DNA of 64,000 nt from a virus, in the IMG/VR virus record IMGVR_UViG_3300042935_001018, positions 1 through 64,000 of that record; one strand, given 5' to 3'. This document shows positions 1 through 64,000 of the stretch, in pieces. Both the position numbers and the translations under genes were made by a program. Each line of letters opens with the position of its first letter. The first letter of the stretch is position 1. The notes under the pieces are model-generated. The model saw nothing but the letters and a program-made list of their open reading frames with translations, was not told the DNA's origin and did no database searches.

Positions 1-242
1 CCGGCGTCATGCCACTCAAAGTACCAGCCCGACTCCTCAACCAGCTTGTTGAGTGAAGGCTTAACACCGAACGTATCAGCCCAAGCCTCAGACCAGTAGT
101 TGAATAGGTCCGGGGTGTACTCAGCTGCTACCCAGATACCGTCGATGTGAGTCTTAGCACTGTAGAACTCTGAAGCTGTGCCGCATACCTTCACACCCTT
201 TGCTTTGAGTGCTGACATCATTGAGGTGATTTCTTTTACCAT
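1..242 (-). CDS. Hypothetical protein, 3' end cut by window edge
   Basis: About 80 codons are visible from an ATG at 242-240, and the frame is still open at base 1. The start follows a class I promoter and the leader ACGGTT that precedes many genes here. The visible part is rich in Trp, Tyr and Phe and has no motif I recognise. It is supported as a gene by promoter, leader and open frame only. Confidence 0.6.
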   Translation of the reverse strand, partial: MVKEITSMMSALKAKGVKVCGTASEFYSAKTHIDGIWVAAEYTPDLFNYWSEAWADTFGVKPSLNKLVEESGWYFEWHDA

Positions 243-265
243 AACCGTTGTTGTTTTTATTTAAC

Positions 266-296
266 TAAAGATAAGAAGAAGGCCCCGAAGGGCCAA
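266..296 (-). promoter_or_regulatory. Class I promoter with hairpin in spacer
   Basis: On the minus strand TTG (296-294), 20 bp, then TATCTTTA (273-266). The spacer holds a GGCCC-TTCG-GGGCC hairpin (281-294), which also sits just after the stop codon of the upstream gene at 304 and could terminate its transcript. Confidence 0.75.
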
Positions 297-303
297 CTCT
301 TAT

Positions 304-486
304 TTAGGCATTAGCGATTGCTTCATCAGCCTCTTTCAAAGCTTTCTTCATCATCTCGATCTTCTCTTCTTCAGTGTAAGAAGCTACATGATCGATCAGG
401 ACATTCATAGTGCCTGAGAGGATGCCTACTGCATGAGCGTAAGCATAAGCGACTTCCATTAGCGCTTCTTCTTTGATGTTTGACAT
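304..486 (-). CDS. Small helical hypothetical protein (60 aa)
   Basis: The ATG at 486-484 follows an AAAGGTT leader and promoter 513-543. The product is Ala/Glu/Lys-rich and predicted mostly helical, with an acidic C-terminal half (EEEKIEMMKKALKEADEA). No family recognised. It is one of a run of monocistronic small genes, probably expressed early in infection by analogy with other phages. Confidence 0.65.
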   Translation of the reverse strand: MSNIKEEALMEVAYAYAHAVGILSGTMNVLIDHVASYTEEEKIEMMKKALKEADEAIANA

Positions 487-512
487 AACCTTTATTTGTT
501 TTTAATTATACC

Positions 513-543
513 TAAATATACGAACTAAACTCTCTAAAGGCAA
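513..543 (-). promoter_or_regulatory. Class I promoter
   Basis: Minus strand TTG (543-541), 20 bp, TATATTTA (520-513), 27 bp upstream of the start codon at 486. Confidence 0.75.
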
Positions 544-561
544 CTATTGTAACCAGGAAGA

Positions 562-575
562 GATCCCGAAGGATC
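562..575 (-). terminator. Possible terminator hairpin
   Basis: GATCC-TTCG-GGATC followed on the minus strand by TCTTCC. It lies between the stop codon at 634 and promoter 513-543. The U-tract is weak. Confidence 0.4.
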
Positions 576-633
576 CCAACCCAGACAAACAACAACCCTG
601 GTGTATATGCGCCCAACCAGGAGGCTAAATATC

Positions 634-801
634 TTAGTCGACGTAATAGGTTATAATATCCCATCCGTCCGAATCCTGTACTGCAGTGAAGTACCTAGGA
701 CCTTTCTTCCTCTCGATGGAGTAGGACCCTAGCGAACTAGGATCCCACCTCCGTAGCGTCTTAGCAATCTCTTCAGAGACTCTGATCAGCTTACTCCTCA
801 T
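634..801 (-). CDS. Small hypothetical protein (55 aa)
   Basis: Its ATG (801-799) overlaps the stop of the upstream gene in an ATGA junction, so it is probably translated by coupling. The product is basic in its first half (MRSKLIRVSEEIAKTLRRW) and ends DGWDIITYYVD. No family recognised; support is the overlap and the intact frame. Confidence 0.55.
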   Translation of the reverse strand: MRSKLIRVSEEIAKTLRRWDPSSLGSYSIERKKGPRYFTAVQDSDGWDIITYYVD

Positions 802-1550
802 TGACCGAGGTACTGAGCCAATTCTTCAGCACTCTTACCAGTAGTCGTTACATCGATAAAGCGATAAACTGACTCCTCATCATTCTTAAATCCGGGCTTA
901 ACAACTAACAGATTACCATTCTCAAACTTTACAGTCACAGTATCGAAGGAGTAGTAATCACGGCCTCTAGACGTACCATCACGACCCACCACCACTTCAG
1001 CCCCAGGAGCAAGCTTCTGATACTTCTCAGCAGTATAGCTGAGTACTGACTTCCTATTACGAGTAGATATCATCTCCCATTCAGCAGCAGAATTCTTATC
1101 AGCCAACTTCTCTTTTAGCGTACGGAAGGTAACCCACCGGCCATTATTATTGATAGTATAACACTCTACTTTATTTTGCTCGATACTAAAGCCAGCCGTC
1201 GACTGAACAATCGTATCAGAAGTAACTTCATATCGATCGTAGAGTAATGCACACTGCCCCTTGACGTGCAGAATATCCACAGTAACGATTAATTCAGCAT
1301 CATTCCAGCCATTAGCATTAACATCTACGTTTTCATTTACCTCCTCCATAGAGAAGCTAAAATCCTTACCTTCGACAAAGCCATTTTCTAACAGTAGAGC
1401 TTGCTTACGGAGCAAAGAAGCTTTCAGATTCTTATTACTCTTATCCAATCGCTCTTTAAATGCTTCCACTCGCTCTATCTGATCGACAGTCAATACTTGG
1501 CTTTCAATACCGAGAGTAAGCTGATTGGGATCTTGAATTTCATTCATCAT
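798..1550 (-). CDS. Hypothetical phage protein (250 aa)
   Basis: The ATG at 1550 follows the ACGGTT leader and promoter 1577-1607. The N-terminal 60 residues look like a charged helical or coiled-coil segment (VDQIERVEAFKERLDKSNKN). The rest is mixed alpha/beta with many aromatic residues and no recognised motif. It is the first gene of a two-gene unit with the 55-aa ORF overlapping by 4 bp. Confidence 0.65.
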   Translation of the reverse strand: MMNEIQDPNQLTLGIESQVLTVDQIERVEAFKERLDKSNKNLKASLLRKQALLLENGFVEGKDFSFSMEEVNENVDVNANGWNDAELIVTVDILHVKGQCALLYDRYEVTSDTIVQSTAGFSIEQNKVECYTINNNGRWVTFRTLKEKLADKNSAAEWEMISTRNRKSVLSYTAEKYQKLAPGAEVVVGRDGTSRGRDYYSFDTVTVKFENGNLLVVKPGFKNDEESVYRFIDVTTTGKSAEELAQYLGQ

Positions 1551-1576
1551 AACCGTTGTTTGTTTTTAATTATACC

Positions 1577-1607
1577 TAAAGATACGAACTATACTCTTAG
1601 GAGGCAA
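1577..1607 (-). promoter_or_regulatory. Class I promoter
   Basis: Minus strand TTG (1607-1605), 20 bp, TATCTTTA (1584-1577), upstream of the start at 1550. Confidence 0.75.
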
Positions 1608-2084
1608 CTATTTTTCTAAAAGTGCTCCGTAGATTTGAGCATCGATGAAGTTGATGATATCTGCTCTATCAAATCCTTCTTCCTGCAAATCAAAAGCCAA
1701 ACTCTTAACCACAGATTTCAAAATCGCAACATCAGCAATTCGAACCAATCCATCCATTCGTTCATATGTGTCATCTACACCATTGAACCCTTTTAACTCA
1801 ATGATATAGCGTGGGTAATTATAACCCTGTGTATCTACTAGAAACGTTCTACCTTCACTTTCAAATAAGTAAAACTGTTGGTCACCATCTAGGACTTCAA
1901 TATCCATTAGATCTGCATACCAATCTATTTGGAGAATAGGAAAAGATAAAATTGTATCTTTTATTTCACCATCCAACTCACACCACTCAGTTTCATTTGT
2001 TTTATACAAATAATTTTCTTTGCGGCTGTAGTCTAGATTAACCAATTTCTTGTAAATTCCTTCATTCAATTCTTTTACTTTCAT
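1608..2084 (-). CDS. Hypothetical protein (158 aa)
   Basis: Starts directly after an AACGGTT leader. The sequence resembles a compact acidic alpha/beta protein (motifs FLVDTQGYNYPRYI and DGLVRIADVAILK). The last 20 residues (EEGFDRADIINFIDAQIYG) look like an amphipathic helix. No family recognised. Single-gene unit with promoter 2108-2138. Confidence 0.65.
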   Translation of the reverse strand: MKVKELNEGIYKKLVNLDYSRKENYLYKTNETEWCELDGEIKDTILSFPILQIDWYADLMDIEVLDGDQQFYLFESEGRTFLVDTQGYNYPRYIIELKGFNGVDDTYERMDGLVRIADVAILKSVVKSLAFDLQEEGFDRADIINFIDAQIYGALLEK

Positions 2085-2107
2085 AACCGTTGTTGTTTTT
2101 ATTTATC

Positions 2108-2138
2108 TAAAGATAGTAACTAGACTAATACCAACCAA
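2108..2138 (-). promoter_or_regulatory. Class I promoter
   Basis: Minus strand TTG (2138-2136), 20 bp, TATCTTTA (2115-2108). The whole region is nearly identical to the promoter at 2598-2628, which points to duplication of the promoter module. Confidence 0.75.
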
Positions 2139-2264
2139 CTATTTTCCAGAACTAAATTCCTCCGTTAGAGCTATTTTCAAAACTCCATTAGCTTTATTTG
2201 CTTCACCTTTATCTAAAAGCGAAATAGCTATCTGCATTACTACAATCAAATCATTCTTTTTCAT
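2139..2264 (-). CDS. Tiny hypothetical protein (41 aa)
   Basis: ATG at 2264-2262 preceded by AAGGTT. Begins MKKNDLIVVMQIAISLLDKG and appears helical. Support is the standard leader and its position between two promoter modules; no family recognised. Confidence 0.5.
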   Translation of the reverse strand: MKKNDLIVVMQIAISLLDKGEANKANGVLKIALTEEFSSGK

Positions 2265-2290
2265 AACCTTTATTTATTTCTTATTATACC

Positions 2291-2321
2291 TAAATATACG
2301 AACAAGATCTGGGTTAAACTA
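2291..2321 (-). promoter_or_regulatory. Degenerate class I promoter
   Basis: Minus strand TATATTTA (2298-2291) is intact, but the base triplet 20 bp upstream is TAG instead of TTG. Upstream of the 41-aa gene. Confidence 0.45.
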
Positions 2322-2333
2322 GACCCTTTATAA

Positions 2334-2573
2334 TTAGGTATTTTCTGGAACTATAAAATAAACATATTGACTTTTATTTTTTTTATGTTTAACTCTATAA
2401 TATAAACCTTTACGTAAACCCCTTCTTAATAAGTCAGCAAATTTCTTATTTGCTAACCTAGTTTCATTTCTAAAATAACCCCAAACATTTTCTTGAATTT
2501 CAGATTCTGTTTGAAAATTATGCTTTTTCAAATATTCTACTACTTGATTAACTGAATTTCTAGGATAACCCAT
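2334..2573 (-). CDS. Small basic protein, possible winged helix (79 aa)
   Basis: I place the start at 2573 (MGYPRNSV), directly after the leader, rather than at an in-frame ATG two codons upstream that lies in the leader itself. Predicted order is helix-helix-helix followed by two strands (LYYRVKHKKNKSQYVYFIV), a layout seen in winged-helix DNA-binding proteins. This is inference from pattern only. It could be a small regulator. Confidence 0.55.
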   Translation of the reverse strand: MGYPRNSVNQVVEYLKKHNFQTESEIQENVWGYFRNETRLANKKFADLLRRGLRKGLYYRVKHKKNKSQYVYFIVPENT

Positions 2574-2597
2574 AACCATTTGTTGTTTTTATTTACC

Positions 2598-2628
2598 TAA
2601 AGATAGTAACTAGACTAATACCAACCAA
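2598..2628 (-). promoter_or_regulatory. Class I promoter
   Basis: Minus strand TTG (2628-2626), 20 bp, TATCTTTA (2605-2598); same sequence as 2108-2138. Confidence 0.75.
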
Positions 2629-2631
2629 CTA

Positions 2632-2742
2632 TTAGTTAAGGGAATTATCAAGTTCATCATTCACCCACTCCTTCTCATTTGGACCTAATTGATTATAATC
2701 CATTCCAAATTCCTTTTGAGCAAGTACATCACGTACATCCAT
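2632..2742 (-). CDS. Tiny acidic hypothetical protein (36 aa)
   Basis: ATG at 2742-2740 after an ACGGTT leader; begins MDVRDVLAQKEFGMDYNQLG and ends with acidic and Asn-rich residues. No family recognised. Kept because promoter, leader and frame all agree. Confidence 0.5.
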   Translation of the reverse strand: MDVRDVLAQKEFGMDYNQLGPNEKEWVNDELDNSLN

Positions 2743-2765
2743 AACCGTTGTTGTTTTTATTTACC

Positions 2766-2796
2766 TAAAGATAAGAACGAAATTTCAATTGAGCAA
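2766..2796 (-). promoter_or_regulatory. Class I promoter
   Basis: Minus strand TTG (2796-2794), 20 bp, TATCTTTA (2773-2766). Confidence 0.75.
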
Positions 2797-2804
2797 CTAT
2801 TTTT

Positions 2805-3005
2805 TTAAAGCTTTGGCTGATTGTCAGCAAAAAATTCCATCACTGCTTCATACTCATCATCATCTGTGACTGGCAAACCAGTTGAAACTTCAGTCAATTC
2901 CTCTGAATAAGACATCAAATCTTCATAATAGAAGAGGTTGTAAATATTACCACCGAATTTGATAGTATAATTGATAGTCTGATTTTTTACTTCTACTAAT
3001 TCCAT
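2805..3005 (-). CDS. Small acidic hypothetical protein (66 aa)
   Basis: Start set at 3005 (MELVEVKNQ) because the leader ACGGTT precedes it. A longer reading frame from an upstream TTG would run through the promoter, and that TTG is the -33 element. Mixed alpha/beta, C-terminus acidic (DDDEYEAVMEFFADN). No family recognised. Confidence 0.6.
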   Translation of the reverse strand: MELVEVKNQTINYTIKFGGNIYNLFYYEDLMSYSEELTEVSTGLPVTDDDEYEAVMEFFADNQPKL

Positions 3006-3028
3006 AACCGTTTTTTTTATTTGTTTAC

Positions 3029-3059
3029 TAAAGATACGAAGAAGGGTTGGATAAACCAA
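3029..3059 (-). promoter_or_regulatory. Class I promoter inside a hairpin
   Basis: Minus strand TTG (3059-3057), 20 bp, TATCTTTA (3036-3029). The -33 region lies in the inverted repeat GGGTTGG-n5-CCAACCC (3044-3062), directly after the stop codon at 3067. Confidence 0.75.
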
Positions 3060-3066
3060 CCCCCTC

Positions 3067-3309
3067 CTAAAGAAATTCCATTACTTCAGCTAATCCCATC
3101 TCCTCTAATTCATCTTGGTTTTCGATATCATCACCAAATACTAAACTGATATCTGAGTTATATATAATCAATGATACATCATCTCCCATGACACGACCTA
3201 TCAACTGGACCTCTTTTGAAGTAAGCTCTTCAGTAAACACTTCTCCTACTTCACCAGTTTCGAAGTTCCAAGTAAATCCGAAAACTCTTTCTTTCAATTT
3301 CAATTCCAT
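3067..3309 (-). CDS. Small acidic hypothetical protein (80 aa)
   Basis: ATG at 3309 after a leader ending ACAGTT. Begins MELKLKERVFGFTWNFETGE and is probably beta-rich in the first half, with an acidic tail. Several neighbours (66 aa and 50 aa) have similar size and acidity, but I see no clear homology among them. Confidence 0.6.
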   Translation of the reverse strand: MELKLKERVFGFTWNFETGEVGEVFTEELTSKEVQLIGRVMGDDVSLIIYNSDISLVFGDDIENQDELEEMGLAEVMEFL

Positions 3310-3337
3310 AACTGTTGTGTTTGTTGTTATTAATACC

Positions 3338-3368
3338 TAAAGATAAGAAAGAGGGTCGGTAAAACCAA
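3338..3368 (-). promoter_or_regulatory. Class I promoter with hairpin
   Basis: Minus strand TTG (3368-3366), 20 bp, TATCTTTA (3345-3338). The inverted repeat GAGGG...CCCTC spans 3351-3376 and covers the -33 element. Confidence 0.75.
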
Positions 3369-3400
3369 CCCCCTCCTAAACTTTTTTGAAATTATCTTAC

Positions 3401-3553
3401 CTAAATTGGTAAATATTTTGACAAATACCGAAGTAGTGCCTCTTTTGCAAAAGGCTTATCCTCAGCTTTTAGCTCATCAAATAATGCTATTACAACTGAT
3501 TCGTCTAATGCTTCTGCAAATTCAACCACCAATTCTTTAATGTTTTCATTCAT
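3401..3553 (-). CDS. Small helical hypothetical protein (50 aa)
   Basis: Start at 3553 (MNENIKELVVEFAEALDES), directly after AAGGTT. The upstream in-frame TTG belongs to the promoter region. The product is all-helical and acidic. No family recognised. Confidence 0.55.
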   Translation of the reverse strand: MNENIKELVVEFAEALDESVVIALFDELKAEDKPFAKEALLRYLSKYLPI

Positions 3554-3577
3554 AACCTTTATTTTTTTGTTTGTACC

Positions 3578-3608
3578 TAAATATACGAAGGAAGGTTGGA
3601 TAAACCAA
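3578..3608 (-). promoter_or_regulatory. Class I promoter inside a hairpin
   Basis: Minus strand TTG (3608-3606), 20 bp, TATATTTA (3585-3578). GGTTGG (3594-3599) pairs with CCAACC (3605-3610). Confidence 0.75.
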
Positions 3609-3629
3609 CCCCCTCCCAAAACTTTTTTC

Positions 3630-3962
3630 CTAGAAGTTATAATCGTGATGCTTCATCGGGCAGTTAGCAAACTGCAAGAAGCTTCTCTTCATAGAGCTCC
3701 TACTGAGAGAAAGCTCAAAGGGCTGCCCTTCATCGTAGAAGTCATAGTCCTGCTGGTAGTTGTTGACACAATGACCTGCAAAGCCTCCGGGCACAAACTC
3801 CATCTTGACCTTATTCTCTCCTGCTTTCACTCTCTGGACTAGTACCTTGGTCTTACTCTTGATAGATACTATCCTACCTAAGGGCATAATATCCGACCAT
3901 AGCACCCGGTTGATATAAGTACCAACCATCTCCTCATTCAATATTAACTTTTCTTTTTTCAT
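3630..3962 (-). CDS. Hypothetical protein (110 aa)
   Basis: Start at 3962 (MKKEKLILNEEMVGTYINRV) after the ACGGTT leader. The central part looks beta-rich and might form a small barrel (GRIVSIKSKTKVLVQRVKAG), followed by a segment with GHCVNNYQQDYDFYDEG. No family recognised. Single-gene unit. Confidence 0.6.
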   Translation of the reverse strand: MKKEKLILNEEMVGTYINRVLWSDIMPLGRIVSIKSKTKVLVQRVKAGENKVKMEFVPGGFAGHCVNNYQQDYDFYDEGQPFELSLSRSSMKRSFLQFANCPMKHHDYNF

Positions 3963-3985
3963 AACCGTTGTTTTTATTTGTTTAC

Positions 3986-4016
3986 TAAAGATAGGAACTA
4001 TATTTAAAATAGTCAA
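3986..4016 (-). promoter_or_regulatory. Class I promoter
   Basis: Minus strand TTG (4016-4014), 20 bp, TATCTTTA (3993-3986). TTG overlaps the stop region of the next gene upstream. Confidence 0.75.
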
Positions 4017-4262
4017 CTATCGACCCATTTCTTTTTCCCATTCTTTATCATCGATAAACATTCCGGGTTTATCTAACTCTTCATTCAAATCTAACTCTTC
4101 ATTCAGTTCCTCAATCTCATTAAGCTGCTCCTTAAGGAAACGAATCATTCGAACACGATACCTTTCATCTCTTTCGTTTTCAGCTTCATTCCAGATATTC
4201 TCAAAACAATCTAAAAGATCGTTATACGTATTCTCAAATCGACAGTAGCTCATGTTTGCCAT
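4017..4262 (-). CDS. Conserved MSYCRFENT-type hypothetical protein (81 aa)
   Basis: The N-terminus MANMSYCRFENTYNDLLDC matches a small hypothetical family I know from phages and bacteria, whose function is unknown. The remainder is a long acidic helix with the repeated element NEELDLNEELD. The start follows a leader ending CTGTT, which departs from the usual ACGGTT. Confidence 0.75.
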   Translation of the reverse strand: MANMSYCRFENTYNDLLDCFENIWNEAENERDERYRVRMIRFLKEQLNEIEELNEELDLNEELDKPGMFIDDKEWEKEMGR

Positions 4263-4287
4263 AACAGTTGTTGTTTTTAATTGTACC

Positions 4288-4318
4288 TAAAGATAGGCAC
4301 AAACTTTTTTCAATCCAA
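4288..4318 (-). promoter_or_regulatory. Class I promoter, minus half of a divergent pair
   Basis: Minus strand TTG (4318-4316), 20 bp, TATCTTTA (4295-4288). Its AGTTGG -33 block faces the identical block of a plus-strand promoter at 4330-4360. Confidence 0.75.
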
Positions 4319-4329
4319 CTTTTTTTTAG

Positions 4330-4360
4330 TTGGTCACAAACTTTTTTTTTCGTACATTTA
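4330..4360 (+). promoter_or_regulatory. Plus-strand class I promoter
   Basis: TTG (4330-4332), exactly 20 bp, TACATTTA then GG. This is the only convincing plus-strand match in the window. An ATG at 4363 would give a leaderless 13-codon peptide ending at 4404. The transcript would run antisense to 4468-5045 and carry the ACGGTT repeat array in sense orientation. No larger plus-strand gene follows, so a noncoding RNA is likely. Confidence 0.55.
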
Positions 4361-4467
4361 GGATGGTTGACGGGCCTGCCCTTGGAAGAGAGGCGGAAGA
4401 GTAGACGGGCCGGTACCTTATACTCTAGACTTAAAGCTTTACTTTAACTTAAAGCTTTGCTTGAAGG

Positions 4468-4812
4468 TTATTTCATCCACTGATGCACTACTGCCAGGCG
4501 GTCTGGAGTCAGAACTCTCAACTCAGTTACTCCCTTCACCTGCTCCTGTATACTAAGGTCCTTGCTGCCTAACTCCTGCAGTAGGGCTTGCTCATACCCT
4601 AGAGCCTCTACCTTGGTCCTAAATTTTTTCTGCCCTAGTACTTCTATTTTTTTAAAAAGCGCTCGATAGGAATTTCTACCTTCGTAGCGCTCATTAGCGT
4701 CTAGGCGGTACTCCGCATCATGCATCGACACTCCTACCTTAAGAATAACCTGAGAGGGAGAGAGGCGGACACCTACATAGTCATCCAGCCTCAGAGCATA
4801 CACCACGTACAT
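4468..4812 (-). CDS. GIY-YIG/T5orf172-like protein (114 aa)
   Basis: Begins MYVVYALRLDDYVG, with ILKVGVS about 20 residues later and an Arg soon after (AEYRLDANERYEG). This spacing recalls the T5orf172/Mug113 branch of GIY-YIG nucleases (Y-x-Y, then K-I/V-G, then R). The usual catalytic Glu may be in EALGYEQALLQELG. It is bracketed by dispersed repeats, which fits a mobile element. No class I promoter was found directly upstream. Confidence 0.5.
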   Translation of the reverse strand: MYVVYALRLDDYVGVRLSPSQVILKVGVSMHDAEYRLDANERYEGRNSYRALFKKIEVLGQKKFRTKVEALGYEQALLQELGSKDLSIQEQVKGVTELRVLTPDRLAVVHQWMK

Positions 4813-4817
4813 CCGAC

Positions 4818-5045
4818 TTAAAGCTCTGCTTTAACTTCAAGCTTTGATTTAACTGTCCCAGTCTCTAGATCGATCACTAGACGGACGGTTGGCTGGACGG
4901 TTCCCTCCCTACGGTTTCCTCCTACGGTTTTCTGGACGGTTGTCTCCCTACGGTTACCTGGGACGGTTTCCTGGCTACGGTTACCTAGTAGGTACGGTTT
5001 TCTGTACGTTAAGGCACTGATGATTGTAAGGAGGATTATCTGCAT
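4818..5045 (-). CDS. Doubtful ORF across a repeat array (75 aa)
   Basis: An open frame that reads through ten ACGGTTnnCT units on the opposite strand, giving repeated peptides such as GNRRETTVQ and GNRREGTVQPTV. There is no promoter or GGTT leader at its start. It may be only a by-product of the repeat. If real, the product is a basic Thr/Arg/Val-rich repeat protein. Confidence 0.25.
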   Translation of the reverse strand: MQIILLTIISALTYRKPYLLGNRSQETVPGNRRETTVQKTVGGNRREGTVQPTVRLVIDLETGTVKSKLEVKAEL

Positions 5046-5278
5046 ACGGTTTTCTGGGTTACGGTTTTTTCTACGGTTTACTGAATACTTAAAGCTTTAC
5101 TTTAAGGTTGAAAATTTAATAAATTCTATAGAGAAAAAAGTTGCAAGAGGGGTAGGCAGGTACTAGCTATTGAATCTTTACTTTAACTTCACTCTCTGCT
5201 TTAAGTCTACACACAATTTATATCTCCATATCTCTATATCACTCTATACAAATATCTTTATATACGCTACGGTTTCCT
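4885..5278 (+). repeat. 13-copy degenerate direct repeat ACGGTTnnCT
   Basis: Copies start at 4885, 4897, 4911, 4924, 4936, 4950, 4963, 4977, 4994, 5046, 5061, 5073 and 5269. All carry ACGGTT and 12 of 13 have CT at positions 9-10. Spacing in the dense part is 12-17 bp. The core equals the ACGGTT that precedes start codons of many genes here. Confidence 0.8.
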
Positions 5279-5285
5279 CTAAACA

Positions 5286-5549
5286 TCATCCCTTCTTAAT
5301 CAACTTACGTTTTATCTTAATGAGAGAAAGGAGATCATTAACAGTCCCTTTAGCAATTTGACGTCCTTGTAGGGAGGTAGGACCAAAGTCTAGCACAAGT
5401 CTCTCATAATTTTCTACCATCCTCAGACATGCCTCCAGATGTTCCTCCCCAGTACTTGTCCAGATTGTATTCCTAGTTTTAGAGTATGCCTCTGTCCAGT
5501 GGTAGCCGAGTAACTCTGCCTTATGTGTTGATTTTATCTTATTCATCAT
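5286..5549 (-). CDS. Small basic hypothetical protein (87 aa)
   Basis: Its start overlaps the stop of a 37-aa ORF (ATGATGAATAA junction). Helical, with a basic C-terminus (IKIKRKLIKKG). No family recognised. It is the last gene of a four-gene coupled string from 6024. Confidence 0.5.
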   Translation of the reverse strand: MMNKIKSTHKAELLGYHWTEAYSKTRNTIWTSTGEEHLEACLRMVENYERLVLDFGPTSLQGRQIAKGTVNDLLSLIKIKRKLIKKG

Positions 5550-5652
5550 CTTCTAAAGATTCACTGAAGGTTGTCTTTTTTCTTTTGTATGCTGAGAAGA
5601 TATCTACTCCATCTTCATAGCCATTCTCTTCTCTTTCTTCACTCTTCATCAT
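5539..5652 (-). CDS. Tiny charged ORF (37 aa)
   Basis: Overlaps the genes on both sides (5639-5652 and 5539-5549). Begins MMKSEEREENGYEDG and ends ESLEDDE. Support is only the continuous coupling of stops and starts. Confidence 0.4.
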   Translation of the reverse strand: MMKSEEREENGYEDGVDIFSAYKRKKTTFSESLEDDE

Positions 5653-5773
5653 CACTCCACTCCTCATCCTCTAGTCCGTCTTGTAATGTATTATCCCATT
5701 CCTGGATTGAAGGAAGGTCCCAATTTAGGTCCCGAAAGGCCGGGTCCTGGTCTAGAGGTATTCTCTTGGTCAT
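5639..5773 (-). CDS. Tiny acidic ORF (44 aa)
   Basis: ATGA overlap with the upstream gene at 5770-5773. Begins MTKRIPLDQDPAFRDLNWDL and has a strongly acidic C-terminus. No family recognised. Confidence 0.45.
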   Translation of the reverse strand: MTKRIPLDQDPAFRDLNWDLPSIQEWDNTLQDGLEDEEWSDDEE

Positions 5774-6024
5774 AGCTTTCTGATTAGATGTTCGACTTCA
5801 TTCCACCACACCTCCTGTTCGTAGGAGTATAACTGAAGATAGTACCGCTCGGTCATTGAGACAACTGTTAGGAACTGCATGTTATGGACAGCCGTCCCTT
5901 CTTCGGACTTCTTCCATATCATCATATCTTCGAAGTTGTCAAATCTTACAACCTCTACTGTCCTCTTCTTTTCATCCTTAAGCACTACTACCCAAGGTTC
6001 CCATTTAATACTTCCGTACGCCAT
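5770..6024 (-). CDS. Hypothetical protein (84 aa)
   Basis: I choose the ATG at 6024 (MAYGSIKWEPWVVVLKDEKK). A longer frame to 6078 would read through the structured repeat at 6065-6120. Aromatic-rich and probably alpha/beta. First gene of a coupled string (84, 44, 37 and 87 aa). Confidence 0.5.
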   Translation of the reverse strand: MAYGSIKWEPWVVVLKDEKKRTVEVVRFDNFEDMMIWKKSEEGTAVHNMQFLTVVSMTERYYLQLYSYEQEVWWNEVEHLIRKL

Positions 6025-6064
6025 TGTTAAGTTTTGATTACAAGCCCTGCGGGCTTTTGATGAG

Positions 6065-6120
6065 AATGCGCGTGGCACCTTCGGTGCGAGAGAGGGAAAC
6101 GCCCCCTGCTCGCCCCTCGG
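6065..6120. ncRNA. Structured repeat element, copy 1
   Basis: On the plus strand it holds GCACC-TTC-GGTGC followed by GCGAG...CTCGC around a GGGAAACGCCCCC loop. A second copy lies at 47896-47954, with 24 identical bases at the left end. In copy 2 the second stem is GCGGG/CCCGC, one compensated pair change. Both copies lie between a minus-strand stop and the next minus-strand start. Confidence 0.6.
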
Positions 6121-6129
6121 CCTCCCTGC

Positions 6130-6573
6130 TTACCGGACCCTGCTGTTCCACTTTGGACTGTATTTGTTAATCAAAGCGTATTCCAAGCTCCTGCTTAGTG
6201 AGAGAATAACACCATGCCAGAATAATTTATCCCCCTTTGTGGAATATATCTCAAGCATGTGATCGTTCTCAATCATCTTCTTAAAGATCTTCTTGTTAGT
6301 TCCGCCCATCTTTGCAAAGCGGCCTTTGTCGTATCCTTCAAAGCGTTGCTGTAGAGAGTTAGCTGTATACCCGATGTAAAGAATCTCTTCTCCATCGCAC
6401 ATCATATACACTACATCTTCTTCTTTGGCTAGGTCTGGGTTGAAGTTAAAGATAAGTCTTTTACTTGGGTTAACCTTTCTACCTCTCTTACCTTCTTCAC
6501 CACCCTTCATCCCGGTAGCCATCGTGCCTACCAGTTTAAACTTCTGATCGATAATTGCTTTAATCTTAGACAT
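6130..6573 (-). CDS. GIY-YIG endonuclease-like protein (147 aa)
   Basis: The core VVYMMCDGEEILYIGYT, then SLQQRFEGYDKGRF, fits the GIY-YIG pattern (Y-x-n-YIGxT, Arg about 10 residues on). The C-terminal SLEYALINKYSPKWN gives the expected Glu and Asn. The N-terminal 45 residues are basic (GGEEGKRGRKVNPSKR) and may bind DNA. Starts at 6573 or 6579 overlap the upstream 54-aa gene by 8-14 bp; 6606 is also open. Probably a stand-alone homing-type nuclease. Confidence 0.7.
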   Translation of the reverse strand: MSKIKAIIDQKFKLVGTMATGMKGGEEGKRGRKVNPSKRLIFNFNPDLAKEEDVVYMMCDGEEILYIGYTANSLQQRFEGYDKGRFAKMGGTNKKIFKKMIENDHMLEIYSTKGDKLFWHGVILSLSRSLEYALINKYSPKWNSRVR

Positions 6574-6730
6574 GCTCATAGAATCTTTCAACAACACCGA
6601 ACGCATAACCTTTCTTACACAACCTCACAGCGTACGCCATTTGAGAAGTCTTGTGAACTACCTCCCACAGCTGCCCGTCTCTTTCGAAACGGACAGGTGG
6701 GGTAGCTTTCTTATCTCTGATCTTACGCAT
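6566..6730 (-). CDS. Small hypothetical protein (54 aa)
   Basis: Starts at 6730, overlapping the end of the DUF932 gene by 8 bp. Basic N-terminus (MRKIRDKKATPPVRFERDG), then WEVVHKTSQMAYAVRLCKKG, which looks like a small helical or beta domain. No family recognised. Confidence 0.5.
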   Translation of the reverse strand: MRKIRDKKATPPVRFERDGQLWEVVHKTSQMAYAVRLCKKGYAFGVVERFYEHV

Positions 6731-7544
6731 ACTGCAGAGCAAGTTCGAATAGGTCTTGATTGATCTTCAAGTCTTTCTCGAATGAACGAATCTTACGTAC
6801 CTGGCGTACCTTAGCTCCATTCAATGCTCCTTTGAAGCCTCCTTGGGTGATAGCTTCCTGTACTCGGTTGAAAGTCAACCACAAATCATTTCCTTCGTCT
6901 TGCTTACGGCGGCTAGAAAGAATACCTTCCAACACCTCATCTTCTACTTTAACCTCATCGGTTAGTTCGATACCACGACGTAGTAGGTAAGCCTTCAAAG
7001 CAAAGTCTTTCTGCTGCTCTTCCGTCATCACAACCTCTTTCATCTTGTTGATAACCTCAACCTTCTTAGGTAGCTCCTGCACTGCAGTCTCAATAAGCTT
7101 CTGCAGATCCTCAAACGAGTAACCCATGTGGCGGATCTTAAAGTTAGCAAACTGCTCATCAGCTACTACCAATCCATTGCTGCACACCAGACGATACAGC
7201 CCCATCATAAACTTGAATGATTGAGTACCATCGTGAGAGTTAGTCAGAATGATCTGAGGAAATACATCATCACCTTCTGCACCTTTGATAAGGAGGTTAG
7301 GGTTCTGAAACTTAATCATGTGCTTAGAGAAGATAGAAGTCTTACCTGCACGACCTCGGCGTTGAGCAGCTTGAACTGGCTCCCATCCCATCGTCGTTAA
7401 GTCTTCAATTACTCGGCTAGTAGGTACGTGAACGTACTTGTCTGATACCTGTCGAGTAGGCTTGTCGATGAAGGCAAAAGGAACTACCTTCTTCAACTCT
7501 TCGATTGTCATTACGCGGTCTGCATTGCTGTTTGAAATCATCAT
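6723..7544 (-). CDS. DUF932 phage/plasmid-like protein
   Basis: About 273 aa, close to the usual length. Family features are visible: VPTSRVIEDLTTMGWEPVQA near the N-terminus, then FKFMMGLYRLVCSNGLVV, and WLTFNRVQEAITQGG near the C-terminus. DUF932 proteins are common in phages and plasmids, with no settled role. Start set at 7544, after the ATGGTT leader; the upstream ATG two codons earlier is inside that leader. Confidence 0.85.
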   Translation of the reverse strand: MMISNSNADRVMTIEELKKVVPFAFIDKPTRQVSDKYVHVPTSRVIEDLTTMGWEPVQAAQRRGRAGKTSIFSKHMIKFQNPNLLIKGAEGDDVFPQIILTNSHDGTQSFKFMMGLYRLVCSNGLVVADEQFANFKIRHMGYSFEDLQKLIETAVQELPKKVEVINKMKEVVMTEEQQKDFALKAYLLRRGIELTDEVKVEDEVLEGILSSRRKQDEGNDLWLTFNRVQEAITQGGFKGALNGAKVRQVRKIRSFEKDLKINQDLFELALQYA

Positions 7545-7568
7545 AACCATTTTGTTTTTAATTATACT

Positions 7569-7599
7569 TAAAGATAGGAACTAACTTCGTTGGTTCCAA
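7569..7599 (-). promoter_or_regulatory. Class I promoter
   Basis: Minus strand TTG (7599-7597), 20 bp, TATCTTTA (7576-7569). GTTGG-AA-CCAAC forms a short inverted repeat over the -33 element. Confidence 0.75.
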
Positions 7600-7604
7600 C
7601 TCTT

Positions 7605-7838
7605 CTAAGTAATAATTCCTAACTTTTTTGCAGTAAGATATCCTACCACCTTACCTTCATCAGTCATGTACTGGTGTTTGGTCTTAGGTAGTCCTTTATT
7701 CTTCTCTTCTAACTCTTCATAGAGACTCTTATGACCCTTACTGTAAGAGGTTTCAGATGTTATAACCCTTCCATTTTCAGACATAAAGTACCTAATGGTA
7801 GTTCCGTCTGAGTGAGTCTTAGATAAGATCTCTTGCAT
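7605..7838 (-). CDS. Hypothetical protein (77 aa)
   Basis: Overlaps the upstream gene by 20 bp. Begins MQEILSKTHSDGTTIRYFMS and has a beta-rich start followed by a Lys-rich helix. No family recognised. Third gene of the unit starting at 8399. Confidence 0.5.
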   Translation of the reverse strand: MQEILSKTHSDGTTIRYFMSENGRVITSETSYSKGHKSLYEELEEKNKGLPKTKHQYMTDEGKVVGYLTAKKLGIIT

Positions 7839-8127
7839 CTGAAATCTGTTTGATTAACTGATAGGTATCGATTGCATCATCGTACATCTCTTTCTGCTCA
7901 TAGATCTCCAGGCATTTAGATAATGCTTGAGGCCACTCCATAGACGGAAGGCTGATATCAAATGCAGTATCTCCTCCTTCAAAGCTAACTTCAAATAGGT
8001 CGGCATGCCTCTTCTTAGCTTGCACAGCCAGTCGAATACCCTCAGTGATTGCTTCTGTTACTTTGAGATTCTCTCCGGTAAAGAAAGCATCAAACTCTTG
8101 CGGAGATTCAAATACAAATTGTTTCAT
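7819..8127 (-). CDS. Hypothetical phage protein (102 aa)
   Basis: ATGA overlap with the upstream gene. Two-part layout: MKQFVFESPQEFDAFFTGE, then VSFEGGDTAFDISLPSMEW and a helical ending (CLEIYEQKEMYDDAIDTYQ). It resembles small conserved phage proteins, but I cannot name a family. Confidence 0.55.
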   Translation of the reverse strand: MKQFVFESPQEFDAFFTGENLKVTEAITEGIRLAVQAKKRHADLFEVSFEGGDTAFDISLPSMEWPQALSKCLEIYEQKEMYDDAIDTYQLIKQISDARDLI

Positions 8128-8399
8128 AGCTGTCGGGTAGTATAGTTATTCTGCTTGGTAGCTTGCTTATTAGAGCCGTAGTAATATACCGGTCCTTCGT
8201 ATACATAGGTATGCATAGGTACCCAGGGGTTACCTCGTTCAGTAAACTGAGGCTCGGTAATGCGGCGAGGTCCGTCGTAAGCACGGAAAGTAGCAGCAGT
8301 AACTCGGTACCAGGTTTCGTTATGAAGTTGAATCTCTAATACACCTGCGGTATTGAAGTCAAATCTGATCTTCTCCGTCTGTCCTCTCTTCTCGCTCAT
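8124..8399 (-). CDS. Hypothetical protein (91 aa)
   Basis: Start at 8399 (MSEKRGQTEKIRFDF) after AAGGTT. Beta-rich and Tyr-rich (YVYEGPVYYYGSNKQ). It has its own promoter at 8424-8454, which lies inside the upstream gene, so it can be expressed both ways. Confidence 0.6.
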   Translation of the reverse strand: MSEKRGQTEKIRFDFNTAGVLEIQLHNETWYRVTAATFRAYDGPRRITEPQFTERGNPWVPMHTYVYEGPVYYYGSNKQATKQNNYTTRQL

Positions 8400-8580
8400 A
8401 ACCTTTATTTGTTTCTTCTTCACTAAAGATAGTAAAGATGTCTCGATTGAGCAACTTTTCCGACAGCTTTTTATTTTTTTGGTCCTGTTCAAGAAGTTTA
8501 TCAGCGTGCTTCTTTAGTAGGAACTGTTTATTCTTCTCTGAATCTAGCTGAGGTCTTTGTCGCTTCTTAGGTACTTTCAT
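8359..8580 (-). CDS. Lys/Glu-rich protein overlapping the next promoter (73 aa)
   Basis: ATGA overlap with the HNH gene. Basic helical start (MKVPKKRQRPQLDSEKNK), then a coiled-coil-like stretch. Its last third is encoded by promoter 8424-8454 and by the first codons of the gene starting at 8399 in another frame. The C-terminal part may therefore be fortuitous. Confidence 0.45.
   Translation of the reverse strand: MKVPKKRQRPQLDSEKNKQFLLKKHADKLLEQDQKNKKLSEKLLNRDIFTIFSEEETNKGYEREERTDGEDQI
8424..8454 (-). promoter_or_regulatory. Class I promoter inside a coding frame
   Basis: Minus strand TTG (8454-8452), 20 bp, TATCTTTA (8431-8424). It overlaps the reading frame 8359-8580. Confidence 0.7.
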
Positions 8581-9224
8581 TGCCGAGATATAAATTCCTC
8601 ACCAGGTTTTTTATTATCTTCCCACAGTCCTAACTCCTTTAGGTGATCGATATGTGCTTGATCGATCTCCCAATCATAGTCTTTTACTTGCAGCTCTACA
8701 TAATCCTCCATCTGTTCTACCTGATCATCGGAAATAGGAGAAGCAGCATAGAGAAAGGAGCAGTTATAACAAAGTAGCTCGATGTTATCTCGATGGTAGT
8801 TATGTTTATTCTTATCTTTGAAAGTAAGAATGAGAGGTACTTTACCGTCAAGCAATCTAGCTTCTCCAAAGTCACATCTATTACACTGCTCGGCTAGGTA
8901 CCCTTCTGAAATTAGAGCTGCCTTGATCTTAGCTGGCTTAAAATGTTCTACTGGGAACGTTCCGTCTAAGATCTCTTTCAAAGGAGCTTGTTTAGCTCTT
9001 CCTGTTAGAAACTTGGGAACTCCTTTACCGGCTTGATTGAGATGTGTCTCAAAAAGCGTCCTTCCATCTTCTGCCTTGAAGAGGTTGGCGTACTTTTTGT
9101 AATGAGGAAAGGAGCAGTGAAGGTATCGAGCGGCAGCCTTATTGGATTTAGTCATCCGGATTGCACGCTCGATATCCTCTCTGAGGAGTATCTTACTCGG
9201 TCTCCCTCTCTTTCTTTCCTCCAC
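8577..9224 (-). CDS. HNH endonuclease-like protein with N-terminal HTH (215 aa)
   Basis: The first 60 residues (MEERKRGRPSKILLRED, then NKAAARYLHCSFPHYKKYA) look like a helix-turn-helix with an AT-hook-like GRPSK. Residues about 110-165 hold CNRCDF, then DKNKHNYHRDNIELLCYNC, the zinc/HNH arrangement of phage HNH nucleases. The usual final His after the last CxxC is replaced by Ser-Phe. It may be a homing endonuclease or an inactive DNA-binding derivative. Confidence 0.7.
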   Translation of the reverse strand: MEERKRGRPSKILLREDIERAIRMTKSNKAAARYLHCSFPHYKKYANLFKAEDGRTLFETHLNQAGKGVPKFLTGRAKQAPLKEILDGTFPVEHFKPAKIKAALISEGYLAEQCNRCDFGEARLLDGKVPLILTFKDKNKHNYHRDNIELLCYNCSFLYAASPISDDQVEQMEDYVELQVKDYDWEIDQAHIDHLKELGLWEDNKKPGEEFISRQ

Positions 9225-9616
9225 TATTCTTCCTCCTCTTCTTCTTCTGAGTCTTCAATTACTTCATCTGGATCTTCTAGAAGTTTTACATCTTCTTCAT
9301 CATCCAAAAACTTCTCTGCTTTCTCTTTCAATGCACGAGTATCATCAGCAACCAGAGTTTGATCGTAGTTTTGAATCTCAGGCATCTCTTCTGCTAGACG
9401 ATCCACACCTAACTCTATAGCTACTACCTTGCGGTAGGTTTCTTCGTCAAGAATTTCAATCTCATTGTAAGTATGATCTCCTTCTCCTAAAGTGAGAATA
9501 CGACCTCGTTTCGCTCCTACAGTAGAGTGATTAATACAAGTCTTAGTTTCAGGCAGAGCCTTAACACGCAAGGGATTAATCTCATCCCCACACACAGTAC
9601 AGAACCTTTTATCCAT
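9224..9616 (-). CDS. DksA/TraR-like zinc finger protein with acidic tail (130 aa)
   Basis: CTVCGDEINPLRVKALPET with a following CINH matches the DksA/TraR zinc finger (C-x2-C, R-x-KALP-x-T-x-x-C), but the fourth ligand is His. The last 35 residues are almost all acidic. DksA-type proteins modulate RNA polymerase. Here the usual coiled coil is absent, so the role is open. Own promoter 9634-9664. Confidence 0.65.
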   Translation of the reverse strand: MDKRFCTVCGDEINPLRVKALPETKTCINHSTVGAKRGRILTLGEGDHTYNEIEILDEETYRKVVAIELGVDRLAEEMPEIQNYDQTLVADDTRALKEKAEKFLDDEEDVKLLEDPDEVIEDSEEEEEEE

Positions 9617-9633
9617 GTTTTTATTTATTTACC

Positions 9634-9664
9634 TAAAGATAGCAAGAAGTTGGTTAGGATCCAA
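9634..9664 (-). promoter_or_regulatory. Class I promoter
   Basis: Minus strand TTG (9664-9662), 20 bp, TATCTTTA (9641-9634). AAGTTGG...CCAACTT forms an inverted repeat across the -33 element. Confidence 0.75.
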
Positions 9665-9667
9665 CTT

Positions 9668-10072
9668 TTATTTAAATTTCTGAATAGCTTCCCAAACATC
9701 TTCTGGGGTGCGGAATGCAATCTTCTGCTCTTTTTTACCAACAGTTACTGAGATGCATCCATCCCATTCTTCTTTTTCGTTGTAGTCGATTTCATTCAAG
9801 TACAGCTCGATTAGAAAAACTTGTTCCCTGTTAAAGGTCATTCTCATTAAGTTGTGGATAACTCTAAAGAACTTATCTTCGTAAGCTGCAATATCCATTC
9901 CAATTTCGGAAGCTACAAAGTCTGTTCGATCGTCGATTTCTTTTAACAGCTTAAGTATTTCTATAAATAATTCTTTATGCATAGCTTCTTTATTTCGAGG
10001 TACCTCTTTTATTCGGTACTTCAAAGGTAACTGTTCTTTTAGTATTCGTCTAAGTATTTCCTTAGGATTCAT
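9668..10072 (-). CDS. Hypothetical protein (134 aa)
   Basis: Start overlaps the stop of the 51-aa gene in ATGA. Basic helical N-terminus, acidic middle, and a small beta unit near the end (CISVTVGKKEQKIAFRT). No family recognised. Confidence 0.6.
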   Translation of the reverse strand: MNPKEILRRILKEQLPLKYRIKEVPRNKEAMHKELFIEILKLLKEIDDRTDFVASEIGMDIAAYEDKFFRVIHNLMRMTFNREQVFLIELYLNEIDYNEKEEWDGCISVTVGKKEQKIAFRTPEDVWEAIQKFK

Positions 10073-10224
10073 CTAGTGACTTTAAATAGGCTTAAGAAGC
10101 TCTTAAGCGGTAAATGTTTTCTTTCTGCAAAGTACCTAGCAGCAGCAAGGCGGTTAAATGTAAAAGTAGATCCAATAGCCTCCTGGCTACTATCTGTTCG
10201 ACTGTAGAAAGAGAATCTTTTCAT
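10069..10224 (-). CDS. Small conserved-looking phage protein (51 aa)
   Basis: Begins MKRFSFYSRTDSSQEAIG and contains RLAAARYFAERKHLPLKSF, a composition that recalls short conserved proteins of marine T4-like phages. That is a memory of pattern, not a search. Coupled by ATGA to the 134-aa gene. Confidence 0.55.
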   Translation of the reverse strand: MKRFSFYSRTDSSQEAIGSTFTFNRLAAARYFAERKHLPLKSFLSLFKVTR

Positions 10225-10238
10225 AAAAGTAAGTTAGG

Positions 10239-10580
10239 TTAAGCTCCAGTTCCTAATGCTTGACGGATAATTTTATCTACATATTCGATGTAGATGAAGA
10301 AGCCTACGATTGATTTGTCTTTAAGCTCTCTGTCTCTCTCTACTTGCATACCGTACTGCTTAAGACCTGTATCAAGCTTTTCAGCTAATGCCATTGCAAT
10401 TTCATTCTGCTCGGTAGGATTGATAGGAGACATATCAGCAGGAATGAATTGTACTTTGATTCCTTTTTTGTTTGGATCTTCGTTAACACCCACCTTAAGT
10501 ACAAACTGCTTACCCTTAAAGTTTACTTTAGTGGCTTCAGCAATTACGTTTTGGATTTCTTTTAAGAGTAGCTCTTTCAT
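10239..10580 (-). CDS. Hypothetical phage protein (113 aa)
   Basis: Regular alpha/beta sequence: helix (KELLLKEIQNVIAEA), strands (FVLKVGVNEDPNKKGIKVQF), helix, strands (SIVGFFIYIEYVDKII). No family recognised. The ATG lies only four bases after TATATTTA, so the mRNA may be nearly leaderless. Confidence 0.6.
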   Translation of the reverse strand: MKELLLKEIQNVIAEATKVNFKGKQFVLKVGVNEDPNKKGIKVQFIPADMSPINPTEQNEIAMALAEKLDTGLKQYGMQVERDRELKDKSIVGFFIYIEYVDKIIRQALGTGA

Positions 10581-10584
10581 GCTT

Positions 10585-10615
10585 TAAATATAAGAAGAAG
10601 TTAGTTTCGATCCAA
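10585..10615 (-). promoter_or_regulatory. Class I promoter, leaderless start
   Basis: Minus strand TTG (10615-10613), 20 bp, TATATTTA (10592-10585), then AAGC and the ATG at 10580. The -33 part lies inside the end of the upstream 44-aa gene. Confidence 0.7.
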
Positions 10616-10735
10616 CTGATCGTCGTCCTTTTTATAAATAGGACCTACTTTTTTCTTCTTATTTGTCTTGATCGGCTGGTAAGGACGTGCTTCTTCCTGG
10701 TAGCGGTCTAGATCTTGCAAATGAATCTTGCCCAT
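10601..10735 (-). CDS. Small basic hypothetical protein (44 aa)
   Basis: Begins MGKIHLQDLDRYQEEARPYQ, with a KTNKKKK patch and an acidic DDD near the end. It follows the glycosyltransferase gene at 10740 by a few bases. No family recognised. Confidence 0.5.
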   Translation of the reverse strand: MGKIHLQDLDRYQEEARPYQPIKTNKKKKVGPIYKKDDDQLDRN

Positions 10736-10739
10736 TTGT

Positions 10740-11918
10740 CTATAAGTTAATTAAACTATTCTGATATTCGTTCATCTTACTAATTTCTAAAGACATACTA
10801 CTTACGGTATATGTACCTGGGTTTCCATTCATTTGGATAATCTCCGGTAACTGTTGCAGTACTTGAAAGTCATATTCAGTAAAAGTATTTTTATCCACAG
10901 TTAGTATGATTTCATTTTGTAAGGTATCGAACGGAGTTGTTTTGATTTTCTCTGCAAGATTATATTGAGTGTTATGCTGTTCTTTATCCAAGTAGTGAGT
11001 AGTTAGTACCTGCATCTCATCATCGATCAGAATTGTTGAACACCAGGGTTCAAGAAGCTCTAATAATTCACTGGTACAATTTGTGACTTTAATACCAATG
11101 TCGTACTTAGGAGATACAATTGGTTTCATCATACTATCATGTTTTACAAAATGTCCCCACTTCCGAATAAAATTACGAGTAGATCTCATATTTTGAGCTT
11201 CCCACTCGCTACTATTTTTACCTGGAGTTGTCAAGGTAGGATTAAACCTAGACCCTCTGCAGGTCATATGGTATACGTGTCCTTCCCAAGTCTGCACAAA
11301 TTTAACTCCGTCTAGGTGAAAGCGGTTAAAAATATCGGAGTCTTCTTTTGATTGCGGAGCATATAAAGGGTCGTGTCCTCCAATCTTCTGGAAGTCTTTG
11401 CGGTAGAAAGCCCAGGGAGCAAAAACACCTTCTGTAGCTTGCTGCACCTCTAGCTTACTATACCAGTTTAAGAAAGCCTCTTCGTTAAACTCTTCAGGCT
11501 CAGTACCAAAGTTAGCTAAAACCTTTTCTGGTCCTGGAGGGTGTAGTGGTGGCTCAATTCGAGTTAGAGATACAATTACACCTGGCTTAATATGTTTCTC
11601 AATAGCAGAAATAGCACCTGGACATAAGTACATATCAGCATGGTAGATCATCGCTACATCTGCAGTTGCTACATTATTAATTAAACGGTCGTATAAAATA
11701 GTATGCCCTAATCTTTCCGGACCTTGGTTACGAATCCATTTAAAGTTAGGATCTTTTTTCTCCGTCTCTACACACCATGCCCACGTTCCGTCTGTACTAG
11801 CATCGTCAGCTACACAAATTTCAATCTCGTGCTCTCCTTGATTTTTTCTAATTGATTCATAAGACCACTTAAGGTACTTAAGATTATTACGGCTTGGCTG
11901 TATTAAGCTAATTTTCAT
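10740..11918 (-). CDS. Glycosyltransferase family 2 protein (392 aa)
   Basis: GT-A start ISLIQPSRNNLKYLKWSYES, then ICVADDASTDGTW (the nucleotide-sugar-binding Asp pair) and AMIYHADMYLCPGA (DxD-like). ATEGVFAPWAFYRKDFQKIGG is the acceptor-side segment seen in GT2 enzymes. The C-terminal 130 residues are extra. Overlaps the epimerase by 4 bp. The substrate cannot be told. It is the last gene of the 16 kb sugar block. Confidence 0.8.
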   Translation of the reverse strand: MKISLIQPSRNNLKYLKWSYESIRKNQGEHEIEICVADDASTDGTWAWCVETEKKDPNFKWIRNQGPERLGHTILYDRLINNVATADVAMIYHADMYLCPGAISAIEKHIKPGVIVSLTRIEPPLHPPGPEKVLANFGTEPEEFNEEAFLNWYSKLEVQQATEGVFAPWAFYRKDFQKIGGHDPLYAPQSKEDSDIFNRFHLDGVKFVQTWEGHVYHMTCRGSRFNPTLTTPGKNSSEWEAQNMRSTRNFIRKWGHFVKHDSMMKPIVSPKYDIGIKVTNCTSELLELLEPWCSTILIDDEMQVLTTHYLDKEQHNTQYNLAEKIKTTPFDTLQNEIILTVDKNTFTEYDFQVLQQLPEIIQMNGNPGTYTVSSMSLEISKMNEYQNSLINL

Positions 11919-12754
11919 TTAATAACTTCTTTTAGGTAATCTGTAAGGTTGCGGGTAGGTTTCCATCCTAGAACTTCTCTAGCAGTATTATCTGTATTCA
12001 GGGTAGTTAAGGCTTCGCCTGGGCGTGCTGGGAAATACTCGGCAGTCTGTTGGAACATTTGTAGTACTTCGTTTACAGAGTAATTTTTACCTCTTCCCAG
12101 CTCAAATTCGTATCCGTAAGTCTGCTTGTACATAACTAGTGTTAGAGCATCAACAATATCATCGACGTGTGTGAAGTCTCTGCGTTGTTCTCCATCGCCA
12201 TAAATTACGAACTTCTCTTGCTTGTACCAACTATTAATCCATCTACCAATTAAAGTTGTATAACCTCCTTCTGTTAATTGATTAGGTCCGTAAACGTTGT
12301 AAAACCTCGCAATTGAAGCTTTTAGTTGGTAGTGTTGCTGGTATAGTTTGATTATATCTTCTCCTAAATCTTTTGAAAAAGTGTAAGGATTTTTGTACCT
12401 TCCACTATGCTTAGAAGATGAACCTGCATACACAACGGGTACTCCTGATTTAGCACACCAATCTACTAACCTCATTGTACCTAGTGCATTAACTTCAAAA
12501 TAGTCTTGAGGCTTTTCAAATGAAGGTTGAATACGAGCAATGGCAGCCATATGGAAAACAAACTCAGGCTTGATCCAATCGTAGCTGGTGATATTTCTGA
12601 TATCATAGTTCAGGTACTCTGCTCCGTCTTGGTGATTGCTCTCCAGGCCAGTGCTGTAATTATCAATAGAAACTACTTCATGACCTTCTTCAAGAAGTCT
12701 CTTGATTAAATTTGTACCAACAAATCCTGCTCCTCCTGTTACTAAAACTTTCAT
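11915..12754 (-). CDS. NAD-dependent sugar epimerase/dehydratase (279 aa)
   Basis: Extended SDR: GGAGFVGTNL (GxxGxxG), D at the end of strand 2 (SIDNYSTG), HMAAIARI, AGSSSKH, the catalytic YTFSK, and RFYNVYGPNQ. Closest in style to UDP-glucose 4-epimerase/RfbB-type enzymes, though slightly short. Overlaps both neighbours by 1-4 bp, so it is co-translated with the glycosyltransferases. Confidence 0.85.
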   Translation of the reverse strand: MKVLVTGGAGFVGTNLIKRLLEEGHEVVSIDNYSTGLESNHQDGAEYLNYDIRNITSYDWIKPEFVFHMAAIARIQPSFEKPQDYFEVNALGTMRLVDWCAKSGVPVVYAGSSSKHSGRYKNPYTFSKDLGEDIIKLYQQHYQLKASIARFYNVYGPNQLTEGGYTTLIGRWINSWYKQEKFVIYGDGEQRRDFTHVDDIVDALTLVMYKQTYGYEFELGRGKNYSVNEVLQMFQQTAEYFPARPGEALTTLNTDNTAREVLGWKPTRNLTDYLKEVIK

Positions 12755-13686
12755 TACAATACTTCTTTAATAGATTCAAATACCTTAGAGTAATCTCGAT
12801 AACCTCTCTTAACTATTTCGTCTAAGGTATCAACTACAGGTACTACCTTTGCTTTAGATAATTTATTGAAGTAAGATTCTCCTTCAAAATAACCCGGTCT
12901 AATATCTTTAGAAGTGTTAACGTAAATAATAACAGGTTTGTTAAAGTAGCTGCAAAGTATGCTTGAGCCTCCACCCATAGATATAAATCCTTCGGCACTA
13001 GAGTATATTGCTAACTGAGCTTCATTGTATGTACCTCCTACCTGGTTAACAATATCATCGAATAGGTATACATTTTCAAAGTATTCAGTAAGCTGATAAT
13101 CAGTAATTACTCCTTGACCTTCTACATTAGCTAAGATATCTCTATTCTGTAGCTCATTAGGATCGGTAGCAAACTCTGTATTACGAGGTCGTTTATAGAT
13201 AATGTTATAACCTTTCTCAGTTAAAAGATTAAACATTATATACAGACTCTCTATATCAAAGTACCCAATAGGTGTCTGCCCGTGTTCTAAGTTAAACCTA
13301 TTTGAGATAATAACATAGTTACTCAAAGCAGGTGTATCTTTCTTGTAATACTTCTCAGCATAAGGAGGTGCTACCCATTGAGAGTAATCTAACCATCCGT
13401 TGGCTTGCTTCTGTTCTTCTTCAGTAAGTAGGCTATAGTCTTTCCCGAAAATAGCTAGAGCATTATGATGTATCCAGCTGTTAGGTAGATTCTGTACTCC
13501 GTTAGAGGAATTATCTACAGACCTAGTTGTATACTTCTCTTCTACTTCGTCACAAAACCAGTAGAAAGGTTTCATTCCTTTGCTTGTTATTACCTTAACA
13601 TACTCTCCTTGCTCTTTAAGCCAGTACGCATAAGGAGCTGCACATACAAGTTCATAGCCAAACTCTGGGTTTAGGTCAACTATCAT
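12754..13686 (-). CDS. Probable glycosyltransferase, GT-B like (310 aa)
   Basis: No clean family, but GFISMGGGSSILCSYFNKPVIIY near residue 240 resembles the donor-binding loop of GT-B enzymes. The N-terminal part (PEFGYELVCAAPYAYWLKEQG) looks Rossmann-like. Located between epimerase and reductase genes, so a role in glycan synthesis is inferred. Confidence 0.55.
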   Translation of the reverse strand: MIVDLNPEFGYELVCAAPYAYWLKEQGEYVKVITSKGMKPFYWFCDEVEEKYTTRSVDNSSNGVQNLPNSWIHHNALAIFGKDYSLLTEEEQKQANGWLDYSQWVAPPYAEKYYKKDTPALSNYVIISNRFNLEHGQTPIGYFDIESLYIMFNLLTEKGYNIIYKRPRNTEFATDPNELQNRDILANVEGQGVITDYQLTEYFENVYLFDDIVNQVGGTYNEAQLAIYSSAEGFISMGGGSSILCSYFNKPVIIYVNTSKDIRPGYFEGESYFNKLSKAKVVPVVDTLDEIVKRGYRDYSKVFESIKEVL

Positions 13687-14395
13687 AATAGTATTCTTTT
13701 AGCTCAATGAGCTGCTCTTTAATTGATTTTGTTTTTATCTCTCCTACGAGGCATTTATTTACTTCTACTGAAGAGTTTGGTACGATTTCAATATCTTTAC
13801 TAAATACTTCTTTAATCAAAGATAGTAAATCAAATTTAGAGAGGCAAGTACTTTCAATAGTATTTTCTACTTTGTAGCTATCCCAATCCTGCATTAGTTT
13901 ATAACATTGTTTAGCCCATTCTAAAGTTGTAATGCCGCTCCACATAGCTTTGGTGTAGCCTCCTACTGAGTTCTCGCTATTTAAAAACCATTCAAGTAAA
14001 CTAACTTTAGAGTCTAATTCAGGTCCTATGATAGATGTTTTGAGTATCTTAGTACGTGTTCCTTTTTCAATAATAAAGTCTCTAGCTTTTCTTTTAGATA
14101 CGCCGTAAACATCTTCGTCTACTTCACAATCAGTTCCAGGGTGTATAACTCTAGTATTTGCTAGAATATCTAACCAGGTAGGAAGATCTTCGTTGATAGA
14201 AAAGTCTTTAGTCCGTTGAGGAATAGCTCCAATACAGTTAATAATATACTCTCCTTTAAAGGAAGTTACTGCATCAGCAAAATCAGGAGTTAAGTAGCGG
14301 AAAGGAGTAACAGTAACTGTAACTCCATTATTAGAGAGGTACTCGGAAACCATATGTCCAAGCATGCCTTTATGCCCTAGCACTAAAACGTTCAT
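13676..14395 (-). CDS. RmlD-like dTDP-sugar reductase (239 aa)
   Basis: LGHKGMLGHMVSEYL is the RmlD-type GxxGxxG, followed by NCIGAIPQ and the catalytic YGVSKRKA. Shorter than typical RmlD (about 290 aa). Overlaps the neighbours by 4-11 bp. Likely reduces a 4-keto sugar made by the adjacent dehydratase, which is an inference from order. Confidence 0.75.
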   Translation of the reverse strand: MNVLVLGHKGMLGHMVSEYLSNNGVTVTVTPFRYLTPDFADAVTSFKGEYIINCIGAIPQRTKDFSINEDLPTWLDILANTRVIHPGTDCEVDEDVYGVSKRKARDFIIEKGTRTKILKTSIIGPELDSKVSLLEWFLNSENSVGGYTKAMWSGITTLEWAKQCYKLMQDWDSYKVENTIESTCLSKFDLLSLIKEVFSKDIEIVPNSSVEVNKCLVGEIKTKSIKEQLIELKEYYYDS

Positions 14396-15321
14396 TGAAA
14401 GTAATTATAGTGTTGTAGAATATCTTCAAGTTCCTGCTTACTTACTGCTACTTGATCGCTTGTAAATTCTTCCCAGCTTACTTGTCTGTCTGAGATGTCT
14501 TTGTAGTGCATGTAGTAAGTATCGTTGTCCTTGTTGTAGAACGTACGAGGTCTTTCCTCCTTAGATACCATCATTTCATGTAGCTTCTCTGAGATGCGTG
14601 GTGTGCCGAGTTTATATTCTAATCCAAACTTTTCAGCATAAATTTCAAATAGATCTCTTACCTTAAAAGCCTTTAAATTAGGTATAACATTATAACCAGT
14701 TTCCTGTAGTCCTGCTTCTATAAGGTCGATAGCTTGCTCGATATCGATCATAAAGCGAGTCATCTCAGGAGAGTACAGAGTAAGTTTATAACCTTTCTTA
14801 ATTGCATCCCACATCAAAGGAATAATCGAACCGGTTGAGTTTAGTACGTTACCATAGATAGCAGTTGAAAGCTTAACGTTAGACTTCTCTGCGTTTACAA
14901 TAAAAGCTTCTCCTGCTACAAACTTCATAGCACCGTACAGGGTTGTAGCTGCTCTAGATTTATCTGAAGAGATAAAGCAAGCTGCTTTAAAGTTATTCTC
15001 TTCTGCTACTCTTCTAGAATTAATAGCTCCATCTACAATCACTCGTACTCCTTCTTCTACATTCTGATCTACAGCTTCAATCTGTTTTAAAGATGCAGCA
15101 AAAATCCCAATAGTATGTCCGGCGGAAGCTCTTCTAAGCAAGTCGTAGTTGCGAACGTCTCCTACGACGCAATTAATGTTTGGGAACTCTTTTTTAAGGT
15201 AGTAGTGCTTTGCTTCGTCTCTAGAGTACACTGTTATTTCATTATCAGTGTAATACCTCTCGACAAGATTTCGGCCCAGGTACCCTGCTCCGCCGGTGAT
15301 AAAAATTTTTTCACCTTTCAT
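14392..15321 (-). CDS. CapD/FlaA1-type UDP-GlcNAc 4,6-dehydratase (309 aa)
   Basis: ITGGAGYLGRNLVERYY (GxxGxxG), then FISSDKSRAATTLYGAMKFVAGE, matching the SxDK...YGxxK active site of PseB/FlaA1 dehydratases. The LYSPEMTRFMIDIEQAI segment is also typical. Start at 15321 (MKGEKIF) follows AAGGTT; an ATG three codons upstream is less likely. ATGA coupling to the reductase gene. Confidence 0.8.
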   Translation of the reverse strand: MKGEKIFITGGAGYLGRNLVERYYTDNEITVYSRDEAKHYYLKKEFPNINCVVGDVRNYDLLRRASAGHTIGIFAASLKQIEAVDQNVEEGVRVIVDGAINSRRVAEENNFKAACFISSDKSRAATTLYGAMKFVAGEAFIVNAEKSNVKLSTAIYGNVLNSTGSIIPLMWDAIKKGYKLTLYSPEMTRFMIDIEQAIDLIEAGLQETGYNVIPNLKAFKVRDLFEIYAEKFGLEYKLGTPRISEKLHEMMVSKEERPRTFYNKDNDTYYMHYKDISDRQVSWEEFTSDQVAVSKQELEDILQHYNYFQ

Positions 15322-16216
15322 AACCTTCAAAATATTTTAGATTTTCTGTAAAAGACATAACAGGATTTACTCCACTATTATAAATAGGTTTAACAAATGT
15401 CTGTTCATCGTGATCAGGAAGACGGCCCCACTTGCTGTTAAATTTGTTGATGTTTGCTTGCTCTGCTAGCTGCTGTCTATCTGATTTAACTGCTAGGTTA
15501 TCGTCCTTAAAGTGACTTCCTCTAGCAGAAAAATGGTATAGTACCGAAGTAGCTACCATTCTGAATTCAAAGCCTTCTAGCTGCATTCTTACAAACAGGT
15601 CCATATCCTCCCAACTAGAGGGAGCAAAGAGAGGATCGTTTCCTCCTATGTGGGTAAAGTCTTCTTTGCGGCAGAAGAAGCCAGCTCCTCCTCCTTTTCG
15701 AACTTCCGTACCTTTGTTAAGTTCGGAGAACTCTGAGGCAAACTGATCGAATAACTCTGTATTAAAGTTGTAATGGTACTCCCCAAAAACTTCTGATGGG
15801 AAGAAAACTGTACCGGGTCTGTAGTCCGGATCAGCTGGGAAGATTTTAGGTTGAATTCTAAACGAAGATGCGATCAGCCTGCTGTTATTATTTTCAAATA
15901 GCTTTAATAACTCTAGGTCTTGATTAGGACCGATCCACATATCTGAGTGGATAATATTTACGAATTCAGTTTGAGCTTTGTCTACACAGAAGTTCATCCC
16001 ACCGCCAATACCTTTAGGTTTGGTGTTGTGATCTATGTAGTACTCAATACCTACCTCACCTGCTTGAGCTTTCAACCATTCGTCTGTACCGTCTGTGCAA
16101 TTTTCAGCATGTACAATAATAGGTTGATCCTTATAGTATGCATTCTTTCTTACAGAAGCAACTGCTAGCTTAAGGTAGTTTAAGTTGTTGTTAGTGGAGA
16201 TGCACGTGGTAATCAT
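15311..16216 (-). CDS. Glycosyltransferase family 2-like protein (301 aa)
   Basis: CISTNNNLNYLKLAVASV, HAENCTDGTDEWL, then NIIHSDMWIGP as the metal-binding DxD-like site. GGNDPLFAPSSWEDMDLFVR parallels the 392-aa enzyme (GGHDPLYAPQSKEDSDIFNR), so the two are likely paralogues with different acceptors or sugars. Confidence 0.75.
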   Translation of the reverse strand: MITTCISTNNNLNYLKLAVASVRKNAYYKDQPIIVHAENCTDGTDEWLKAQAGEVGIEYYIDHNTKPKGIGGGMNFCVDKAQTEFVNIIHSDMWIGPNQDLELLKLFENNNSRLIASSFRIQPKIFPADPDYRPGTVFFPSEVFGEYHYNFNTELFDQFASEFSELNKGTEVRKGGGAGFFCRKEDFTHIGGNDPLFAPSSWEDMDLFVRMQLEGFEFRMVATSVLYHFSARGSHFKDDNLAVKSDRQQLAEQANINKFNSKWGRLPDHDEQTFVKPIYNSGVNPVMSFTENLKYFEGYER

Positions 16217-16937
16217 CGACTTCGTTTTCCCAGTTGATTAAAGGAGACATAAAATAAGTCTCTCCATGAGTTGAGTACCCGGGTATCGGGCTTATTAATA
16301 CACGCTTGCGAGCGTTTAATTCCAAAAACATAGAGAAGTCATAAGGATGGCCTGTAACTTTTCCACTCTCTGGATGTATGCCGTTTGTATACTTCCGTAG
16401 GATGTCTTCGTCTGCTTTTAATGTCTTTGCTTTAGCAGCAAAGGTCATAGTAGTTGAATTAGTAACCTTCCAGTGAGAGTAGCGAGATACAAATACACGA
16501 GTAATCTCAGGACCATCTTTACATAGTTTGTTTCCTCCATGTTCTGCTAGTACGTACTTATCTGGATGATCGTAAAGAGTAATGTACTGTACTCCTGTCT
16601 GAAAGATTTCTTCTAGAGCTTGTCTAGCTCCTGCTCTATGCAGGTAGTCATTTTCTACGAAGTATACTGTAGTGTCATCTTCTAGCTGAAGGGCTTGATC
16701 TAAAGCAAGATTGAATGTACCTGCTCCATTACCTACAGAATGTCTTTGAATATTTTCAGCCGGTACATACTTGCAGATCATTTCAAAAGTCTCCTCTCCT
16801 ATATTATCCGCAATTACAGTAATAGAGCTAGGATCGAAATGCTTTACAAAGTTTCGCAGGCAATTCTCATTATTAATATAAGGTGGTTTAATCTTATTAT
16901 AACCTGCCTCAGATATTCTGTAGTATATTTTAAGCAT
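16191..16937 (-). CDS. GT-A-like glycosyltransferase (248 aa)
   Basis: ITVIADNIGEETFEM, then GNGAGTFNLALDQALQL and TTVYFVENDYLHRAGA (acidic metal site). The C-terminal HPYDFSMFLELNARKRVL could face the acceptor. Overlaps the previous gene by 26 bp. Family assignment is weaker than for the GT2 enzymes nearby. Confidence 0.6.
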   Translation of the reverse strand: MLKIYYRISEAGYNKIKPPYINNENCLRNFVKHFDPSSITVIADNIGEETFEMICKYVPAENIQRHSVGNGAGTFNLALDQALQLEDDTTVYFVENDYLHRAGARQALEEIFQTGVQYITLYDHPDKYVLAEHGGNKLCKDGPEITRVFVSRYSHWKVTNSTTMTFAAKAKTLKADEDILRKYTNGIHPESGKVTGHPYDFSMFLELNARKRVLISPIPGYSTHGETYFMSPLINWENEVDDYHVHLH

Positions 16938-17892
16938 CTTTAAAAACGTCCTGCCAGGTGTAGGACTTGTAGTTAGGGTTGAATAAATTGTTGGTATTGG
17001 TTCTGCAATATTCGTTAGCTAATTTATACCAGTTATGAGATTTTCTCTTATTATCGATATCCACGCTTTCAAAAGATTGCTCTCCGGCAATGTAGTTTCT
17101 CTTCTGAGGATGTTTTCTATTGTGTACTACTAGCAAATTCCTAAAATGGTATTGAGGAGTAGTAGGGAGTAACTGATGCAGTACGTGCATGAACGCTGTA
17201 TCTTCGTGAATAAAGAAAACAGAGGAAGGAATGTTAACTCCTGCTTTAATAACTTCTGAAGATATTACTAATCCGCATCCGTTAAATTTGTGCGGACTAA
17301 TAGTAGATACTTGTAGTTCTTCAATGTTGTTAAAGCTATTCATTTCCTCTTCTGACATAGTATAAGGAATGCTCCACCAATTTTCTGTATCTCCTTCTAT
17401 AAAAGGTTTATTTGTAAATTCTGGATGCTCTAGTGGTTCCCAGCTTTTATCCCACATTTTACAAATACCGAATGTTGCAATGTACTTAGGAGTATGTTTT
17501 ACATTCTGGTGTAGGTGATCTGTGACTACAAATGCCTGCTTTGGGACTAACATATCTGATTCACCCCACACCAGTACATCAACCATAGTACAGTACTTGG
17601 CATTAAACTCTCTTCGATAATCTGCTATAGTTATAAGAGTTTCATCAATATAAACATTTGCTGAGTATTCATTAAGTCTTTCCACTTGCTTCTCAAACTG
17701 AGATAGAATATAAGCTAACCTGTCTGGATTATCTAATTGTTCTAGTTCTTGGTTAGTGGTGAGCTTAATATCGATAAGTACTTGGTCTTTATCGTATATG
17801 TCAACAGCTGCTAAAAGAGTATCAATATACTCTGGAAGCATTTCAATTTCGTACCATTGTACTAGACAGCCAATTGCAAATTTAGTTTTCAT
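16930..17892 (-). CDS. Putative glycosyltransferase (320 aa)
   Basis: FAIGCLVQWYEIEMLPEYID resembles a GT-A first strand. VDVLVWGESDMLVPKQAF provides an acidic ExD site, and FNGCGLVISSEVIKAGV and HEDTAFMHVL give later acidic residues (HEDT). Overlaps both neighbours by about 10 bp. The substrate is unknown. Confidence 0.6.
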   Translation of the reverse strand: MKTKFAIGCLVQWYEIEMLPEYIDTLLAAVDIYDKDQVLIDIKLTTNQELEQLDNPDRLAYILSQFEKQVERLNEYSANVYIDETLITIADYRREFNAKYCTMVDVLVWGESDMLVPKQAFVVTDHLHQNVKHTPKYIATFGICKMWDKSWEPLEHPEFTNKPFIEGDTENWWSIPYTMSEEEMNSFNNIEELQVSTISPHKFNGCGLVISSEVIKAGVNIPSSVFFIHEDTAFMHVLHQLLPTTPQYHFRNLLVVHNRKHPQKRNYIAGEQSFESVDIDNKRKSHNWYKLANEYCRTNTNNLFNPNYKSYTWQDVFKDA

Positions 17893-18619
17893 ATTGATCT
17901 CTGTATTTGCTCCAGGTCTGACTCATAAAATGAACACGGTGCTCTTTATCAAAGCCGTTAAAATGCCATACGTAACCGCAATCTACAAACATAAAATCGT
18001 TAAGAAGTTCTTTGCGATTTAAGTGAGTGAGATTCCATCTCTTATTAAGTAGAGTTACATCGTAGTCTAACTGCCGTGTAAGGTAGTTAACAGGTGTTTG
18101 ATCTGTACCTTTGCGCAAAGTTGTCTGCAGGTTTGTTAACGTTTCTGCGTTATTATGCCAGAAATCTGTAATAGCAGTGCACAATTCTTTATGCTGTTTG
18201 TTTATTACAACAAATCCGCAGTTGTAATAGTTGACCCAATCCAGCTTTACTTCTGGAAATAAGTGTTGGTAGCCTTCCAAGCTCTGCCATACCCAACCTA
18301 CATTATCGTTATCGACACAGGCTGCTAGGTTGTGCTTAGTTTCATTAAAGAAATTAGGAGCATCCCAGTGTATCATCGTATCAATATCCACTAATGCTAC
18401 TTGATCGTATTCAATATTATTTGTCTCTAGTATGTCTAAGACGTACCACCTCTGCCAGGTAGCTTTCATCTCAGTAGGATCTACTAGAGGTTGATCTAAT
18501 ACGATAAGTTCTACATCGTGTCGCTTACACCAGTGCTGCCAGGTAGCTAAGCAGAACTGAGAATAGTTAACAGTGTCGTAATTAGTGTTAAGGTTTGTGA
18601 TAAAAACAACGTTACGCAT
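17882..18619 (-). CDS. GT8-like glycosyltransferase (245 aa)
   Basis: VFITNLNTNYDTVNYSQFCL, then YDQVALVDIDTMIHWDAP with the DxD of GT-A enzymes, and NCGFVVINKQH typical of GT8-like folds. I place the start at MRNVVF (18619). An ATG 11 codons upstream would overlap the previous gene by 41 bp and sits just after a TATATTCA element, so a separate leaderless start is possible. Confidence 0.65.
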   Translation of the reverse strand: MRNVVFITNLNTNYDTVNYSQFCLATWQHWCKRHDVELIVLDQPLVDPTEMKATWQRWYVLDILETNNIEYDQVALVDIDTMIHWDAPNFFNETKHNLAACVDNDNVGWVWQSLEGYQHLFPEVKLDWVNYYNCGFVVINKQHKELCTAITDFWHNNAETLTNLQTTLRKGTDQTPVNYLTRQLDYDVTLLNKRWNLTHLNRKELLNDFMFVDCGYVWHFNGFDKEHRVHFMSQTWSKYRDQYEN

Positions 18620-19346
18620 ATGTGTAGTTTGCAGAGAGAGTTCTGTATTCATTGAATATACGAACTAAATCGTTATCTTCAAAGAACTTGAACATATTTC
18701 CTTCAGCATTACGGCAATATTCATTAAGAGATAAGTCACTCTTTTCCTGCTTGTAGGTCTGAGCAGAGTAATGTATGACTGGACACCAGTCAACAACTCC
18801 TACTTTCCAGTTGTTCTGTTCACAAACAATACCTGAGTATACATCCTGTCCCCAGCCGTAGATCAGCTGATTAGAAAACTGACTAATCTTCTCAACTAAG
18901 TCTCTATGCATTAAAGGTGCTTGAAAGTCTACCCACTTAACATCACGTACTTCGGTAGCAGACCAGCAATGAACATACTTCCATTTGCACTGGTTCTTTT
19001 GAGGCTGTAGTACACAAGGAGAAACAATTTTGTAATCTTTTTCGAACATAGCTTTGCGAAGAGATTTAACAAAGTTACCTCCATGTAGAATTAAATCGTT
19101 ATTGAGAGAAAGCAGACTGTCGTATTCTTTGTTCTCTAAAAACAATTGCATAGCAAGGTTTAAAGCTCCCCCAAAGTAAACATTCTGTCCTGTCTCGTGA
19201 GTAGTGTATTTGCTTTTACCTTCCGGTGTAGAACCGTTATCTATAATGATTAGGTCATAAGAATCATCTCTATGTGCTTCTAGAGATTCAAAAAGCTGAT
19301 CGGTTAGATCAGGAAGATTGTGGTTGTAAATAACTGCTAGTGTCAT
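18612..19346 (-). CDS. Glycosyltransferase family 2 protein (244 aa)
   Basis: LAVIYNHNLPDLTDQLFESL, LIIIDNGSTPEG, and SLLSLNNDLILHGGNF (NND in place of DxD, common in rhamnosyltransferase-like GT2). QLIYGWGQDVYSGIVCEQ completes the fold. ATGA coupling with the upstream gene. Confidence 0.75.
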   Translation of the reverse strand: MTLAVIYNHNLPDLTDQLFESLEAHRDDSYDLIIIDNGSTPEGKSKYTTHETGQNVYFGGALNLAMQLFLENKEYDSLLSLNNDLILHGGNFVKSLRKAMFEKDYKIVSPCVLQPQKNQCKWKYVHCWSATEVRDVKWVDFQAPLMHRDLVEKISQFSNQLIYGWGQDVYSGIVCEQNNWKVGVVDWCPVIHYSAQTYKQEKSDLSLNEYCRNAEGNMFKFFEDNDLVRIFNEYRTLSANYTYA

Positions 19347-20227
19347 AATGCTTTAATATAGTTAGGATGAGTATAGATCTCCAACGGGTGATCTATATTA
19401 ATTCGAGTTATATAACGTAGAGGATCAGCTTCTAATCTATCCGGCCTGATAATAATATTGTCCTGGTTGTTATGCTTAGCCTGCTCTAATGCAGACTTAA
19501 AAGCATTTCTGTAAGCTTCTGGGCGTATGAGTTGTCTAAATCTAAGATCTTTATACTTACCGGGTCTCCACCAGGCATAGTGAAATACGTATCTTGGAAA
19601 GATTGTTAGTTGAGGGTATTTCTGACTTGTGAAGTTCTTTACAACCTCTCTGTAGTATTCCCAGGTTCCAAACTTAATAACAATTCTTCTTTTATGAATG
19701 CGGGAAGGATCTAAACTTTCTGCCTCTATGTAGTATTGATTCTCCATAAAGTCTAAGTACGGAGCTTGAAGACCTTCATCAGGATTTAAATTGGAGATAA
19801 GTTCTTCTAGTAAGTCGGTATCATTTTTGTGAAAGAATACATCTCCTTCGAGAGGAAATATCAAATCTCCTTCTTGTACAACTACACCTAATTCTTCAAA
19901 GTTACTAACTGAATGTACGTAGCAGTCGTTAGCATCTATGGCTGAGTAGTCTACTGCATTCCAGGTAATTTGTATCTCGGGGTACTTTATTTGAGCTTCT
20001 TTTACAGCTGCTTGTACTACTTGCGTATCCCAGGCTAGGTTAGTATCCTCGAAACAGAACTCTTTACGAAAGCTTTCATCTACTCCTCCTTTATTTTCAG
20101 GTCCTTTTGGGAATAGTCCTTCATTGTAAATAATGTGAGTAGGCTTTATAGTGTTTACAAGATTTTCAATCTGTAAGGCAGTAAAGTGCCCTTCACCAAA
20201 GCAAGGAATTATAACAATCCGCTTCAT
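19343..20227 (-). CDS. Hypothetical protein, likely glycan related (294 aa)
   Basis: Start at 20227 (MKRIVIIPCFGEGHFTALQ), two bases after the upstream stop. Alpha/beta, with LIFPLEGDVFFHKNDTDLLE suggesting an acidic GT-A-like metal site. The C-terminal half is basic and aromatic. Position inside the cluster suggests a glycosyltransferase, but this is inference. Confidence 0.5.
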   Translation of the reverse strand: MKRIVIIPCFGEGHFTALQIENLVNTIKPTHIIYNEGLFPKGPENKGGVDESFRKEFCFEDTNLAWDTQVVQAAVKEAQIKYPEIQITWNAVDYSAIDANDCYVHSVSNFEELGVVVQEGDLIFPLEGDVFFHKNDTDLLEELISNLNPDEGLQAPYLDFMENQYYIEAESLDPSRIHKRRIVIKFGTWEYYREVVKNFTSQKYPQLTIFPRYVFHYAWWRPGKYKDLRFRQLIRPEAYRNAFKSALEQAKHNNQDNIIIRPDRLEADPLRYITRINIDHPLEIYTHPNYIKAL

Positions 20228-20229
20228 GT

Positions 20230-21228
20230 TTATTTTTTCCAGAACGAATAAATTCCTTTTTCTATTTCGTAATTCTCCCAAACAAATCTCTCTCGTTTAG
20301 GTTGGTGCTGAGCCCATTCCCACATCTTAGTCAAACCTTCTTTAAGATCTGTTTTGTGCTGGAATCCTAGTAGCTCGATAGACTTGTCGTAGGTTGGGAT
20401 AGCGTAATGTACCTCGTGGCGTTTCTCTAAATAAACTCTTTCAGCACCTCCAACAACTTCAGTTAGAATATCAGCTGCTTCGTTGATAGAATACTCTTGA
20501 ATACCTCCTAGGTTAATAATCTGCTTGGAAGCTTCAGGGCGTACTGCAGCATTCCATAGAGGCTCTAAAGAATCATCGATGTAACTAAATGCTCTCTTTT
20601 GAGTACCGTCTCCAAAAATAGTTACCGGCTGACCTTCCATATGATAGTACATCCAGATTCCAAGAACGTTGCGGTACTTATCCCAGATGTTTTGGTTAGC
20701 ACCGTAGACGTTATGAGGTCTGATAATACAGTAGTCAAGTCCGTGCTGTTCGTTTGCAATTTCAATATCATGCTCACAAGCTGCTTTAGCTACTCCGTAA
20801 GGATCGATAGGAGCTCGTCTCATATCTTCGTGGAAGATTCCTCCTTCCCCAAAGCCGTAAACTGCCATGGTGGAAGTGAATACTAGTCGCTCTACATCGT
20901 GCTTGATACATTCATTAACGATCCGAGCTGTAGCTACGAGATTGTTCTTGTAATTGTAAGTCCGAATAAAAGGAGAGAGACCTTCTGCGGCATAGGCTGC
21001 AAAGTGAAAAACGTAGTCTGGTTTATGAACTTCAAAGCAATTTTCGATAGGATGATTGACTAAATCCATCTGCCAGAACTCAACTTCTGGGTTAACGTTT
21101 TCTTTATATCCGCCGCTAAGATCGTCAATACCTACTACCCTGTAGCCGGGTTTATTTTTTATAATCCAATCTGCTAGTCTAGATCCTAGTAGGCCAGCTA
21201 CACCTGTAATTAAAACAGTCTTGTTCAT
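20230..21228 (-). CDS. UDP-glucose 4-epimerase-like SDR (332 aa)
   Basis: ITGVAGLLGSRLADWI (GxxGxxG), GIDDLSGGYKENV, FHFAAYAAEG, TSTMAVYG, the catalytic YGVAK, and RPHNVYGANQNIWDKYRN. Full length for an extended SDR. The SYIDD segment matches GalE/WbpP-like enzymes. Together with the 279-aa SDR, the cluster has two sugar epimerases. Confidence 0.85.
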   Translation of the reverse strand: MNKTVLITGVAGLLGSRLADWIIKNKPGYRVVGIDDLSGGYKENVNPEVEFWQMDLVNHPIENCFEVHKPDYVFHFAAYAAEGLSPFIRTYNYKNNLVATARIVNECIKHDVERLVFTSTMAVYGFGEGGIFHEDMRRAPIDPYGVAKAACEHDIEIANEQHGLDYCIIRPHNVYGANQNIWDKYRNVLGIWMYYHMEGQPVTIFGDGTQKRAFSYIDDSLEPLWNAAVRPEASKQIINLGGIQEYSINEAADILTEVVGGAERVYLEKRHEVHYAIPTYDKSIELLGFQHKTDLKEGLTKMWEWAQHQPKRERFVWENYEIEKGIYSFWKK

Positions 21229-21653
21229 TTTTCAGCTATGCGTTTAAATATTTTATCGATATTGTTTTTGTTGGCTGCTCTACCTTCGTTAGCTTTGCGA
21301 AGCCTTTTTTCGTTAACAACCATTCTTTCAAGATTAGGTTTGCTTTTTTTAGTCTCTTCTAATCTAGCTCGATCGGCTTCTCCTATGTTGATATCGTTTC
21401 GGATAAGCTCCTCTAGCTGTTCAACAATAGAATTTTCGTCAAAGGTACGATGCTCTTCTAAATAAATATAAGACCTATTTTCTAGAGAGTCAACTAGTAG
21501 TTCGGTTATTTTTCCTTTTACTTCTTTAATTAAAAGCTTCTGGTGGCTAGCTTTTTCATCTAGGTTATCTTTCTCAAAGAAGTATAGCTTAATATTTTCA
21601 GTGATCAACCTATCCAAGTACGCACTCAGCGTATCTATATTAGTTATTCTCAT
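21225..21653 (-). CDS. Helical hypothetical protein (142 aa)
   Basis: Begins MRITNIDTLSAYLDRLITEN and is helical throughout, with a Lys/Arg-rich C-terminus (KANEGRAANKNNIDKIFKR). Overlaps neighbours on both sides by 4-14 bp. The position among glycosyltransferases suggests a helper role; no function can be read. Confidence 0.5.
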   Translation of the reverse strand: MRITNIDTLSAYLDRLITENIKLYFFEKDNLDEKASHQKLLIKEVKGKITELLVDSLENRSYIYLEEHRTFDENSIVEQLEELIRNDINIGEADRARLEETKKSKPNLERMVVNEKRLRKANEGRAANKNNIDKIFKRIAEK

Positions 21654-22665
21654 ACCCTATCCCCTCTACTGTTGATAACTGTTTGTAAAAATATTCTACT
21701 AAGCTCTGATTAGAGTACTGAGTAGTGTAAGCTCTTCGCATATTCTCTACTAAGTAGGGTTGAAGTTCTTTATAGTTCCTGAAGATGTGTTCGATCTTTT
21801 CTTCTACATCCGACCAATCGTACTTACAGGCAATATAGGTTTCATTATCCTGGTAGATAAACGGATAAGAATCTAGATGAGACATATCAGGTTTAAGAAG
21901 AATACTTCCAAAGCTTGCTGCTTCAATATCCCGTACTGCCATCTCTCCATATCCGATAGGAGCTGTTACAATCTTAGAGTTGTACATATTCTGGTAGAAT
22001 TGCTCTTGAGGAATTTTTACTCCTTTTTCTCTCCTTGCAACCTTATAAGAAGTACCTTCTAACTTCTCTAGTAACTCTTTGCGGTGGGTGTCGTAGTAAG
22101 GAGAAGTTAAATTTGTATACTCATAATTTAAATTATCCCCCCAGCTAAACATACACGACACATCGTAAGGCTTGTCTGAAGAGTAATTATACCAGGTTGG
22201 GGTGATTGTAGAGAGCCAGTTTGTACCGCTTAGCTTAATCCTGTCCTTAACTTGATTAATAAAAGGTACTTTGTAATCTCCAGCACCCCAGTATGTTCTT
22301 CCATTAACCCAGCCCTGTTCGTATAGCGAGAGATCTTTGAGTAAAGTATTCTTAAATAAAACTTTTACCTCGGTTGCTTGGAGTACTTCAACTGTTCCTA
22401 TTAGGGAATGTGAATCTTGTCCATCAAGCAGTAGAACATCCTTACCAAACTTTGATACAAACTCAATACCTTTCTCAACCGATTCGGCTAAGCTTGCTTG
22501 CTTATCTATGAAGCTTGCTTGAGCAATAAAAGCAAAATCGTATGAACTATCCTCGGTTGTAAACTCTATACCTACCTCTTTGAATAAGTCTTTAGCTCTC
22601 CAATATGGACGGAAAGCAATCTCATTGCGGTGTAGGTCAGGTTGTACTAACCGAATCTTTATCAT
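21640..22665 (-). CDS. GT-B-like glycosyltransferase (341 aa)
   Basis: The C-terminal part has IVTAPIGYGEMAVRDIEAAS and GSILLKPDMSHLDSYPF, which fit the EA(A/S)-containing donor site of glycan GT1/GT4-like proteins. YACKYDW-like and EHIFRNYKEL helices follow. The N-terminal domain is Rossmann-like (FGKDVLLLDGQDSHS). Confidence 0.6.
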   Translation of the reverse strand: MIKIRLVQPDLHRNEIAFRPYWRAKDLFKEVGIEFTTEDSSYDFAFIAQASFIDKQASLAESVEKGIEFVSKFGKDVLLLDGQDSHSLIGTVEVLQATEVKVLFKNTLLKDLSLYEQGWVNGRTYWGAGDYKVPFINQVKDRIKLSGTNWLSTITPTWYNYSSDKPYDVSCMFSWGDNLNYEYTNLTSPYYDTHRKELLEKLEGTSYKVARREKGVKIPQEQFYQNMYNSKIVTAPIGYGEMAVRDIEAASFGSILLKPDMSHLDSYPFIYQDNETYIACKYDWSDVEEKIEHIFRNYKELQPYLVENMRRAYTTQYSNQSLVEYFYKQLSTVEGIGYENN

Positions 22666-23288
22666 AAAGTATCGTAGTAAGCGTTTTGTTTTTCTTGACG
22701 CTGGATTGTTTTAGGATGGAACAAGCACCATTCTTCCTGAGGGGGAAGCGGGGAAGCGGTTTTAAATCCTTCTAGGTATTCATGTACCTTGCTTACCCAT
22801 TTAATATCTGAAGATCTTTTATAGATCCTCCATTGATAGTCTGGAAAGTTTACCCAGTCTTTTTCGTTAATAGCCCAGTTCCACTTCTGTACATGCTCTA
22901 GGGTTAGTCCTTCTACTGTGTTGATTCGAGGTACTAGTATAACATCTACCTGATTCATTTCAAGTAGAGCAGGGAGATGCTGCATTAGAAAACTGCTAGG
23001 CATCTCATCAGCATCAATCTGAAAGATATAATCTCCCAAGCAAGCTTCAGTCAAAGCATTCTTCATGTTAGCAAAGTGCCCGTCGAAGTGGTAACTAATG
23101 TACCGAAATGGAGCAAATGTATTCGTAGATAGACTTCTTAGATACTCATCTACTGCCTTAGTTCCATTATTGGAATCGTAAAAGATAATGATCTCATCCT
23201 CCTGCCTCTTGTTCTGAATTAGGAAAGGAAGCAGTCGTTGTATCTCTACAAGCTCATTACAAACCGTTACTGCGTAACTAATTTTCAT
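22662..23288 (-). CDS. Glycosyltransferase family 2 protein (208 aa)
   Basis: SYAVTVCNELVEIQRLLPFL, EIIIFYDSNNGTK, and YIFQIDADEMPSSFLMQHL with a clear DxD. The C-terminal VHEYLEGF is typical of WaaE/KdtX-like GT2. Overlaps by 4 bp upstream and by 1 bp downstream. Confidence 0.8.
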   Translation of the reverse strand: MKISYAVTVCNELVEIQRLLPFLIQNKRQEDEIIIFYDSNNGTKAVDEYLRSLSTNTFAPFRYISYHFDGHFANMKNALTEACLGDYIFQIDADEMPSSFLMQHLPALLEMNQVDVILVPRINTVEGLTLEHVQKWNWAINEKDWVNFPDYQWRIYKRSSDIKWVSKVHEYLEGFKTASPLPPQEEWCLFHPKTIQRQEKQNAYYDTL

Positions 23289-23725
23289 TACATTTCGTAA
23301 AAGCCAATTACTTGTAATGCGTCCATAAAGTCTCTCTGTTCGAAGTTTTGAGCTCCTTTCATATCCATTTTATGAGTCTGCCCTTCAGGGTACTTGTGCT
23401 GTTCTTCTTTAAGAATCTCAACAGCTTTAACGGCTGCCCATCTCCAATTCTCTTTAGTACTGCCGTCGATAAACACCATTCCTTTACCAGGCAGTGTTAC
23501 CGTAGCAGGCATCCATATATGATCGTCTTGATCTTTATGAAGAAGGTCTTTGTAGAGTTCTGGAGAGGATTCTAAGGCTTGAGTGACTGGCTGGCTTCCT
23601 TCTGTCATAACAGTAGAGGTTGTAAAGCCACATCCCATACATAACCAGGTTGTTAGCTGTTCGTTGATGTGCTGTTCGTAGCAGGCATTAGAGCCGCATC
23701 TTTTACAATCGGTTAACTTATCCAT
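23288..23725 (-). CDS. Zinc-ribbon hypothetical protein (145 aa)
   Basis: CKRCGSNACYEQ, then LCMGCGFTTST, gives a two-pair zinc ribbon in the first 40 residues. The middle carries MPATVTLPGKGMVFIDGST. I recall similar proteins in large marine phages, but no function is known to me. Placed inside the glycosyltransferase string with small overlaps. Confidence 0.6.
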   Translation of the reverse strand: MDKLTDCKRCGSNACYEQHINEQLTTWLCMGCGFTTSTVMTEGSQPVTQALESSPELYKDLLHKDQDDHIWMPATVTLPGKGMVFIDGSTKENWRWAAVKAVEILKEEQHKYPEGQTHKMDMKGAQNFEQRDFMDALQVIGFYEM

Positions 23726-24989
23726 TTATTTTCTGTAGTTTAGGTAGCTGTAATGTTGGTAGTTTAAGTTCAACTTGCTTAGGGAACTCAGGAAGATTAC
23801 TTGAGAGAATTTGATCTAATTGCTCTGCCATCTTCTCCCAGCTAAAGTTTGTACGAGACTTATATCCCTGTCTCTTAGCTAGCTCTGCATACTTCTTATA
23901 GTTGTCAAATACCATACGCAAAGCAGTTCCTGTCTGTGCATCGTCTGGTGTAAACCATTGAGCTTCTTTTAATAGCATTTTATCTATTGCAGCACTCTTA
24001 TGTACGTTAGTCAGAGTACCGGCAACAAGGTAAGTAAATTCCTTATCTAAGAAGTCGATATGCCCTGACCATCCTGAAGCTATGATAGGTTTATTCACAG
24101 CTGAGAATTCTAGAAGAGGTCTGCCAAATCCTTCTCCTTTAGTAAAGCTAACCATTGCTTTGACTTTAGGATGATTGTATAACATATTAACTTCTTCATC
24201 AGACATCTCTCCGTGAAGTAGGTAGATGTTAGGTAAAGTACCTTTAATACTCTTTCTAATATCGTCAATCTTTTTTAGTACTTGGTTTCTATCCAAGATA
24301 GAAGCGTTAGCAGATTGAGTCTTTAAGATTAAAGCAGGAGCGTCTTTCTTATTCTTAAAACTTTCTAAGAAAGCTTTTACAAGGTATCCTACATTTTTTC
24401 TATCCTGTCCAAAGTCTCCTTGCAGCCAATGTCCTACAAAGAGGTAAGCAAAAGATTCTTCTACTGCAGAGAGGTTAAAAGTACTACTAGTAACAGGTTT
24501 ATATTTTTCAATATCCAATCCTTCAAATAATACTTCAATAGGCTTCTGCAGTTCAATTGTACCTGTAGTCTTACCCTTATCTTGCACTTCAAACTTACTT
24601 CTCTCAAAAGTTTCTTTAGCATGCTGAGAGGATACTAGTGTGAGGTTCATTCTATTACAGCCTTCAATCCAACTTGGATCACAGATTGTAGTTTCGATAC
24701 CGGCTGTAACTCCTATGTTATACTTTCCAATAGGTTGGAACTCATTAGGTACTGTAATTTGAATCCAGATATCAGGTTGACCTGTAACGTTTGGTACAAT
24801 CTTTGAAGCTAGATCATGCTCTGAATGGTCTTTTAGATATCCAAACCGAGTATTCCCCCAGCGTTGAGATAGAATATAGACATTATATTTACCTGTACTA
24901 ATTAAGGCTTTAACAAAATCTCTAGAACGGCCTCCGTATCCAGAGTACGTATCAATTGGACAACTAACTAAAACTGTTGGCTTACTCAT
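23718..24989 (-). CDS. GT4-type glycosyltransferase (423 aa)
   Basis: SCPIDTYSGYGGRSRDFVKAL at the start. The C-terminal half has FVGHWLQGDFGQDRKNVGYL, TKGEGFGRPLLEFSAVNKPI and SGWSGHIDFLD, the standard GT4 donor-binding ExxGxP-like element. Possibly works with the next 482-aa GT4. Confidence 0.8.
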   Translation of the reverse strand: MSKPTVLVSCPIDTYSGYGGRSRDFVKALISTGKYNVYILSQRWGNTRFGYLKDHSEHDLASKIVPNVTGQPDIWIQITVPNEFQPIGKYNIGVTAGIETTICDPSWIEGCNRMNLTLVSSQHAKETFERSKFEVQDKGKTTGTIELQKPIEVLFEGLDIEKYKPVTSSTFNLSAVEESFAYLFVGHWLQGDFGQDRKNVGYLVKAFLESFKNKKDAPALILKTQSANASILDRNQVLKKIDDIRKSIKGTLPNIYLLHGEMSDEEVNMLYNHPKVKAMVSFTKGEGFGRPLLEFSAVNKPIIASGWSGHIDFLDKEFTYLVAGTLTNVHKSAAIDKMLLKEAQWFTPDDAQTGTALRMVFDNYKKYAELAKRQGYKSRTNFSWEKMAEQLDQILSSNLPEFPKQVELKLPTLQLPKLQKING

Positions 24990-26430
24990 ATACCATTGGG
25001 TGTTTTACATATTTAGTAGGAAGATCTTCAACCTTAATCACATCGTATCGGCTACGAGGTGTAAAGTTTTCAAATGTTTGATCGATAGATAGAATCACAT
25101 TCTTGGACATATTCTTAGCAGACATCATTGCTTCGTCTGATGTTACCCATTCACGTCCGGCAAGTCCTTTCTGCTTTCTTTCTTCGGGAGACAATATGTA
25201 GATTCTTTCAAGGACATCAGCTACATCTCTGAAGTCGCATCTGTCATCGTGGATGTACGGAGTAGGTACCGAACCTACTAGTGAGATGTTGGAAGGGTAG
25301 ACAGGCATAGCCCACTCTCCATGCTCTAGATAAGTACCCATGTGGTTGGAAGGTATTTCAAGCGAAGGAGTATACCACTGACCTTTATCATCTACAAATC
25401 TCATCTGGTCTTGCATACCACCGGTAACGTTACCAATGATCATAGTACCTGCCATCATAGATTCAGTCAAGCTTAAGCCCCATCCTTCATTAGAAGAGAT
25501 GAGCATAGTAACATCTGCGAGGTTGTACAGCCAGTTCATCTGCTCGTGACCTAATCTGTCCTGAGAGAAGAATACATTAACGTAGCTCGGATCGCAAATA
25601 GCTTCTCTAACTGCGTAAAGATCTGTTCCGTTTTCATCTACAGGCTGGGTGTGCATAATTAGAGCACATTTCTTTGCTTTCTCTGGACCTACTTGATCAC
25701 AGAACTGTCTATAGGCTAGAATAACATCACCCGGTGATTTACGTCGGATGTTTCTAGAGTTCCAGAACGCTACAAACTCAATATCTTTTCCTTCAAAGAT
25801 GCTCTTTTTGAACTCCTGGTACTTGTCGTAATTCTTAGACTCAGGTGTAATAGGGAAGAAGTGCTCTTCGTTAATACCGTGAGGTACATAAGTAAGTACC
25901 TTACCTTTAGCAGCATCTTCTAGCACAAGCTCGTTAATATTCTTAGTCTGTTTTGAAATAGACATAAGAAGATCACAGCACTCGTAATAAGCTTTATTGT
26001 AAAGAGGGGTAGGGTAATCGTCCCAAATGTTTAAGTACAGGAGAGGCATTGTTGTTCTAAGCTCTCTTTCGATATCAAACAACCAAGCCCAGTATCTAGG
26101 ATCGGTAAAGAGCATGATAGCGTCAGGCTTTTCAACTCTTAGAAGCTCTCTTATAACCTCAATAGTGCCGTAGCCTGATGTTGCATATAGCTTCACTGAA
26201 GCATCTGTTATACCGGTCTGCTTGTTAACATCTTCTGAGAGATCAAAGGCTTTCTTTTCATCGGGATGCTTCATAGCACCTCCTAAGTTTACCCAATTGA
26301 AGTGATGTGATGTGCCTACTACAATCTCTCTTGCCATAGTAGCGACTCCGGAATGGAGTCTTATATCATCACACAGCAGAAGAATCTTTTTTCGATCTTT
26401 CTGCTCAACATAACGAAATTTGTCTTGCAT
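24982..26430 (-). CDS. GT4-type glycosyltransferase (482 aa)
   Basis: LLLCDDIRLHSGVATMAREI, then FVAFWNSRNIRRKSPGDVI, ISSNEGWGLSLTESMMAGT and GNVTGGMQDQMRF are GT4 features (the EGWGLSLxE loop). Long for the family because of a C-terminal extension with a disordered look. First sugar-block gene after the RHH regulator, overlapping it by 1 bp. Confidence 0.8.
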   Translation of the reverse strand: MQDKFRYVEQKDRKKILLLCDDIRLHSGVATMAREIVVGTSHHFNWVNLGGAMKHPDEKKAFDLSEDVNKQTGITDASVKLYATSGYGTIEVIRELLRVEKPDAIMLFTDPRYWAWLFDIERELRTTMPLLYLNIWDDYPTPLYNKAYYECCDLLMSISKQTKNINELVLEDAAKGKVLTYVPHGINEEHFFPITPESKNYDKYQEFKKSIFEGKDIEFVAFWNSRNIRRKSPGDVILAYRQFCDQVGPEKAKKCALIMHTQPVDENGTDLYAVREAICDPSYVNVFFSQDRLGHEQMNWLYNLADVTMLISSNEGWGLSLTESMMAGTMIIGNVTGGMQDQMRFVDDKGQWYTPSLEIPSNHMGTYLEHGEWAMPVYPSNISLVGSVPTPYIHDDRCDFRDVADVLERIYILSPEERKQKGLAGREWVTSDEAMMSAKNMSKNVILSIDQTFENFTPRSRYDVIKVEDLPTKYVKHPMVYE

Positions 26431-26612
26431 TATTTTAAGTTTATATCGTTCTGATTATGTACCTTGTCTCTAAACGTATCGTCTGTAAGATAGAAAAAAA
26501 TAGCTCTATCTGCCAACTTTTGAAAAGAAAATTTATAGCGTACGCATTGAACTTTAAACTCGTCGAATAACTGCTGTTCTACTCTAACGCTTGTCAGCTT
26601 TTTGTTGTCCAT
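26430..26612 (-). CDS. CopG/Arc-like ribbon-helix-helix regulator (60 aa)
   Basis: LTSVRVEQQLFDEFKVQC followed by SFQKLADRAIFFYLTD is a strand-helix-helix pattern of RHH DNA-binding proteins. Start at 26612 (MDNKKLTSV); the longer frame upstream crosses the operator-like palindrome. One-base overlap with the first glycosyltransferase gene suggests it could regulate the sugar block. Confidence 0.65.
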   Translation of the reverse strand: MDNKKLTSVRVEQQLFDEFKVQCVRYKFSFQKLADRAIFFYLTDDTFRDKVHNQNDINLK

Positions 26613-26618
26613 AGCCTT

Positions 26619-26638
26619 TATATGTTTATATACATATA
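26619..26638. promoter_or_regulatory. Near-perfect 20-bp palindrome, candidate RHH operator
   Basis: TATATGTttATATACATATA differs from its reverse complement at only two positions. It lies 7-26 bp upstream of the regulator's start codon and overlaps a TATAAATAG core (26637-26645, plus strand), so binding would block transcription. Confidence 0.6.
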
Positions 26639-26645
26639 TAAATAG
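26637..26645 (-). promoter_or_regulatory. Class II element TATTTATA
   Basis: Minus strand CTATTTATA, 25 bp upstream of the RHH gene start. One of seven such intergenic elements. Confidence 0.5.
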
Positions 26646-26652
26646 CTTGGAA

Positions 26653-27591
26653 TTATAAAATAGCTGCGCTACAGAGAGGGCTTTTGTTAAACGGACAGAA
26701 TCTACAGTTGTTTTTAGATGCATTCTTATTATAGTCTTTCTCAAGATATTCTCCTGTATCCGAAAATGCTTCTTCTACAAATCTATTTAAGCCGGACATC
26801 GCCTGACCTCGCTTAATCTTTCCTGAAGCAGGTCTGAATTGCTGTACTCTTTTGGGTACAAACTCTCCTCCTTCGTAAATCTTTCTACGTACGATAAAGA
26901 ATTCTACATCGATGTTCTCTACATCGGTATTGAATTGCTTGGCAAAGAACTCTTTGTAGAATAGTACCTGAGAGATCTTAGTATCGCTTTTCTTTTCGTA
27001 ATCACTCCAACCCTTAGTCGAAGTCTTGATATCTAAGATCAAATACTTTCCTGTAACTTCATTGTAGAAGACCAGATCAAGATAGGCTTTGAAGTACAAT
27101 CCAGTCTTAAGCTGCTGTACCAGCGGCACCTCTACTCCTACCAGGTAAGTTCCTTTTGTGCTAAAGTATATCGAACGTTTCTTTTTTAGGTAGTCCATTA
27201 TGGCTACTCCGTCGTTGTGAAACTCTTGAAGCTCCTGAGGAGTTGTAAAGTCTTTGTGTCCGTTATTAAATCTTTCTTTCTTGTAAGTCTTCTTCATTCG
27301 GTCAATCAGATACTCTGATAGATCGATTTCAGTAGCAGCCTTTACCGATTGGTTGTAAAGTACATCCAACCAGTTCTGAGCTGTCTCGTGTAGAGCAGTT
27401 CCAAAGACTGTATGAATGCTAGGAGTATAAGGTGCTAGCTTTTTCGGATACGAAAGATACCACTGATGTGGACAAGTACTGTAGATTGAGTATTGACTGT
27501 AGGAGATGTTTTTGTTCTCCTTTGTGTCGTACTTCTCTACTTTGTATTCACGAACCAGGCTTACCTCCTTAGGGAGTTTCTTCTTAGCCAT
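26653..27591 (-). CDS. PD-(D/E)XK nuclease, RecB/Cas4-like (312 aa)
   Basis: SQYSIYSTCPHQWYLSY, FGTALHETAQNWL, YLILDIKTSTKGW (the D-x(n)-DxK core: ILDIKTS) and QVLFYKEFF are in the order of RecB-family nucleases. The C-terminal CRFCPFNKSPLC, with the early Cys of STCPHQ, gives four Cys as in Fe-S Cas4/AddB nucleases. Likely a DNA exonuclease for phage recombination or host DNA degradation. Confidence 0.85.
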   Translation of the reverse strand: MAKKKLPKEVSLVREYKVEKYDTKENKNISYSQYSIYSTCPHQWYLSYPKKLAPYTPSIHTVFGTALHETAQNWLDVLYNQSVKAATEIDLSEYLIDRMKKTYKKERFNNGHKDFTTPQELQEFHNDGVAIMDYLKKKRSIYFSTKGTYLVGVEVPLVQQLKTGLYFKAYLDLVFYNEVTGKYLILDIKTSTKGWSDYEKKSDTKISQVLFYKEFFAKQFNTDVENIDVEFFIVRRKIYEGGEFVPKRVQQFRPASGKIKRGQAMSGLNRFVEEAFSDTGEYLEKDYNKNASKNNCRFCPFNKSPLCSAAIL

Positions 27592-27592
27592 T

Positions 27593-27952
27593 TTACTTCT
27601 TCCACATACCTCGAGCCACTAACTGAGCAATGATGCCGTAGTTAGCCAGGTCTTGATAAGTATCCATTAAGGATTCATTCTGTACACTACGTCGATTAAT
27701 CAGCAGATTCTTCCAGCGGTTAACCTTATCTGAGATTCGGTACCAGAGTCCGGTCAATGCAAAGCCAATCTCATCTTCGTTAGCAAGTTGAGTACCTGCA
27801 GTGATGTTATGCATTCCGTAATCTAAATGCTTCTTTGCAAAGAGCTCTAACTGCTCTGCTTGAATCTGAATGTAGCCGTAGTAGATAGTCGGGTATTCTT
27901 CCTTGAGGATCTCGACTGCGCCTCTTTCGTATATATTTTTATCTTCGCTCAT
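27593..27952 (-). CDS. DUF1599/Nmad1-like protein (119 aa)
   Basis: FAKKHLDYGMHNITAG, LTGLWYRISDKVNRWKNLL and ESLMDTYQDLANYGIIAQL match the conserved segments of DUF1599, which has been called nucleotide modification associated domain 1. Biochemical role unsettled. One-base spacing to the RecB-like nuclease gene. Own promoter 27957-27987. Confidence 0.75.
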   Translation of the reverse strand: MSEDKNIYERGAVEILKEEYPTIYYGYIQIQAEQLELFAKKHLDYGMHNITAGTQLANEDEIGFALTGLWYRISDKVNRWKNLLINRRSVQNESLMDTYQDLANYGIIAQLVARGMWKK

Positions 27953-27956
27953 AACC

Positions 27957-27987
27957 TTAATATACGAAAAAAGCCCCTGCGAAGCAA
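27957..27987 (-). promoter_or_regulatory. Class I promoter fused with an intrinsic terminator
   Basis: Minus strand TTG (27987-27985), 20 bp, TATATTAA (27964-27957). The GC-rich hairpin AGCCC...GGGCT (27972-27992), followed by six T, ends the holin transcript and contains the TTG. Confidence 0.75.
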
Positions 27988-28003
27988 GGGCTCTTTAAAC
28001 TTT

Positions 28004-28420
28004 TTATTCTTTTCTTTCTCCTTTGTGAGGATCTATTCGATCTAAGATCTTATTTAAGTCCCCTATATGGATAAAGCCAGACATCGAAGCGTTCTTAAGA
28101 GCACTTATAAGCTGAAGTAGAATGAAAGGTACGATAATGGTTTCAGATAACCAACTAGTTCCTGCAAAGCCTCTTTCGACCATCAGGATAACAGTTAGGA
28201 ACATTACCCATACTATTGTTCTTTGTAGTACTCTAACAGCTTTAAAGGTCTTAAAACCTTCTCTCTTGATTCCAGCAATGATGCCAAAAAATCCATCTAC
28301 AAACACCACAGCAATTAGAGCAAGGTACTGCTCAAAGTTACCCATTGTCAGCTCTAGAAAATAAGAGCATCCGAATGAAAGTGTGGTGGCGATAGACAAA
28401 AATATGGCTGTTGGTTTCAT
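28004..28420 (-). CDS. Phage holin (138 aa)
   Basis: Three predicted membrane segments (AIFLSIATTLSFGCSYFLEL, LALIAVVFVDGFFGIIAGI and VWVMFLTVILMVERG) with VDGFFGIIAG, as in the holin_4_1 family. Charged C-terminus (DRIDPHKGERKE). Directly downstream of the endolysin gene with a 1-bp overlap, forming a lysis cassette. Confidence 0.85.
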   Translation of the reverse strand: MKPTAIFLSIATTLSFGCSYFLELTMGNFEQYLALIAVVFVDGFFGIIAGIKREGFKTFKAVRVLQRTIVWVMFLTVILMVERGFAGTSWLSETIIVPFILLQLISALKNASMSGFIHIGDLNKILDRIDPHKGERKE

Positions 28421-29031
28421 TACTTCACGTATTCGTAGTACTTCTTAGTCTTGGCATTTCTGTCTTCAAGTCCGTGAGTACCGCCGTTGATGCGCTTGGT
28501 CAGTTCCAGGATAGCTGCATCGTTGATGCCCTTATCACAGATAGTCCATAGCTTATTTCTTTCAAAGAAAAACATAGCTGATTCAAAAGCGTATTTAGTA
28601 GCAACCGTATCAGGGTTAGTCAAGACCTCGTCATTGCCTAAGTACTTTGCAAATGCTTCGTAGTTGGCTTTACCAGTCAACTGAAGAGCTCCTCTGCCTC
28701 TGAACTTGTATCCATCCCCTGATGCTTCGGCTCCGTTGCCCATCCTGTCGGCGTAGACTCGGTTTGCAATCTTTTCAGGCTGGCGGGCGTAAGACTCTTC
28801 GAGGTTACCGGGGAAGTACTTGCCGAAGATACCTTGCAGGCCTTGGGCGGAGTAGTTTAGGTTCTCTGAAAATGCTTTAAAGCCTCCTGTTTCGTGGGCT
28901 GTTTGAGCGAAGAAGTGTGCAGCTCTAACTGGAGTCAACTTATAAAACTCCATTGCCTTCTTCATTGTTCCGGGACCAAAAGCGCCATCAGCGGCTATGC
29001 CCATCTTCTCTTGTAAACTTTTTAAGCTCAT
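28420..29031 (-). CDS. GH19 chitinase-like endolysin (203 aa)
   Basis: The catalytic region AAHFFAQTAHETGGF, with Glu, is followed by SENLNYSAQGLQGIFGKYF and YKFRGRGALQLTGKANYE, the standard phage GH19 lysozyme core. The first 25 residues (LQEKMGIAADGAFGPGTMKK) look like a short peptidoglycan-binding repeat. No signal peptide, so release should depend on the holin. Confidence 0.9.
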   Translation of the reverse strand: MSLKSLQEKMGIAADGAFGPGTMKKAMEFYKLTPVRAAHFFAQTAHETGGFKAFSENLNYSAQGLQGIFGKYFPGNLEESYARQPEKIANRVYADRMGNGAEASGDGYKFRGRGALQLTGKANYEAFAKYLGNDEVLTNPDTVATKYAFESAMFFFERNKLWTICDKGINDAAILELTKRINGGTHGLEDRNAKTKKYYEYVK

Positions 29032-29041
29032 AGTTTAATTT

Positions 29042-29284
29042 TTAATCGTTATTTTCTTCTTTCTTTCCTCCGAAGATCTTTCCTGCTTCGGCGATACCAA
29101 ATGCACCTAGAGTGATCATTACAAATGAATTGAAGATAGTATCACTGATTACCAGTTGGTTACCTAAAATACCTGTAACGATGTCAGCTCCAGCGAAGAT
29201 AGCCATCACCGAGAATGATAAAAAGCCAACGATTGTTTTCTCGTTGAAGTCATTTTTATCTTTAAAAATGTCCCAAAATGCCAT
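29042..29284 (-). CDS. Small two-span membrane protein (80 aa)
   Basis: Two hydrophobic segments (IVGFLSFSVMAIFAGADI and FNSFVMITLGAFGIAEAG) with a charged C-terminus (GGKKEENND). Ten bases upstream of the endolysin. Could be an antiholin, second holin or spanin-like partner; sequence alone does not decide. Confidence 0.6.
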   Translation of the reverse strand: MAFWDIFKDKNDFNEKTIVGFLSFSVMAIFAGADIVTGILGNQLVISDTIFNSFVMITLGAFGIAEAGKIFGGKKEENND

Positions 29285-29350
29285 AAATTGTTATTTAAAA
29301 AGTTTAACTTATAGAACTGATTAAGAAAACAATTGACGGCAACCCTTTGG

Positions 29351-29359
29351 TATAAATAG
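29351..29359 (-). promoter_or_regulatory. Class II element TATTTATA
   Basis: Minus strand CTATTTATA between the stop at 29362 and the lysis genes, 67 bp upstream of the start at 29284. Confidence 0.5.
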
Positions 29360-29361
29360 AC

Positions 29362-29784
29362 CTAGTCTAGGGCATCCACAATAGCTTTTTTAACAGCTAC
29401 TGAAAATTCTGTTCTTTCGAAAGGAAGATTTTCATCTTGCAGCTGCATTAATGTAGCAGCAACGTTTGTATTAGCTTTTCCTACTCCGTGATAGACTGAT
29501 GAACCGATTGCAATATCTACCTCAACGATTGTTTTCTTTTGTTTGAATTCAAAAGGTCCGATTCTAATTCCTTGAGTAGGAGCTTTAATTTCAGTTACTG
29601 TAACGTAGATCGGACTTGCATTAAGATCGCTTTCCGGGCATAAAGGATTTCCTCTTTCATTGAGAACGTCCTCGGTGATTTGTCTTAGTCCGAAAGTAAA
29701 TTTTTGATTGTCGATACCGGCAAGGTTGGCATTTGAAGTCACCGTAGCGACGTAAAAGCACATAGTAAGGATTGGATTGATCAT
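29362..29784 (-). CDS. Hypothetical envelope-cassette protein (140 aa)
   Basis: Hydrophobic N-terminal stretch (PILTMCFYVATVTSNA) then beta-rich domain: SPIYVTVTEIKAPTQGIRIG, TIVEVDIAIGSSVYHGVGK, and a C-terminal helix FSVAVKKAIVDAL. This recalls YajG/CsgG-like lipoprotein domains, but that is only a resemblance. Ten bases after the C-type lectin gene. Likely periplasmic. Confidence 0.45.
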   Translation of the reverse strand: MINPILTMCFYVATVTSNANLAGIDNQKFTFGLRQITEDVLNERGNPLCPESDLNASPIYVTVTEIKAPTQGIRIGPFEFKQKKTIVEVDIAIGSSVYHGVGKANTNVAATLMQLQDENLPFERTEFSVAVKKAIVDALD

Positions 29785-29793
29785 GATATTGAC

Positions 29794-30789
29794 TTAGTAT
29801 TGTAACGTGGCTTGGTTAGAGTATCCAGGCGATAATAAATAGAAGTTGCTTATACCTCCTGAAGTAGGAGTAAAGGTAAAGTTAGATTGCAAGCCAGGTA
29901 TTGAACCCATTAGGTTTGAAGAACCGCTATTAAGGCTAGTCCATTGAGCATTTGTAAAAAGCAATGTGCTTTTAGTAAAAGGTGCTCCGTTAATTCTATC
30001 AGCTATAATGCAAATATCGGCAGTAGTAATCTTTCCTTCAAGGTTTAAATCGTACTTGTGATAGTGGAAGGGTCTTAAGGTAACTTTCTGAGTTACAACA
30101 TCACCCACTCCTTCAAAATCTGCAGAAGTAAGATTAGAAGTTACAGTAGGAACTACTACTTCGATATACCACTCAACGGAAGGATTGGTGGGTTGGGAGA
30201 AAGAATACTGCCCATTTAAATTAGTGACTGATGTGGCTTGAATAGTCCAGGCAGTAGTAGTAACTATGTATTCAAACTCTAAAACATAGGGCAAGTTTAC
30301 ATTGTTAGGTAGGTCATTCCATTTTCCATTACCGACAAACTGAACGTAGTCTTCATTACCTGCGTTGTTTGGCTCTCCAGGGTTCCAAGAAGTGTAAGAG
30401 TAAGCTTCACCGGTAACCCATCTCCATACTCCTTCATTTACTTCATCGGTTAATCCTATCCAACCCGATGGCCATAACCCAAATATAAAGTTATTTTCAG
30501 CCTGCGTGGTGACTGTTACTAGATGTCCACCCATGTTGTCACAGGCAGCTTTGGCTGCTGACCAAAATGCTGAACCTGTTGACCTGTAGTAGGAATGACC
30601 GTTGTAGTTCTGCTGATTTGTAAAACCTGTAATGACTGGGGTGACTCTTTTATAAAGGTTGACTGTTACTCCTGGAACTCCTATATTGCCTTCGGTCCTT
30701 ATAGCACCCGAGTGAGTAAAGGTCTGAGAGAGACCTAGTAACTGTACCAGGAATACAAAAGCTGAAGTGATAAGAACCTTAGAAGTCAT
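29794..30789 (-). CDS. Secreted C-type lectin domain protein (331 aa)
   Basis: Signal peptide (ITSAFVFLVQLLGLSQT), a short beta domain (GVPGVTVNLYKR), then a C-type lectin fold at residues about 60-185: WSAAKAACDNMGGHLVTV, WIGLTDEVNEGVWRWVTG, WNPGEPNNAGNEDYVQF, KWNDLPNN. The EPN triplet is the mannose-type sugar signature. A dockerin-like stretch (YDLNLEGKITTADICIIADR) follows. It may bind sugars on host or phage surfaces. Confidence 0.8.
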   Translation of the reverse strand: MTSKVLITSAFVFLVQLLGLSQTFTHSGAIRTEGNIGVPGVTVNLYKRVTPVITGFTNQQNYNGHSYYRSTGSAFWSAAKAACDNMGGHLVTVTTQAENNFIFGLWPSGWIGLTDEVNEGVWRWVTGEAYSYTSWNPGEPNNAGNEDYVQFVGNGKWNDLPNNVNLPYVLEFEYIVTTTAWTIQATSVTNLNGQYSFSQPTNPSVEWYIEVVVPTVTSNLTSADFEGVGDVVTQKVTLRPFHYHKYDLNLEGKITTADICIIADRINGAPFTKSTLLFTNAQWTSLNSGSSNLMGSIPGLQSNFTFTPTSGGISNFYLLSPGYSNQATLQY

Positions 30790-31597
30790 AATTAGCGCCT
30801 ATTGAAACGATATAAGGCGTGGTTTTGCTGTATCCATTCTCTATATCAGATATATCATAAGTATAACTAGTTCTAAACTTCGTAGCAAATGCAAATACAT
30901 CAGTAACATTGTATTGAATAGTAGTACCGAAGTAAGTAGTCAAGTTAGTTCTATTCCAAAACCAGATATCTAAATAATCTTCCGAGTCCTCTAAATGTTT
31001 AAAGTGGGTTCTAAGAGATGACAACATAAAGATCTCAGGTCTTGCCACCCATCTTCCTGCTTGAAACTCTTTCATTCCTAAGAGCATGACACTGAACTTA
31101 GTCTGGAAGCCTGCCGGGATGTAAGTATCAAGGAATTGAAACCCGTCCCAGCTATTATCCTTCACAAACAAAGTGTACCCTAGCTTGTAGCTACTCTTCT
31201 GGTAAGTCTGATTAAGGAAAGGAGTAACTGAAATTGTATTCACTCCTACATCACTCCCTCCTATCGTGAGGCTGTATGTGTTGGTTCTAAGCAGGCCGTT
31301 AGGGAATTCTTTCTCTCTGATGTAGTTGTAGCCGAACTTAGTAAAATTAAATGAAGGAGTCCTTGAAAGGAAGAACCCGTTGGTGTGATTCTTATTCTTA
31401 AGCTGGTAGGCGAGATTATAGCTGAAGATACTAAACTGACCTAGGAACCCGAAGGATAGGCTTGAACTACTAATGATGTCGTTATCAAGATCAACGTACT
31501 GAATTGAAGTCCACTCCGAGACTGATTCAGAGCCCTCTTGGGTAGTCTGGGCAAAGACATTGAAAGGTATTAAGATGAGTAGTAAAAATTTTTTCAT
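30779..31597 (-). CDS. Outer-membrane beta-barrel protein (272 aa)
   Basis: Signal peptide (FLLLILIPFNVFAQ), then repeated amphipathic strands with Tyr/Phe, ending VSIGANYDF with C-terminal Phe, the beta-barrel assembly signal. Overlaps neighbours by 4-11 bp. Not a known phage family to me. Probably inserted in the host outer membrane. Confidence 0.7.
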   Translation of the reverse strand: MKKFLLLILIPFNVFAQTTQEGSESVSEWTSIQYVDLDNDIISSSSLSFGFLGQFSIFSYNLAYQLKNKNHTNGFFLSRTPSFNFTKFGYNYIREKEFPNGLLRTNTYSLTIGGSDVGVNTISVTPFLNQTYQKSSYKLGYTLFVKDNSWDGFQFLDTYIPAGFQTKFSVMLLGMKEFQAGRWVARPEIFMLSSLRTHFKHLEDSEDYLDIWFWNRTNLTTYFGTTIQYNVTDVFAFATKFRTSYTYDISDIENGYSKTTPYIVSIGANYDF

Positions 31598-33141
31598 AAC
31601 AGTATTTTTGTTCCTGTTGATATCTGGTAATTAAGTATTTCTGCATTCCATTGATAAGCTCCTGAGAATGAAATACTCCATTTGAACTTATCAGTTAATT
31701 TAAAATCTATGTTAGCTAGAGGTACTAGTAGCATTCCTGAACTGTACCACTGACCTTGGTAGTAGAAGATATAAGGTGAATATACGCCCAACAGCATTAC
31801 GTTTCCACCTATTGATTTTCCTCCTTTAAAGTTTGTAAATCCTCCTCCGACTATGGACCAGTTCCGGAACCAGCTCTTCCCCAGCTGCCCGGCAGTAAAA
31901 TTAGTACCCAACATCATTGTAGCAGGTCCTGCTTTTTGAGCTGCTAGAGCTGTGGTTGTATTAAACCAATCGGTCTTAAAGTTAGTCATCACCGAATTGG
32001 AGAATACCCCCATAAACCCTTTAGCTTTATAAGAACCATATAGAGTAGTATTCAGAACATTCTCACCGGTAGTGTAATTCAGATTAACTCCTTTGATAAA
32101 GTTTTGCTTGGTATTGACATGGGTGATGGAGGAGTTGAACCTAAAATTATCCTGACCCGTGTCCCTGATGTTGCCGGAGTTTCTGATGGCGACAAAGTCA
32201 CCGGAGCCTATGAGAGCTCCTCTACCTACTTTCTCTTGCCTGCTTTTTTGCTTTTGACCTCCGCCGCCGCTTTTACCACCACCATTGCCATTTGACGAGC
32301 TTTCAGACTCCCCACCTGATGCTGAGGTTGTGTTTTCTTGCCCACCGACTGCTCCTGATTCCGTACCACCGCCCTCAGTCGAGCCTCCTCCTCCTGAAGA
32401 TGGAATAGATCCTCCTCCGCCTTCACCCTGACCGGAGGAAGGTTGACCTGATCCCGAACCACCCGATCCCGAACCGCCTGAGCCTGAGCCGCCTGAAGAA
32501 CCAGAGCCTCCAGTTCCTGAACCTCCTCCGGAACCTCCGCCAGAACCCGAGCCAGAGCCACCGCCACCAGTACTACCGCTACCGCCACTCCCACCAGTGC
32601 TCCCTCCACTGCCTGTAGAGCCTGTTCCGGAGCTACCGGAGCTAGACCCAGAACTACTACCGCCATTCCCAGAACTACTAGAGCTGCTACCAGAAGAATT
32701 CGAACCATTGTCATTATTATTTGTATTTGAAGTTCCACCACCTGCTACACCTCCGCCCGGAATAGCGGATGATCCTATGTTCCCGCCTAGACTGGCGGCG
32801 ATACTAACTATGCCTGATACGTTATTGACCGTATTAGTGCCAATAGCTGCATTTGATCCTGTTGTGATAGTACCCCCGCCTCCAGCGCAGGGGTTACTTC
32901 CTGCAGGCACACTTGCATTAACACTTTGTACCCAAAGCTCGAAGGCTCCGGCCTGTAGCTGGGCTGCTGTAAAAGTATTGTATTGTCCGGCATAAAAGAG
33001 CGTTACAGAGCCTGATGGCTGGGTAATGGTAACAGAGTTAAGTATTCCTGTGCAAGGATCGGTGTAGGTATAGATATACTGACTATACCCTTTGAACCAT
33101 GCAATTAGAAATATTAACGCTATTTTCCATTTACCATCCAT
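31594..33141 (-). CDS. Gly/Ser-rich outer-membrane barrel protein (515 aa)
   Basis: Hydrophobic N-terminus (IALIFLIAWFKGYSQ, signal-like). Residues about 25-110 form a small beta domain, about 125-300 are extreme Gly/Ser low complexity, and about 310-515 look like beta strands ending YQISTGTKILL. A surface barrel with a long flexible linker is the simplest model. Low complexity opens other frames, which are not genes. Overlaps the CsgG-like gene by 11 bp. Confidence 0.6.
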   Translation of the reverse strand: MDGKWKIALIFLIAWFKGYSQYIYTYTDPCTGILNSVTITQPSGSVTLFYAGQYNTFTAAQLQAGAFELWVQSVNASVPAGSNPCAGGGGTITTGSNAAIGTNTVNNVSGIVSIAASLGGNIGSSAIPGGGVAGGGTSNTNNNDNGSNSSGSSSSSSGNGGSSSGSSSGSSGTGSTGSGGSTGGSGGSGSTGGGGSGSGSGGGSGGGSGTGGSGSSGGSGSGGSGSGGSGSGQPSSGQGEGGGGSIPSSGGGGSTEGGGTESGAVGGQENTTSASGGESESSSNGNGGGKSGGGGQKQKSRQEKVGRGALIGSGDFVAIRNSGNIRDTGQDNFRFNSSITHVNTKQNFIKGVNLNYTTGENVLNTTLYGSYKAKGFMGVFSNSVMTNFKTDWFNTTTALAAQKAGPATMMLGTNFTAGQLGKSWFRNWSIVGGGFTNFKGGKSIGGNVMLLGVYSPYIFYYQGQWYSSGMLLVPLANIDFKLTDKFKWSISFSGAYQWNAEILNYQISTGTKILL

Positions 33142-33871
33142 ACTGCTCCATGCGCTTGACGAGGTTTACAGTCGCAACCTCTAACGCACGTTGTGTAGCA
33201 ACGCCAACTGTTGAACCATCAAACCCCATCTGAGGATTCTTAAAGAAGCCCTCACCAACTTGGGTTGAAGTTCCTTGACCTGAAGCCACAATATACTGTC
33301 CGTTATCCACATTTACCATTCGGATCTGAATGCCGATGATAGTAGTATTGGTCTTATTTGTTTTACCTTTATCGTAAGTCTCAGCATATGATACAGAGAA
33401 GTCATAGATCTCAGCATACACAACATACTTAGGAACGGCAATGCCTTCCATTGTAAGTTGAGTCTTGCCATTTGAAAGTCCGTTTAGTTCAGTCTCCCAA
33501 GCATCAAGCATCTGATTCTGAATTGCTTCTTTCTCTTCAGCGTAAGTAAAGCGACCGGTCTGTTCGAAGTTCTCAATGATTCTATTCGATACACCCATAC
33601 CCACTCTCTTGTCTCTTAACTCAGGGAACATATCCCAAAGCTCTTTATTGACATTAAGCTTAGATAGCTGCACTACCTGCTTCTGACCGGTAAAGGCTGG
33701 AAGAGTATTTAGAGCTTCTGCTTTCTCAAACTCGGCTGTATACTGTTGTACACCTACAGAAGATTTACATGAGGTCGCTAACGTACCTACAACTAACATT
33801 CCACCTACAACCAGAAGTACCCCTATAGGAGCGAAAATCTTTTCCATAATCTCGTCTCTTCTAGTTCTCAT
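33131..33871 (-). CDS. CsgG-like outer-membrane lipoprotein (246 aa)
   Basis: Lipobox LATSC after a hydrophobic segment. Then GMGVSNRIIENFEQTGRF, a block of beta strands with YVVYAEIYDFSVSYAET, and GVATQRALEVATVNLVKRM, which match the CsgG curli secretion-channel fold. ATG at 33871 overlaps the upstream stop (TAATG); an ATG at 33847 gives a shorter signal. CsgG forms a nonameric outer-membrane pore in curli systems. Curli subunits (CsgA/B) are not seen here. Confidence 0.75.
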   Translation of the reverse strand: MRTRRDEIMEKIFAPIGVLLVVGGMLVVGTLATSCKSSVGVQQYTAEFEKAEALNTLPAFTGQKQVVQLSKLNVNKELWDMFPELRDKRVGMGVSNRIIENFEQTGRFTYAEEKEAIQNQMLDAWETELNGLSNGKTQLTMEGIAVPKYVVYAEIYDFSVSYAETYDKGKTNKTNTTIIGIQIRMVNVDNGQYIVASGQGTSTQVGEGFFKNPQMGFDGSTVGVATQRALEVATVNLVKRMEQYGW

Positions 33872-34251
33872 TACTTACCGGCGTTCTGGTCTTCTCTCTG
33901 CTTTTTAAGGCGAGCCATTCTTTCGGCTGGAGTTTCTTTCTTCTCTTCAGCTGGAGCTGCTGGAGCTGGTGCTGCTGCTTGAGCTGGTACTTCACGAACA
34001 GTCTCTTTGATGATAGTAGTACCACCACCGGAGTTGTTCTGCTGCTGGGTATTGTTGTTCTCAAGGTTAACGATAACTGGAGCCGGGGCAGGAGCTACCT
34101 GCTCAGTTTTAGTCTCCTCTTCATCCTCAATACCTAACAAGCTATTAATGTGAGTAGTAGCCCAGATACCAATACCTGTTACAGCTGTACCTAATACTCC
34201 TAGGACTGTCTTCTTTACGCTAGACATTCCGCCTTCTTGTTCTTCACTCAT
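33871..34251 (-). CDS. Single-span protein with Pro/Ala-rich stalk (126 aa)
   Basis: One membrane segment (KKTVLGVLGTAVTGIGIWATT) near the N-terminus, then an acidic stretch, an Asn/Gln/Gly linker and a Pro-Ala-rich tail (PAQAAAPAPAAPAEEKKE). No enzymatic domain. It overlaps the CsgG-like gene by 1 bp and may be an inner-membrane partner or spacer. Confidence 0.55.
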   Translation of the reverse strand: MSEEQEGGMSSVKKTVLGVLGTAVTGIGIWATTHINSLLGIEDEEETKTEQVAPAPAPVIVNLENNNTQQQNNSGGGTTIIKETVREVPAQAAAPAPAAPAEEKKETPAERMARLKKQREDQNAGK

Positions 34252-34256
34252 GACTT

Positions 34257-36191
34257 TTAGAATTTAATTAATTTGTAAACTTTATCTCTGTCGTTCATAA
34301 CCAGTCTTACGAAGTAAGTACCTTTTGGTAAATCACCCAGGTAGATTCCTTTGTATTGGAAGCCTAGATCTGTTTGATTAATTTTTTCAGCCTTTAGGAT
34401 TTGACCTTGCATGTTTGCAATCACCATAGTTAGAGGCTGCTTATCTTCTGTGTAGAATTCTGCTATAGCCCATCCACCGGTCATATCCGATACTGGGTTA
34501 GGGTATACGTGGAAGCCGTAGATCTTCTCCGTTGTAATAGGATCTAGAGTAGCTCTTCCGTTGATGATCGAACCATCGTTAAGAGAAGGCTTAACTGATA
34601 GGTCATCTGCTTTTTCGTTACCAGCTGCTTTGTCGAAGATTCTTAGAGGAGCTGAAGTCCATCCTAGGATTGATTTAACTCTAAAGCGGAATGTAAATGC
34701 ATTGCTCATTGCTTCTAGCACTGCAGGGTTCATCTTATCTTCGTGACCGGCCCAGAACACTCTGCCTTTCTCTACACTAATAAGACTGGTCCATTTAGCT
34801 GCTACTGGTCCTGCTTCGATTGAGATGAACTCAAAGATGTTGGTGTCGTATTCAAAGCCCATCTGAGCTGCTCCAATCTTGTTACCGAATGTGTACATAG
34901 TAACTGGAACGTCAACGAAGTTGTCTGCAGTAAGTACTAGCTTAGGGAATCTAAACTGAACTGTGTCAGGCTTGTTTGACATATAGACTGCTGGGTCTAG
35001 AACGTATTCTGTGATACCGCCTCCGGCTGGGTTGATCTTAGCAAGGATTGTTGCTGGATTGTTGTAGCCGGTTGTTGTAGCGTCACCAACTACGTAGATG
35101 TAAGGATTGATTGAGTCTAGACTATTAACAATAGTATCGATTGCGTATCTTCTAGGAGTAGTAGCCCAGTTAGGAGCTCCGGTAGCTAGAGTTGCAGGAT
35201 CGTACTCACCAGGCCATAATGTTGCAACGTTGTTTACTCCTGTAAATAATCCACTCCAGGTAGTTGACTGAAGAGCTAATCTATTGAATACGGCAAAGCC
35301 GTCAGAGATAGTTACTGTCTGTGATTGGTTGATATCACCTTCGTACCACTCTATACCTGCTAAAGTATCTTGGCCGGTAACGTGGTTGGCTAATTTATAG
35401 GCGTCTGTGATTGAGATTGCACCACCGTCAGACATTGAGTCAGTCTGAGCAGCGATCTTAAGATGCCAGTAGTTTGTATCAAGAGGGTGAGTAAACTCTA
35501 CTAGACCTGCTGCATTAGTTGAATCAGAAGAGATTGGCTGCCAAGTTGCAAGAGGAGTTGACTTGAGTCTCTTTGCAGCTGAGAACCAAACTCCTTGAGC
35601 TGGTGATCCGTCTGCGTTCTTAGCTCTGACTGGGAAAGTCATCGGAGTCATTTGGAATGCACCTCCGTAGTTGAATAAGGTTAGAGTAACGTCGGTACCG
35701 CTACCAACTGTTGCAAGGTTGGTGTAGGAGCTGGCTCCTGTGATGGCCATTGAGTTAGTAACTCCTTTGTAGTTAGATCCGTGATTAAGTCTTAACTTAA
35801 ACATCGCACCATCATTCCAGTCATAGGAAGTATTGGTACCGGTGTAAGTTGCTACAACGTTGATATACCCGCTAGCATTTACATCGAAGTAAGATCCGTA
35901 CTTATCTGATACCGACTGTGCTGTTGGACCCCAGAACATGGTAGCTCCAGAGAATTTAGTATTGTCGTAAAACAATCTAAACTGGACAGCTTTAACTGGT
36001 GTTGCAGTTGGGTTAGCAAAGTGTACGTAGATATCGGTGTAGGTGGCCGGGTGATTAGCCAGAGTAAACAAAGTATCTACTAGAATGTAAGGAGTAGATG
36101 AGTTAGGAGCTGGTAGGATCTCATTAGCACCATTCTGTGCTTGAGCTGTTAATCCTAAAATTGCAGCGAGTACTACAAAGATTTTTTTCAT
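34257..36191 (-). CDS. Secreted cohesin-like protein with T9SS type A sorting domain (644 aa)
   Basis: Start at 36191 (MKKIFVVLAAILGLTAQAQ is the signal peptide). Two cohesin-type beta domains (YILVDTLFTLANHPATYTD..., and VDVPVTMYTFGNKIGAAQM...) flank a dockerin-like part (GDINQSQTVTISDGFAVFN). The last 80 residues (GFHVYPNPVSDM..., LPKGTYFVRLVM, KVYKLIKF) are a classic T9SS type A C-terminal domain. It would be exported by Sec and then the host T9SS to the cell surface. Confidence 0.9.
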   Translation of the reverse strand: MKKIFVVLAAILGLTAQAQNGANEILPAPNSSTPYILVDTLFTLANHPATYTDIYVHFANPTATPVKAVQFRLFYDNTKFSGATMFWGPTAQSVSDKYGSYFDVNASGYINVVATYTGTNTSYDWNDGAMFKLRLNHGSNYKGVTNSMAITGASSYTNLATVGSGTDVTLTLFNYGGAFQMTPMTFPVRAKNADGSPAQGVWFSAAKRLKSTPLATWQPISSDSTNAAGLVEFTHPLDTNYWHLKIAAQTDSMSDGGAISITDAYKLANHVTGQDTLAGIEWYEGDINQSQTVTISDGFAVFNRLALQSTTWSGLFTGVNNVATLWPGEYDPATLATGAPNWATTPRRYAIDTIVNSLDSINPYIYVVGDATTTGYNNPATILAKINPAGGGITEYVLDPAVYMSNKPDTVQFRFPKLVLTADNFVDVPVTMYTFGNKIGAAQMGFEYDTNIFEFISIEAGPVAAKWTSLISVEKGRVFWAGHEDKMNPAVLEAMSNAFTFRFRVKSILGWTSAPLRIFDKAAGNEKADDLSVKPSLNDGSIINGRATLDPITTEKIYGFHVYPNPVSDMTGGWAIAEFYTEDKQPLTMVIANMQGQILKAEKINQTDLGFQYKGIYLGDLPKGTYFVRLVMNDRDKVYKLIKF

Positions 36192-36246
36192 AGAGGGTCG
36201 TAAGTTATGTTTAAATTCCAAAAACAATTACCTACAACAATTCCAT

Positions 36247-36254
36247 TATAAATA
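36247..36254 (-). promoter_or_regulatory. Class II element TATTTATA
   Basis: Intergenic, 56 bp upstream of the start at 36191. No TTG 20 bp upstream. Confidence 0.45.
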
Positions 36255-36307
36255 TAAACAGGAAGAGGGACCAGAAGTCCCTTTCCTAATTAAAGTATAC
36301 CTTACGC

Positions 36308-36409
36308 TTACTCTTCTTCTTCAGAGTGGTCGTTGTAGATGGATTCTTGCATTCCATCGTACATCCATACCGGCTCGTTGAAGTGAACGCTAATCTGTAC
36401 TGCTTTCAT
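36308..36409 (-). CDS. Tiny acidic protein (33 aa)
   Basis: Overlaps the end of the zinc-ribbon gene by 20 bp. Begins MKAVQISVHFNEPVWMYDGM, ends EEEE. No family recognised. Confidence 0.4.
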   Translation of the reverse strand: MKAVQISVHFNEPVWMYDGMQESIYNDHSEEEE

Positions 36410-36632
36410 CTCCCCCCAGGTCTTTTAGTTCTTTAGGCAAGAACTCTGTATTGACGTGTCCGCATGACTTGCATGCAAAGACTGGGATTGGGAGGTAGGA
36501 TGTTTGACCTGTGCCGGTTAGTAGCCCTGATACCTTGCGGATGTGTAGTGCCTGCTCGAAGTAAATACCTCCGCACTTCTCACACTCTACCGGAAGGGTT
36601 TGATCCAGACTTACATTTAAGTTCTGATTCAC
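36390..36632 (-). CDS. Conserved zinc-ribbon phage protein (80 aa)
   Basis: CEKCGGIYFEQALHIRKVSG, then IPVFACKSCGHVNTEFLP, a two-CxxC zinc ribbon. The composition matches a small protein I recall in T4-like marine phages. Adjacent to tail genes. Function unknown; it could bind DNA or tail structures. Confidence 0.7.
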   Translation of the reverse strand: MNQNLNVSLDQTLPVECEKCGGIYFEQALHIRKVSGLLTGTGQTSYLPIPVFACKSCGHVNTEFLPKELKDLGGDESSTD

Positions 36633-36928
36633 TACTTACTAGCTTTGCGACCTTTAGTAGCAGTTCTCTTAGGAGCAGGCTTAGCTACAGCTGCAGTCTC
36701 TGCAGGAGCATTTTTTTTTGCAACTGGTTTACGACCACGGCGTGGCTTACCTGCAGCAGCTTCAGCAACGTCAGAAGCTTGTTTAGCTACCTCTTTTGCA
36801 GCGGCAACTACATCTTTTACTTCTTCCTTTACTCTTTCAACTCTCTCTTGAACTTGCTCGACTTTCTCAACAATCTTCTCGTCAATAGTAGTCTTACCTA
36901 ACAACCAATTCCAAAAACGTTTTAACAT
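36632..36928 (-). CDS. Coiled-coil protein with histone-H1-like tail (98 aa)
   Basis: N-terminal MLKRFWNWLLGKTT, then a long heptad-like helix (EKVEQVQERVERVKEEVKD), then a basic Pro/Ala/Lys tail (KPRRGRKPVAKKNAP, TKGRKASK). One-base overlap with the zinc-ribbon gene. Likely DNA- or membrane-associated; function unknown. Confidence 0.65.
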   Translation of the reverse strand: MLKRFWNWLLGKTTIDEKIVEKVEQVQERVERVKEEVKDVVAAAKEVAKQASDVAEAAAGKPRRGRKPVAKKNAPAETAAVAKPAPKRTATKGRKASK

Positions 36929-36944
36929 AGTTTTGACTTTTTAT

Positions 36945-36962
36945 TTTATATAAATATATAAA
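36945..36962. repeat. 18-bp near-palindrome, copy 1
   Basis: TTTATATAAATATATAAA, matching its reverse complement except at two central bases. An identical copy is at 51049-51066. It contains the class II core (36949-36956) 21 bp upstream of the start at 36928. Confidence 0.65.
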
Positions 36963-36988
36963 GATTTACTTTTCGTTCAAACTTTTTT

Positions 36989-38779
36989 TTAAAGAGCATA
37001 CCAAGTAGTTCCATCCCACATATAAGGTCTAGGAGGAACACTGCTGGATACTGCAAATGAGCCTACAGGTGCTCCTATCGGAAGTACAGAAGTTGGCTGA
37101 AGTGTAAGTACCTTTCCTAAGGTTATGAATATATCAGTTGCAAAGCTAGCACTATCCGGGCTATTAACTCTAAGCGATCCAGCTCCGTTAACAACTACTT
37201 CGTAGATAAATGGTCCACCTGAAGGACCGTCTGAGATTCTAAACTCACTTGCACCTGTTCCAGGCTGTATTCTAAGCTCATTATTAGCTCCGAGTGTGAT
37301 AACTCTATCTCCTGTTAATGTTCCGTTTGAATTGTAGAGGTTAGGAGCATGTGAAGCACTAGCTACTGTAAGTTTTGAAGCAGTTACGTAACCTAATAGA
37401 CCTTGTGTGCCTGAAATACCGGTTAAGTCATACCCTGCAACATACCCATAATTAGCTTCACTGAGGTTATTAAAAGTTACTCTATCAGATCCACTAACAG
37501 TAAAGAAAGCGTTAGTATTATTAAATTTTAGAGCATTAGTACTAAGGTTAACTTCTCTTGCTGCTGTTAAAGTACCGTCTGAATTATATAAATTAGGAGC
37601 AAACGAAGCACTAGGTACAGATACTAGAGTAATACTTTCTGTAGTTCCGTCTCCTTGGTTGAAAGTAATGACGTTGCTGCTTATTGAAGACGAGTAGTAG
37701 AATGAACCTGTCCTAGCATTTGTAACGTAAGAACCTGTAGCAGCTTCTAAGCTACCAAGTCTAGTGTTGGCTGAGCCTGAGAAGCTATTTAATGCATTAA
37801 TACTTATTTGAGCTGAGCCTGAGAAAATATTTAATCCGGTAATGCTTGTTTGAGCTGAGCCTGAGAAAGTATTTAATCCGGTAATGCTTGTTTGAGCTGA
37901 GCCTGTAAAGTTGTTAAGAGCTGTAATGTCTGTTGCTGATGTAGATCCTGTATTGATTGTAACAGTTACGGCTGACCCTACGTTAGTAGCAGTAACAGCA
38001 TTACCTACGAAATCAAAGGTTCTTGCATTCTCAGTTAACACAGTACCTTCATTAGATGCTGTGATAGCGAAACCACCACCACCACCTCCGGCAAGTCCGG
38101 ATAGGTCTAGGTTGTAGGTATTGGTACTACTATGTAATGTTAATGCGGAAGTTGTACTGTTGTAAGAACCGCTGTATAGGAATGAACCTGTTTGGGTAGC
38201 ATAAACGTAGGAATCTCTAGTTAAATCTAATGTTATACAGTAGTCATCAGACGCAGTAGTTCCAATAACTGCGTTAACCAATACGTTAATTGAACCTACT
38301 CCAAAGCCTCCTGGAACTTGGTTAACTGTACCCTTAATATAGTTTTTATCATCTACGTAGACTATCATTTTATCTCCAACTTTGTAGGCTAGATTTTCAC
38401 CGAACAGGCCATTTAAAGTACTGCCTGTAGGAACAAATTGGAGATTAAGAATACCTGCGTTGTATCCATCGTACGTAAAGCCGTTAACAATACATCTATC
38501 AAATAAATGATTTACAGTAGTGCCGCCACCGCTTCCACTTCCAAACTCTATCCAGTTAGAACCAGTATTCCAGTTAGATACACTGCTTCCTTTAAACCCG
38601 TAAAACTTACCGGATCCAGAATCAAATACTATCGTACCCACATTCCTCTTATCGGAAGGTATACTTCCAGTATTGTTAATAGAAGCTAGAGGGTATGCAG
38701 TTCCTTTTAAAGAAGTAGCATCAACTAACGGGTAGTTAGTGTTGTTATTTTCTAGAATGTCAGGAAAAAATATAGCCAT
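36989..38779 (-). CDS. Tail-fibre-like structural protein (596 aa)
   Basis: No signal peptide. N-terminal attachment part (MAIFFPDILENNNTNYPLV), then Ser/Thr/Asn-rich beta regions and a middle coiled-coil-like repeat of four 14-residue units (LNTFSGSAQTSITG). The repeated APNLYNSDGTL and C-terminal VPPRPYMWDGTTWYAL are typical of trimeric phage fibres and their tips. Likely a receptor-binding fibre subunit. Confidence 0.75.
   Translation of the reverse strand: MAIFFPDILENNNTNYPLVDATSLKGTAYPLASINNTGSIPSDKRNVGTIVFDSGSGKFYGFKGSSVSNWNTGSNWIEFGSGSGGGTTVNHLFDRCIVNGFTYDGYNAGILNLQFVPTGSTLNGLFGENLAYKVGDKMIVYVDDKNYIKGTVNQVPGGFGVGSINVLVNAVIGTTASDDYCITLDLTRDSYVYATQTGSFLYSGSYNSTTSALTLHSSTNTYNLDLSGLAGGGGGGFAITASNEGTVLTENARTFDFVGNAVTATNVGSAVTVTINTGSTSATDITALNNFTGSAQTSITGLNTFSGSAQTSITGLNIFSGSAQISINALNSFSGSANTRLGSLEAATGSYVTNARTGSFYYSSSISSNVITFNQGDGTTESITLVSVPSASFAPNLYNSDGTLTAAREVNLSTNALKFNNTNAFFTVSGSDRVTFNNLSEANYGYVAGYDLTGISGTQGLLGYVTASKLTVASASHAPNLYNSNGTLTGDRVITLGANNELRIQPGTGASEFRISDGPSGGPFIYEVVVNGAGSLRVNSPDSASFATDIFITLGKVLTLQPTSVLPIGAPVGSFAVSSSVPPRPYMWDGTTWYAL
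37756..37924 (-). repeat. 42-bp tandem repeat inside fibre gene
   Basis: About four units. Two central units are near identical at DNA level (gagcctgagaaagtattta and neighbours). Each encodes 14 residues, as expected for a fibre coiled coil. Confidence 0.7.
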
Positions 38780-38783
38780 GATC

Positions 38784-39806
38784 TTAAGATATTGTTAATG
38801 TTACTCCTGAACCAAATGCACCTTTTTGTTTTGATTGATATACTCTAAATGAAGTTGAGGAACTATAAGCGTTTGCCACGGTAAAGTCTCCTACTTTATC
38901 GAATGCTGTTATTACCGATAATGCCCCATCTTTAATTACATTTGATAAATCACCATAAGACGCTGGGTAGATTATGTAAGTGTATTTAGTAGGGTCGTTA
39001 TTATTAGCATCACAGGTTGGAGTCCAGGCTTTAGTTGTGGTGAGGGTACTAGTCACAGTATCAGAGTTGATAACACTCTGAGCTGAGGCGTTATCTGTAA
39101 TTGGAGTAGAGCTAGCAGCTAAATAGTTTCTCCAGTAGAAAGCAAAGCCTGTATTTGTAGATTGAGTATCGGCAGTAGTCTGACTCTTAGTATTGACAAT
39201 AAACGTAACATTGCCCGCTGTAGTTGCTCTATTAATCGTCAGAGCAGATCCTAATGTAAAGGCGTTAGTTCCTGAAAGAGTGTTAGAAAAATACGCCTGG
39301 AGTAGTCCTGAATCTGCTCCAGAACCTGTAATGCTAGCAGATACTGGATAGTTTCCATCTGGGCTATCCACGGTTGCTAGGAATGAAGCTGAGTTACAGG
39401 TAAAAGAGTTACCTACATCTCTAGTGGCTGTTGATCTAGTAGTACCGTCAAGTTTAATCAGTAAGCTACTAATAGTAGGCTCTATGTAAGTTATCAGCAT
39501 TGATCTTAGTAGAGCTTCAATAGTGGAGCCGGCAGTAAATAAGTCACCTGGGGAGACCCCTCCTACTGTCTGGTTTGAAGTTAAATTTTGAACTAGAGTA
39601 GTTCCACCACCGACGCCACCGCCTGAACCTGTATTGACGGTTAAGTTAAATGTGCTACCATCCCCCTTAGTAAACGTAAGCACGTTACTGGAGACGGAAC
39701 CTGTTGCTATAAGTGAGTTAAGGCTGCTGGACAGGTATGTAAAGTTGCCATCAAGTTCTGAGTAGGTTAGTTCAGAACCTTTAACAAGTCTTAGAGTTAG
39801 TGGCAT
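38784..39806 (-). CDS. Tail or baseplate fibre protein (340 aa)
   Basis: Start at 39806 (MPLTLRLVKGSELTYSELDG). The motif LRLVKGSxLTxxELDxNFTYL occurs at the start of tail-fibre and baseplate proteins in large phages. The rest is Ser/Thr-rich beta. Gene end lies five bases before the fibre gene. Confidence 0.7.
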   Translation of the reverse strand: MPLTLRLVKGSELTYSELDGNFTYLSSSLNSLIATGSVSSNVLTFTKGDGSTFNLTVNTGSGGGVGGGTTLVQNLTSNQTVGGVSPGDLFTAGSTIEALLRSMLITYIEPTISSLLIKLDGTTRSTATRDVGNSFTCNSASFLATVDSPDGNYPVSASITGSGADSGLLQAYFSNTLSGTNAFTLGSALTINRATTAGNVTFIVNTKSQTTADTQSTNTGFAFYWRNYLAASSTPITDNASAQSVINSDTVTSTLTTTKAWTPTCDANNNDPTKYTYIIYPASYGDLSNVIKDGALSVITAFDKVGDFTVANAYSSSTSFRVYQSKQKGAFGSGVTLTIS

Positions 39807-39824
39807 ACTACGAGAGGTTTTACA

Positions 39825-39833
39825 TATAAATAG
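39825..39833 (-). promoter_or_regulatory. Class II element TATTTATA
   Basis: Minus strand CTATTTATA, 19 bp upstream of the start at 39806. Confidence 0.5.
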
Positions 39834-39852
39834 CACCTTCGTAGCAGAGTAC

Positions 39853-40356
39853 CTATTTGAACTTAGGAACGCTTACTTGCTTGTACCCGTACTTCTTTTC
39901 AAGTACTAGGTAAAGCTCCTTTACACTATCGCCATCCAGGTTCATAATCTCTTCTTCTACTTTTTCTCGAGATAAGCCGTAGTTCTTTTTACACTCCTTA
40001 TATATACCTTCCAACCGCTTGGCTTCTTCTTTAGTATGATCTTCAAGCAGGCGTTTCCACCGAGCCATATTCAGACTCTGAGATTCATTAAATCCAACGA
40101 TATCAACTTTATTTATATAGGCATGACGGAGTTTATGCTCTACTAACTCGGCCTCGTACTTATAATGAGGAAAGTCAAAGTCACCGTTCATAACCTTCTC
40201 CTTGAAATGAGCTTGAGGAAACAAAGGCTTCTTCTTAGCTACATAACCTCTCCACCACATAAAACGATCGTAAGGCTTCTTGTAGCAGTTCTCAGCAAAG
40301 TAACTCTCCAACCACTCTACCGAGTGAACGGGCTTAAACGGACATAGATCTAACAT
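39853..40356 (-). CDS. Hypothetical protein (167 aa)
   Basis: Begins MLDLCPFKPVHSVEWLESYF, aromatic and basic N-terminus (MWWRGYVAKKKPLFP), helical C-terminus (KKNYGLSREKVEEEIMNLD). No family recognised. The ATG is three bases after the -7 box, so the mRNA may be leaderless. Confidence 0.55.
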   Translation of the reverse strand: MLDLCPFKPVHSVEWLESYFAENCYKKPYDRFMWWRGYVAKKKPLFPQAHFKEKVMNGDFDFPHYKYEAELVEHKLRHAYINKVDIVGFNESQSLNMARWKRLLEDHTKEEAKRLEGIYKECKKNYGLSREKVEEEIMNLDGDSVKELYLVLEKKYGYKQVSVPKFK

Positions 40357-40359
40357 ACC

Positions 40360-40390
40360 TAAAGATAGTAACTTTTATTTAAAAAAGCAA
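40360..40390 (-). promoter_or_regulatory. Class I promoter, leaderless start
   Basis: Minus strand TTG (40390-40388), 20 bp, TATCTTTA (40367-40360), then GGT and the ATG. Confidence 0.7.
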
Positions 40391-40391
40391 C

Positions 40392-41957
40392 TTATCTTAG
40401 GACTGTAACTGTAAAGCTGTAAGACTGATCTGGGGTGTCTAATACTCCAAAATAAACTCCATCTGCTACATTTCCTCCATCCCAATCATTCTTATAATCT
40501 GGATTGGTGTAGACTATCTGCCCCCATCTATTCATAATACTTATACTGGCAGGACTGTGATTGCTTAGGTTCTTAATTACAAACAGATCGTTTTTGTTAT
40601 CTCCGTTCGGAGTTACTACGTTCGGGATAAGAATAGGTTGCGTAGGGATAACAATAGGTTCTTCTCCGTTCCTAATATCGTCAACTGGACCGATAGGGTC
40701 TGGAGGTGGTGGAGGTGGACAAGGTCCTACCTTGATTAGGATTGTATCAAACTCGTCCATCTCAATACCGCACTTATTCATTAAAGTATTTCCATCGTTT
40801 CCTTTCTTAGAGTAGAGGTAGTACTCTCCTGCGTAACTAAAGGGCATGAGCATTACAATACGTACTGAGTCGGTCTCGTAATTGACATCGACATTAGACC
40901 AGATTTTTTTGATTGCAACAGGTTGGCTGGTCTGTGTCCGGGTCATTCTAAAATCAACATCGTTAATTGAATACCCATCTAAGGCAATGTGAAACTTAAG
41001 TCCAAAGGCTGTATCCCCGCATGCTACTTCTTTATATTTTAGTCCTGTAATTGTATCAACCGGGTATTGAGTAGGGTCGTATTTTACGCCTTGCATCGCT
41101 ACTGCATTGCAATTATATGCAATTGATATCATCATATCTCTTGAGGCTGAACCTACCTTAGTCCATACTCCCCAAAGCGAATCATACCTGTATTCTTCAA
41201 TCAATACCGACAGTGCATCAACCTCCTGAGTTGTAGGATAGAAAGAGATCTGCCCGGTCTGAGGATTGATATTGAAGTAGGTTGAGGATACAGGTTGATT
41301 CTTATTGAATCCAAAGTCAAACGGAATGTTAGTCTGGTTTGGGTAAGCTCCTTCCCGGCAATTGATCAGAGAGTATGCCACCGAGTCTCCATCGTACTCG
41401 ACCGAGCTTTGCTTCCAGTTGAAAGGATTAGCTACACAGAATGCCCGAACAGGCTCCGATACAAAGATCGGAGATGAGTTCTGTCCATTAAGGTTATTGA
41501 GTAGAGCATCAAAGTAGAAGCCGTCGGTTCCAGTTCCATTTGAGTTTGAGATATTAGTTACTCCAGGAGGACGGCAGCAATTTGAATACCAGAATACAAA
41601 GTCACCGCAGTTGCCCGGCAGTACTACATACCCGGTGTACCGGTAAACTTCCAGAGTCTTCACACCAGGTCCCGGGTTTACGCAATCAAATAGGGTTGGG
41701 GATACAACCCCGCTTCCGGCTGTTAGGTTGACAGTAACGTTGGTGTTAGAATAACATCCTGAGGATATTGTTACTGTCTCAGTAGTGGGCATTGCTATAC
41801 CGGTAACATCTCTATAGACTCTCAGAATGATTTTATAATGACGGGCGATTCCGGTAGAATCTCCAATGTAGCGGTATTGTATATCACCACCCGCTAAGTG
41901 CGATGCTGTTGAGACAAAGCTCATCAACAACGCTAAAACAACGTACAACTTTTTCAT
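40392..41957 (-). CDS. Exported protein with gliding-type (T9SS type B) C-terminal domain (521 aa)
   Basis: Signal peptide (YVVLALLMSFVSTASH), then HLAGGDIQYRYIGDSTG. The C-terminus IPNVVTPNGDNKNDLFVI, SIMNRWGQIVY and DGVYFGVLDT matches the gliding-motility CHU_C domain used as a type B T9SS signal. Its N-terminal half, with FWYSNCCRPPG, is related to that of the protein at 58538-59446. Start at 41957; an upstream in-frame TTG is the promoter -33. Confidence 0.85.
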   Translation of the reverse strand: MKKLYVVLALLMSFVSTASHLAGGDIQYRYIGDSTGIARHYKIILRVYRDVTGIAMPTTETVTISSGCYSNTNVTVNLTAGSGVVSPTLFDCVNPGPGVKTLEVYRYTGYVVLPGNCGDFVFWYSNCCRPPGVTNISNSNGTGTDGFYFDALLNNLNGQNSSPIFVSEPVRAFCVANPFNWKQSSVEYDGDSVAYSLINCREGAYPNQTNIPFDFGFNKNQPVSSTYFNINPQTGQISFYPTTQEVDALSVLIEEYRYDSLWGVWTKVGSASRDMMISIAYNCNAVAMQGVKYDPTQYPVDTITGLKYKEVACGDTAFGLKFHIALDGYSINDVDFRMTRTQTSQPVAIKKIWSNVDVNYETDSVRIVMLMPFSYAGEYYLYSKKGNDGNTLMNKCGIEMDEFDTILIKVGPCPPPPPPDPIGPVDDIRNGEEPIVIPTQPILIPNVVTPNGDNKNDLFVIKNLSNHSPASISIMNRWGQIVYTNPDYKNDWDGGNVADGVYFGVLDTPDQSYSFTVTVLR

Positions 41958-41962
41958 AGTAA

Positions 41963-41993
41963 TAAATATAAGAAGCCCCTTTCGGGGCTCCAA
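41963..41993 (-). promoter_or_regulatory. Class I promoter with hairpin in spacer
   Basis: Minus strand TTG (41993-41991), 20 bp, TATATTTA (41970-41963). Spacer hairpin AGCCCC-GAAA-GGGGCT (41974-41989), followed by a T-rich stretch. Confidence 0.75.
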
Positions 41994-42013
41994 ACATTTA
42001 CTCAGAAATTTTA

Positions 42014-43564
42014 CTATTGTTTAATAACTCTTATATTTTTAACTGTATAAACTCCCTTAGGAAGGTATCCTAAATCGTTCCAGCCTTTTTCAAGCTTGCC
42101 AACTACTCTACCGGTGTTGTCAAAGATCAGAGCTTGCTCTTGAGAGTAGAGCTGATCAGCAACCGGGTTAGGGTATAGGCTGATTGGTGAGTTAAATTCT
42201 GCAACTGAGATAGTATTGCCGATTAGGTTTGTGTCGTTAAAGCTAGCTCCTGTGTCTAGTCCGCTAGTAGCTGATGGACGATAGTCAGGCTGTAGGTAGC
42301 TGTAAGGAGTGGTAAACAATCCAGTAGAAGCTGCTAGAGTATCATTGGAAGTAAAATACCAAGCACCGGCATTAAAAGAAGGATTAGTTCCTCTGAGGAT
42401 GAATTTGCCGCTGCAGCCAGCAATCAGATTATTTTGGAATACTAACCTATTCTGTAGTGCATTTGTTTCTGTAGAAGTTCCGTCAATATGAATACCGTCT
42501 TTAAAGTCTGTAAAGACTGAGTTGAAGATTTTCATTTCACTGTTCCGGCGAAGTCTCAAAGCTCTTCTAAACTTAGGATCGACTGTAGCCTGTAGGTTAC
42601 CTCTTAGTGGTCCGATAGCAGTTACGTTAGAGAATGTGGCAGCTGTCTTAGGTCCGTTGTTAGAACCGGCGCCGTCATTATCACATTCAAACCCTTCTGA
42701 GGTTGAGCCTGATGACTGGTCAGCAATAAAAGGATCTCTAACAATTAAAGCAAATTGAACTTTACCTCGGTATCCAAAATCGCAGTCCATGTCATCATCC
42801 AGGTTGCGGTACGATACCAAGTGCTTACAATTCACAGTACCACCAAACCATTCAAAAGCGTCATCATTAGTAAATGAAACTTGAACATAATCAACTACTG
42901 TCTTACTTCCTACTGAACCGAAAGTTAATCCATTAATCTCTTTGTCAGGCATGTAAGCATATCCGCCGAACTCGATTCTAACGTATTTTAAAACACCTGA
43001 GCTATCCTGGTCGTTATTACCTCCATACTCAGTATTAGCTGAAGTAGGTAAGCCTTCGATGTTACCGATGCCTGCATTAGATCCTGCTGCTGTGTTGGGT
43101 GGGATGTTATTAACAGCCTCTCCTAGAATAACAATTCCTCCCCAGTCACCGATTGTTCGTTGGCCAGGAACTGCACTAGAAGTAAATACGATTGGTTGAG
43201 TAGCTGTACCTTCAGCATATAATGTTCCCTGCTTAGTTACAATCAGAGCCGATCCTGCAGTGTTCTTATCAAAAAGAATTACTGTACCGGGTTGGATAGT
43301 AAGCGAGCTCTTCAAGTATACCGGACCTTGAACTAAGTAAACATTGCTGCTTGTCCAAGTTAGACTACTAAGTAGTTCTCCTGAAACTGTCTGGGTGTGG
43401 ATCGGGTAGACTGTGTTTTGAGCATCCCAGTTAGTCCATCCGTCAGTCCATTGGGTGGTAGGAGCTGGTGCAAAAGCACCTCTATAACTTGTTGGGGTCC
43501 AGAAAGAGGTCTGGCCGAATAACGTAACTGCCGAAAGAGCTACAAGGGTAAATAAGTGTTTCAT
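42014..43564 (-). CDS. Exported beta-helix protein with T9SS type A sorting domain (516 aa)
   Basis: Signal peptide (HLFTLVALSAVTLFGQ). Beta-helix-like repeats such as GTLYAEGTATQPIVFTSS and WGGIVILGEAVNNIPP are common in Bacteroidota surface proteins. The C-terminus SPISLYPNPVADQLYSQEQA plus LPKGVYTVKNIRVIKQ is a T9SS type A domain. Located next to the tail genes. Likely shown on the infected-cell surface or packaged with the virion. Confidence 0.85.
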   Translation of the reverse strand: MKHLFTLVALSAVTLFGQTSFWTPTSYRGAFAPAPTTQWTDGWTNWDAQNTVYPIHTQTVSGELLSSLTWTSSNVYLVQGPVYLKSSLTIQPGTVILFDKNTAGSALIVTKQGTLYAEGTATQPIVFTSSAVPGQRTIGDWGGIVILGEAVNNIPPNTAAGSNAGIGNIEGLPTSANTEYGGNNDQDSSGVLKYVRIEFGGYAYMPDKEINGLTFGSVGSKTVVDYVQVSFTNDDAFEWFGGTVNCKHLVSYRNLDDDMDCDFGYRGKVQFALIVRDPFIADQSSGSTSEGFECDNDGAGSNNGPKTAATFSNVTAIGPLRGNLQATVDPKFRRALRLRRNSEMKIFNSVFTDFKDGIHIDGTSTETNALQNRLVFQNNLIAGCSGKFILRGTNPSFNAGAWYFTSNDTLAASTGLFTTPYSYLQPDYRPSATSGLDTGASFNDTNLIGNTISVAEFNSPISLYPNPVADQLYSQEQALIFDNTGRVVGKLEKGWNDLGYLPKGVYTVKNIRVIKQ

Positions 43565-43653
43565 AAATGTAAACGTAATTGTTTATTAATAACTACGTTT
43601 AAGATAGGCTACCGAGTTTAGATCAGTATTAAGCCTTTATTAAGAAACCTAAG

Positions 43654-43727
43654 TGGGCCTGCCAGGGCTCGAACCTGGGACCTGGGGATTATGAGTCCCT
43701 CGCTCTAACCGACTGAGCTACAGGCCC
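43654..43727 (-). tRNA. tRNA-Met(CAT) or Ile2
   Basis: 74-nt cloverleaf: GGGCCTG acceptor, loop CTCATAA, T-loop GTTCGAGCC. Discriminator A, then CTT, so CCA is not encoded. CAT could also be lysidine-modified Ile2. Confidence 0.9.
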
Positions 43728-43732
43728 GATGG

Positions 43733-43817
43733 CGGAGGCTCAGGGATTCGAACCCCGGGACCTGTTACAGTCAATAGTTTTCAAGACTACCGCAATCGAC
43801 CACTCTGCCAAACCTCC
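43733..43817 (-). tRNA. tRNA-Ser(TGA)
   Basis: 85 nt with a long variable arm; anticodon TGA in loop CTTGAAA. 3' CCA is encoded (discriminator G, then CCA). Confidence 0.9.
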
Positions 43818-43826
43818 ATTGTAAAA

Positions 43827-43947
43827 GAAACAGGAACAACTTTATCAGGAATCTAACAAATGCTTAACACACCAATAAGAGAGCTACTAAGTGTGTACCC
43901 TTGCGTCGCTGCTCTCCCAGCTAGTTGTTCTACGCTTCCTCTGTTTC
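43827..43947. ncRNA. Structured spacer between tRNA genes
   Basis: GAAACAG+GAACAACT (43827-43841) pairs with AGTTGTTC (43923-43930) and CTGTTTC (43941-43947). Inside, ACACAC (43867-43872) pairs with GTGTGT (43891-43896), and GAGAGC (43879-43884) with GCTCTC (43911-43916). The two are interleaved, so a pseudoknot is possible. The minus strand also has a tRNA-like AGCTGGGAGAGC block, so a decayed tRNA is an alternative. Confidence 0.45.
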
Positions 43948-43952
43948 TGTAG

Positions 43953-44035
43953 TTGGAAGGAACAGATTCGAACTGCTGTACCCGTAAGGGAGCAGATTTA
44001 CAGTCTGCCGGTTTTAACCACTCACCCACCTTCCA
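43953..44035 (-). tRNA. tRNA-Tyr(GTA)
   Basis: 83 nt, acceptor TGGAAGG/CCTTCCA, loop CTGTAAA, long variable arm. CCA not encoded. Confidence 0.9.
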
Positions 44036-44040
44036 GTATG

Positions 44041-44163
44041 TAGTCAGGGCTGGATTTGAACCAGCAATACTCAGTTATTAAAACTGCTGCACTGTATAAT
44101 CAAATTAGTAAGTATTTCACGCAGTAACCTAATTTGATGCGTCTACTATTCCGCCACCTGACT
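44041..44163 (-). tRNA. tRNA-Leu-like gene with about 40-nt insertion
   Basis: Acceptor AGTCAGG/CCTGACT, Leu-type D-arm (GGCGGAATAGTAGACGC) and T-arm (GCTGG-TTCAAAT-CCAGC) are intact, but the gene is 123 nt instead of 80-87. The middle contains a perfect 10-bp inverted repeat, ATCAAATTAG...CTAATTTGAT. The anticodon is ambiguous: TAA in loop TTTAATA (insert before the anticodon stem), or TAG if the insert interrupts the anticodon loop. Confidence 0.55.
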
Positions 44164-44168
44164 ATGTT

Positions 44169-44254
44169 GAGGGTAAGCATTTGCAACTACCTACCCTCGT
44201 AAAAGACTCGCCCGGGTGCGCTGATCTGACGAGAAGCGTGGCGAGTACTGTTAG
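44169..44254. other. Spacer with two hairpins
   Basis: GAGGGTA (44169-44175) pairs with TACCCTC (44192-44198), and ACTCGCC pairs with GGCGAGT (about 44206-44249). Between tRNA-Leu-like and tRNA-Thr. May be processing signals or a decayed tRNA. Confidence 0.4.
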
Positions 44255-44327
44255 AGCCTCCTGTCGGACTCGAACCAACGACCTACTGATTACAAATCAG
44301 TGGCTCTACCAACTGAGCTAAGGAGGC
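44255..44327 (-). tRNA. tRNA-Thr(TGT)
   Basis: 73 nt, acceptor GCCTCCT/AGGAGGC, loop TTTGTAA. CCA not encoded. Confidence 0.92.
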
Positions 44328-44398
44328 TTACAGGGAGGTTTATTCTAAGACGCTATCGGTTCACGTACTCCCCCTTTTAATCTTTTCCCCGAAGTCAA

Positions 44399-44423
44399 CC
44401 TGTTCGAGTGCAACAGGATTTTT
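44399..44423 (+). terminator. Hairpin with T-tract on plus strand
   Basis: CCTGTT-cgagtgc-AACAGG followed by ATTTTTT on the plus strand. No plus-strand gene is known upstream, so it may act on antisense transcripts or serve only as a hairpin downstream of the lipoprotein gene. Confidence 0.4.
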
Positions 44424-44438
44424 TGGCTAGACTCAGTA

Positions 44439-44603
44439 TTATTCGGCTGCTGCCTCTTCGCCTTCTGCTGCTACTTCTTCAGTAACTGTGGTGTCGATAG
44501 CAGTAGAATCAACTACTACTTCCTCTACTACAGCTTCTTCAGTAGCATTGTTGCAAGCTGCTACCAAAGTAGCAAAGGCAATCATTGCAAGAATCTTCTT
44601 CAT
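44439..44603 (-). CDS. Small acidic lipoprotein (54 aa)
   Basis: MKKILAMIAFATLVAAC gives a signal peptide with lipobox LVAAC, followed by an acidic Ala/Glu/Val/Thr repeat (EEAVVEEVVVDSTA). Resembles small Bacteroidota lipoproteins. Sits in the tRNA cluster with its own promoter at 44657-44687. Likely outer-membrane tethered; possibly blocks superinfection, which is speculation. Confidence 0.6.
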   Translation of the reverse strand: MKKILAMIAFATLVAACNNATEEAVVEEVVVDSTAIDTTVTEEVAAEGEEAAAE

Positions 44604-44656
44604 ATTAGAAAATTTAAATTAAACAATTAGTGTACACGCCTGGGATCGTTATAGGA

Positions 44657-44687
44657 TAAATATACGAACTTACTTCGTATTTTCCAA
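44657..44687 (-). promoter_or_regulatory. Class I promoter
   Basis: Minus strand TTG (44687-44685), 20 bp, TATATTTA (44664-44657). Overlaps the stop region of the upstream membrane protein gene. Confidence 0.7.
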
Positions 44688-44861
44688 CTCTTTTAGAAGG
44701 TCAATTACTTCACGTCGATGCATGAATGAAGTGTGCATCCACATTCCACCCACAATAGTCCAAATTGCAGTTCCGTAATCATTACGGGCAATTGCAAGAA
44801 TAATCCCGAGGGTAAACAGGACGTACATAACCCCATAGAGAAGTTTCTCTGCTTTTGACAT
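44670..44861 (-). CDS. Two-span small membrane protein (63 aa)
   Basis: Two hydrophobic stretches (LYGVMYVLFTLGIILAIA and AIWTIVGGMWMHTSF), with a charged tail (REVIDLLKELENTK). No family recognised. Located between tRNA-Pro and the lipoprotein gene. Confidence 0.6.
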   Translation of the reverse strand: MSKAEKLLYGVMYVLFTLGIILAIARNDYGTAIWTIVGGMWMHTSFMHRREVIDLLKELENTK

Positions 44862-44883
44862 AGTTTAGATATTTAAAAGTTAG

Positions 44884-44956
44884 TAGGGAAGACAGGACTC
44901 GAACCTGCGACCCGCTGGTCCCAAACCAGCTGCGCTACCACCTGCGCTACTCCCCT
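44884..44956 (-). tRNA. tRNA-Pro(TGG)
   Basis: 73 nt, acceptor AGGGGAG/CTTCCCT, loop TTTGGGA, canonical U8/A9. CCA not encoded. Confidence 0.9.
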
Positions 44957-45050
44957 AACTCGGTTGTTGTAGGACAACCGCAACCTGCCACTGTAGCTCC
45001 ACTTTGTTTTTCCCTAGGAACAAAGAAACCTCGAACACTTGACTGCGTAG

Positions 45051-45124
45051 TGATCCGATCAGGATTCGAACCTGAGACCGTCGCATTAGAAGTGCGATGC
45101 TCTATCCAGCTGAGCTACCGGACC
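45051..45124 (-). tRNA. tRNA-Arg(TCT)
   Basis: 74 nt, acceptor GGTCCGG/TCGGATC, anticodon loop CTTCTAA. CCA not encoded. Confidence 0.9.
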
Positions 45125-45133
45125 ATATTATGG

Positions 45134-45213
45134 TACCGAGGGCGGGACTCGAACCCGCACGCGTAAAGCACTGGTTCCTAAGACCAGCGTGTCTACCATT
45201 CCACCACCTCGGC
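45134..45213 (-). tRNA. tRNA-Leu(TAG)
   Basis: 80 nt, acceptor GCCGAGG/CCTCGGT, loop CTTAGGA, variable arm GTGCTTTACGCGT. CCA is encoded (discriminator A, then CCA). Confidence 0.92.
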
Positions 45214-45258
45214 ATTCTATACCGCCAACAAGTCAAAGAACCTCTTTGTTCTATAGAT

Positions 45259-45289
45259 TAAAGATACGAATTTTTTTTCTTACCTCCAA
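45259..45289 (-). promoter_or_regulatory. Class I promoter for the tRNA cluster
   Basis: Minus strand TTG (45289-45287), 20 bp, TATCTTTA (45266-45259). Upstream of tRNA-Leu(TAG), Arg, Pro and the rest. Confidence 0.7.
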
Positions 45290-45300
45290 CCCTTCTTCTG

Positions 45301-45385
45301 TACACCAGGCCGGACTCGAACCGGCACGGGCATTCCTGCCCAAGGGATTTTAAGTCCCTCATGTCTACCATTTCATCACTGGTGC
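45301..45385 (-). tRNA. tRNA-Leu(TAA)
   Basis: 85 nt, acceptor GCACCAG/CTGGTGT, loop CTTAAAA, normal variable arm. CCA not encoded. It lies upstream of promoter 45259-45289, so it is transcribed with the 57-aa gene. Confidence 0.92.
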
Positions 45386-45395
45386 GTTCCTGCTC

Positions 45396-45569
45396 CTAGA
45401 CCATATCACAGTCAAAGGCTGCGCCCTGTATGGCATCCCACAGCTCGTACTCAGGAGCTTCCACAAAAATTTCATTTAATTTGTCTAGAAATTCAATCTC
45501 CAGATTCAGACTTTCAGCCTGTGCCATGTACAGACTAAACAAATAACGACAAGCATCACTATCATTCAT
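45396..45569 (-). CDS. Small acidic hypothetical protein (57 aa)
   Basis: ATG at 45569 after AAGGTT, under promoter 45588-45618. Begins MNDSDACRYLFSLYMAQAES, helical and acidic. Ends 11 bases before tRNA-Leu(TAA). Confidence 0.6.
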   Translation of the reverse strand: MNDSDACRYLFSLYMAQAESLNLEIEFLDKLNEIFVEAPEYELWDAIQGAAFDCDMV

Positions 45570-45587
45570 AACCTTTTTTCTTATACC

Positions 45588-45618
45588 TAAATATACGAAC
45601 GATCTTTCGATCTAGCAA
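45588..45618 (-). promoter_or_regulatory. Class I promoter with hairpin in spacer
   Basis: Minus strand TTG (45618-45616), 20 bp, TATATTTA (45595-45588). The spacer holds GATC-GAAA-GATC (45601-45612). Confidence 0.75.
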
Positions 45619-45705
45619 CTATTCCTCTTCTTCTTCTCGGTAGATTGTATGCCCGTGGATAGAAGCGTCGGGTGACCAATTATCATATTCATCATTCCAA
45701 CTCAT
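45619..45705 (-). CDS. Tiny acidic ORF (28 aa)
   Basis: MSWNDEYDNWSPDASIHGHT followed by an acidic tail. Overlaps the end of the 45-aa ORF by 14 bp. Weak support, but it fills the space up to the next promoter. Confidence 0.35.
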   Translation of the reverse strand: MSWNDEYDNWSPDASIHGHTIYREEEEE

Positions 45706-45829
45706 AGCGCATCCAACTTTTATCGCGCCTATAGCTTGTCTTTGCCGCCCCGTGATCCCGTTGAATCATCTTCCGGCGAATAAGCTGTGCTAGAGCTCTC
45801 TCCTGCTGTGTCTCTCTTTGGCGCTTCAT
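45692..45829 (-). CDS. Tiny Arg-rich ORF (45 aa)
   Basis: MKRQRETQQERALAQLIRRK, strongly basic. A second frame at 45729-45863 (44 aa, MNDFRFLYWDNYEAPKR) overlaps it; only one need be real. Neither matches a family I know. Confidence 0.35.
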   Translation of the reverse strand: MKRQRETQQERALAQLIRRKMIQRDHGAAKTSYRRDKSWMRYELE

Positions 45830-45879
45830 AATTATCCCAATACAGAAATCTAAAATCATTCATCTGGTTAATTATTCTT

Positions 45880-46344
45880 TTAGCTAGCTAGCAATTTTAT
45901 GTACTCGTCAACCAATCTACTAACCGCTTCGGGCTTTTCATCGGCCTTGAACTTAACCTTTATTTTAGCTACCCCCGTTTCATTTGGATTAAACCCAGAG
46001 TCAACTTCAATACCTTTGATATTGTGCTCGTATCCTTTTTTCTTAAATAACCCTAGTAGAGACTTTTTAAGATTGGAAACCTCTCTTTCTTCATCACCAA
46101 ATATAAGCCTACAAGAGAACTCAATATCTAATTCTTCTAATCCAATAGATGAGTGGTCTGCTAAAATATAAAGAGGTACAACCAATTCCTTCTCACCTAC
46201 AGTAAAGGTGGTGGTTTTGGGTGTACCGTCTTCATTGAAATAGTTCCGGAGAGCATTAATATGCTGTCTTTCACTTATTCCTTGAGAAACCATGGCGGCC
46301 TCTAATAGACCGCCAACTAGTTCCTCTACATTTAATCTTGACAT
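45880..46344 (-). CDS. DUF2589-related protein (154 aa)
   Basis: MSRLNVEELVGGLLEAAMVS, then KELVVPLYILADHSSIGLEE and IEFSCRLIFGD. The middle strand block resembles the DUF2589 block of the next gene (VPLPALAITSADIEFTMEVK), so the two look like partners or paralogues. 25 bp from it. Function unknown. Confidence 0.6.
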   Translation of the reverse strand: MSRLNVEELVGGLLEAAMVSQGISERQHINALRNYFNEDGTPKTTTFTVGEKELVVPLYILADHSSIGLEELDIEFSCRLIFGDEEREVSNLKKSLLGLFKKKGYEHNIKGIEVDSGFNPNETGVAKIKVKFKADEKPEAVSRLVDEYIKLLAS

Positions 46345-46369
46345 TTTATAACCTCTTTTGTTTTACTTA

Positions 46370-46975
46370 TTACTTAGCTGCAGTACCTTCTCCGAATGGA
46401 ATCAAAGATGGCTCTAGCATCTGAGTTAGGTAGTCAGATAGCTTCAACATACCTTCAGTTGGTGGCAACTGCTCGGCGTGAACCTTTACATTGTACTTAG
46501 CTGAGTTATCGCTTGAGCGAGTGTTTTCTTTGTGAGTTGCAACACTACCTGCCATTGTAGCAGAGTATTTCATACCCCAGAACCCGCCGCCGACTGTTGC
46601 TTCAAAGCTAGACTTAGCATCTACTGAATCTTTGTTTACTTCAGAAGTTTTTACTTCCATAGTAAATTCAATGTCAGCTGATGTGATAGCTAGAGCTGGA
46701 AGCGGTACTAATGGTAGCATTGGTACTTTAGAGTACAGTGTCTTTAATTCCTGCGCTCCAGTATCAGGATCAGTCATTACTCTTTGCATCTGTACATCCA
46801 AAGAACGGGCTGTCACAGCCTTTGTTTTTTCGTCAGTTACGAATGCGACTTGGTTGATGTACTGCCATGTTACATCGTTTAATTTTGCTTGCCCCTTTGC
46901 CATTCCGATGATAGGAGATACAATTAAATCCTCTATTGGTAAACCGGTAAATTGGGCTGAGATATCTGAAGCCAT
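46370..46975 (-). CDS. DUF2589 family protein (201 aa)
   Basis: SAQFTGLPIEDLIVSPIIGM at the N-terminus and LPLVPLPALAITSADIEFTM in the middle fit DUF2589 (Pfam PF11655). The C-terminal half is Ser/Lys-rich with KYNVKVHAEQLPPTEGM. Widespread in bacteria, unknown role; a phage copy is unusual to me. Confidence 0.75.
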   Translation of the reverse strand: MASDISAQFTGLPIEDLIVSPIIGMAKGQAKLNDVTWQYINQVAFVTDEKTKAVTARSLDVQMQRVMTDPDTGAQELKTLYSKVPMLPLVPLPALAITSADIEFTMEVKTSEVNKDSVDAKSSFEATVGGGFWGMKYSATMAGSVATHKENTRSSDNSAKYNVKVHAEQLPPTEGMLKLSDYLTQMLEPSLIPFGEGTAAK

Positions 46976-47064
46976 ACTTTTTATTTTTTTATATTGTTAT
47001 TTATTTCTCCTGTAACCGTTTGTTTGTATATAACTAGTATCAAACAATAGTAAAGTTGTTAAAT

Positions 47065-47271
47065 TTATTTAAACTTAACCGTACCTTTATATTGTTTTTT
47101 AATTTTATTTATATCAGATAACGCGCTAGCTAGTGATTCTTTAATTTCATCACCGACTTCAAAATTAAACATAGTCTGGCAATTGGGGCACATTGACATT
47201 GGGTGCTTGGATATAAACTCTAAAGTCAACCCTAATGGATGTCTACAGGCAGGGCATGGCATTGAAGACAT
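47065..47271 (-). CDS. Small zinc-ribbon protein (68 aa)
   Basis: CPACRHPLGLTLEFISKH, then MCPNCQTMFNFEVGDEIKE: two CxxC pairs. One-base overlap with the membrane protein gene (TAATG). Part of the DUF2589 group by position. Confidence 0.6.
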   Translation of the reverse strand: MSSMPCPACRHPLGLTLEFISKHPMSMCPNCQTMFNFEVGDEIKESLASALSDINKIKKQYKGTVKFK

Positions 47272-47603
47272 TACTCTTCCTCGCTACTGTTTAAAGGTTC
47301 GACTGAGCCTCCTGTATTGGAAAGAGCTACACCGTCTTCTTCGTCCATCTTTTGGACTAACATCTTATCTTTATCAGTATCCGAGAACCAGTAGTCGATA
47401 ATTTTACCGTAGGAACCGATGAAAGCTCCTAAGAGTAAAAGTAAAAGTTCTTTCCACTCCTGACCTACAGCTGTTTCTACGTGAATAGAGATCAGAATCC
47501 CGAAGGTAGTAAACATAAAAGTAATCAATACAATCAAGGTGATTAACCACCTTCTTGTCATCATAGAGATTAAAAGTTTTTGAAATCCTGTACTTTGTTC
47601 CAT
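47271..47603 (-). CDS. Two-span membrane protein (110 aa)
   Basis: Segments ITLIVLITFMFTTFGILISI-like and WKELLLLLLGAFIGSYGKI, then an acidic cytoplasmic tail (DKDKMLVQKMDEEDG). It resembles two-span proteins of large phages. Could be holin-like; not certain. Confidence 0.55.
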   Translation of the reverse strand: MEQSTGFQKLLISMMTRRWLITLIVLITFMFTTFGILISIHVETAVGQEWKELLLLLLGAFIGSYGKIIDYWFSDTDKDKMLVQKMDEEDGVALSNTGGSVEPLNSSEEE

Positions 47604-47641
47604 AGCACTATTTTTATTAAATCTTAGATAAAGTAACTCCT

Positions 47642-47812
47642 TTAATTAGATCCAACTGTTTGGGAGTATTTTGCGTAAGCTCTTTCGTATGCTAATGTCT
47701 TATCTTGGTACTGTTCTTCCTTGAGGTATCTTGAGGCCGTGTCTTGCCATTGTGGGAAGAATCCTTCCTTGTCAGCCAAAAAACCTAATTCCTCGACACG
47801 ATTTGCATCCAT
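47642..47812 (-). CDS. Small hypothetical protein (56 aa)
   Basis: Start at 47812 (MDANRVEELGFLADKEGF); a longer frame needs a TTG start. Helical, ends QTVGSN. Class II element 39 bp upstream. Confidence 0.5.
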   Translation of the reverse strand: MDANRVEELGFLADKEGFFPQWQDTASRYLKEEQYQDKTLAYERAYAKYSQTVGSN

Positions 47813-47850
47813 TGTTGATAACACCAAAATTAAACTAGAGATAATACCCT

Positions 47851-47859
47851 AATAAATAG
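47851..47859 (-). promoter_or_regulatory. Class II-like element
   Basis: Minus strand CTATTTATT, one base off TATTTATA, 39 bp upstream of 47812. Confidence 0.4.
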
Positions 47860-47895
47860 CCCGGGGTCCAAGGCCCGGTAGGAACTTTTATAGAA

Positions 47896-47954
47896 AATGC
47901 GCGTGGCACCTTCGGTGCGGGGAGGAGATCACGCCCCCTCTCCCGCCCCTTCGG
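47896..47954. ncRNA. Structured repeat element, copy 2
   Basis: Shares 24 identical bases with 6065-6088, then diverges but keeps ACGCCCCCT, CGCCCC and the second stem as GCGGG/CCCGC. Directly after the stop at 47957 of the small gene below GroEL. May be a 3' UTR, a terminator or a regulatory RNA. Confidence 0.6.
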
Positions 47955-47956
47955 CT

Positions 47957-48124
47957 TTATCCAAATAGCATCTGCTTGTGTAACTGCTCGGCAAAGACCT
48001 CGTGAATGATTCCGGAAGCATCTTCAACTAAGATAATACTTCCTTTAATCTCCATCACCGTACACGGTAAGGTTGTAATACGAGAATCCAACAGCTTGAC
48101 AGTATCGCCTAGTTGAAATTTCAT
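47957..48124 (-). CDS. Small beta-barrel-like protein (55 aa)
   Basis: MKFQLGDTVKLLDSRITTLP looks like a small SH3/KOW-type barrel (GDTVKL at the start). Overlaps the upstream 46-aa gene by 1 bp. Function unknown; last gene of the GroEL operon. Confidence 0.55.
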   Translation of the reverse strand: MKFQLGDTVKLLDSRITTLPCTVMEIKGSIILVEDASGIIHEVFAEQLHKQMLFG

Positions 48125-48264
48125 TACTCTTGGGTTTTAAAGTCGTTACCGTGGGACTCTGAATTGGCTCTCTTTTTTCTTTTCATCGAAGAGTAGTGAG
48201 CTGAAGCCCACTTGTGCCATTCCATAAACGCCTCGTAACGGGCTTTGCTTGAAACTTTACTCAT
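48124..48264 (-). CDS. Small basic protein (46 aa)
   Basis: MSKVSSKARYEAFMEWHKWA, then SMKRKKRANSE. TAATG overlaps join it to GroEL and to the 55-aa gene. No family recognised. Confidence 0.55.
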   Translation of the reverse strand: MSKVSSKARYEAFMEWHKWASAHYSSMKRKKRANSESHGNDFKTQE

Positions 48265-49898
48265 TACATCATTGAATTAAAATCCATAGGATCGCTGCTC
48301 TTCTCTTTTAGGTTGCTTACAACACATTCGGTTGTTAGCATAGTACCTGCAATCGAAGCTGCATTTTCTAGCGCCAGGCGTGTTACCTTGGCAGGGTCGA
48401 TAATACCTTCCTCAAACATATCAACATACTCTTCGGTACGTAGATTAAATCCTTGCCAGAAATTATCTGAATTAAGGACCTCATTCATAATATCTTCTGA
48501 GTATCCTTGTTCGTATCCGGCATTGGATAAAATCTTAAAGAAAGGTTTGTTGATAGCCTGTAGAAGGATTGTATAGCCGAGTTCTGCAGAAGTATTTGCA
48601 AACGGTACTAGTGTCTTGTTAGCATGCAGGTATTCAGCTGCATTTAAAAGAGCGGTACCACCACCTGGCAGAATACCTTCTTGAAGGGCTGCCTTAGTAG
48701 CATGCAATGCATCCTCTACTCGATCTTTCTTCTCTTTCATCTCAAGTTCTGATTGACCTCCGACGTAAACAATCGCTACACCGCCAATCAATCGTCCTAA
48801 TCGATCCTGGAGAGTCTCTTTTTCGAAAGGAGATTTAGCATTATCGATCAGAGCTTTGATCTCATCTACCCGGGTTTCAATAGCTTCAGAAGCTCCTTTG
48901 CCATCCACAATCGTGGTTTCTTCTTTACCGATGGTAACTTTGCGGGCTGAACCTAACCAATCAGGATTGAACTTATCCAGTCGCATTCCTTTCTCAGTTG
49001 ATACAACTTGACCACCGGTCAGCGTAGCGATATCTTCTAGCATAGCTTTTTTACGATCTCCAAATTCTGGAGCCTTAACTGCTACTACTTGCAAGATTCC
49101 TCGCATCTTATTTACGACCAGGGTGGAGAGAGCCTCGCCATCGATATCATCGGCAATGATTAACAGAGCTTTGTTCTGAGCTGAACATGCTTCCAGGATT
49201 GGAAGAAGCTCTTTGGCGGCAGTGATCTTTTTATCTGCAATTAAAACCAGTGGGTTGCTCAATGCAGCCGTCATCGTGTTATTATCAGTTACAAAGTAAA
49301 TTGATTTATATCCACGATTAAACTGCATACCCTCTACCGTCTCTAGGTAGGTCTCGCCTGTGCGAGATTCTTCGATAGTCACTACGCCGTCACGCCCCAC
49401 CTTGTCCATAGCTGCAGCGATTAGCTCTCCCACCTCAGGGTCGTTATTAGCTGAGATAGTTGCTACCTGACGAAGTTGATTTTCGTCGGTAATTTCTCGG
49501 GCTTGTTGCTCTAGGTAAGCTACAACCTCTTTGGTAGCCTTAGCCACACCTCGGCTAATGTCTACTGCGTTGTGCTTATCCAGATGCTTCAAACCTTCTT
49601 TGTAAATTTCGTATGCAAGGAGAGTTGAGGTAGTAGTACCATCACCGGCTCCGTCTGCAGTCTTGATTGAGGCCTGCTTCACAAGCTGGGCACCCATATT
49701 CTCGATAGTGTCTTCTAGCTCGATTGCTTTGGCTACCGTAACACCATCCTTGGTTGAGACCGGATTACCCATCTGCTGTTCGATAATAACATTCCGGCCG
49801 TTAGGACCGAGGGTGGAAGCTACTGCGTTAGCAAGCTTCTCAACTCCAGCAAGGAGCTGTTCGCGGGCTTGATTTGAAAATTCAATCTTCTTACTCAT
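48264..49898 (-). CDS. groL: Chaperonin GroEL (544 aa)
   Basis: GPNGRNVIIEQQMGNPVSTK, GDGTTTSTLLAYEIYKEG (ATP site Asp), DIDGEALSTLVVNKMRG and GILPGGGTALLNAA are standard GroEL. Length is normal. The C-terminus ends in MDFNSMM instead of a long GGM tail. Overlaps GroES by 8 bp. Phage GroEL likely folds virion or other phage proteins. Confidence 0.97.
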   Translation of the reverse strand: MSKKIEFSNQAREQLLAGVEKLANAVASTLGPNGRNVIIEQQMGNPVSTKDGVTVAKAIELEDTIENMGAQLVKQASIKTADGAGDGTTTSTLLAYEIYKEGLKHLDKHNAVDISRGVAKATKEVVAYLEQQAREITDENQLRQVATISANNDPEVGELIAAAMDKVGRDGVVTIEESRTGETYLETVEGMQFNRGYKSIYFVTDNNTMTAALSNPLVLIADKKITAAKELLPILEACSAQNKALLIIADDIDGEALSTLVVNKMRGILQVVAVKAPEFGDRKKAMLEDIATLTGGQVVSTEKGMRLDKFNPDWLGSARKVTIGKEETTIVDGKGASEAIETRVDEIKALIDNAKSPFEKETLQDRLGRLIGGVAIVYVGGQSELEMKEKKDRVEDALHATKAALQEGILPGGGTALLNAAEYLHANKTLVPFANTSAELGYTILLQAINKPFFKILSNAGYEQGYSEDIMNEVLNSDNFWQGFNLRTEEYVDMFEEGIIDPAKVTRLALENAASIAGTMLTTECVVSNLKEKSSDPMDFNSMM

Positions 49899-50190
49899 TT
49901 TCGATTACTTTACAAAGGATTTCTCTTGCTTGACCAATATAATACTCTTCACCATCGAATTCAACTCGGATGGTACCAATTTTAGGAAGGAGTACAATAT
50001 CGCCAACGTTTACGTTCACTGGAACAAACTTGCCGTATTCTGACATACGTCCAGGTCCTACTGCGATTACTTCGCCCATCTCTGGGCGCTCTCTGCCCAT
50101 ATCGGCAATAATGATGTTACCGTAAGTCTGCTCGACCTCTTCGATCGGCTTTACCACAATACGGTCGTTAAGTGGAATTAGTTTCTTCAT
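49891..50190 (-). CDS. groS: Co-chaperonin GroES (99 aa)
   Basis: IPLNDRIVVKPIEEVEQTYG, the mobile loop region GNIIIADMGRERPEMGE, then PGRMSEYGKFVPVNVNVGD. Normal length. Overlaps the upstream 93-aa gene by 4 bp. Confidence 0.95.
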   Translation of the reverse strand: MKKLIPLNDRIVVKPIEEVEQTYGNIIIADMGRERPEMGEVIAVGPGRMSEYGKFVPVNVNVGDIVLLPKIGTIRVEFDGEEYYIGQAREILCKVIENE

Positions 50191-50468
50191 ACCGGAATTC
50201 GGTCATTAATTTGCGTTAATACTTTATCGTAAGCCTTTAAAAAGTCCGTCAGGTCAACTGTAGATTGATTAAGATTCTCCAGTACTTTGTATTTTGCAAT
50301 ACGTTTTACAGCTCCATCTAACCTACTGTAGTAGCCTAGCGGGAGAGTGGAACCTTCCACCTGAACGGTGAATTGATTCTCGTCCATACTAATATAGTAG
50401 GGAGTGATAGAGTCATCTTTAATAGTGACTTGCGGCTTTACGTGGCCAACTTTTTTACCTCTTGCCAT
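50187..50468 (-). CDS. Hypothetical phage protein (93 aa)
   Basis: IKDDSITPYYISMDENQFTV, then LGYYSRLDGAVKRIAKYKVL, resembles a small conserved protein of large phages. First gene of the chaperonin operon, with promoter 50488-50518. Confidence 0.65.
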   Translation of the reverse strand: MARGKKVGHVKPQVTIKDDSITPYYISMDENQFTVQVEGSTLPLGYYSRLDGAVKRIAKYKVLENLNQSTVDLTDFLKAYDKVLTQINDRIPV

Positions 50469-50487
50469 AACTGTTTTGATTAATACT

Positions 50488-50518
50488 TAAAGATACGAAA
50501 AAAATCGCAGGGGACCAA
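50488..50518 (-). promoter_or_regulatory. Class I promoter of the chaperonin operon
   Basis: Minus strand TTG (50518-50516), 20 bp, TATCTTTA (50495-50488). Confidence 0.75.
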
Positions 50519-50526
50519 ATGTAACT

Positions 50527-50967
50527 TTACTTAATCTTTACTTCTTGAGGTTTATGTTCCTCGGTGTGAGGTAAGAAGATCTTAAGCAATCCGTCTTTCA
50601 TCTGGGCGTCAATTGTGCTGAGGTCAAACCTACGAGCAATTTTATAACCTAGATTGAATGATCGTCTACTAAGTCCTTTGTTGTAATAACGAACTTTAGT
50701 CTTATCGACCTGTTCTTCCACTTTATCGTGAATAATTCGAAGGATTTCACCTTCAATTGAGATTTTGATATCTTGCTTCGATAGCCCCGTTGCGGCGATC
50801 TCGAAGAATAACCCTTTTTCGGTTTCATAAATGTCTACTGGATGTCCGATCTTTTGGTCGATCGGTGATACGAACGTTGAGTTCGTGTTAAAGAAATCCT
50901 TGAATAGGATGTCGAATGTGGATGACGTATAGTCTGCAGTCCACGGAGTGTACTTGATGTGTGTCAT
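50527..50967 (-). CDS. Small heat shock protein Hsp20 (146 aa)
   Basis: Alpha-crystallin domain: VDIYETEKGLFFEIAATGLS, IKISIEGEILRI, LSRRSFNLGYKI and DGLLKIFLPHTEE (GLLxIxLP signature). Length normal. Hsp20 is also known from large marine phages. Class II element 86 bp upstream. Confidence 0.92.
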   Translation of the reverse strand: MTHIKYTPWTADYTSSTFDILFKDFFNTNSTFVSPIDQKIGHPVDIYETEKGLFFEIAATGLSKQDIKISIEGEILRIIHDKVEEQVDKTKVRYYNKGLSRRSFNLGYKIARRFDLSTIDAQMKDGLLKIFLPHTEEHKPQEVKIK

Positions 50968-51048
50968 AGTCCTTAGATCTATTTTTATTAATAAATTAGT
51001 ATAACCCGGCTCCCAATCGGTAAGCCATTTAGAGCGGTCCCCTGCTCT

Positions 51049-51066
51049 TTTATATAAATATATAAA
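51049..51066. repeat. 18-bp near-palindrome, copy 2
   Basis: Identical to 36945-36962. Contains the class II core (51053-51060) 86 bp upstream of hsp20. Downstream, GAGC...GCTC (about 51031-51048) can form a hairpin. Confidence 0.65.
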
Positions 51067-51075
51067 CTTTTTATT

Positions 51076-53409
51076 TTAGTGCCCATCTCTCCAATTGTTT
51101 GTAATCTCAGGAGGTGCTTTTAGAGTTACTCCTTCTAGCTGGGTGGTGTTTTCCATGATCTCTTTTACGATAGGTGCTACTAACTCGGCTTGATGTTCAG
51201 GGACGTTAATTATAAGCTGGTCATGGACCTGAGCCTGAACCCGGCCGTCAATCCCCATCTCTTTTAACTTACGATTGATCTGGATAGCAGCCCGGTTAAC
51301 AACAGCCGCTGCTAGTGATTGCAGCTGATAGTTCAAGCAGTTATTAAGTCCGTTGCGATAATCCCTATACATACTCATGACCTGTTCCTTGCCGTAGGTA
51401 TTAGCGAGCTCATTCCTATATCTCCAGTCCATGATCTGATCTCCGTACTTCTGGTAGAGTCTCTGGACTTTAGGCAGGTGCCTTATCCGGCCTACTTTAT
51501 TTTTGATAGAGCCGTGCTCTTTGACGTGCTGACGGGAGTTGATCCTCCAGGCTTTAAGTTCGGGGAACCCATCCAAGTAGCCGTCAACTAGGATCTGGGC
51601 TGCTTTCTGATCTATGTCCAAAGATTTTCCTAACGCGTAAGCCTCCATTCCGTAAGCTATTCCTAGCGAGTAAGCCTTGGCTTTATTCCTTTTAACGGGA
51701 TCGATCTTCTTAAGGTAGACCGGAGATTTTTTATCCGGACTAACTCCATTAGGGTAGTTGACTGTATCCTGTTCAAGCTTTTCGGCCTTAATAGCGACTG
51801 TAGAGTAAAAGTCCCACCCGTTATTAAAGATATCTTGCAGACCTCTATCCCCGGATACTGAAGCAAAGCAGTGAGGTTCCAGTGACTCATAGTCAGCATC
51901 GATAATCTTCCTTCCTTCTCCCGCTATCAAGAAAGCCCTGACGGCGTTATTGTACTTAACGATAATTGGAACGTCCTCACCCTCTTCCTTGGGTTTGGGT
52001 AGCTGCTGGGCATCGGAGCCGTATCGGCCAGAAACCGTACCGTGCTGCTTGAAGTAGAAGAAGTACTTCCCATCTTCGGCATTATCAACAAACCGATCGA
52101 TGTAAGTGGACTTAATCTTAAGAAGCTTATTATAAACCCGGAGGTTCTCAGCCCAGGAATGAGTCTTAGATAAGTCCTCTAGCATATCCATATCGAACTG
52201 ATCCTGACCTTTAGCGGTCTGAGATCTAGCCCGGATATTCATATACTTGAATGCTATCTCTCCTAGGTGTTTTTTAGACTGGATGTTAACATAGTCACCG
52301 TCGTTCTTTTGCTTCCATAAAGACATCGAGATCTTCATAGCCTCCATAGTATCTAAGAGGTTTAGGTCCCCGGTCAGTAGGTACTCCTTAGCAGGAGAAT
52401 CTTCCAGCTCCTCTAAAGTCTTTTTAGTAATAGAGAACTTACCAGTCTTATCAGATTTAGGCAGAGAGAGGGAGTATCGCTCGGCTAGTGTCTGTGCCCA
52501 TGTACCTTTGTTAGAGGGCGGGAACTCATTTAGAGCAGTGTCTACCACCCATTCCTGGCCGGCCTTAGTACCTATCAAAGATTTAAGAACGATCTGCTTA
52601 TTCTCAGCTAAGTCTTTTAAAATCTCATCCCTGGTCTCAAGCAGCAAATCTATATTCAAATCAACACCCATCTCCTCCATCGGGATAGTAACCTCCTTGT
52701 AAAGGGGCATTACTTCATCTTCGAAGAAGAATTTCTCAAGACCCTCTCGTTGAAGGACGTCCATAAAATGACTGCACAGACGAAGAGTAAGGTCGGTATC
52801 AGCAGCAGCATACTTACCCAGGAGCCCCATGTCGGCTTTATAAATCTCGTAGTTTTCCTTAGTAGCTGAACCTCCGTTGGCTTTAATAGATTCCTTGAGA
52901 AGGACCTGCTCTTCGTTAGCAGCTTTTTCGACGTCGAGTCCGATTTCATTTTGTACTGATATTGCTAGGGACTTAAGACCGAATACCCCCATCCCTGCAC
53001 CCTCCTCTTGGACGGTGTGGACTAGTAAGGCAGTATCTACCCATAAACTCTCTAGGAGGTCCACCCCGTAGAAGTTTTTAGTAAACCGGCAGTCAAACGA
53101 TGCGTTGTGCATCACAAGCCTCTTGCCGATAAGCATAGGTAAGATTTTTTTTGCTATAGAGTGGCAAGGTACCCCTTCAATATTAAGTTCATCTAGGGTA
53201 CCGGTCTGGTGGTTCCAGGCCATAGTAGGGAGGTAGAACCCCATCCCGATATCCCCCGATACGGAGAATCCTATAATCTGACCTTTCCTCATGTTGAGGG
53301 AGTCAGTCTCGGTATCATAAGCGATAACCTTTGATTCTTGGATGTGTTGAATAAGTAGGTTAACAGTCTCTTTGTCTGTAACCAGGTAGTACTTTTTTTC
53401 TATAGCCAT
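51076..53409 (-). CDS. Family A DNA polymerase with 3'-5' exonuclease (777 aa)
   Basis: Exo motifs IAYDTETDSL, MHNASFDCRFT and YAAADTDLTLRL. Polymerase motif A KIIDADYESLEPHCFA, motif B NKAKAYSLGIAYGMEA, motif C QVHDQLIINVP. Motif C has HDQ instead of the usual HDE. Start at 53409 (MAIEKKYYLV), since an upstream TTG is the promoter -33. The main replicative polymerase by inference. Confidence 0.95.
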   Translation of the reverse strand: MAIEKKYYLVTDKETVNLLIQHIQESKVIAYDTETDSLNMRKGQIIGFSVSGDIGMGFYLPTMAWNHQTGTLDELNIEGVPCHSIAKKILPMLIGKRLVMHNASFDCRFTKNFYGVDLLESLWVDTALLVHTVQEEGAGMGVFGLKSLAISVQNEIGLDVEKAANEEQVLLKESIKANGGSATKENYEIYKADMGLLGKYAAADTDLTLRLCSHFMDVLQREGLEKFFFEDEVMPLYKEVTIPMEEMGVDLNIDLLLETRDEILKDLAENKQIVLKSLIGTKAGQEWVVDTALNEFPPSNKGTWAQTLAERYSLSLPKSDKTGKFSITKKTLEELEDSPAKEYLLTGDLNLLDTMEAMKISMSLWKQKNDGDYVNIQSKKHLGEIAFKYMNIRARSQTAKGQDQFDMDMLEDLSKTHSWAENLRVYNKLLKIKSTYIDRFVDNAEDGKYFFYFKQHGTVSGRYGSDAQQLPKPKEEGEDVPIIVKYNNAVRAFLIAGEGRKIIDADYESLEPHCFASVSGDRGLQDIFNNGWDFYSTVAIKAEKLEQDTVNYPNGVSPDKKSPVYLKKIDPVKRNKAKAYSLGIAYGMEAYALGKSLDIDQKAAQILVDGYLDGFPELKAWRINSRQHVKEHGSIKNKVGRIRHLPKVQRLYQKYGDQIMDWRYRNELANTYGKEQVMSMYRDYRNGLNNCLNYQLQSLAAAVVNRAAIQINRKLKEMGIDGRVQAQVHDQLIINVPEHQAELVAPIVKEIMENTTQLEGVTLKAPPEITNNWRDGH

Positions 53410-53414
53410 ATATC

Positions 53415-53445
53415 TAAAAATAAGAAAGGAGCCCGTAGGCTCCAA
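53415..53445 (-). promoter_or_regulatory. Class I promoter with hairpin in spacer
   Basis: Minus strand TTG (53445-53443), 20 bp, TATTTTTA (53422-53415). Hairpin GGAGCC...GGCTCC (53428-53443), directly after the queF stop at 53447. Confidence 0.7.
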
Positions 53446-53446
53446 C

Positions 53447-54361
53447 TTATTGACGTAAAGTTTTTTTCATCCGTTTATTCGAATCCTTAAACCATCCCGG
53501 GATCAATTCGGCATGAGTGGCTCGAATAGGATTAATATCAATTCCTCCACGTCGCGTATAAAGACATGCAACCATCAGTTTTTCAGGCTGATAAGCTTGC
53601 ATGAGATGAGTAAATATCATCTCACAGATCTCTTCGTGGAAGTGAGAGACCTGGCGGTGAGATACAATGTACTGTGCTAGTGATGCTTCATCAGCTACGT
53701 TCTTACCTTCCATACGGATGTAAACATCACCCCAGTCCGGCTGATTAGTTACCCGGCAGTTAGAACGTAGAAGGTCTGAATGAATCTCTTTAACAACGTT
53801 TTCTTCTTTTACCTCCCAGACCTTCAATTGAGAAGCATCTGAGTGGAATGAAGTAAATTCTACTTCATCTAGGTTTACTAGACCGGCTAGGTCTTGGTAG
53901 CCATCGAATTGAAACTCAACTCCGTAATCGTTACCGAAGAAGGTACAAATAACATCCCCTTGCAGAAGCTCGGTAAGGTCCTTAGCTACTTGAGTTTCGA
54001 TAAACTTGATACACTCTTTGGCTGTCTTGCCAAAAGGAGTCATATTGAATGAGTTGAGGTAAAGCTTGATTGACTTTGACTCAACGTGGAATGGTGAATC
54101 GGCCGGGCATACAATCTTAAGCATGCCTGCTACCGGACGTCCCTTCTCTGTGATTGCTGATACTTCGTAGGCATTCCATGAATCAACTCCTACGAAAGGT
54201 AGGCTGTCTTCTTTGATGCCGTAAGCCTCTCGGTTGAGGTAACGAGGTACTGCTACTAGCAGTGAGGGATCGTATTTGTCTGAGTAGCCTGCACCACCTA
54301 CCTGTCCGAGGTGTTTACTTGCAATCTCTACAACTGCGCTTTGATTCTTGTTAGCGTCCAT
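53447..54361 (-). CDS. queF: QueF, 7-cyano-7-deazaguanine reductase (304 aa)
   Basis: ESKSIKLYLNSFNMT, then HSDLLRSNCRVTNQPDWG with the catalytic Cys (about 202), HFHEEICEMIF with Glu 243, and RRGGIDINPIRAT. Long E. coli-type form. Reduces preQ0 to preQ1 with NADPH. In a phage this points to preQ1-based DNA modification. One-base overlap with the kinase gene. Confidence 0.95.
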   Translation of the reverse strand: MDANKNQSAVVEIASKHLGQVGGAGYSDKYDPSLLVAVPRYLNREAYGIKEDSLPFVGVDSWNAYEVSAITEKGRPVAGMLKIVCPADSPFHVESKSIKLYLNSFNMTPFGKTAKECIKFIETQVAKDLTELLQGDVICTFFGNDYGVEFQFDGYQDLAGLVNLDEVEFTSFHSDASQLKVWEVKEENVVKEIHSDLLRSNCRVTNQPDWGDVYIRMEGKNVADEASLAQYIVSHRQVSHFHEEICEMIFTHLMQAYQPEKLMVACLYTRRGGIDINPIRATHAELIPGWFKDSNKRMKKTLRQ

Positions 54362-54879
54362 TATTTAATGTATTTAAGGATTTGATTTACTCTTTGCATA
54401 GGTGAACCGGTTACAGTCAGGTAATGCCTGTCTGTTAGGTCTAATTGATACTTGAACTCTTCGTCGATAATTTTTCTCCAATCTTCATCAACACTTCTTT
54501 CTCCGTCATCGACTGCATCGAATTCGATAGGAAAGTAGATATAATGAGTATATTCGTCTTGAACTCGCTGCCAGGTAGCTTCGATAAAATCTAAGCCTGA
54601 TTGAGATAGTCCCGGCATATGACGAGAGTAAACTATTAGATCTAAGTAACAACGATCCAGAATAAGATTATAAGGTTTAAGCAATGCCTCTAAATGAAAG
54701 CTTGAGATAGCTAACTGAGTTTCTGTAGTACCTAGTTCATTGATAGGAAAGCCGTAACGAGCTACCGAACGAGTACTCTCATTTACAAACTCCCACTTCG
54801 GGAACTGATTCTTAAGAAGCTCATACACAGTCGTCTTACCGGTACTACTAGCTCCTACTAATGCAACTCTTTTAATCAT
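54361..54879 (-). CDS. NadR/AAA_28-like P-loop kinase (172 aa)
   Basis: Walker A LVGASSTGKTTV; IIDRCYLDLIVYSRH-like segment (LILDRCYLDL) as Walker B. The NadR-like family is often found as nicotinamide ribonucleotide or other small-molecule kinases. Overlaps neighbours by 1-4 bp within the deazaguanine block. Substrate not known. Confidence 0.75.
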   Translation of the reverse strand: MIKRVALVGASSTGKTTVYELLKNQFPKWEFVNESTRSVARYGFPINELGTTETQLAISSFHLEALLKPYNLILDRCYLDLIVYSRHMPGLSQSGLDFIEATWQRVQDEYTHYIYFPIEFDAVDDGERSVDEDWRKIIDEEFKYQLDLTDRHYLTVTGSPMQRVNQILKYIK

Positions 54880-55412
54880 AGACGTTCTTTAAGGAATTCA
54901 ATCCACATATTGACTGAAGTCTTATGTAATGTACGGAATAGTCCGTCAAGATCCAACAGTCTAATGCTAATTTCTTTTTCCATTAGAATCTCTCCTTCGT
55001 CTACTCCGGGAGTTACTTTATGAATCACGCAACCACCAGTATTATAATCTCCTTCAAAAGCTCGCATCTGAGGATCTTTACCCTTCAGTTCAGGGTAGCG
55101 GGTAATCAAACCTGGATGACCGTTGTAAACTTCGTAACTGTCACAAACCTCTTCAGGAAGTACTCTAAGCCATCCGTGTAGAGTTACAATCGGATCTTTT
55201 GCCTGACGGAGATAATGTAAGTATTCGTAAGCTTCTGGCTTATTGGAGGTAAAGTACAGACGATCTTTAGGAAGAGCAGGACTAATAATTCTAGCATCAG
55301 TCGGTCGGCGATTACTAATAATCATATCCGGCCACCGCCCTAGAGCTTCCGAGATCTGAACGATCTCAGAACCTGTCTGACTAAAGAATGTTACCCACGG
55401 GCGCGTTTCCAT
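54876..55412 (-). CDS. PurN-fold formyltransferase, candidate dPreQ1 formyltransferase (178 aa)
   Basis: VYNGHPGLITRYPELKG gives the Asn and His of PurN/GART, and GCVIHKVTPGVDEGEIL the catalytic Asp. Short for PurN and sits between queF/kinase and a DpdA-like gene. A dPreQ1 formyltransferase (DpdN) of this fold has been proposed in 7-deazaguanine phages. I infer that role; 10-formyl-THF would be the donor. Start at METRPWVTFF (55412), overlapping the upstream gene by 32 bp. Confidence 0.7.
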   Translation of the reverse strand: METRPWVTFFSQTGSEIVQISEALGRWPDMIISNRRPTDARIISPALPKDRLYFTSNKPEAYEYLHYLRQAKDPIVTLHGWLRVLPEEVCDSYEVYNGHPGLITRYPELKGKDPQMRAFEGDYNTGGCVIHKVTPGVDEGEILMEKEISIRLLDLDGLFRTLHKTSVNMWIEFLKERL

Positions 55413-56211
55413 TTGCAAACCATCTAAAGCGTGAAACATTATGACGAATGACCTCCATTTGCTTCTCCGTAACTTCGGAGTTAATCATGGTAAAGAGCTT
55501 CTGAGATTCTTTATTCCACAGTCCTTGGTCTTTGTAGTAAATCTCCTTCAGTCCGTGAACCACAGGATTGGAAGTATCTAGGGAGTAAATCCAATCGTAC
55601 TTAGCCTCTCGGTAGAATTGAAACTCTTGAGGTAGTCCGCAACCTAAAAGGTGGTGAGGTACGTCAGGATTAATAACTCCGTCTTTAAGCATTCGACCTA
55701 GCAACTGTACCCGGCCTAGCATCCAGCTAACGTATTTGTTAGGATGAGGGAATTTCTCTTGGAAATAACTGTAATCGAAAGAGATTGCCACCATATCTAC
55801 TTCGGCTATACTGACCATGTATTCGTAGCAATTGACTATCTGAGAGTAAGTCTTTCCCTGTACTACTCCAATCTTCTTACATTCTGCAGGAACTTTATCA
55901 GCATAGTGTATATTCCATTCTGCCATATTAGACATAGTCTTCTCTACATTCTCTAACGAGTCAGGAACGATGTACCAGGTTGGCTTAAGTTCGTTAATCC
56001 AGTAAGCAAAACGATTAGCATCAAAAGCTTCTTCTAACTCAAAAATAGAATTATCTAGAATAACTTCTCGGCCGGCTGCCAGAGCATCCTTAAACTTCTG
56101 AAGGTATTCAGGATCCTCTTCAAAGAGGTGAACTAGAGCGTAGTCGTAGTCGGTAAGTTCTTGAATCTCTTTAAAAATAGCTTTTGGAGACTCATGGGCA
56201 ATTTTAATCAT
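55381..56211 (-). CDS. dpdA: DpdA-like DNA/tRNA-guanine transglycosylase (276 aa)
   Basis: ILDNSIFELEEAFD (Asp 53, like the TGT DSGGF site), IGVVQGKTYSQIV (GxVQG), HHLLGCGLPQEFQFY (TGT LxGxG) and WIYSLDTSNPVVHG with nucleophile-like Asp 212. TGT-fold enzymes of this short type insert 7-deazaguanines into phage DNA. Overlaps the formyltransferase gene. Confidence 0.75.
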   Translation of the reverse strand: MIKIAHESPKAIFKEIQELTDYDYALVHLFEEDPEYLQKFKDALAAGREVILDNSIFELEEAFDANRFAYWINELKPTWYIVPDSLENVEKTMSNMAEWNIHYADKVPAECKKIGVVQGKTYSQIVNCYEYMVSIAEVDMVAISFDYSYFQEKFPHPNKYVSWMLGRVQLLGRMLKDGVINPDVPHHLLGCGLPQEFQFYREAKYDWIYSLDTSNPVVHGLKEIYYKDQGLWNKESQKLFTMINSEVTEKQMEVIRHNVSRFRWFANGNAPVGNIL

Positions 56212-56392
56212 TTATCTTGCTAATTACTGTGTTGAGGTCTTGCATTACTTCTTCAAGTCTCTTCATACTAGCATCTACATCCTGGGCAGTTTTCATCTGA
56301 AGAGCTTCGTCTACAAAGATAAGAGGTACAATCCATTGCTGCAACTCTTCTGAGAAGGTTTTATTTTGATCGATTAGCTGCTGGGGTGTCAT
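56204..56392 (-). CDS. Small helical protein (62 aa)
   Basis: MTPQQLIDQNKTFSEELQQW, helical. Overlaps MazG and the DpdA-like gene by 4-8 bp. No family recognised. Confidence 0.5.
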   Translation of the reverse strand: MTPQQLIDQNKTFSEELQQWIVPLIFVDEALQMKTAQDVDASMKRLEEVMQDLNTVISKIND

Positions 56393-56883
56393 TGCTTGGA
56401 GTTTTTAATTTCTTCTTCGGTAAAAAATTGCTCTAGGTTAGGAGCAAAGTAATTGATTGACTTCATTACCTTATCGTCCGATTCACGGTATACAACCCAT
56501 CGATCTCCCACCTGGCGAGTGTAACAAGTACCATGGTCTTTATAATGAGCATCGATAGTTTCCATTGCTTCATCGTAGGTCTCACAGCTCTTAGACATAT
56601 TCGATGCCTGTACCTCAGCGTAAGCTGCCTCTAACTTATCTTTGAGGCCAAAGACCATAGTAGCATTGCCCACGGCAACATACAGGAGATCACAAATAGC
56701 ATCCAACACTTCCACGATGTCTTTATTTTCGATTGCTTCGGCGAGTTCATCGGTTTCTTCTTTAATAAAGTTAACAACAAAGTCTGTAAGCTTCTTATCA
56801 TTAGGAATGATAGGGGTGTAGTTATTCGGCTTACCGAAGGTAGAATTAAATAGTTCTACTTCGTCAACAAATTTTACTTGCAT
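56389..56883 (-). CDS. MazG-like nucleotide pyrophosphohydrolase (164 aa)
   Basis: FIKEETDELAEAIENKD (EExxE) and IVEVLDAICDLLYVAVG (ExxD) match the MazG/PRA-PH fold. The C-terminal 60 residues (HGTCYTRQVGDRWVVYRES) are an extra domain. Likely cleaves a non-canonical nucleotide or dNTP in the nucleotide block. Confidence 0.8.
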   Translation of the reverse strand: MQVKFVDEVELFNSTFGKPNNYTPIIPNDKKLTDFVVNFIKEETDELAEAIENKDIVEVLDAICDLLYVAVGNATMVFGLKDKLEAAYAEVQASNMSKSCETYDEAMETIDAHYKDHGTCYTRQVGDRWVVYRESDDKVMKSINYFAPNLEQFFTEEEIKNSKQ

Positions 56884-57584
56884 GCGTATCCTTTTACAAA
56901 TTCATAAAACTCTGCACGGGCTGAATCTTCTTCAAGGAAGCTGCCTGAAAGCTTTGATGTTTTCATTGATGCACCGGCGTGCTTGGTGCCTCGGCATGAT
57001 ACACAGTTATGACCTGCCTCAATCATTACAGCTACTCCAAGGTTACCTTCACACACAGTATCAACTGCGTTATGGATAGCAACAGTAAGCTGCTCCTGAA
57101 TAGCTCCTCGACGGCCGAAATGCTCTACAATACGATTCAGTTTAGAAAGCCCGATTACCTTTCCGTCCTTAGAGGGGATGTAGCCGATATGAACTCGACC
57201 GGTAATGGTCTGATGGTGATGTGAACACATCGAAGTCAAAGGAATATTTCCTTCAAATACAATGCCGTCGTAACCATCTGAAGGGAAGGCTGTGATAGCA
57301 GGCATAGGATTGAATCGGCCGTACCATAAATCGTTTACATAAGCTTTTGCTACACGACGTGGAGTATCTGAAGAGTTAGGATCGTTCTTCCAATCAACTC
57401 CTAATGCATCGAGAAACTCACCGAATGCTTTAGCTGCTCTTTCAATAATAACGTATTTCTCTTGTTCGGTAAGAGAGATATCGTTCATCTTATGCATGTT
57501 AAATTTCTCTGCCAGTTGAGAGGAAATACCGTTGGCAAAGCCGGCTTGAGCTAACTCTACATCATAACGTTTTTTATCTGCCAT
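56874..57584 (-). CDS. folE: GTP cyclohydrolase I FolE (236 aa)
   Basis: TSMCSHHHQTITGRVHIGY (Zn Cys/His), KVIGLSKLNRIVEHFGRRG, then HNCVSCRGTKHAGASMKTS (Zn Cys). Makes dihydroneopterin triphosphate, first step of both folate and 7-deazaguanine synthesis. With QueF and the DpdA-like gene the second route is favoured. Promoter 57624-57654, with a hairpin in the 5' leader. Confidence 0.95.
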   Translation of the reverse strand: MADKKRYDVELAQAGFANGISSQLAEKFNMHKMNDISLTEQEKYVIIERAAKAFGEFLDALGVDWKNDPNSSDTPRRVAKAYVNDLWYGRFNPMPAITAFPSDGYDGIVFEGNIPLTSMCSHHHQTITGRVHIGYIPSKDGKVIGLSKLNRIVEHFGRRGAIQEQLTVAIHNAVDTVCEGNLGVAVMIEAGHNCVSCRGTKHAGASMKTSKLSGSFLEEDSARAEFYEFVKGYACK

Positions 57585-57623
57585 ATAATTGTTTTTTTAA
57601 GGTGGTGCTTCGAACACCTTTGT

Positions 57624-57654
57624 TTAATATACGAAAACTTCTCTTACAGAGCAA
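57624..57654 (-). promoter_or_regulatory. Class I promoter of folE
   Basis: Minus strand TTG (57654-57652), 20 bp, TATATTAA (57631-57624). In the leader GGTG-ttcgaag-CACC can form a hairpin (about 57604-57618). Confidence 0.7.
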
Positions 57655-58156
57655 ATACTCCATTGAGATTTCTTGAATAACCTTTTTCGTCATCCATTCC
57701 AAATCCTACTACCCATTCATCCTTGATGGTGAATGCATGGTACTTGTAGAAGGCTTGATCCGGGATTGGAGAGGTTTCTCTACGGAGTAGAGTTACAATT
57801 GAGATAGAGGCGGGCTTTTTTACCTCTAGGTACTCAATTAATGCTTTCATAGTAGAGCCGGTATCGTAGATATCGTCTACCAGGTACACGTGCTTTCCTC
57901 TGATAGGAGTCTCGAGATCTTTAATAATCTTAATATCTCCTTGCTTGAACTGGGCTGTGTAGCTTTTAACTCTCATGAAGTCACATTCCACATCAATGCC
58001 CATATTGCGTACCAGGTCTGCATAGAACATAAATGCTCCGTTCAACAGTCCTACCATTACAACGGGAGTTTTGTCTCCTTGGTGTTCAGCTGAAATCTTC
58101 TTGGCAAGGATTTTAGTCTGGATTTCGATCTCTTTAATATCAAATAGACTTTGCAT
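57644..58156 (-). CDS. hpt: Hypoxanthine phosphoribosyltransferase (170 aa)
   Basis: VVMVGLLNGAFMFYADLVR, then VYLVDDIYDTGSTMKALI (PRPP-binding loop), and WVVGFGMDDEKGYSRNL. Purine salvage, giving IMP or GMP for DNA synthesis. Overlaps the thioesterase gene by 17 bp. Confidence 0.9.
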   Translation of the reverse strand: MQSLFDIKEIEIQTKILAKKISAEHQGDKTPVVMVGLLNGAFMFYADLVRNMGIDVECDFMRVKSYTAQFKQGDIKIIKDLETPIRGKHVYLVDDIYDTGSTMKALIEYLEVKKPASISIVTLLRRETSPIPDQAFYKYHAFTIKDEWVVGFGMDDEKGYSRNLNGVFAL

Positions 58157-58547
58157 CTAAATACTTTTTTAAATTTTCTCTTACTGTATCTGAAATTGGA
58201 ATAGCACTTCCTTCTTCGTCAATGCGGACAAAGGTAATGTTGGTACTCAGCACTACATCCTCACCGTGGGTGTAGACGTTAAAGCTTCTTCCTTCCAGGT
58301 AAAGCGTTACGCTAGTAGTGCCGATATGTAGGGTATCCCCGTATATCTTTAGCAGAGACCCTTCCTTTGCAGGCTTCTTAAACACACACTTATCAATGCA
58401 GACGGTAACCATTCTGCGATTGTGACACACCTCCATTGCATAAGAGGCTGCTGCCGCATCGATCCAGGCCATAAGCTTTCCACCGAAGAGATTTCCGTGG
58501 AAGCCTAGGTCTGATTTCTTGATCGGGTGGGTGTTGATTAGTTGCAC
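58140..58547 (-). CDS. Hotdog-fold acyl-CoA thioesterase (135 aa)
   Basis: LGFHGNLFGGKLMAWIDAAA is the YciA-type catalytic loop (Asn and Asp), then VTVCIDKCVFKKPAKEGSLL. Normal length for the family. A metabolic gene rarely seen in phages. Possible effect on host lipids or acyl-CoA pools. Confidence 0.85.
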   Translation of the reverse strand: MQLINTHPIKKSDLGFHGNLFGGKLMAWIDAAAASYAMEVCHNRRMVTVCIDKCVFKKPAKEGSLLKIYGDTLHIGTTSVTLYLEGRSFNVYTHGEDVVLSTNITFVRIDEEGSAIPISDTVRENLKKYLDAKSI

Positions 58548-59446
58548 AGTACTTTTTCTACTTCACCGTTACTGTACCTTACTACGTAAAGTCCTTTCAA
58601 CCCTTCTGACTTATCTCCTACAATCCGGCCGTACCAATCATATACCAGGTACTGTGTCTGAGAATCTTTAATATTTTCTTCTATACCTATAGTAGAGGGA
58701 ACTACCAGAAAAGTCCACTGTGCTCGTTGAATGCCAATGACCTGTCCATTTCGCATATCTTTAATTTCAAACCCTGTTGCGTATCTGCCAAGAGTACCAG
58801 GTACCCAGCTAATGCTGTCATTACTTACATACATAGGAATCTCAGTATGAATTTGAGGTACGAATACTCCGTTAGCATAACCTGAATGCAGGTCTGTCTG
58901 CGTAATGGACGTATTATCCCAGGTATCAGGATTAACTAAGAATGCATTTGTTCCCCAGATCGGTTTCATTGTATTGCGAGTACCTGTCTGCTGGTTAATA
59001 ATAAAAGGCAGTCTAACGTACGGAGTTGAGTTAAGTGCGATATGCCAGTAATCAGCTGAAATAATAAATTCTGAGTTCATAGAACTGGTAGAATTACTTA
59101 GCATGCCCCAGCAGCAGTTCCTATAAATAAACCGGTACTTATTAGAATCTAGATCCAGGTACTCTGAAGTATAGTTGGTAAGGATGTGTCCTTGGAAGGT
59201 CGCAGAGGTAGTTTTAGAGAGTGAGATAGCTCCGTTTTGAACGTACCATCCTACCGAGTTCATCTCCCACTTCTCAACATTGATTGAGTTTGGCATTGGA
59301 AACCCTTGAGCATCCGAGACCAGCCATACTCCTACAGAGGTAGAATCTTTACTGGTTTGAAATACTCCTATACCGCCTCCTAGGAGGTGTGATGCACTTG
59401 AGGTAAACCCTAATACTAGGGTTAGTAGAATTAGTAATTTTTTCAT
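58538..59446 (-). CDS. Exported protein related to 40392-41957, T9SS-like tail (302 aa)
   Basis: Start at 59446 (MKKLLILLTLVLGFTSSASH). N-terminus HLLGGGIGVFQTSKDSTSV and FIYRNCCWGMLSNST parallel the other protein. The last 40 residues (YLVYDWYGRIVGDKSEGLKG, LYVVRYSNGEVEKV) look like a short T9SS type A domain. Probably a shortened surface paralogue. Confidence 0.65.
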   Translation of the reverse strand: MKKLLILLTLVLGFTSSASHLLGGGIGVFQTSKDSTSVGVWLVSDAQGFPMPNSINVEKWEMNSVGWYVQNGAISLSKTTSATFQGHILTNYTSEYLDLDSNKYRFIYRNCCWGMLSNSTSSMNSEFIISADYWHIALNSTPYVRLPFIINQQTGTRNTMKPIWGTNAFLVNPDTWDNTSITQTDLHSGYANGVFVPQIHTEIPMYVSNDSISWVPGTLGRYATGFEIKDMRNGQVIGIQRAQWTFLVVPSTIGIEENIKDSQTQYLVYDWYGRIVGDKSEGLKGLYVVRYSNGEVEKVLCN

Positions 59447-60036
59447 TGGATAACGTTTTTGCAAGTACATTTAAAAGCCTCCAAGTCCGAAGTAGACGGG
59501 GCTACGTTCTTAAAATAGTAACATTCTCTCTTATTTCCAACTTTTATTTCCTTATAGTACCCTAAAGGTATAGCAGCACCGGTTGTAACTCTAACAGGAG
59601 TAGTAGGGTATTCAACTCGGATAAAAACTCGTACTGGTCCTGATGTAGCTAATTCTCTTTCTCTTACTTCGAGTTTTTTCCAAACTCCTCTATTTAGACT
59701 TTGTTGTTGAAGGCTAGAATTGACATAGGTGAAAGTACCGTATAGCATATCACGATTGCAATTAAAAGATGCCGCGGGGGCCATGTGCCCTTTATCCCAT
59801 TCGTTTGCTTCATAGTCTTTGTGATCTGAGGTGTGAATCTTTTTCTCCTTGTAGAACTCCATACCCGATCTTGAAGCTGTGCCGGTCGGACAAAGCACTG
59901 TATAACGTATCGAACGAGGTCCTTCTAGGGTTTCGGAGTAGTTAACAATAAAATTGTTGTTATTAAAGTAAACACTATCACGGAGCTGTCCAAACAGCGA
60001 GATAGGAAATAAAAATAGTAGTATTAGTTTTTTCAT
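59443..60036 (-). CDS. Secreted DNA/RNA non-specific endonuclease (197 aa)
   Basis: Signal peptide (LILLFLFPISLFGQ). WDKGHMAPAASFNCNRDML carries the catalytic His of the NUC family (DRGH-like), and YVNSSLQQQSLNRGVWK the metal-binding Asn. Two Cys pairs near the ends. ATGA overlap with the exported protein. May degrade host or competing DNA outside the inner membrane. Confidence 0.85.
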   Translation of the reverse strand: MKKLILLFLFPISLFGQLRDSVYFNNNNFIVNYSETLEGPRSIRYTVLCPTGTASRSGMEFYKEKKIHTSDHKDYEANEWDKGHMAPAASFNCNRDMLYGTFTYVNSSLQQQSLNRGVWKKLEVRERELATSGPVRVFIRVEYPTTPVRVTTGAAIPLGYYKEIKVGNKRECYYFKNVAPSTSDLEAFKCTCKNVIQ

Positions 60037-60038
60037 AA

Positions 60039-61034
60039 TTAATTTGATAAAGGTGCTTTAATTGGGTCGTGGTGAATATAATTTTTTAGTTCTACCGATA
60101 CACTACCTTCCAACAAATTTAGTTCTGTTATCTCTACTGTAGGTAATGTCATTGGCTTTCTAGTGATTTGTTCTTTTGCTTGTTCAATGTGATTTGAATA
60201 CAAATGAACATCTCCTAAATTACCAATCAATTCGTCAGGTACCATGTTTACTTCTTTAGCAATCATTTCAAGCAATAGTCCGTAAGAGGCAATATTGAAA
60301 GGTAAACCTAAGAATGTATCTACTGAACGTTGATTCCACATTAAAGAGATTGCTCTACGAGGAATACCGTAAGCATCCATATGCTCGTGAAAATAATCGC
60401 TACTTTGATTCATGGGAATTCTATCACCATTATAAATGTCAATTCGCTCATCCAAATGTAATTCACGAGTATAGACTTGAAATCCATAATGACAAGGCGG
60501 AAGAACCATTTGATGCTGATAGGATGGATTCCAAGCTGTAACCATTAATCGTCTTGAGTCTGGGTTTGTTTTGAGGTCGTTAATTAGGTTTTGGATTTGG
60601 TCTATACCACCCCATTCCTCTTCATCAAATGCTCTCCATTGCTTACCGTAAATTGGACCTAATTCACCCCACTTCTTAGCAAACTTATCATCAGTTTTGA
60701 TTCGTTCAATGAAATGATTCAGATCTGAATGAGGTTCCCATGGTTGAACTTTACTTGAATAATTCTTATAAGCATCCCCAGTCCATATGTTACATCCATT
60801 CTCAACCAAATACTTGATATTGGTATCTCCTTTCAAAAACCATAGTAACTCAGTTACCATAGTCTTGAATGCCATTTTCTTGATAGTAAGCAAAGGATAA
60901 CCTTCGGACATTTTATGTCTAATTTGACGACCAAATACTGAGATAGTTCCAGTACCTGTTCTGTCTTCCTTTTTCACTCCGTTATCTAGGATGTCCTGTA
61001 GGAGTGCCTGGTATGCTTTATCTAAGTTGTTCAT
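60039..61034 (-). CDS. thyA: Thymidylate synthase ThyA (331 aa)
   Basis: VLPPCHYGFQVYTRELHL with the nucleophile Cys, MWNQRSVDTFLGLPFNIASY (Asn that selects dUMP), and LGDVHLYSNHIEQAKEQI. Start at 61034 (MNNLDKAYQAL). Longer than E. coli ThyA by a loop (GDRIPMNQSSDYFHEHMDA). Confidence 0.95.
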   Translation of the reverse strand: MNNLDKAYQALLQDILDNGVKKEDRTGTGTISVFGRQIRHKMSEGYPLLTIKKMAFKTMVTELLWFLKGDTNIKYLVENGCNIWTGDAYKNYSSKVQPWEPHSDLNHFIERIKTDDKFAKKWGELGPIYGKQWRAFDEEEWGGIDQIQNLINDLKTNPDSRRLMVTAWNPSYQHQMVLPPCHYGFQVYTRELHLDERIDIYNGDRIPMNQSSDYFHEHMDAYGIPRRAISLMWNQRSVDTFLGLPFNIASYGLLLEMIAKEVNMVPDELIGNLGDVHLYSNHIEQAKEQITRKPMTLPTVEITELNLLEGSVSVELKNYIHHDPIKAPLSN

Positions 61035-61399
61035 TACTGAAAGGTTTGTATTCTTGCATCTACTTCTGTTAGTTCGGACCAAGTACCAAGATAGGTGATT
61101 GCTCTAACTTTCCTGTTATCAATCCAGACATACTCCTGTCCATCTTTAATTCTAGGCTTGTCCATTACAAGCCCGTGGTACTTGAAACCGTGGCGGTGAA
61201 GCCACTCCTCTGTTACTGCTCTATCTTTGGATTCTCGGGCAGTAAAGAAAGTAATTACGCTACCTTCATCGTACCATTTATTGATAATATCCCTAGCATT
61301 GGGCAAAGGGTTAGCGGCCGGGTACAGGTGGCTTTCTTCGTTCTTGATATCATCGCAGATTGTACCGTCGATGTCAATTAAAAAAACTTTACTCAACAT
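61034..61399 (-). CDS. HAD-superfamily phosphatase (121 aa)
   Basis: Start at 61399 (MLSKVFLIDIDGTICDD), motif I DxDGT. ITFFTARES is motif II, and VMDKPRIKDG with WIDNRKVRAI are motif III/IV-like. Overlaps thyA by 1 bp. Substrate not known; could act on a nucleotide or sugar phosphate. Confidence 0.8.
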   Translation of the reverse strand: MLSKVFLIDIDGTICDDIKNEESHLYPAANPLPNARDIINKWYDEGSVITFFTARESKDRAVTEEWLHRHGFKYHGLVMDKPRIKDGQEYVWIDNRKVRAITYLGTWSELTEVDARIQTFQ

Positions 61400-62063
61400 C
61401 AAAAAAGAAAATTTGAAAGAACCTGCTAGAAGGAATATCCCATCCAAAGTAATCATTACCGGAGTGAATAAGCTTTCCATCAAAAATAACAAGCCTGTTA
61501 TAAACGTTACCAACTGTATCTACTCTCTCAAAAGGAGTAGGATCAACAAAGGTCTTTTGATTAAATGTGGCCAGTTCTTCCCCGGTACCCCAAGCAATCT
61601 CAGAACTATGTCTAACTTTAGTCTCCTTATGTCGGTAGAAGCTAGTACCGCTCTGGGGAGGAGCATCTGGAGTTAGATAGAGAACTGCAGCCCATTGCTG
61701 GCTATCGCAGTGAAATACCGTCTTAGTTCCTGCTTCACAGGCCTGGAAGCGTCCGTTAATACCTACATCGTACCAGCCGGTTCCTTCCGGGGTATGATCT
61801 AAAATCTTCTTGTTTGTAATTTTTTCAAACTGCTCTTTGAGTCCATCAAAAAGGAACTGCTTACGGGTTCTCCAACCCACTGCTCCTTCCCCCTCAAAGT
61901 ATACTTGCGAGAGACCGTACTCCCTAATTTGGTCGGGATTCTTATAAAAATTATCAACCACCCAGAATCGTGGATTCTGCTGAGGGTTGTGTTGTGCTAA
62001 ATTTCCTGTAATGATTCCCCACTGTGAATCCGGTTCAGCGTCGTATAAAGTATATTCGTCCAT
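61389..62063 (-). CDS. DUF6445/2OG-Fe(II) oxygenase-like protein (224 aa)
   Basis: FHCDSQQWAAVLYLTPD gives H-x-D, and YNRLVIFDGKLIHSGNDYFG the distal His; SRFFQIFFFDVE closes the jelly roll. PDQIREYGLSQVYF at the start is also typical. Next to a glycosyltransferase, so sugar or peptide hydroxylation is possible. Confidence 0.7.
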   Translation of the reverse strand: MDEYTLYDAEPDSQWGIITGNLAQHNPQQNPRFWVVDNFYKNPDQIREYGLSQVYFEGEGAVGWRTRKQFLFDGLKEQFEKITNKKILDHTPEGTGWYDVGINGRFQACEAGTKTVFHCDSQQWAAVLYLTPDAPPQSGTSFYRHKETKVRHSSEIAWGTGEELATFNQKTFVDPTPFERVDTVGNVYNRLVIFDGKLIHSGNDYFGWDIPSSRFFQIFFFDVE

Positions 62064-62064
62064 A

Positions 62065-62841
62065 TTAAAAGCCTAAATGTTTTTTGCGTACAAATTCTAA
62101 ATCAAAAGTAGTTGTTGAGATAGGAGTTCCTTCTATATCAAAAGGTGTAGGTAGTGGGTTTACCCATCTCCAACCTTCACCCCACTTTTTAAACATATAT
62201 TCAAAATTTATTTCGTTAACCTGATCTAATTTTGCTGCTAGTGCAGGTTCTCCTTTTTTGGTTTGACTTCCGTGTTCGTAGTAATCTACACCAGGGCCGT
62301 GGTAATAAATACTGTCTAGCTGCTTTACTACTTTTATAGGCCTATGCACAAATCTCATAAAATAATCTGCATCTTCGCAGTAAGCTGGGGTTAAGTTTTC
62401 GTCAAAGAGTCCGTACTGCTGTACTACCCAGTCTTTAATTAGGAATACATCCCAGCTCGGTAAATCAAAATCACCTGCTTTACCATGTACCATTCCTACT
62501 TCCGGGTCAGAAGCTTTCTCTGCCATCTCTTTTAAGAAGCCTGGTCCAAAAGCTACATCGTAGTTTACTATCAACCAGCTAGGAGAATTTATATAACTTT
62601 TTATAATAAGGTTAAATGCTCCAGGCACACCTAGATTAGCAGGTAAGTGGCATACTGTAATTTTCTTAATAAACTTATGAGAGAGTTTAGCTAGATTGTC
62701 AAGCTCTTCTGTGATTTCTCCTCGACCGTTGTTATTAAAGATAACAAAGTTATCCACCGGGTAGTCTACACTAGCAATCAGCCGGTATAGCCAGTAGGGC
62801 GTGTTTACAATTGCTGTTCCTATTACTGGGATTGAATTCAT
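62065..62841 (-). CDS. Glycosyltransferase family 2-like protein (258 aa)
   Basis: VIGTAIVNTPYWLYRLIASV, FVIFNNNGRGEI, then WLIVNYDVAFGPGFLKEMA (acidic metal site), and ENLTPAYCEDADYFMRFVH. ATGA overlap with the methyltransferase. Part of a second, smaller sugar block. Confidence 0.75.
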   Translation of the reverse strand: MNSIPVIGTAIVNTPYWLYRLIASVDYPVDNFVIFNNNGRGEITEELDNLAKLSHKFIKKITVCHLPANLGVPGAFNLIIKSYINSPSWLIVNYDVAFGPGFLKEMAEKASDPEVGMVHGKAGDFDLPSWDVFLIKDWVVQQYGLFDENLTPAYCEDADYFMRFVHRPIKVVKQLDSIYYHGPGVDYYEHGSQTKKGEPALAAKLDQVNEINFEYMFKKWGEGWRWVNPLPTPFDIEGTPISTTTFDLEFVRKKHLGF

Positions 62842-64000
62842 GATAGTACTTTATAAGAAGGTAAACACACAACAAACTTACCTTCATATCCTTCGTCTTT
62901 AAGACTTTTTATGATATGATCACTAAAATTATGAGAGAGTATAAGAATGTAATCAATTTGTTCAAAATCTACATCTCCTCTCCCTTTAATTTCTAGTCCG
63001 GTACCCGGCATAAATTTGCCTTGTTTTATATCAGTATCATCGATAATGAAATCAAGTACTTTACAATCTATCCCGGCACTGTTTAGAAAGACACATCCCT
63101 TAGCACTTGCAGCAAATCCTACCAGGGTCTTACCTTTACCTTTTAGGTACTTTAGTTCACTCTCACAGGATACCAAATGCTGTTTAATTTTTGCTCCCCA
63201 CTGCTGGTAGAACTTGGGTGTAAGTTTAGATTCTCTCTTTAGGTAAACTTCTACACTACTATCTTTTAGGTGTTGATTACCTCCTAAATGCCCTATGATT
63301 AGACGCAAAGTACCTCCATGTATTTTTTGAGGAACTACTCGTAAAACTTCCAACTCGTGTTTTTGCATCATTGCTACTAGCGGAGTAACTGTGTAGTAGT
63401 ACATATGCTCATGGTACACCTGGTCAAATTGCTTGGTCTTCATATCATGAAGCCAGTACGGAAATTCTAGTACCCATACACCGTCTGATTGTAGAAGTTT
63501 TTTTACCCCTCTAACAAAAGAATTAGTATCCTGTAAATGTTGAAAAACATTTGTGGATACAACAACTTTGGCTAAAGTTTTAACTCGGGTAGGGGTATCT
63601 TCATTAAAAAACTCGCAGAGTGTATTAATTCCCTGTTCTTTAGAGTACTGTGTGATGTTTTCAGAACCATCAATATTTAGGTACTGTAGGGATGTTTTAG
63701 AAGTTTCTCGAAAAGTTTTAAGAAGTGTTCCATCATTACCTCCAATGTCTACAATAAGGTCCTGGTCTTTAAGTTGTAAGAGCTTCCGTACATCTTTGAA
63801 CATTTTTCTACTATGAGAAATGTAGGGAGTGTTAACTCCAGACTTGTAAAGGTAGTTACTAAACAAAGACTGACTGTCTACAAAAGTAGTTAAAGCAGTA
63901 AGTTTTGATTCTGCAAAATAGTTTAGTTCTAAAGGAATCTTTTTGCAGGTTAAAGATTCTTCTAAAGTATCGGCAAGATTATTAACAAGCGGCATTTCGC
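62838..64000 (-). CDS. SAM-dependent sugar C-methyltransferase, N-terminus cut by window edge
   Basis: LIVDIGGNDGTLLKTF (SAM site), FDQVYHEHMYYYTVTPL and KTLVGFAASAKGCVFLNSAG match the three-domain NDP-hexose C-methyltransferases (Methyltransf_13/11/14). MPLVNNLADTLEESLTC resembles the end of the N-terminal zinc domain, so the ATG at 63995 is internal and the gene goes on past 64000. Confidence 0.8.
   Translation of the reverse strand, partial: EMPLVNNLADTLEESLTCKKIPLELNYFAESKLTALTTFVDSQSLFSNYLYKSGVNTPYISHSRKMFKDVRKLLQLKDQDLIVDIGGNDGTLLKTFRETSKTSLQYLNIDGSENITQYSKEQGINTLCEFFNEDTPTRVKTLAKVVVSTNVFQHLQDTNSFVRGVKKLLQSDGVWVLEFPYWLHDMKTKQFDQVYHEHMYYYTVTPLVAMMQKHELEVLRVVPQKIHGGTLRLIIGHLGGNQHLKDSSVEVYLKRESKLTPKFYQQWGAKIKQHLVSCESELKYLKGKGKTLVGFAASAKGCVFLNSAGIDCKVLDFIIDDTDIKQGKFMPGTGLEIKGRGDVDFEQIDYILILSHNFSDHIIKSLKDEGYEGKFVVCLPSYKVLS

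Follow-up and report, generated by a model that had tools for sequence, protein, structure and literature searches.

A phage gene cassette of CsgG-like, barrel, lectin and cohesin-scaffold proteins, a candidate surface-display module

CsgG has been reported in pelagimyophages (PMC7029224) and complete curli modules in pelagipodophages (PMC9599517), and the locus described here raises the question of why a phage carries CsgG-like genes without curli. The locus lies in the window, by which we mean the whole stretch of 64,000 nucleotides that was analysed (positions 1-64,000 of the virus record IMGVR_UViG_3300042935_001018, which has 111,527 bases in full). As far as sequence can tell, it has a core of five conserved genes and codes for exported proteins, among them a scaffold that combines cohesin domains with a T9SS tail and the proteins of a variable slot, which carry swappable heads. 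The cassette could well be a surface-display module that the infected cell makes before lysis and that displays lectins, a reading we hold to be evenly poised. Its anatomy is well supported, whereas the export route and the purpose are what we infer from it.

Gene order and conservation of the cassette

The cassette is a single run of minus-strand genes, in which neighbouring ends overlap or touch, transcribed in the order coh656, stk126, csg, gs515, bar272, lec and p140. A preliminary description of this DNA had counted five to six overlapping genes; all six open reading frames are found on the minus strand where it had placed them, and the overlap agrees with the coupling seen at four junctions (stk126/csg, csg/gs515, gs515/bar272 and bar272/lec), where the stop codon of one gene overlaps or almost reaches the start codon of the next. 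Its borders (29362-34251) need to be moved, as the operon starts one gene earlier with coh656 (34257..36227), the most informative member of the cassette, which lies just outside them. On the 3' side, the genes after p140 encode an 80-aa membrane protein, a GH19-type endolysin (28420-29031) and a holin (28004-28420), and these family matches bear out the lysis group that had been placed beside the cassette. A promoter scan found fewer sites than in shuffled sequence and was uninformative. Directly downstream of the lysis genes lies a cluster of glycosyltransferase and nucleotide-sugar epimerase genes (10740-26430, minus strand).

Two scans of viral contigs found csg relatives at 42 loci and p140 relatives at 80 or more, some contigs being present in both sets. 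Among the matches listed, the core coh656-stk126-csg-gs515-[slot]-p140 has the same order in 87 of the 87 loci that hold all five core genes, a count that includes the window and the cultured phage immuto and takes overlapping loci separately. These loci hold 39 distinct pairs of csg and p140 proteins, with csg identity down to ~31%. The dN/dS ratio is ~0.02-0.14 for csg, gs515, coh656 and p140 (seven pairs), and the core genes are under strong purifying selection. With viral homologues, a fixed order and low dN/dS, the reading frames of the cassette are real genes. Between the window and a related locus (L061), synonymous divergence is 0.17 for the endolysin next door, as against 1.7 for csg and 1.4 for lec, a contrast that suggests recombination of the cassette apart from the genes around it.

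In an annotated phage collection, the core occurs only in isolates of Flavobacterium phage immuto (vB_FspM_immuto, Immutovirus), as gp013-gp019, most of which are annotated as 'hypothetical proteins'. A search of phage genomes for the gene order, which had been proposed as a check, thus leads to a cultured phage with the same core order. Immuto shares the core genes and their order with the window, lectin included, and differs in having its scaffold in two genes, its lectin upstream of the scaffold, no lysis genes adjacent and a piecemeal annotation. Its cassette sits among replication genes, ~6 kb from the endolysin; the neighbourhood of lysis genes is therefore common but not needed. The T9SS tails described below, together with the Flavobacterium host of immuto, suggest that the host of the window phage belongs to the Bacteroidota and has a T9SS of its own.

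CsgG-like proteins, the predicted barrel and their cellular relatives

The product of csg (33131..33871, minus strand) is CsgG/PelC-like and, in the clade of the window, a probable lipoprotein (ATSC35|KSS). Its AlphaFold2 model is of moderate confidence (pLDDT 66.6, pTM 0.56), and the 23 best Foldseek matches to this model in the PDB are all E. coli CsgG (best E 1.3e-8, TM ~0.5), with PelC next. No match of csg itself to the Pfam CsgG family (PF03783) was obtained, nor any match in a sequence-profile search of PDB chains; its nearest cellular homologues (KSB1, Ignavibacteriales MAG; 36-41% identity) pass the PF03783 cut-off, and the alignment of csg with the curli CsgG profile is collinear and weak (E 3e-4). 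Taken together, the Foldseek matches, the family membership of the cellular homologues and the collinear profile match support a CsgG fold, and the fold first proposed for this gene stands up to structure prediction, in a moderate model.

The segments of csg aligned to the membrane hairpins of CsgG, with the hairpin borders of the CsgG structure, measure 15-16 and 16-18 aa, compared with 21 and 20-25 aa in curli CsgG, and the first of them is highly charged (~5 charges in 15 residues). Because these segments are short and polar, a CsgG channel is doubtful; of the 'CsgG-like channel' of the preliminary description, the fold is retained and the channel is in question. With both segments short and the first one charged, a pore and a PelC-like ring that does not span the membrane are equally likely. 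PelC is a lipoprotein ring beneath a barrel.

The cassette holds a second, short CsgG-related protein, encoded by p140 (29362..29784, minus strand) and overlooked as such in the original gene set, with two cysteines (C9 and C49) that are invariant in an alignment of 30. Cellular operons contain a second CsgG-like protein that the p140 HMM recognises (E 2e-9 and 4e-8). Since the csg model recognises these second CsgG-like proteins too, p140 is best taken for a short relative of theirs. A profile search of the PDB with p140 gave chance-level matches only. No signal peptide is visible in the clade of the window, where a stop codon just upstream of p140 rules out a longer start, and one is present in other clades, the immuto-like clades included.

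The protein encoded by gs515 (31594..33141, minus strand) consists of a signal peptide, a two-cysteine beta domain (residues ~22-85), a disordered Gly/Ser-rich linker (~100-306) and a predicted 12-strand outer-membrane barrel (309-513). In the AlphaFold2 model, 12 antiparallel strands close into a barrel over residues 309-513 (block pLDDT mostly 63-84), confidence being low except in the barrel and the N-terminal domain, and the Foldseek matches are the barrels of KdgM, NanC, intimin, FapF and EspP (E 1e-4 to 1e-3). What had been read as a Gly/Ser-rich barrel protein is accordingly a protein with a predicted C-terminal barrel, whose Gly/Ser part is a disordered linker and not the barrel; in a 31-sequence alignment, the length of this linker varies strongly, and it nearly vanishes in some clades. 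The other of the two barrels claimed at first, bar272 (30779..31597, minus strand), is a 272-aa protein of the variable slot with a signal peptide, present in some relatives only, and is a probable outer-membrane barrel by the look of its sequence, which ends in ...YDF. The two proteins are unrelated at the profile level.

In joining a CsgG/PelC-type fold to an adjacent outer-membrane barrel, the cassette resembles the PelB/PelC, FapF and CsgG exporters, although a sequence relation to PelB and FapF is not established and the likeness is one of fold. With the type VIII secretion (curli) modules of pelagiphages and the methylophage Melnitz, it shares a phage-encoded CsgG-fold protein whose operon also encodes exported proteins. 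Unlike them, it has a T9SS scaffold and swappable lectins, its 12-strand barrel is a separate protein, a second CsgG-like protein is present, and the host phylum is a different one. Family searches of the cassette proteins found neither CsgA/B repeats nor the partners CsgE and CsgF, in agreement with the earlier remark that no curli subunit is visible, and a plain curli reading is rejected for want of curli partners.

Cellular relatives of this unit exist as operons in KSB1 and Bacteroidota MAGs (L125, 787-3591; L127, ~9000-11000) that combine a CsgG-like lipoprotein with an outer-membrane barrel and another CsgG-like protein. On the KSB1 contig, the order is csg, a 414-aa protein in which an N-terminal domain and a linker precede a barrel-like end, and the second CsgG-like protein; in a Bacteroidota MAG, it is barrel, csg and second CsgG-like protein. 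The profile match between the cellular barrels and gs515 is not significant, so the link between them rests on gene position and layout. An intact host locus free of phage genes, which had been named as an outcome that would count against a phage system, is thus found in part, as a three-gene version that lacks the scaffold and the lectins. The cassette as a host locus is rejected, a strong csg match being found in 1 of 395 Bacteroidota genomes, namely the centre genome itself. Curli-type CsgG is above the family cut-off in 23 of 61 sampled Bacteroidota genomes (~10 strong full-length matches), and csg is, in sequence terms, a separate and rare group apart from it. Two GTDB contigs (L128 and L129) that carry much of the core are phage-like by their neighbouring genes.

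The scaffold and the variable lectin slot

The 656-aa product of coh656 is a predicted secreted scaffold with a signal peptide, cohesin domain(s), a CnaB-like and dockerin-like centre and a T9SS type A C-terminal sorting domain. Starting at an internal Met, it opens with a signal peptide that was read by eye (MKKIFVVL...AQ); Pfam Cohesin is matched in two stretches (1.3e-9), and the tail matches Pfam Por_Secre_tail (1.6e-6) and TIGR04183 (2.4e-8; 33.8 bits against a cut-off of 23). The signal peptide and the TIGR04183 match together are the features expected of T9SS type A cargo, to which coh656 would belong, and the tail is present in 26 of 26 scaffold representatives. The dockerin match (E 0.053) is below the Pfam cut-off. 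Next to the scaffold, stk126 (33871..34251, minus strand) encodes an N-terminal membrane segment, a Pro/Ala-rich stalk and a charged C-terminal end, as read from its sequence and an alignment of 27 relatives; family searches with it gave no match.

Immuto divides the scaffold between gp014 and gp015, each with a signal peptide of its own (L124, NC_055915.1, 11598-13422). The gp015 protein consists of a cohesin (5.9e-9) and a T9SS tail (9.3e-12) alone, both above cut-off, whereas gp014 has a dockerin-like rear half and no tail, which is the layout of a slot protein. As gp015 represents a minimal anchor, non-covalent docking of the remaining parts is plausible. Such a split is what one expects of a T9SS-anchored cohesin that holds dockerin-like partners, and is not proof of binding.

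The slot between gs515 and p140 varies: it may contain bar272, lec, both of them, or other secreted proteins of 365-598 aa. The lectin of immuto and of a few relatives is encoded outside it. The heads of the slot proteins match C-type lectin, Laminin_G_3 or PA14, which are glycan-binding families, and their rear halves are constant, lack a T9SS tail and are homologous to the centre of coh656 (hhalign probability 97.8, E 9e-13). In the window, lec (29794..30789, minus strand) encodes a signal peptide, a C-type lectin head, a CnaB-like region with a single dockerin-like loop (DLNLEGKITTAD) and a constant C-terminus. Its head matches Pfam Lectin_C (PF00059; 2.1e-16) and contains the EPN and WND motifs, which settles in its favour the initial assignment as a C-type lectin. 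EPN together with WND is the mannose-type signature of C-type lectins. The dockerin-like region, homologous to that of coh656, has by eye one loop, whereas true dockerins have two.

Heads are exchanged between phages that have identical CsgG-like proteins. In one pair of loci (L121 and L123), csg and p140 are identical and the lectins share 37 of their first 40 and 116 of their last 118 residues, while the middles are unrelated; in another (L053 and L061), csg, gs515, p140 and the scaffold are 95-99% identical and the slot gene differs. A diversity-generating retroelement behind the lectin variation was rejected, no reverse transcriptase being found in the 111.5-kb record. In one relative (L032, 11868-12797), a TnpB-like open reading frame, of the IS200/IS605 type by the appearance of its sequence, lies within the variable slot, between two slot proteins.

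Two further genes outside the core may encode T9SS clients. A second T9SS-tailed secreted protein (40392..41993, minus strand) has a type B signal (Pfam CHU_C 8.1e-19; TIGR04131 2.8e-10, above cut-off) and is a possible partner of the cassette, and a third exported protein (42014..43564, minus strand) has a probable type A tail (SLYPNPV...LPKGVYTV; Por_Secre_tail 0.0032, below cut-off), so that this one phage possibly has three T9SS clients, coh656 included. Phage-encoded T9SS cargo has been described for Cryophage, where it is highly variable and in one case has a PA14 domain (PMC7468147), and T9SS sorting domains for crAss-like cluster 2 phages (PMC6949934). The cassette is like both in encoding phage proteins with T9SS tails, but its variable glycan-binding proteins are tail-less, the tail being on the conserved cohesin scaffold, and a CsgG-like and barrel core is not reported there. 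It also recalls the cellulosome, in pairing cohesin domains of a scaffold with dockerin-like modules of its possible partners, and departs from it in that the binding heads are not enzymes, the dockerin modules are degenerate and the anchor is a T9SS tail. The parts thus have precedents. For the combination, no description was found in the open-access literature, which leaves the earlier remark that no described phage system with this set was known standing for the system and not for the gene order, which immuto has.

A possible mechanism of display and its alternatives

In the display reading, the host Sec pathway would export the cassette proteins, and the host T9SS, to which the tail of coh656 points, would carry the scaffold to the outer surface and anchor it there. 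The csg protein would assemble into a ring of lipoproteins at the periplasmic face of the outer membrane, with p140 as a second subunit or plug, gs515 as the barrel above the ring, its Gly/Ser linker acting as a gate or tether, and stk126 reaching up from the inner membrane. Fold, neighbourhood and conservation suggest that these four proteins may serve as a portal for the tail-less slot proteins, the route of the lectins being a guess; the partnership is supported by the cellular operons, in which csg and a barrel gene are also neighbours. The slot proteins would dock on the scaffold via their dockerin-like modules and its cohesins, and the displayed heads, whose families are recognised, would bind glycans on the surface of the host strain. 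The lectin, the Gly/Ser-rich protein and the stalk protein, offered in the preliminary description as cargo or partners, are likely to be such. A more ambitious version, in which a virus-encoded lectin coat self-assembles as a surface organelle, with the T9SS used for the cohesin anchor, the CsgG/PelC-like ring and 12-strand barrel for the lectins, and heads exchanged like receptor-binding proteins, is put forward tentatively, as conceivable rather than probable.

The benefit would most likely be receptor masking against further phages, the main alternative being that cells are held together. Aggregation of this kind ('sibling capture'), with the lectins or the Gly/Ser segment of gs515 gluing infected cells to their neighbours, has been suggested for phage curli modules (PMC7029224, PMC9599517), and surface lectin heads on a scaffold would serve it equally well. 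However, family searches found curlin repeats in none of the cassette proteins, and the Gly/Ser segment, which varies strongly in length and is nearly gone in some clades, is for that reason unlikely to be a fibre; we consider aggregation unlikely. We think it improbable that the cassette is an aid to lysis, in which the CsgG-like protein and the barrel(s) would perforate or depolarise the envelope, as hypothesised for the CsgGF pore of the methylophage Melnitz (PMC9004378). Endolysin and holin do adjoin the cassette here and in many relatives, yet in immuto it sits among replication genes, csg seems to lack the membrane hairpins of CsgG, and a lysis model leaves the lectins, cohesins and T9SS tails unaccounted for.

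The scaffold and lectins might instead be virion parts, fibres or capsid decorations that recognise hosts, given that head swapping recalls receptor-binding proteins and that virions are known to contain C-type lectin and Ig-like folds. Virions assemble in the cytoplasm, however, and the signal peptides of the lectin, scaffold, gs515 and bar272, like the T9SS tails, point out of it, which makes this account no better than the one from lysis. Surface glycan-binding proteins and barrels also recall the uptake systems of Bacteroidota, and PelC/CsgG-like rings can sit beneath barrels, but a phage-made system importing nutrients or glycans is very improbable, family searches having found no TonB-dependent transporter, SusD or enzyme domain in the cassette.

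If the cassette is a display module, large phages of aquatic Bacteroidota would seem to remodel the outside of the cells they infect, using a conserved chassis with interchangeable sugar-binding heads. The glycosyltransferase and epimerase cluster, along with at least one further T9SS-tailed protein in the same phage, fits such a surface-rebuilding programme. Display would bear on how phages compete for a host, through exclusion by glycan masking, on the presence of CsgG-like genes in phages without curli, and on the ways in which phages exploit the T9SS; the cultured phage immuto makes the idea directly testable. The csg-gs515-p140 unit, for its part, draws attention to a cellular operon of CsgG-like and barrel genes that awaits study. 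Elsewhere in the window, the phage encodes a GroEL (48264-49898, minus strand; PHROG 5725, E 3e-169) and a run of eight tRNA genes (43653-45385, minus strand).
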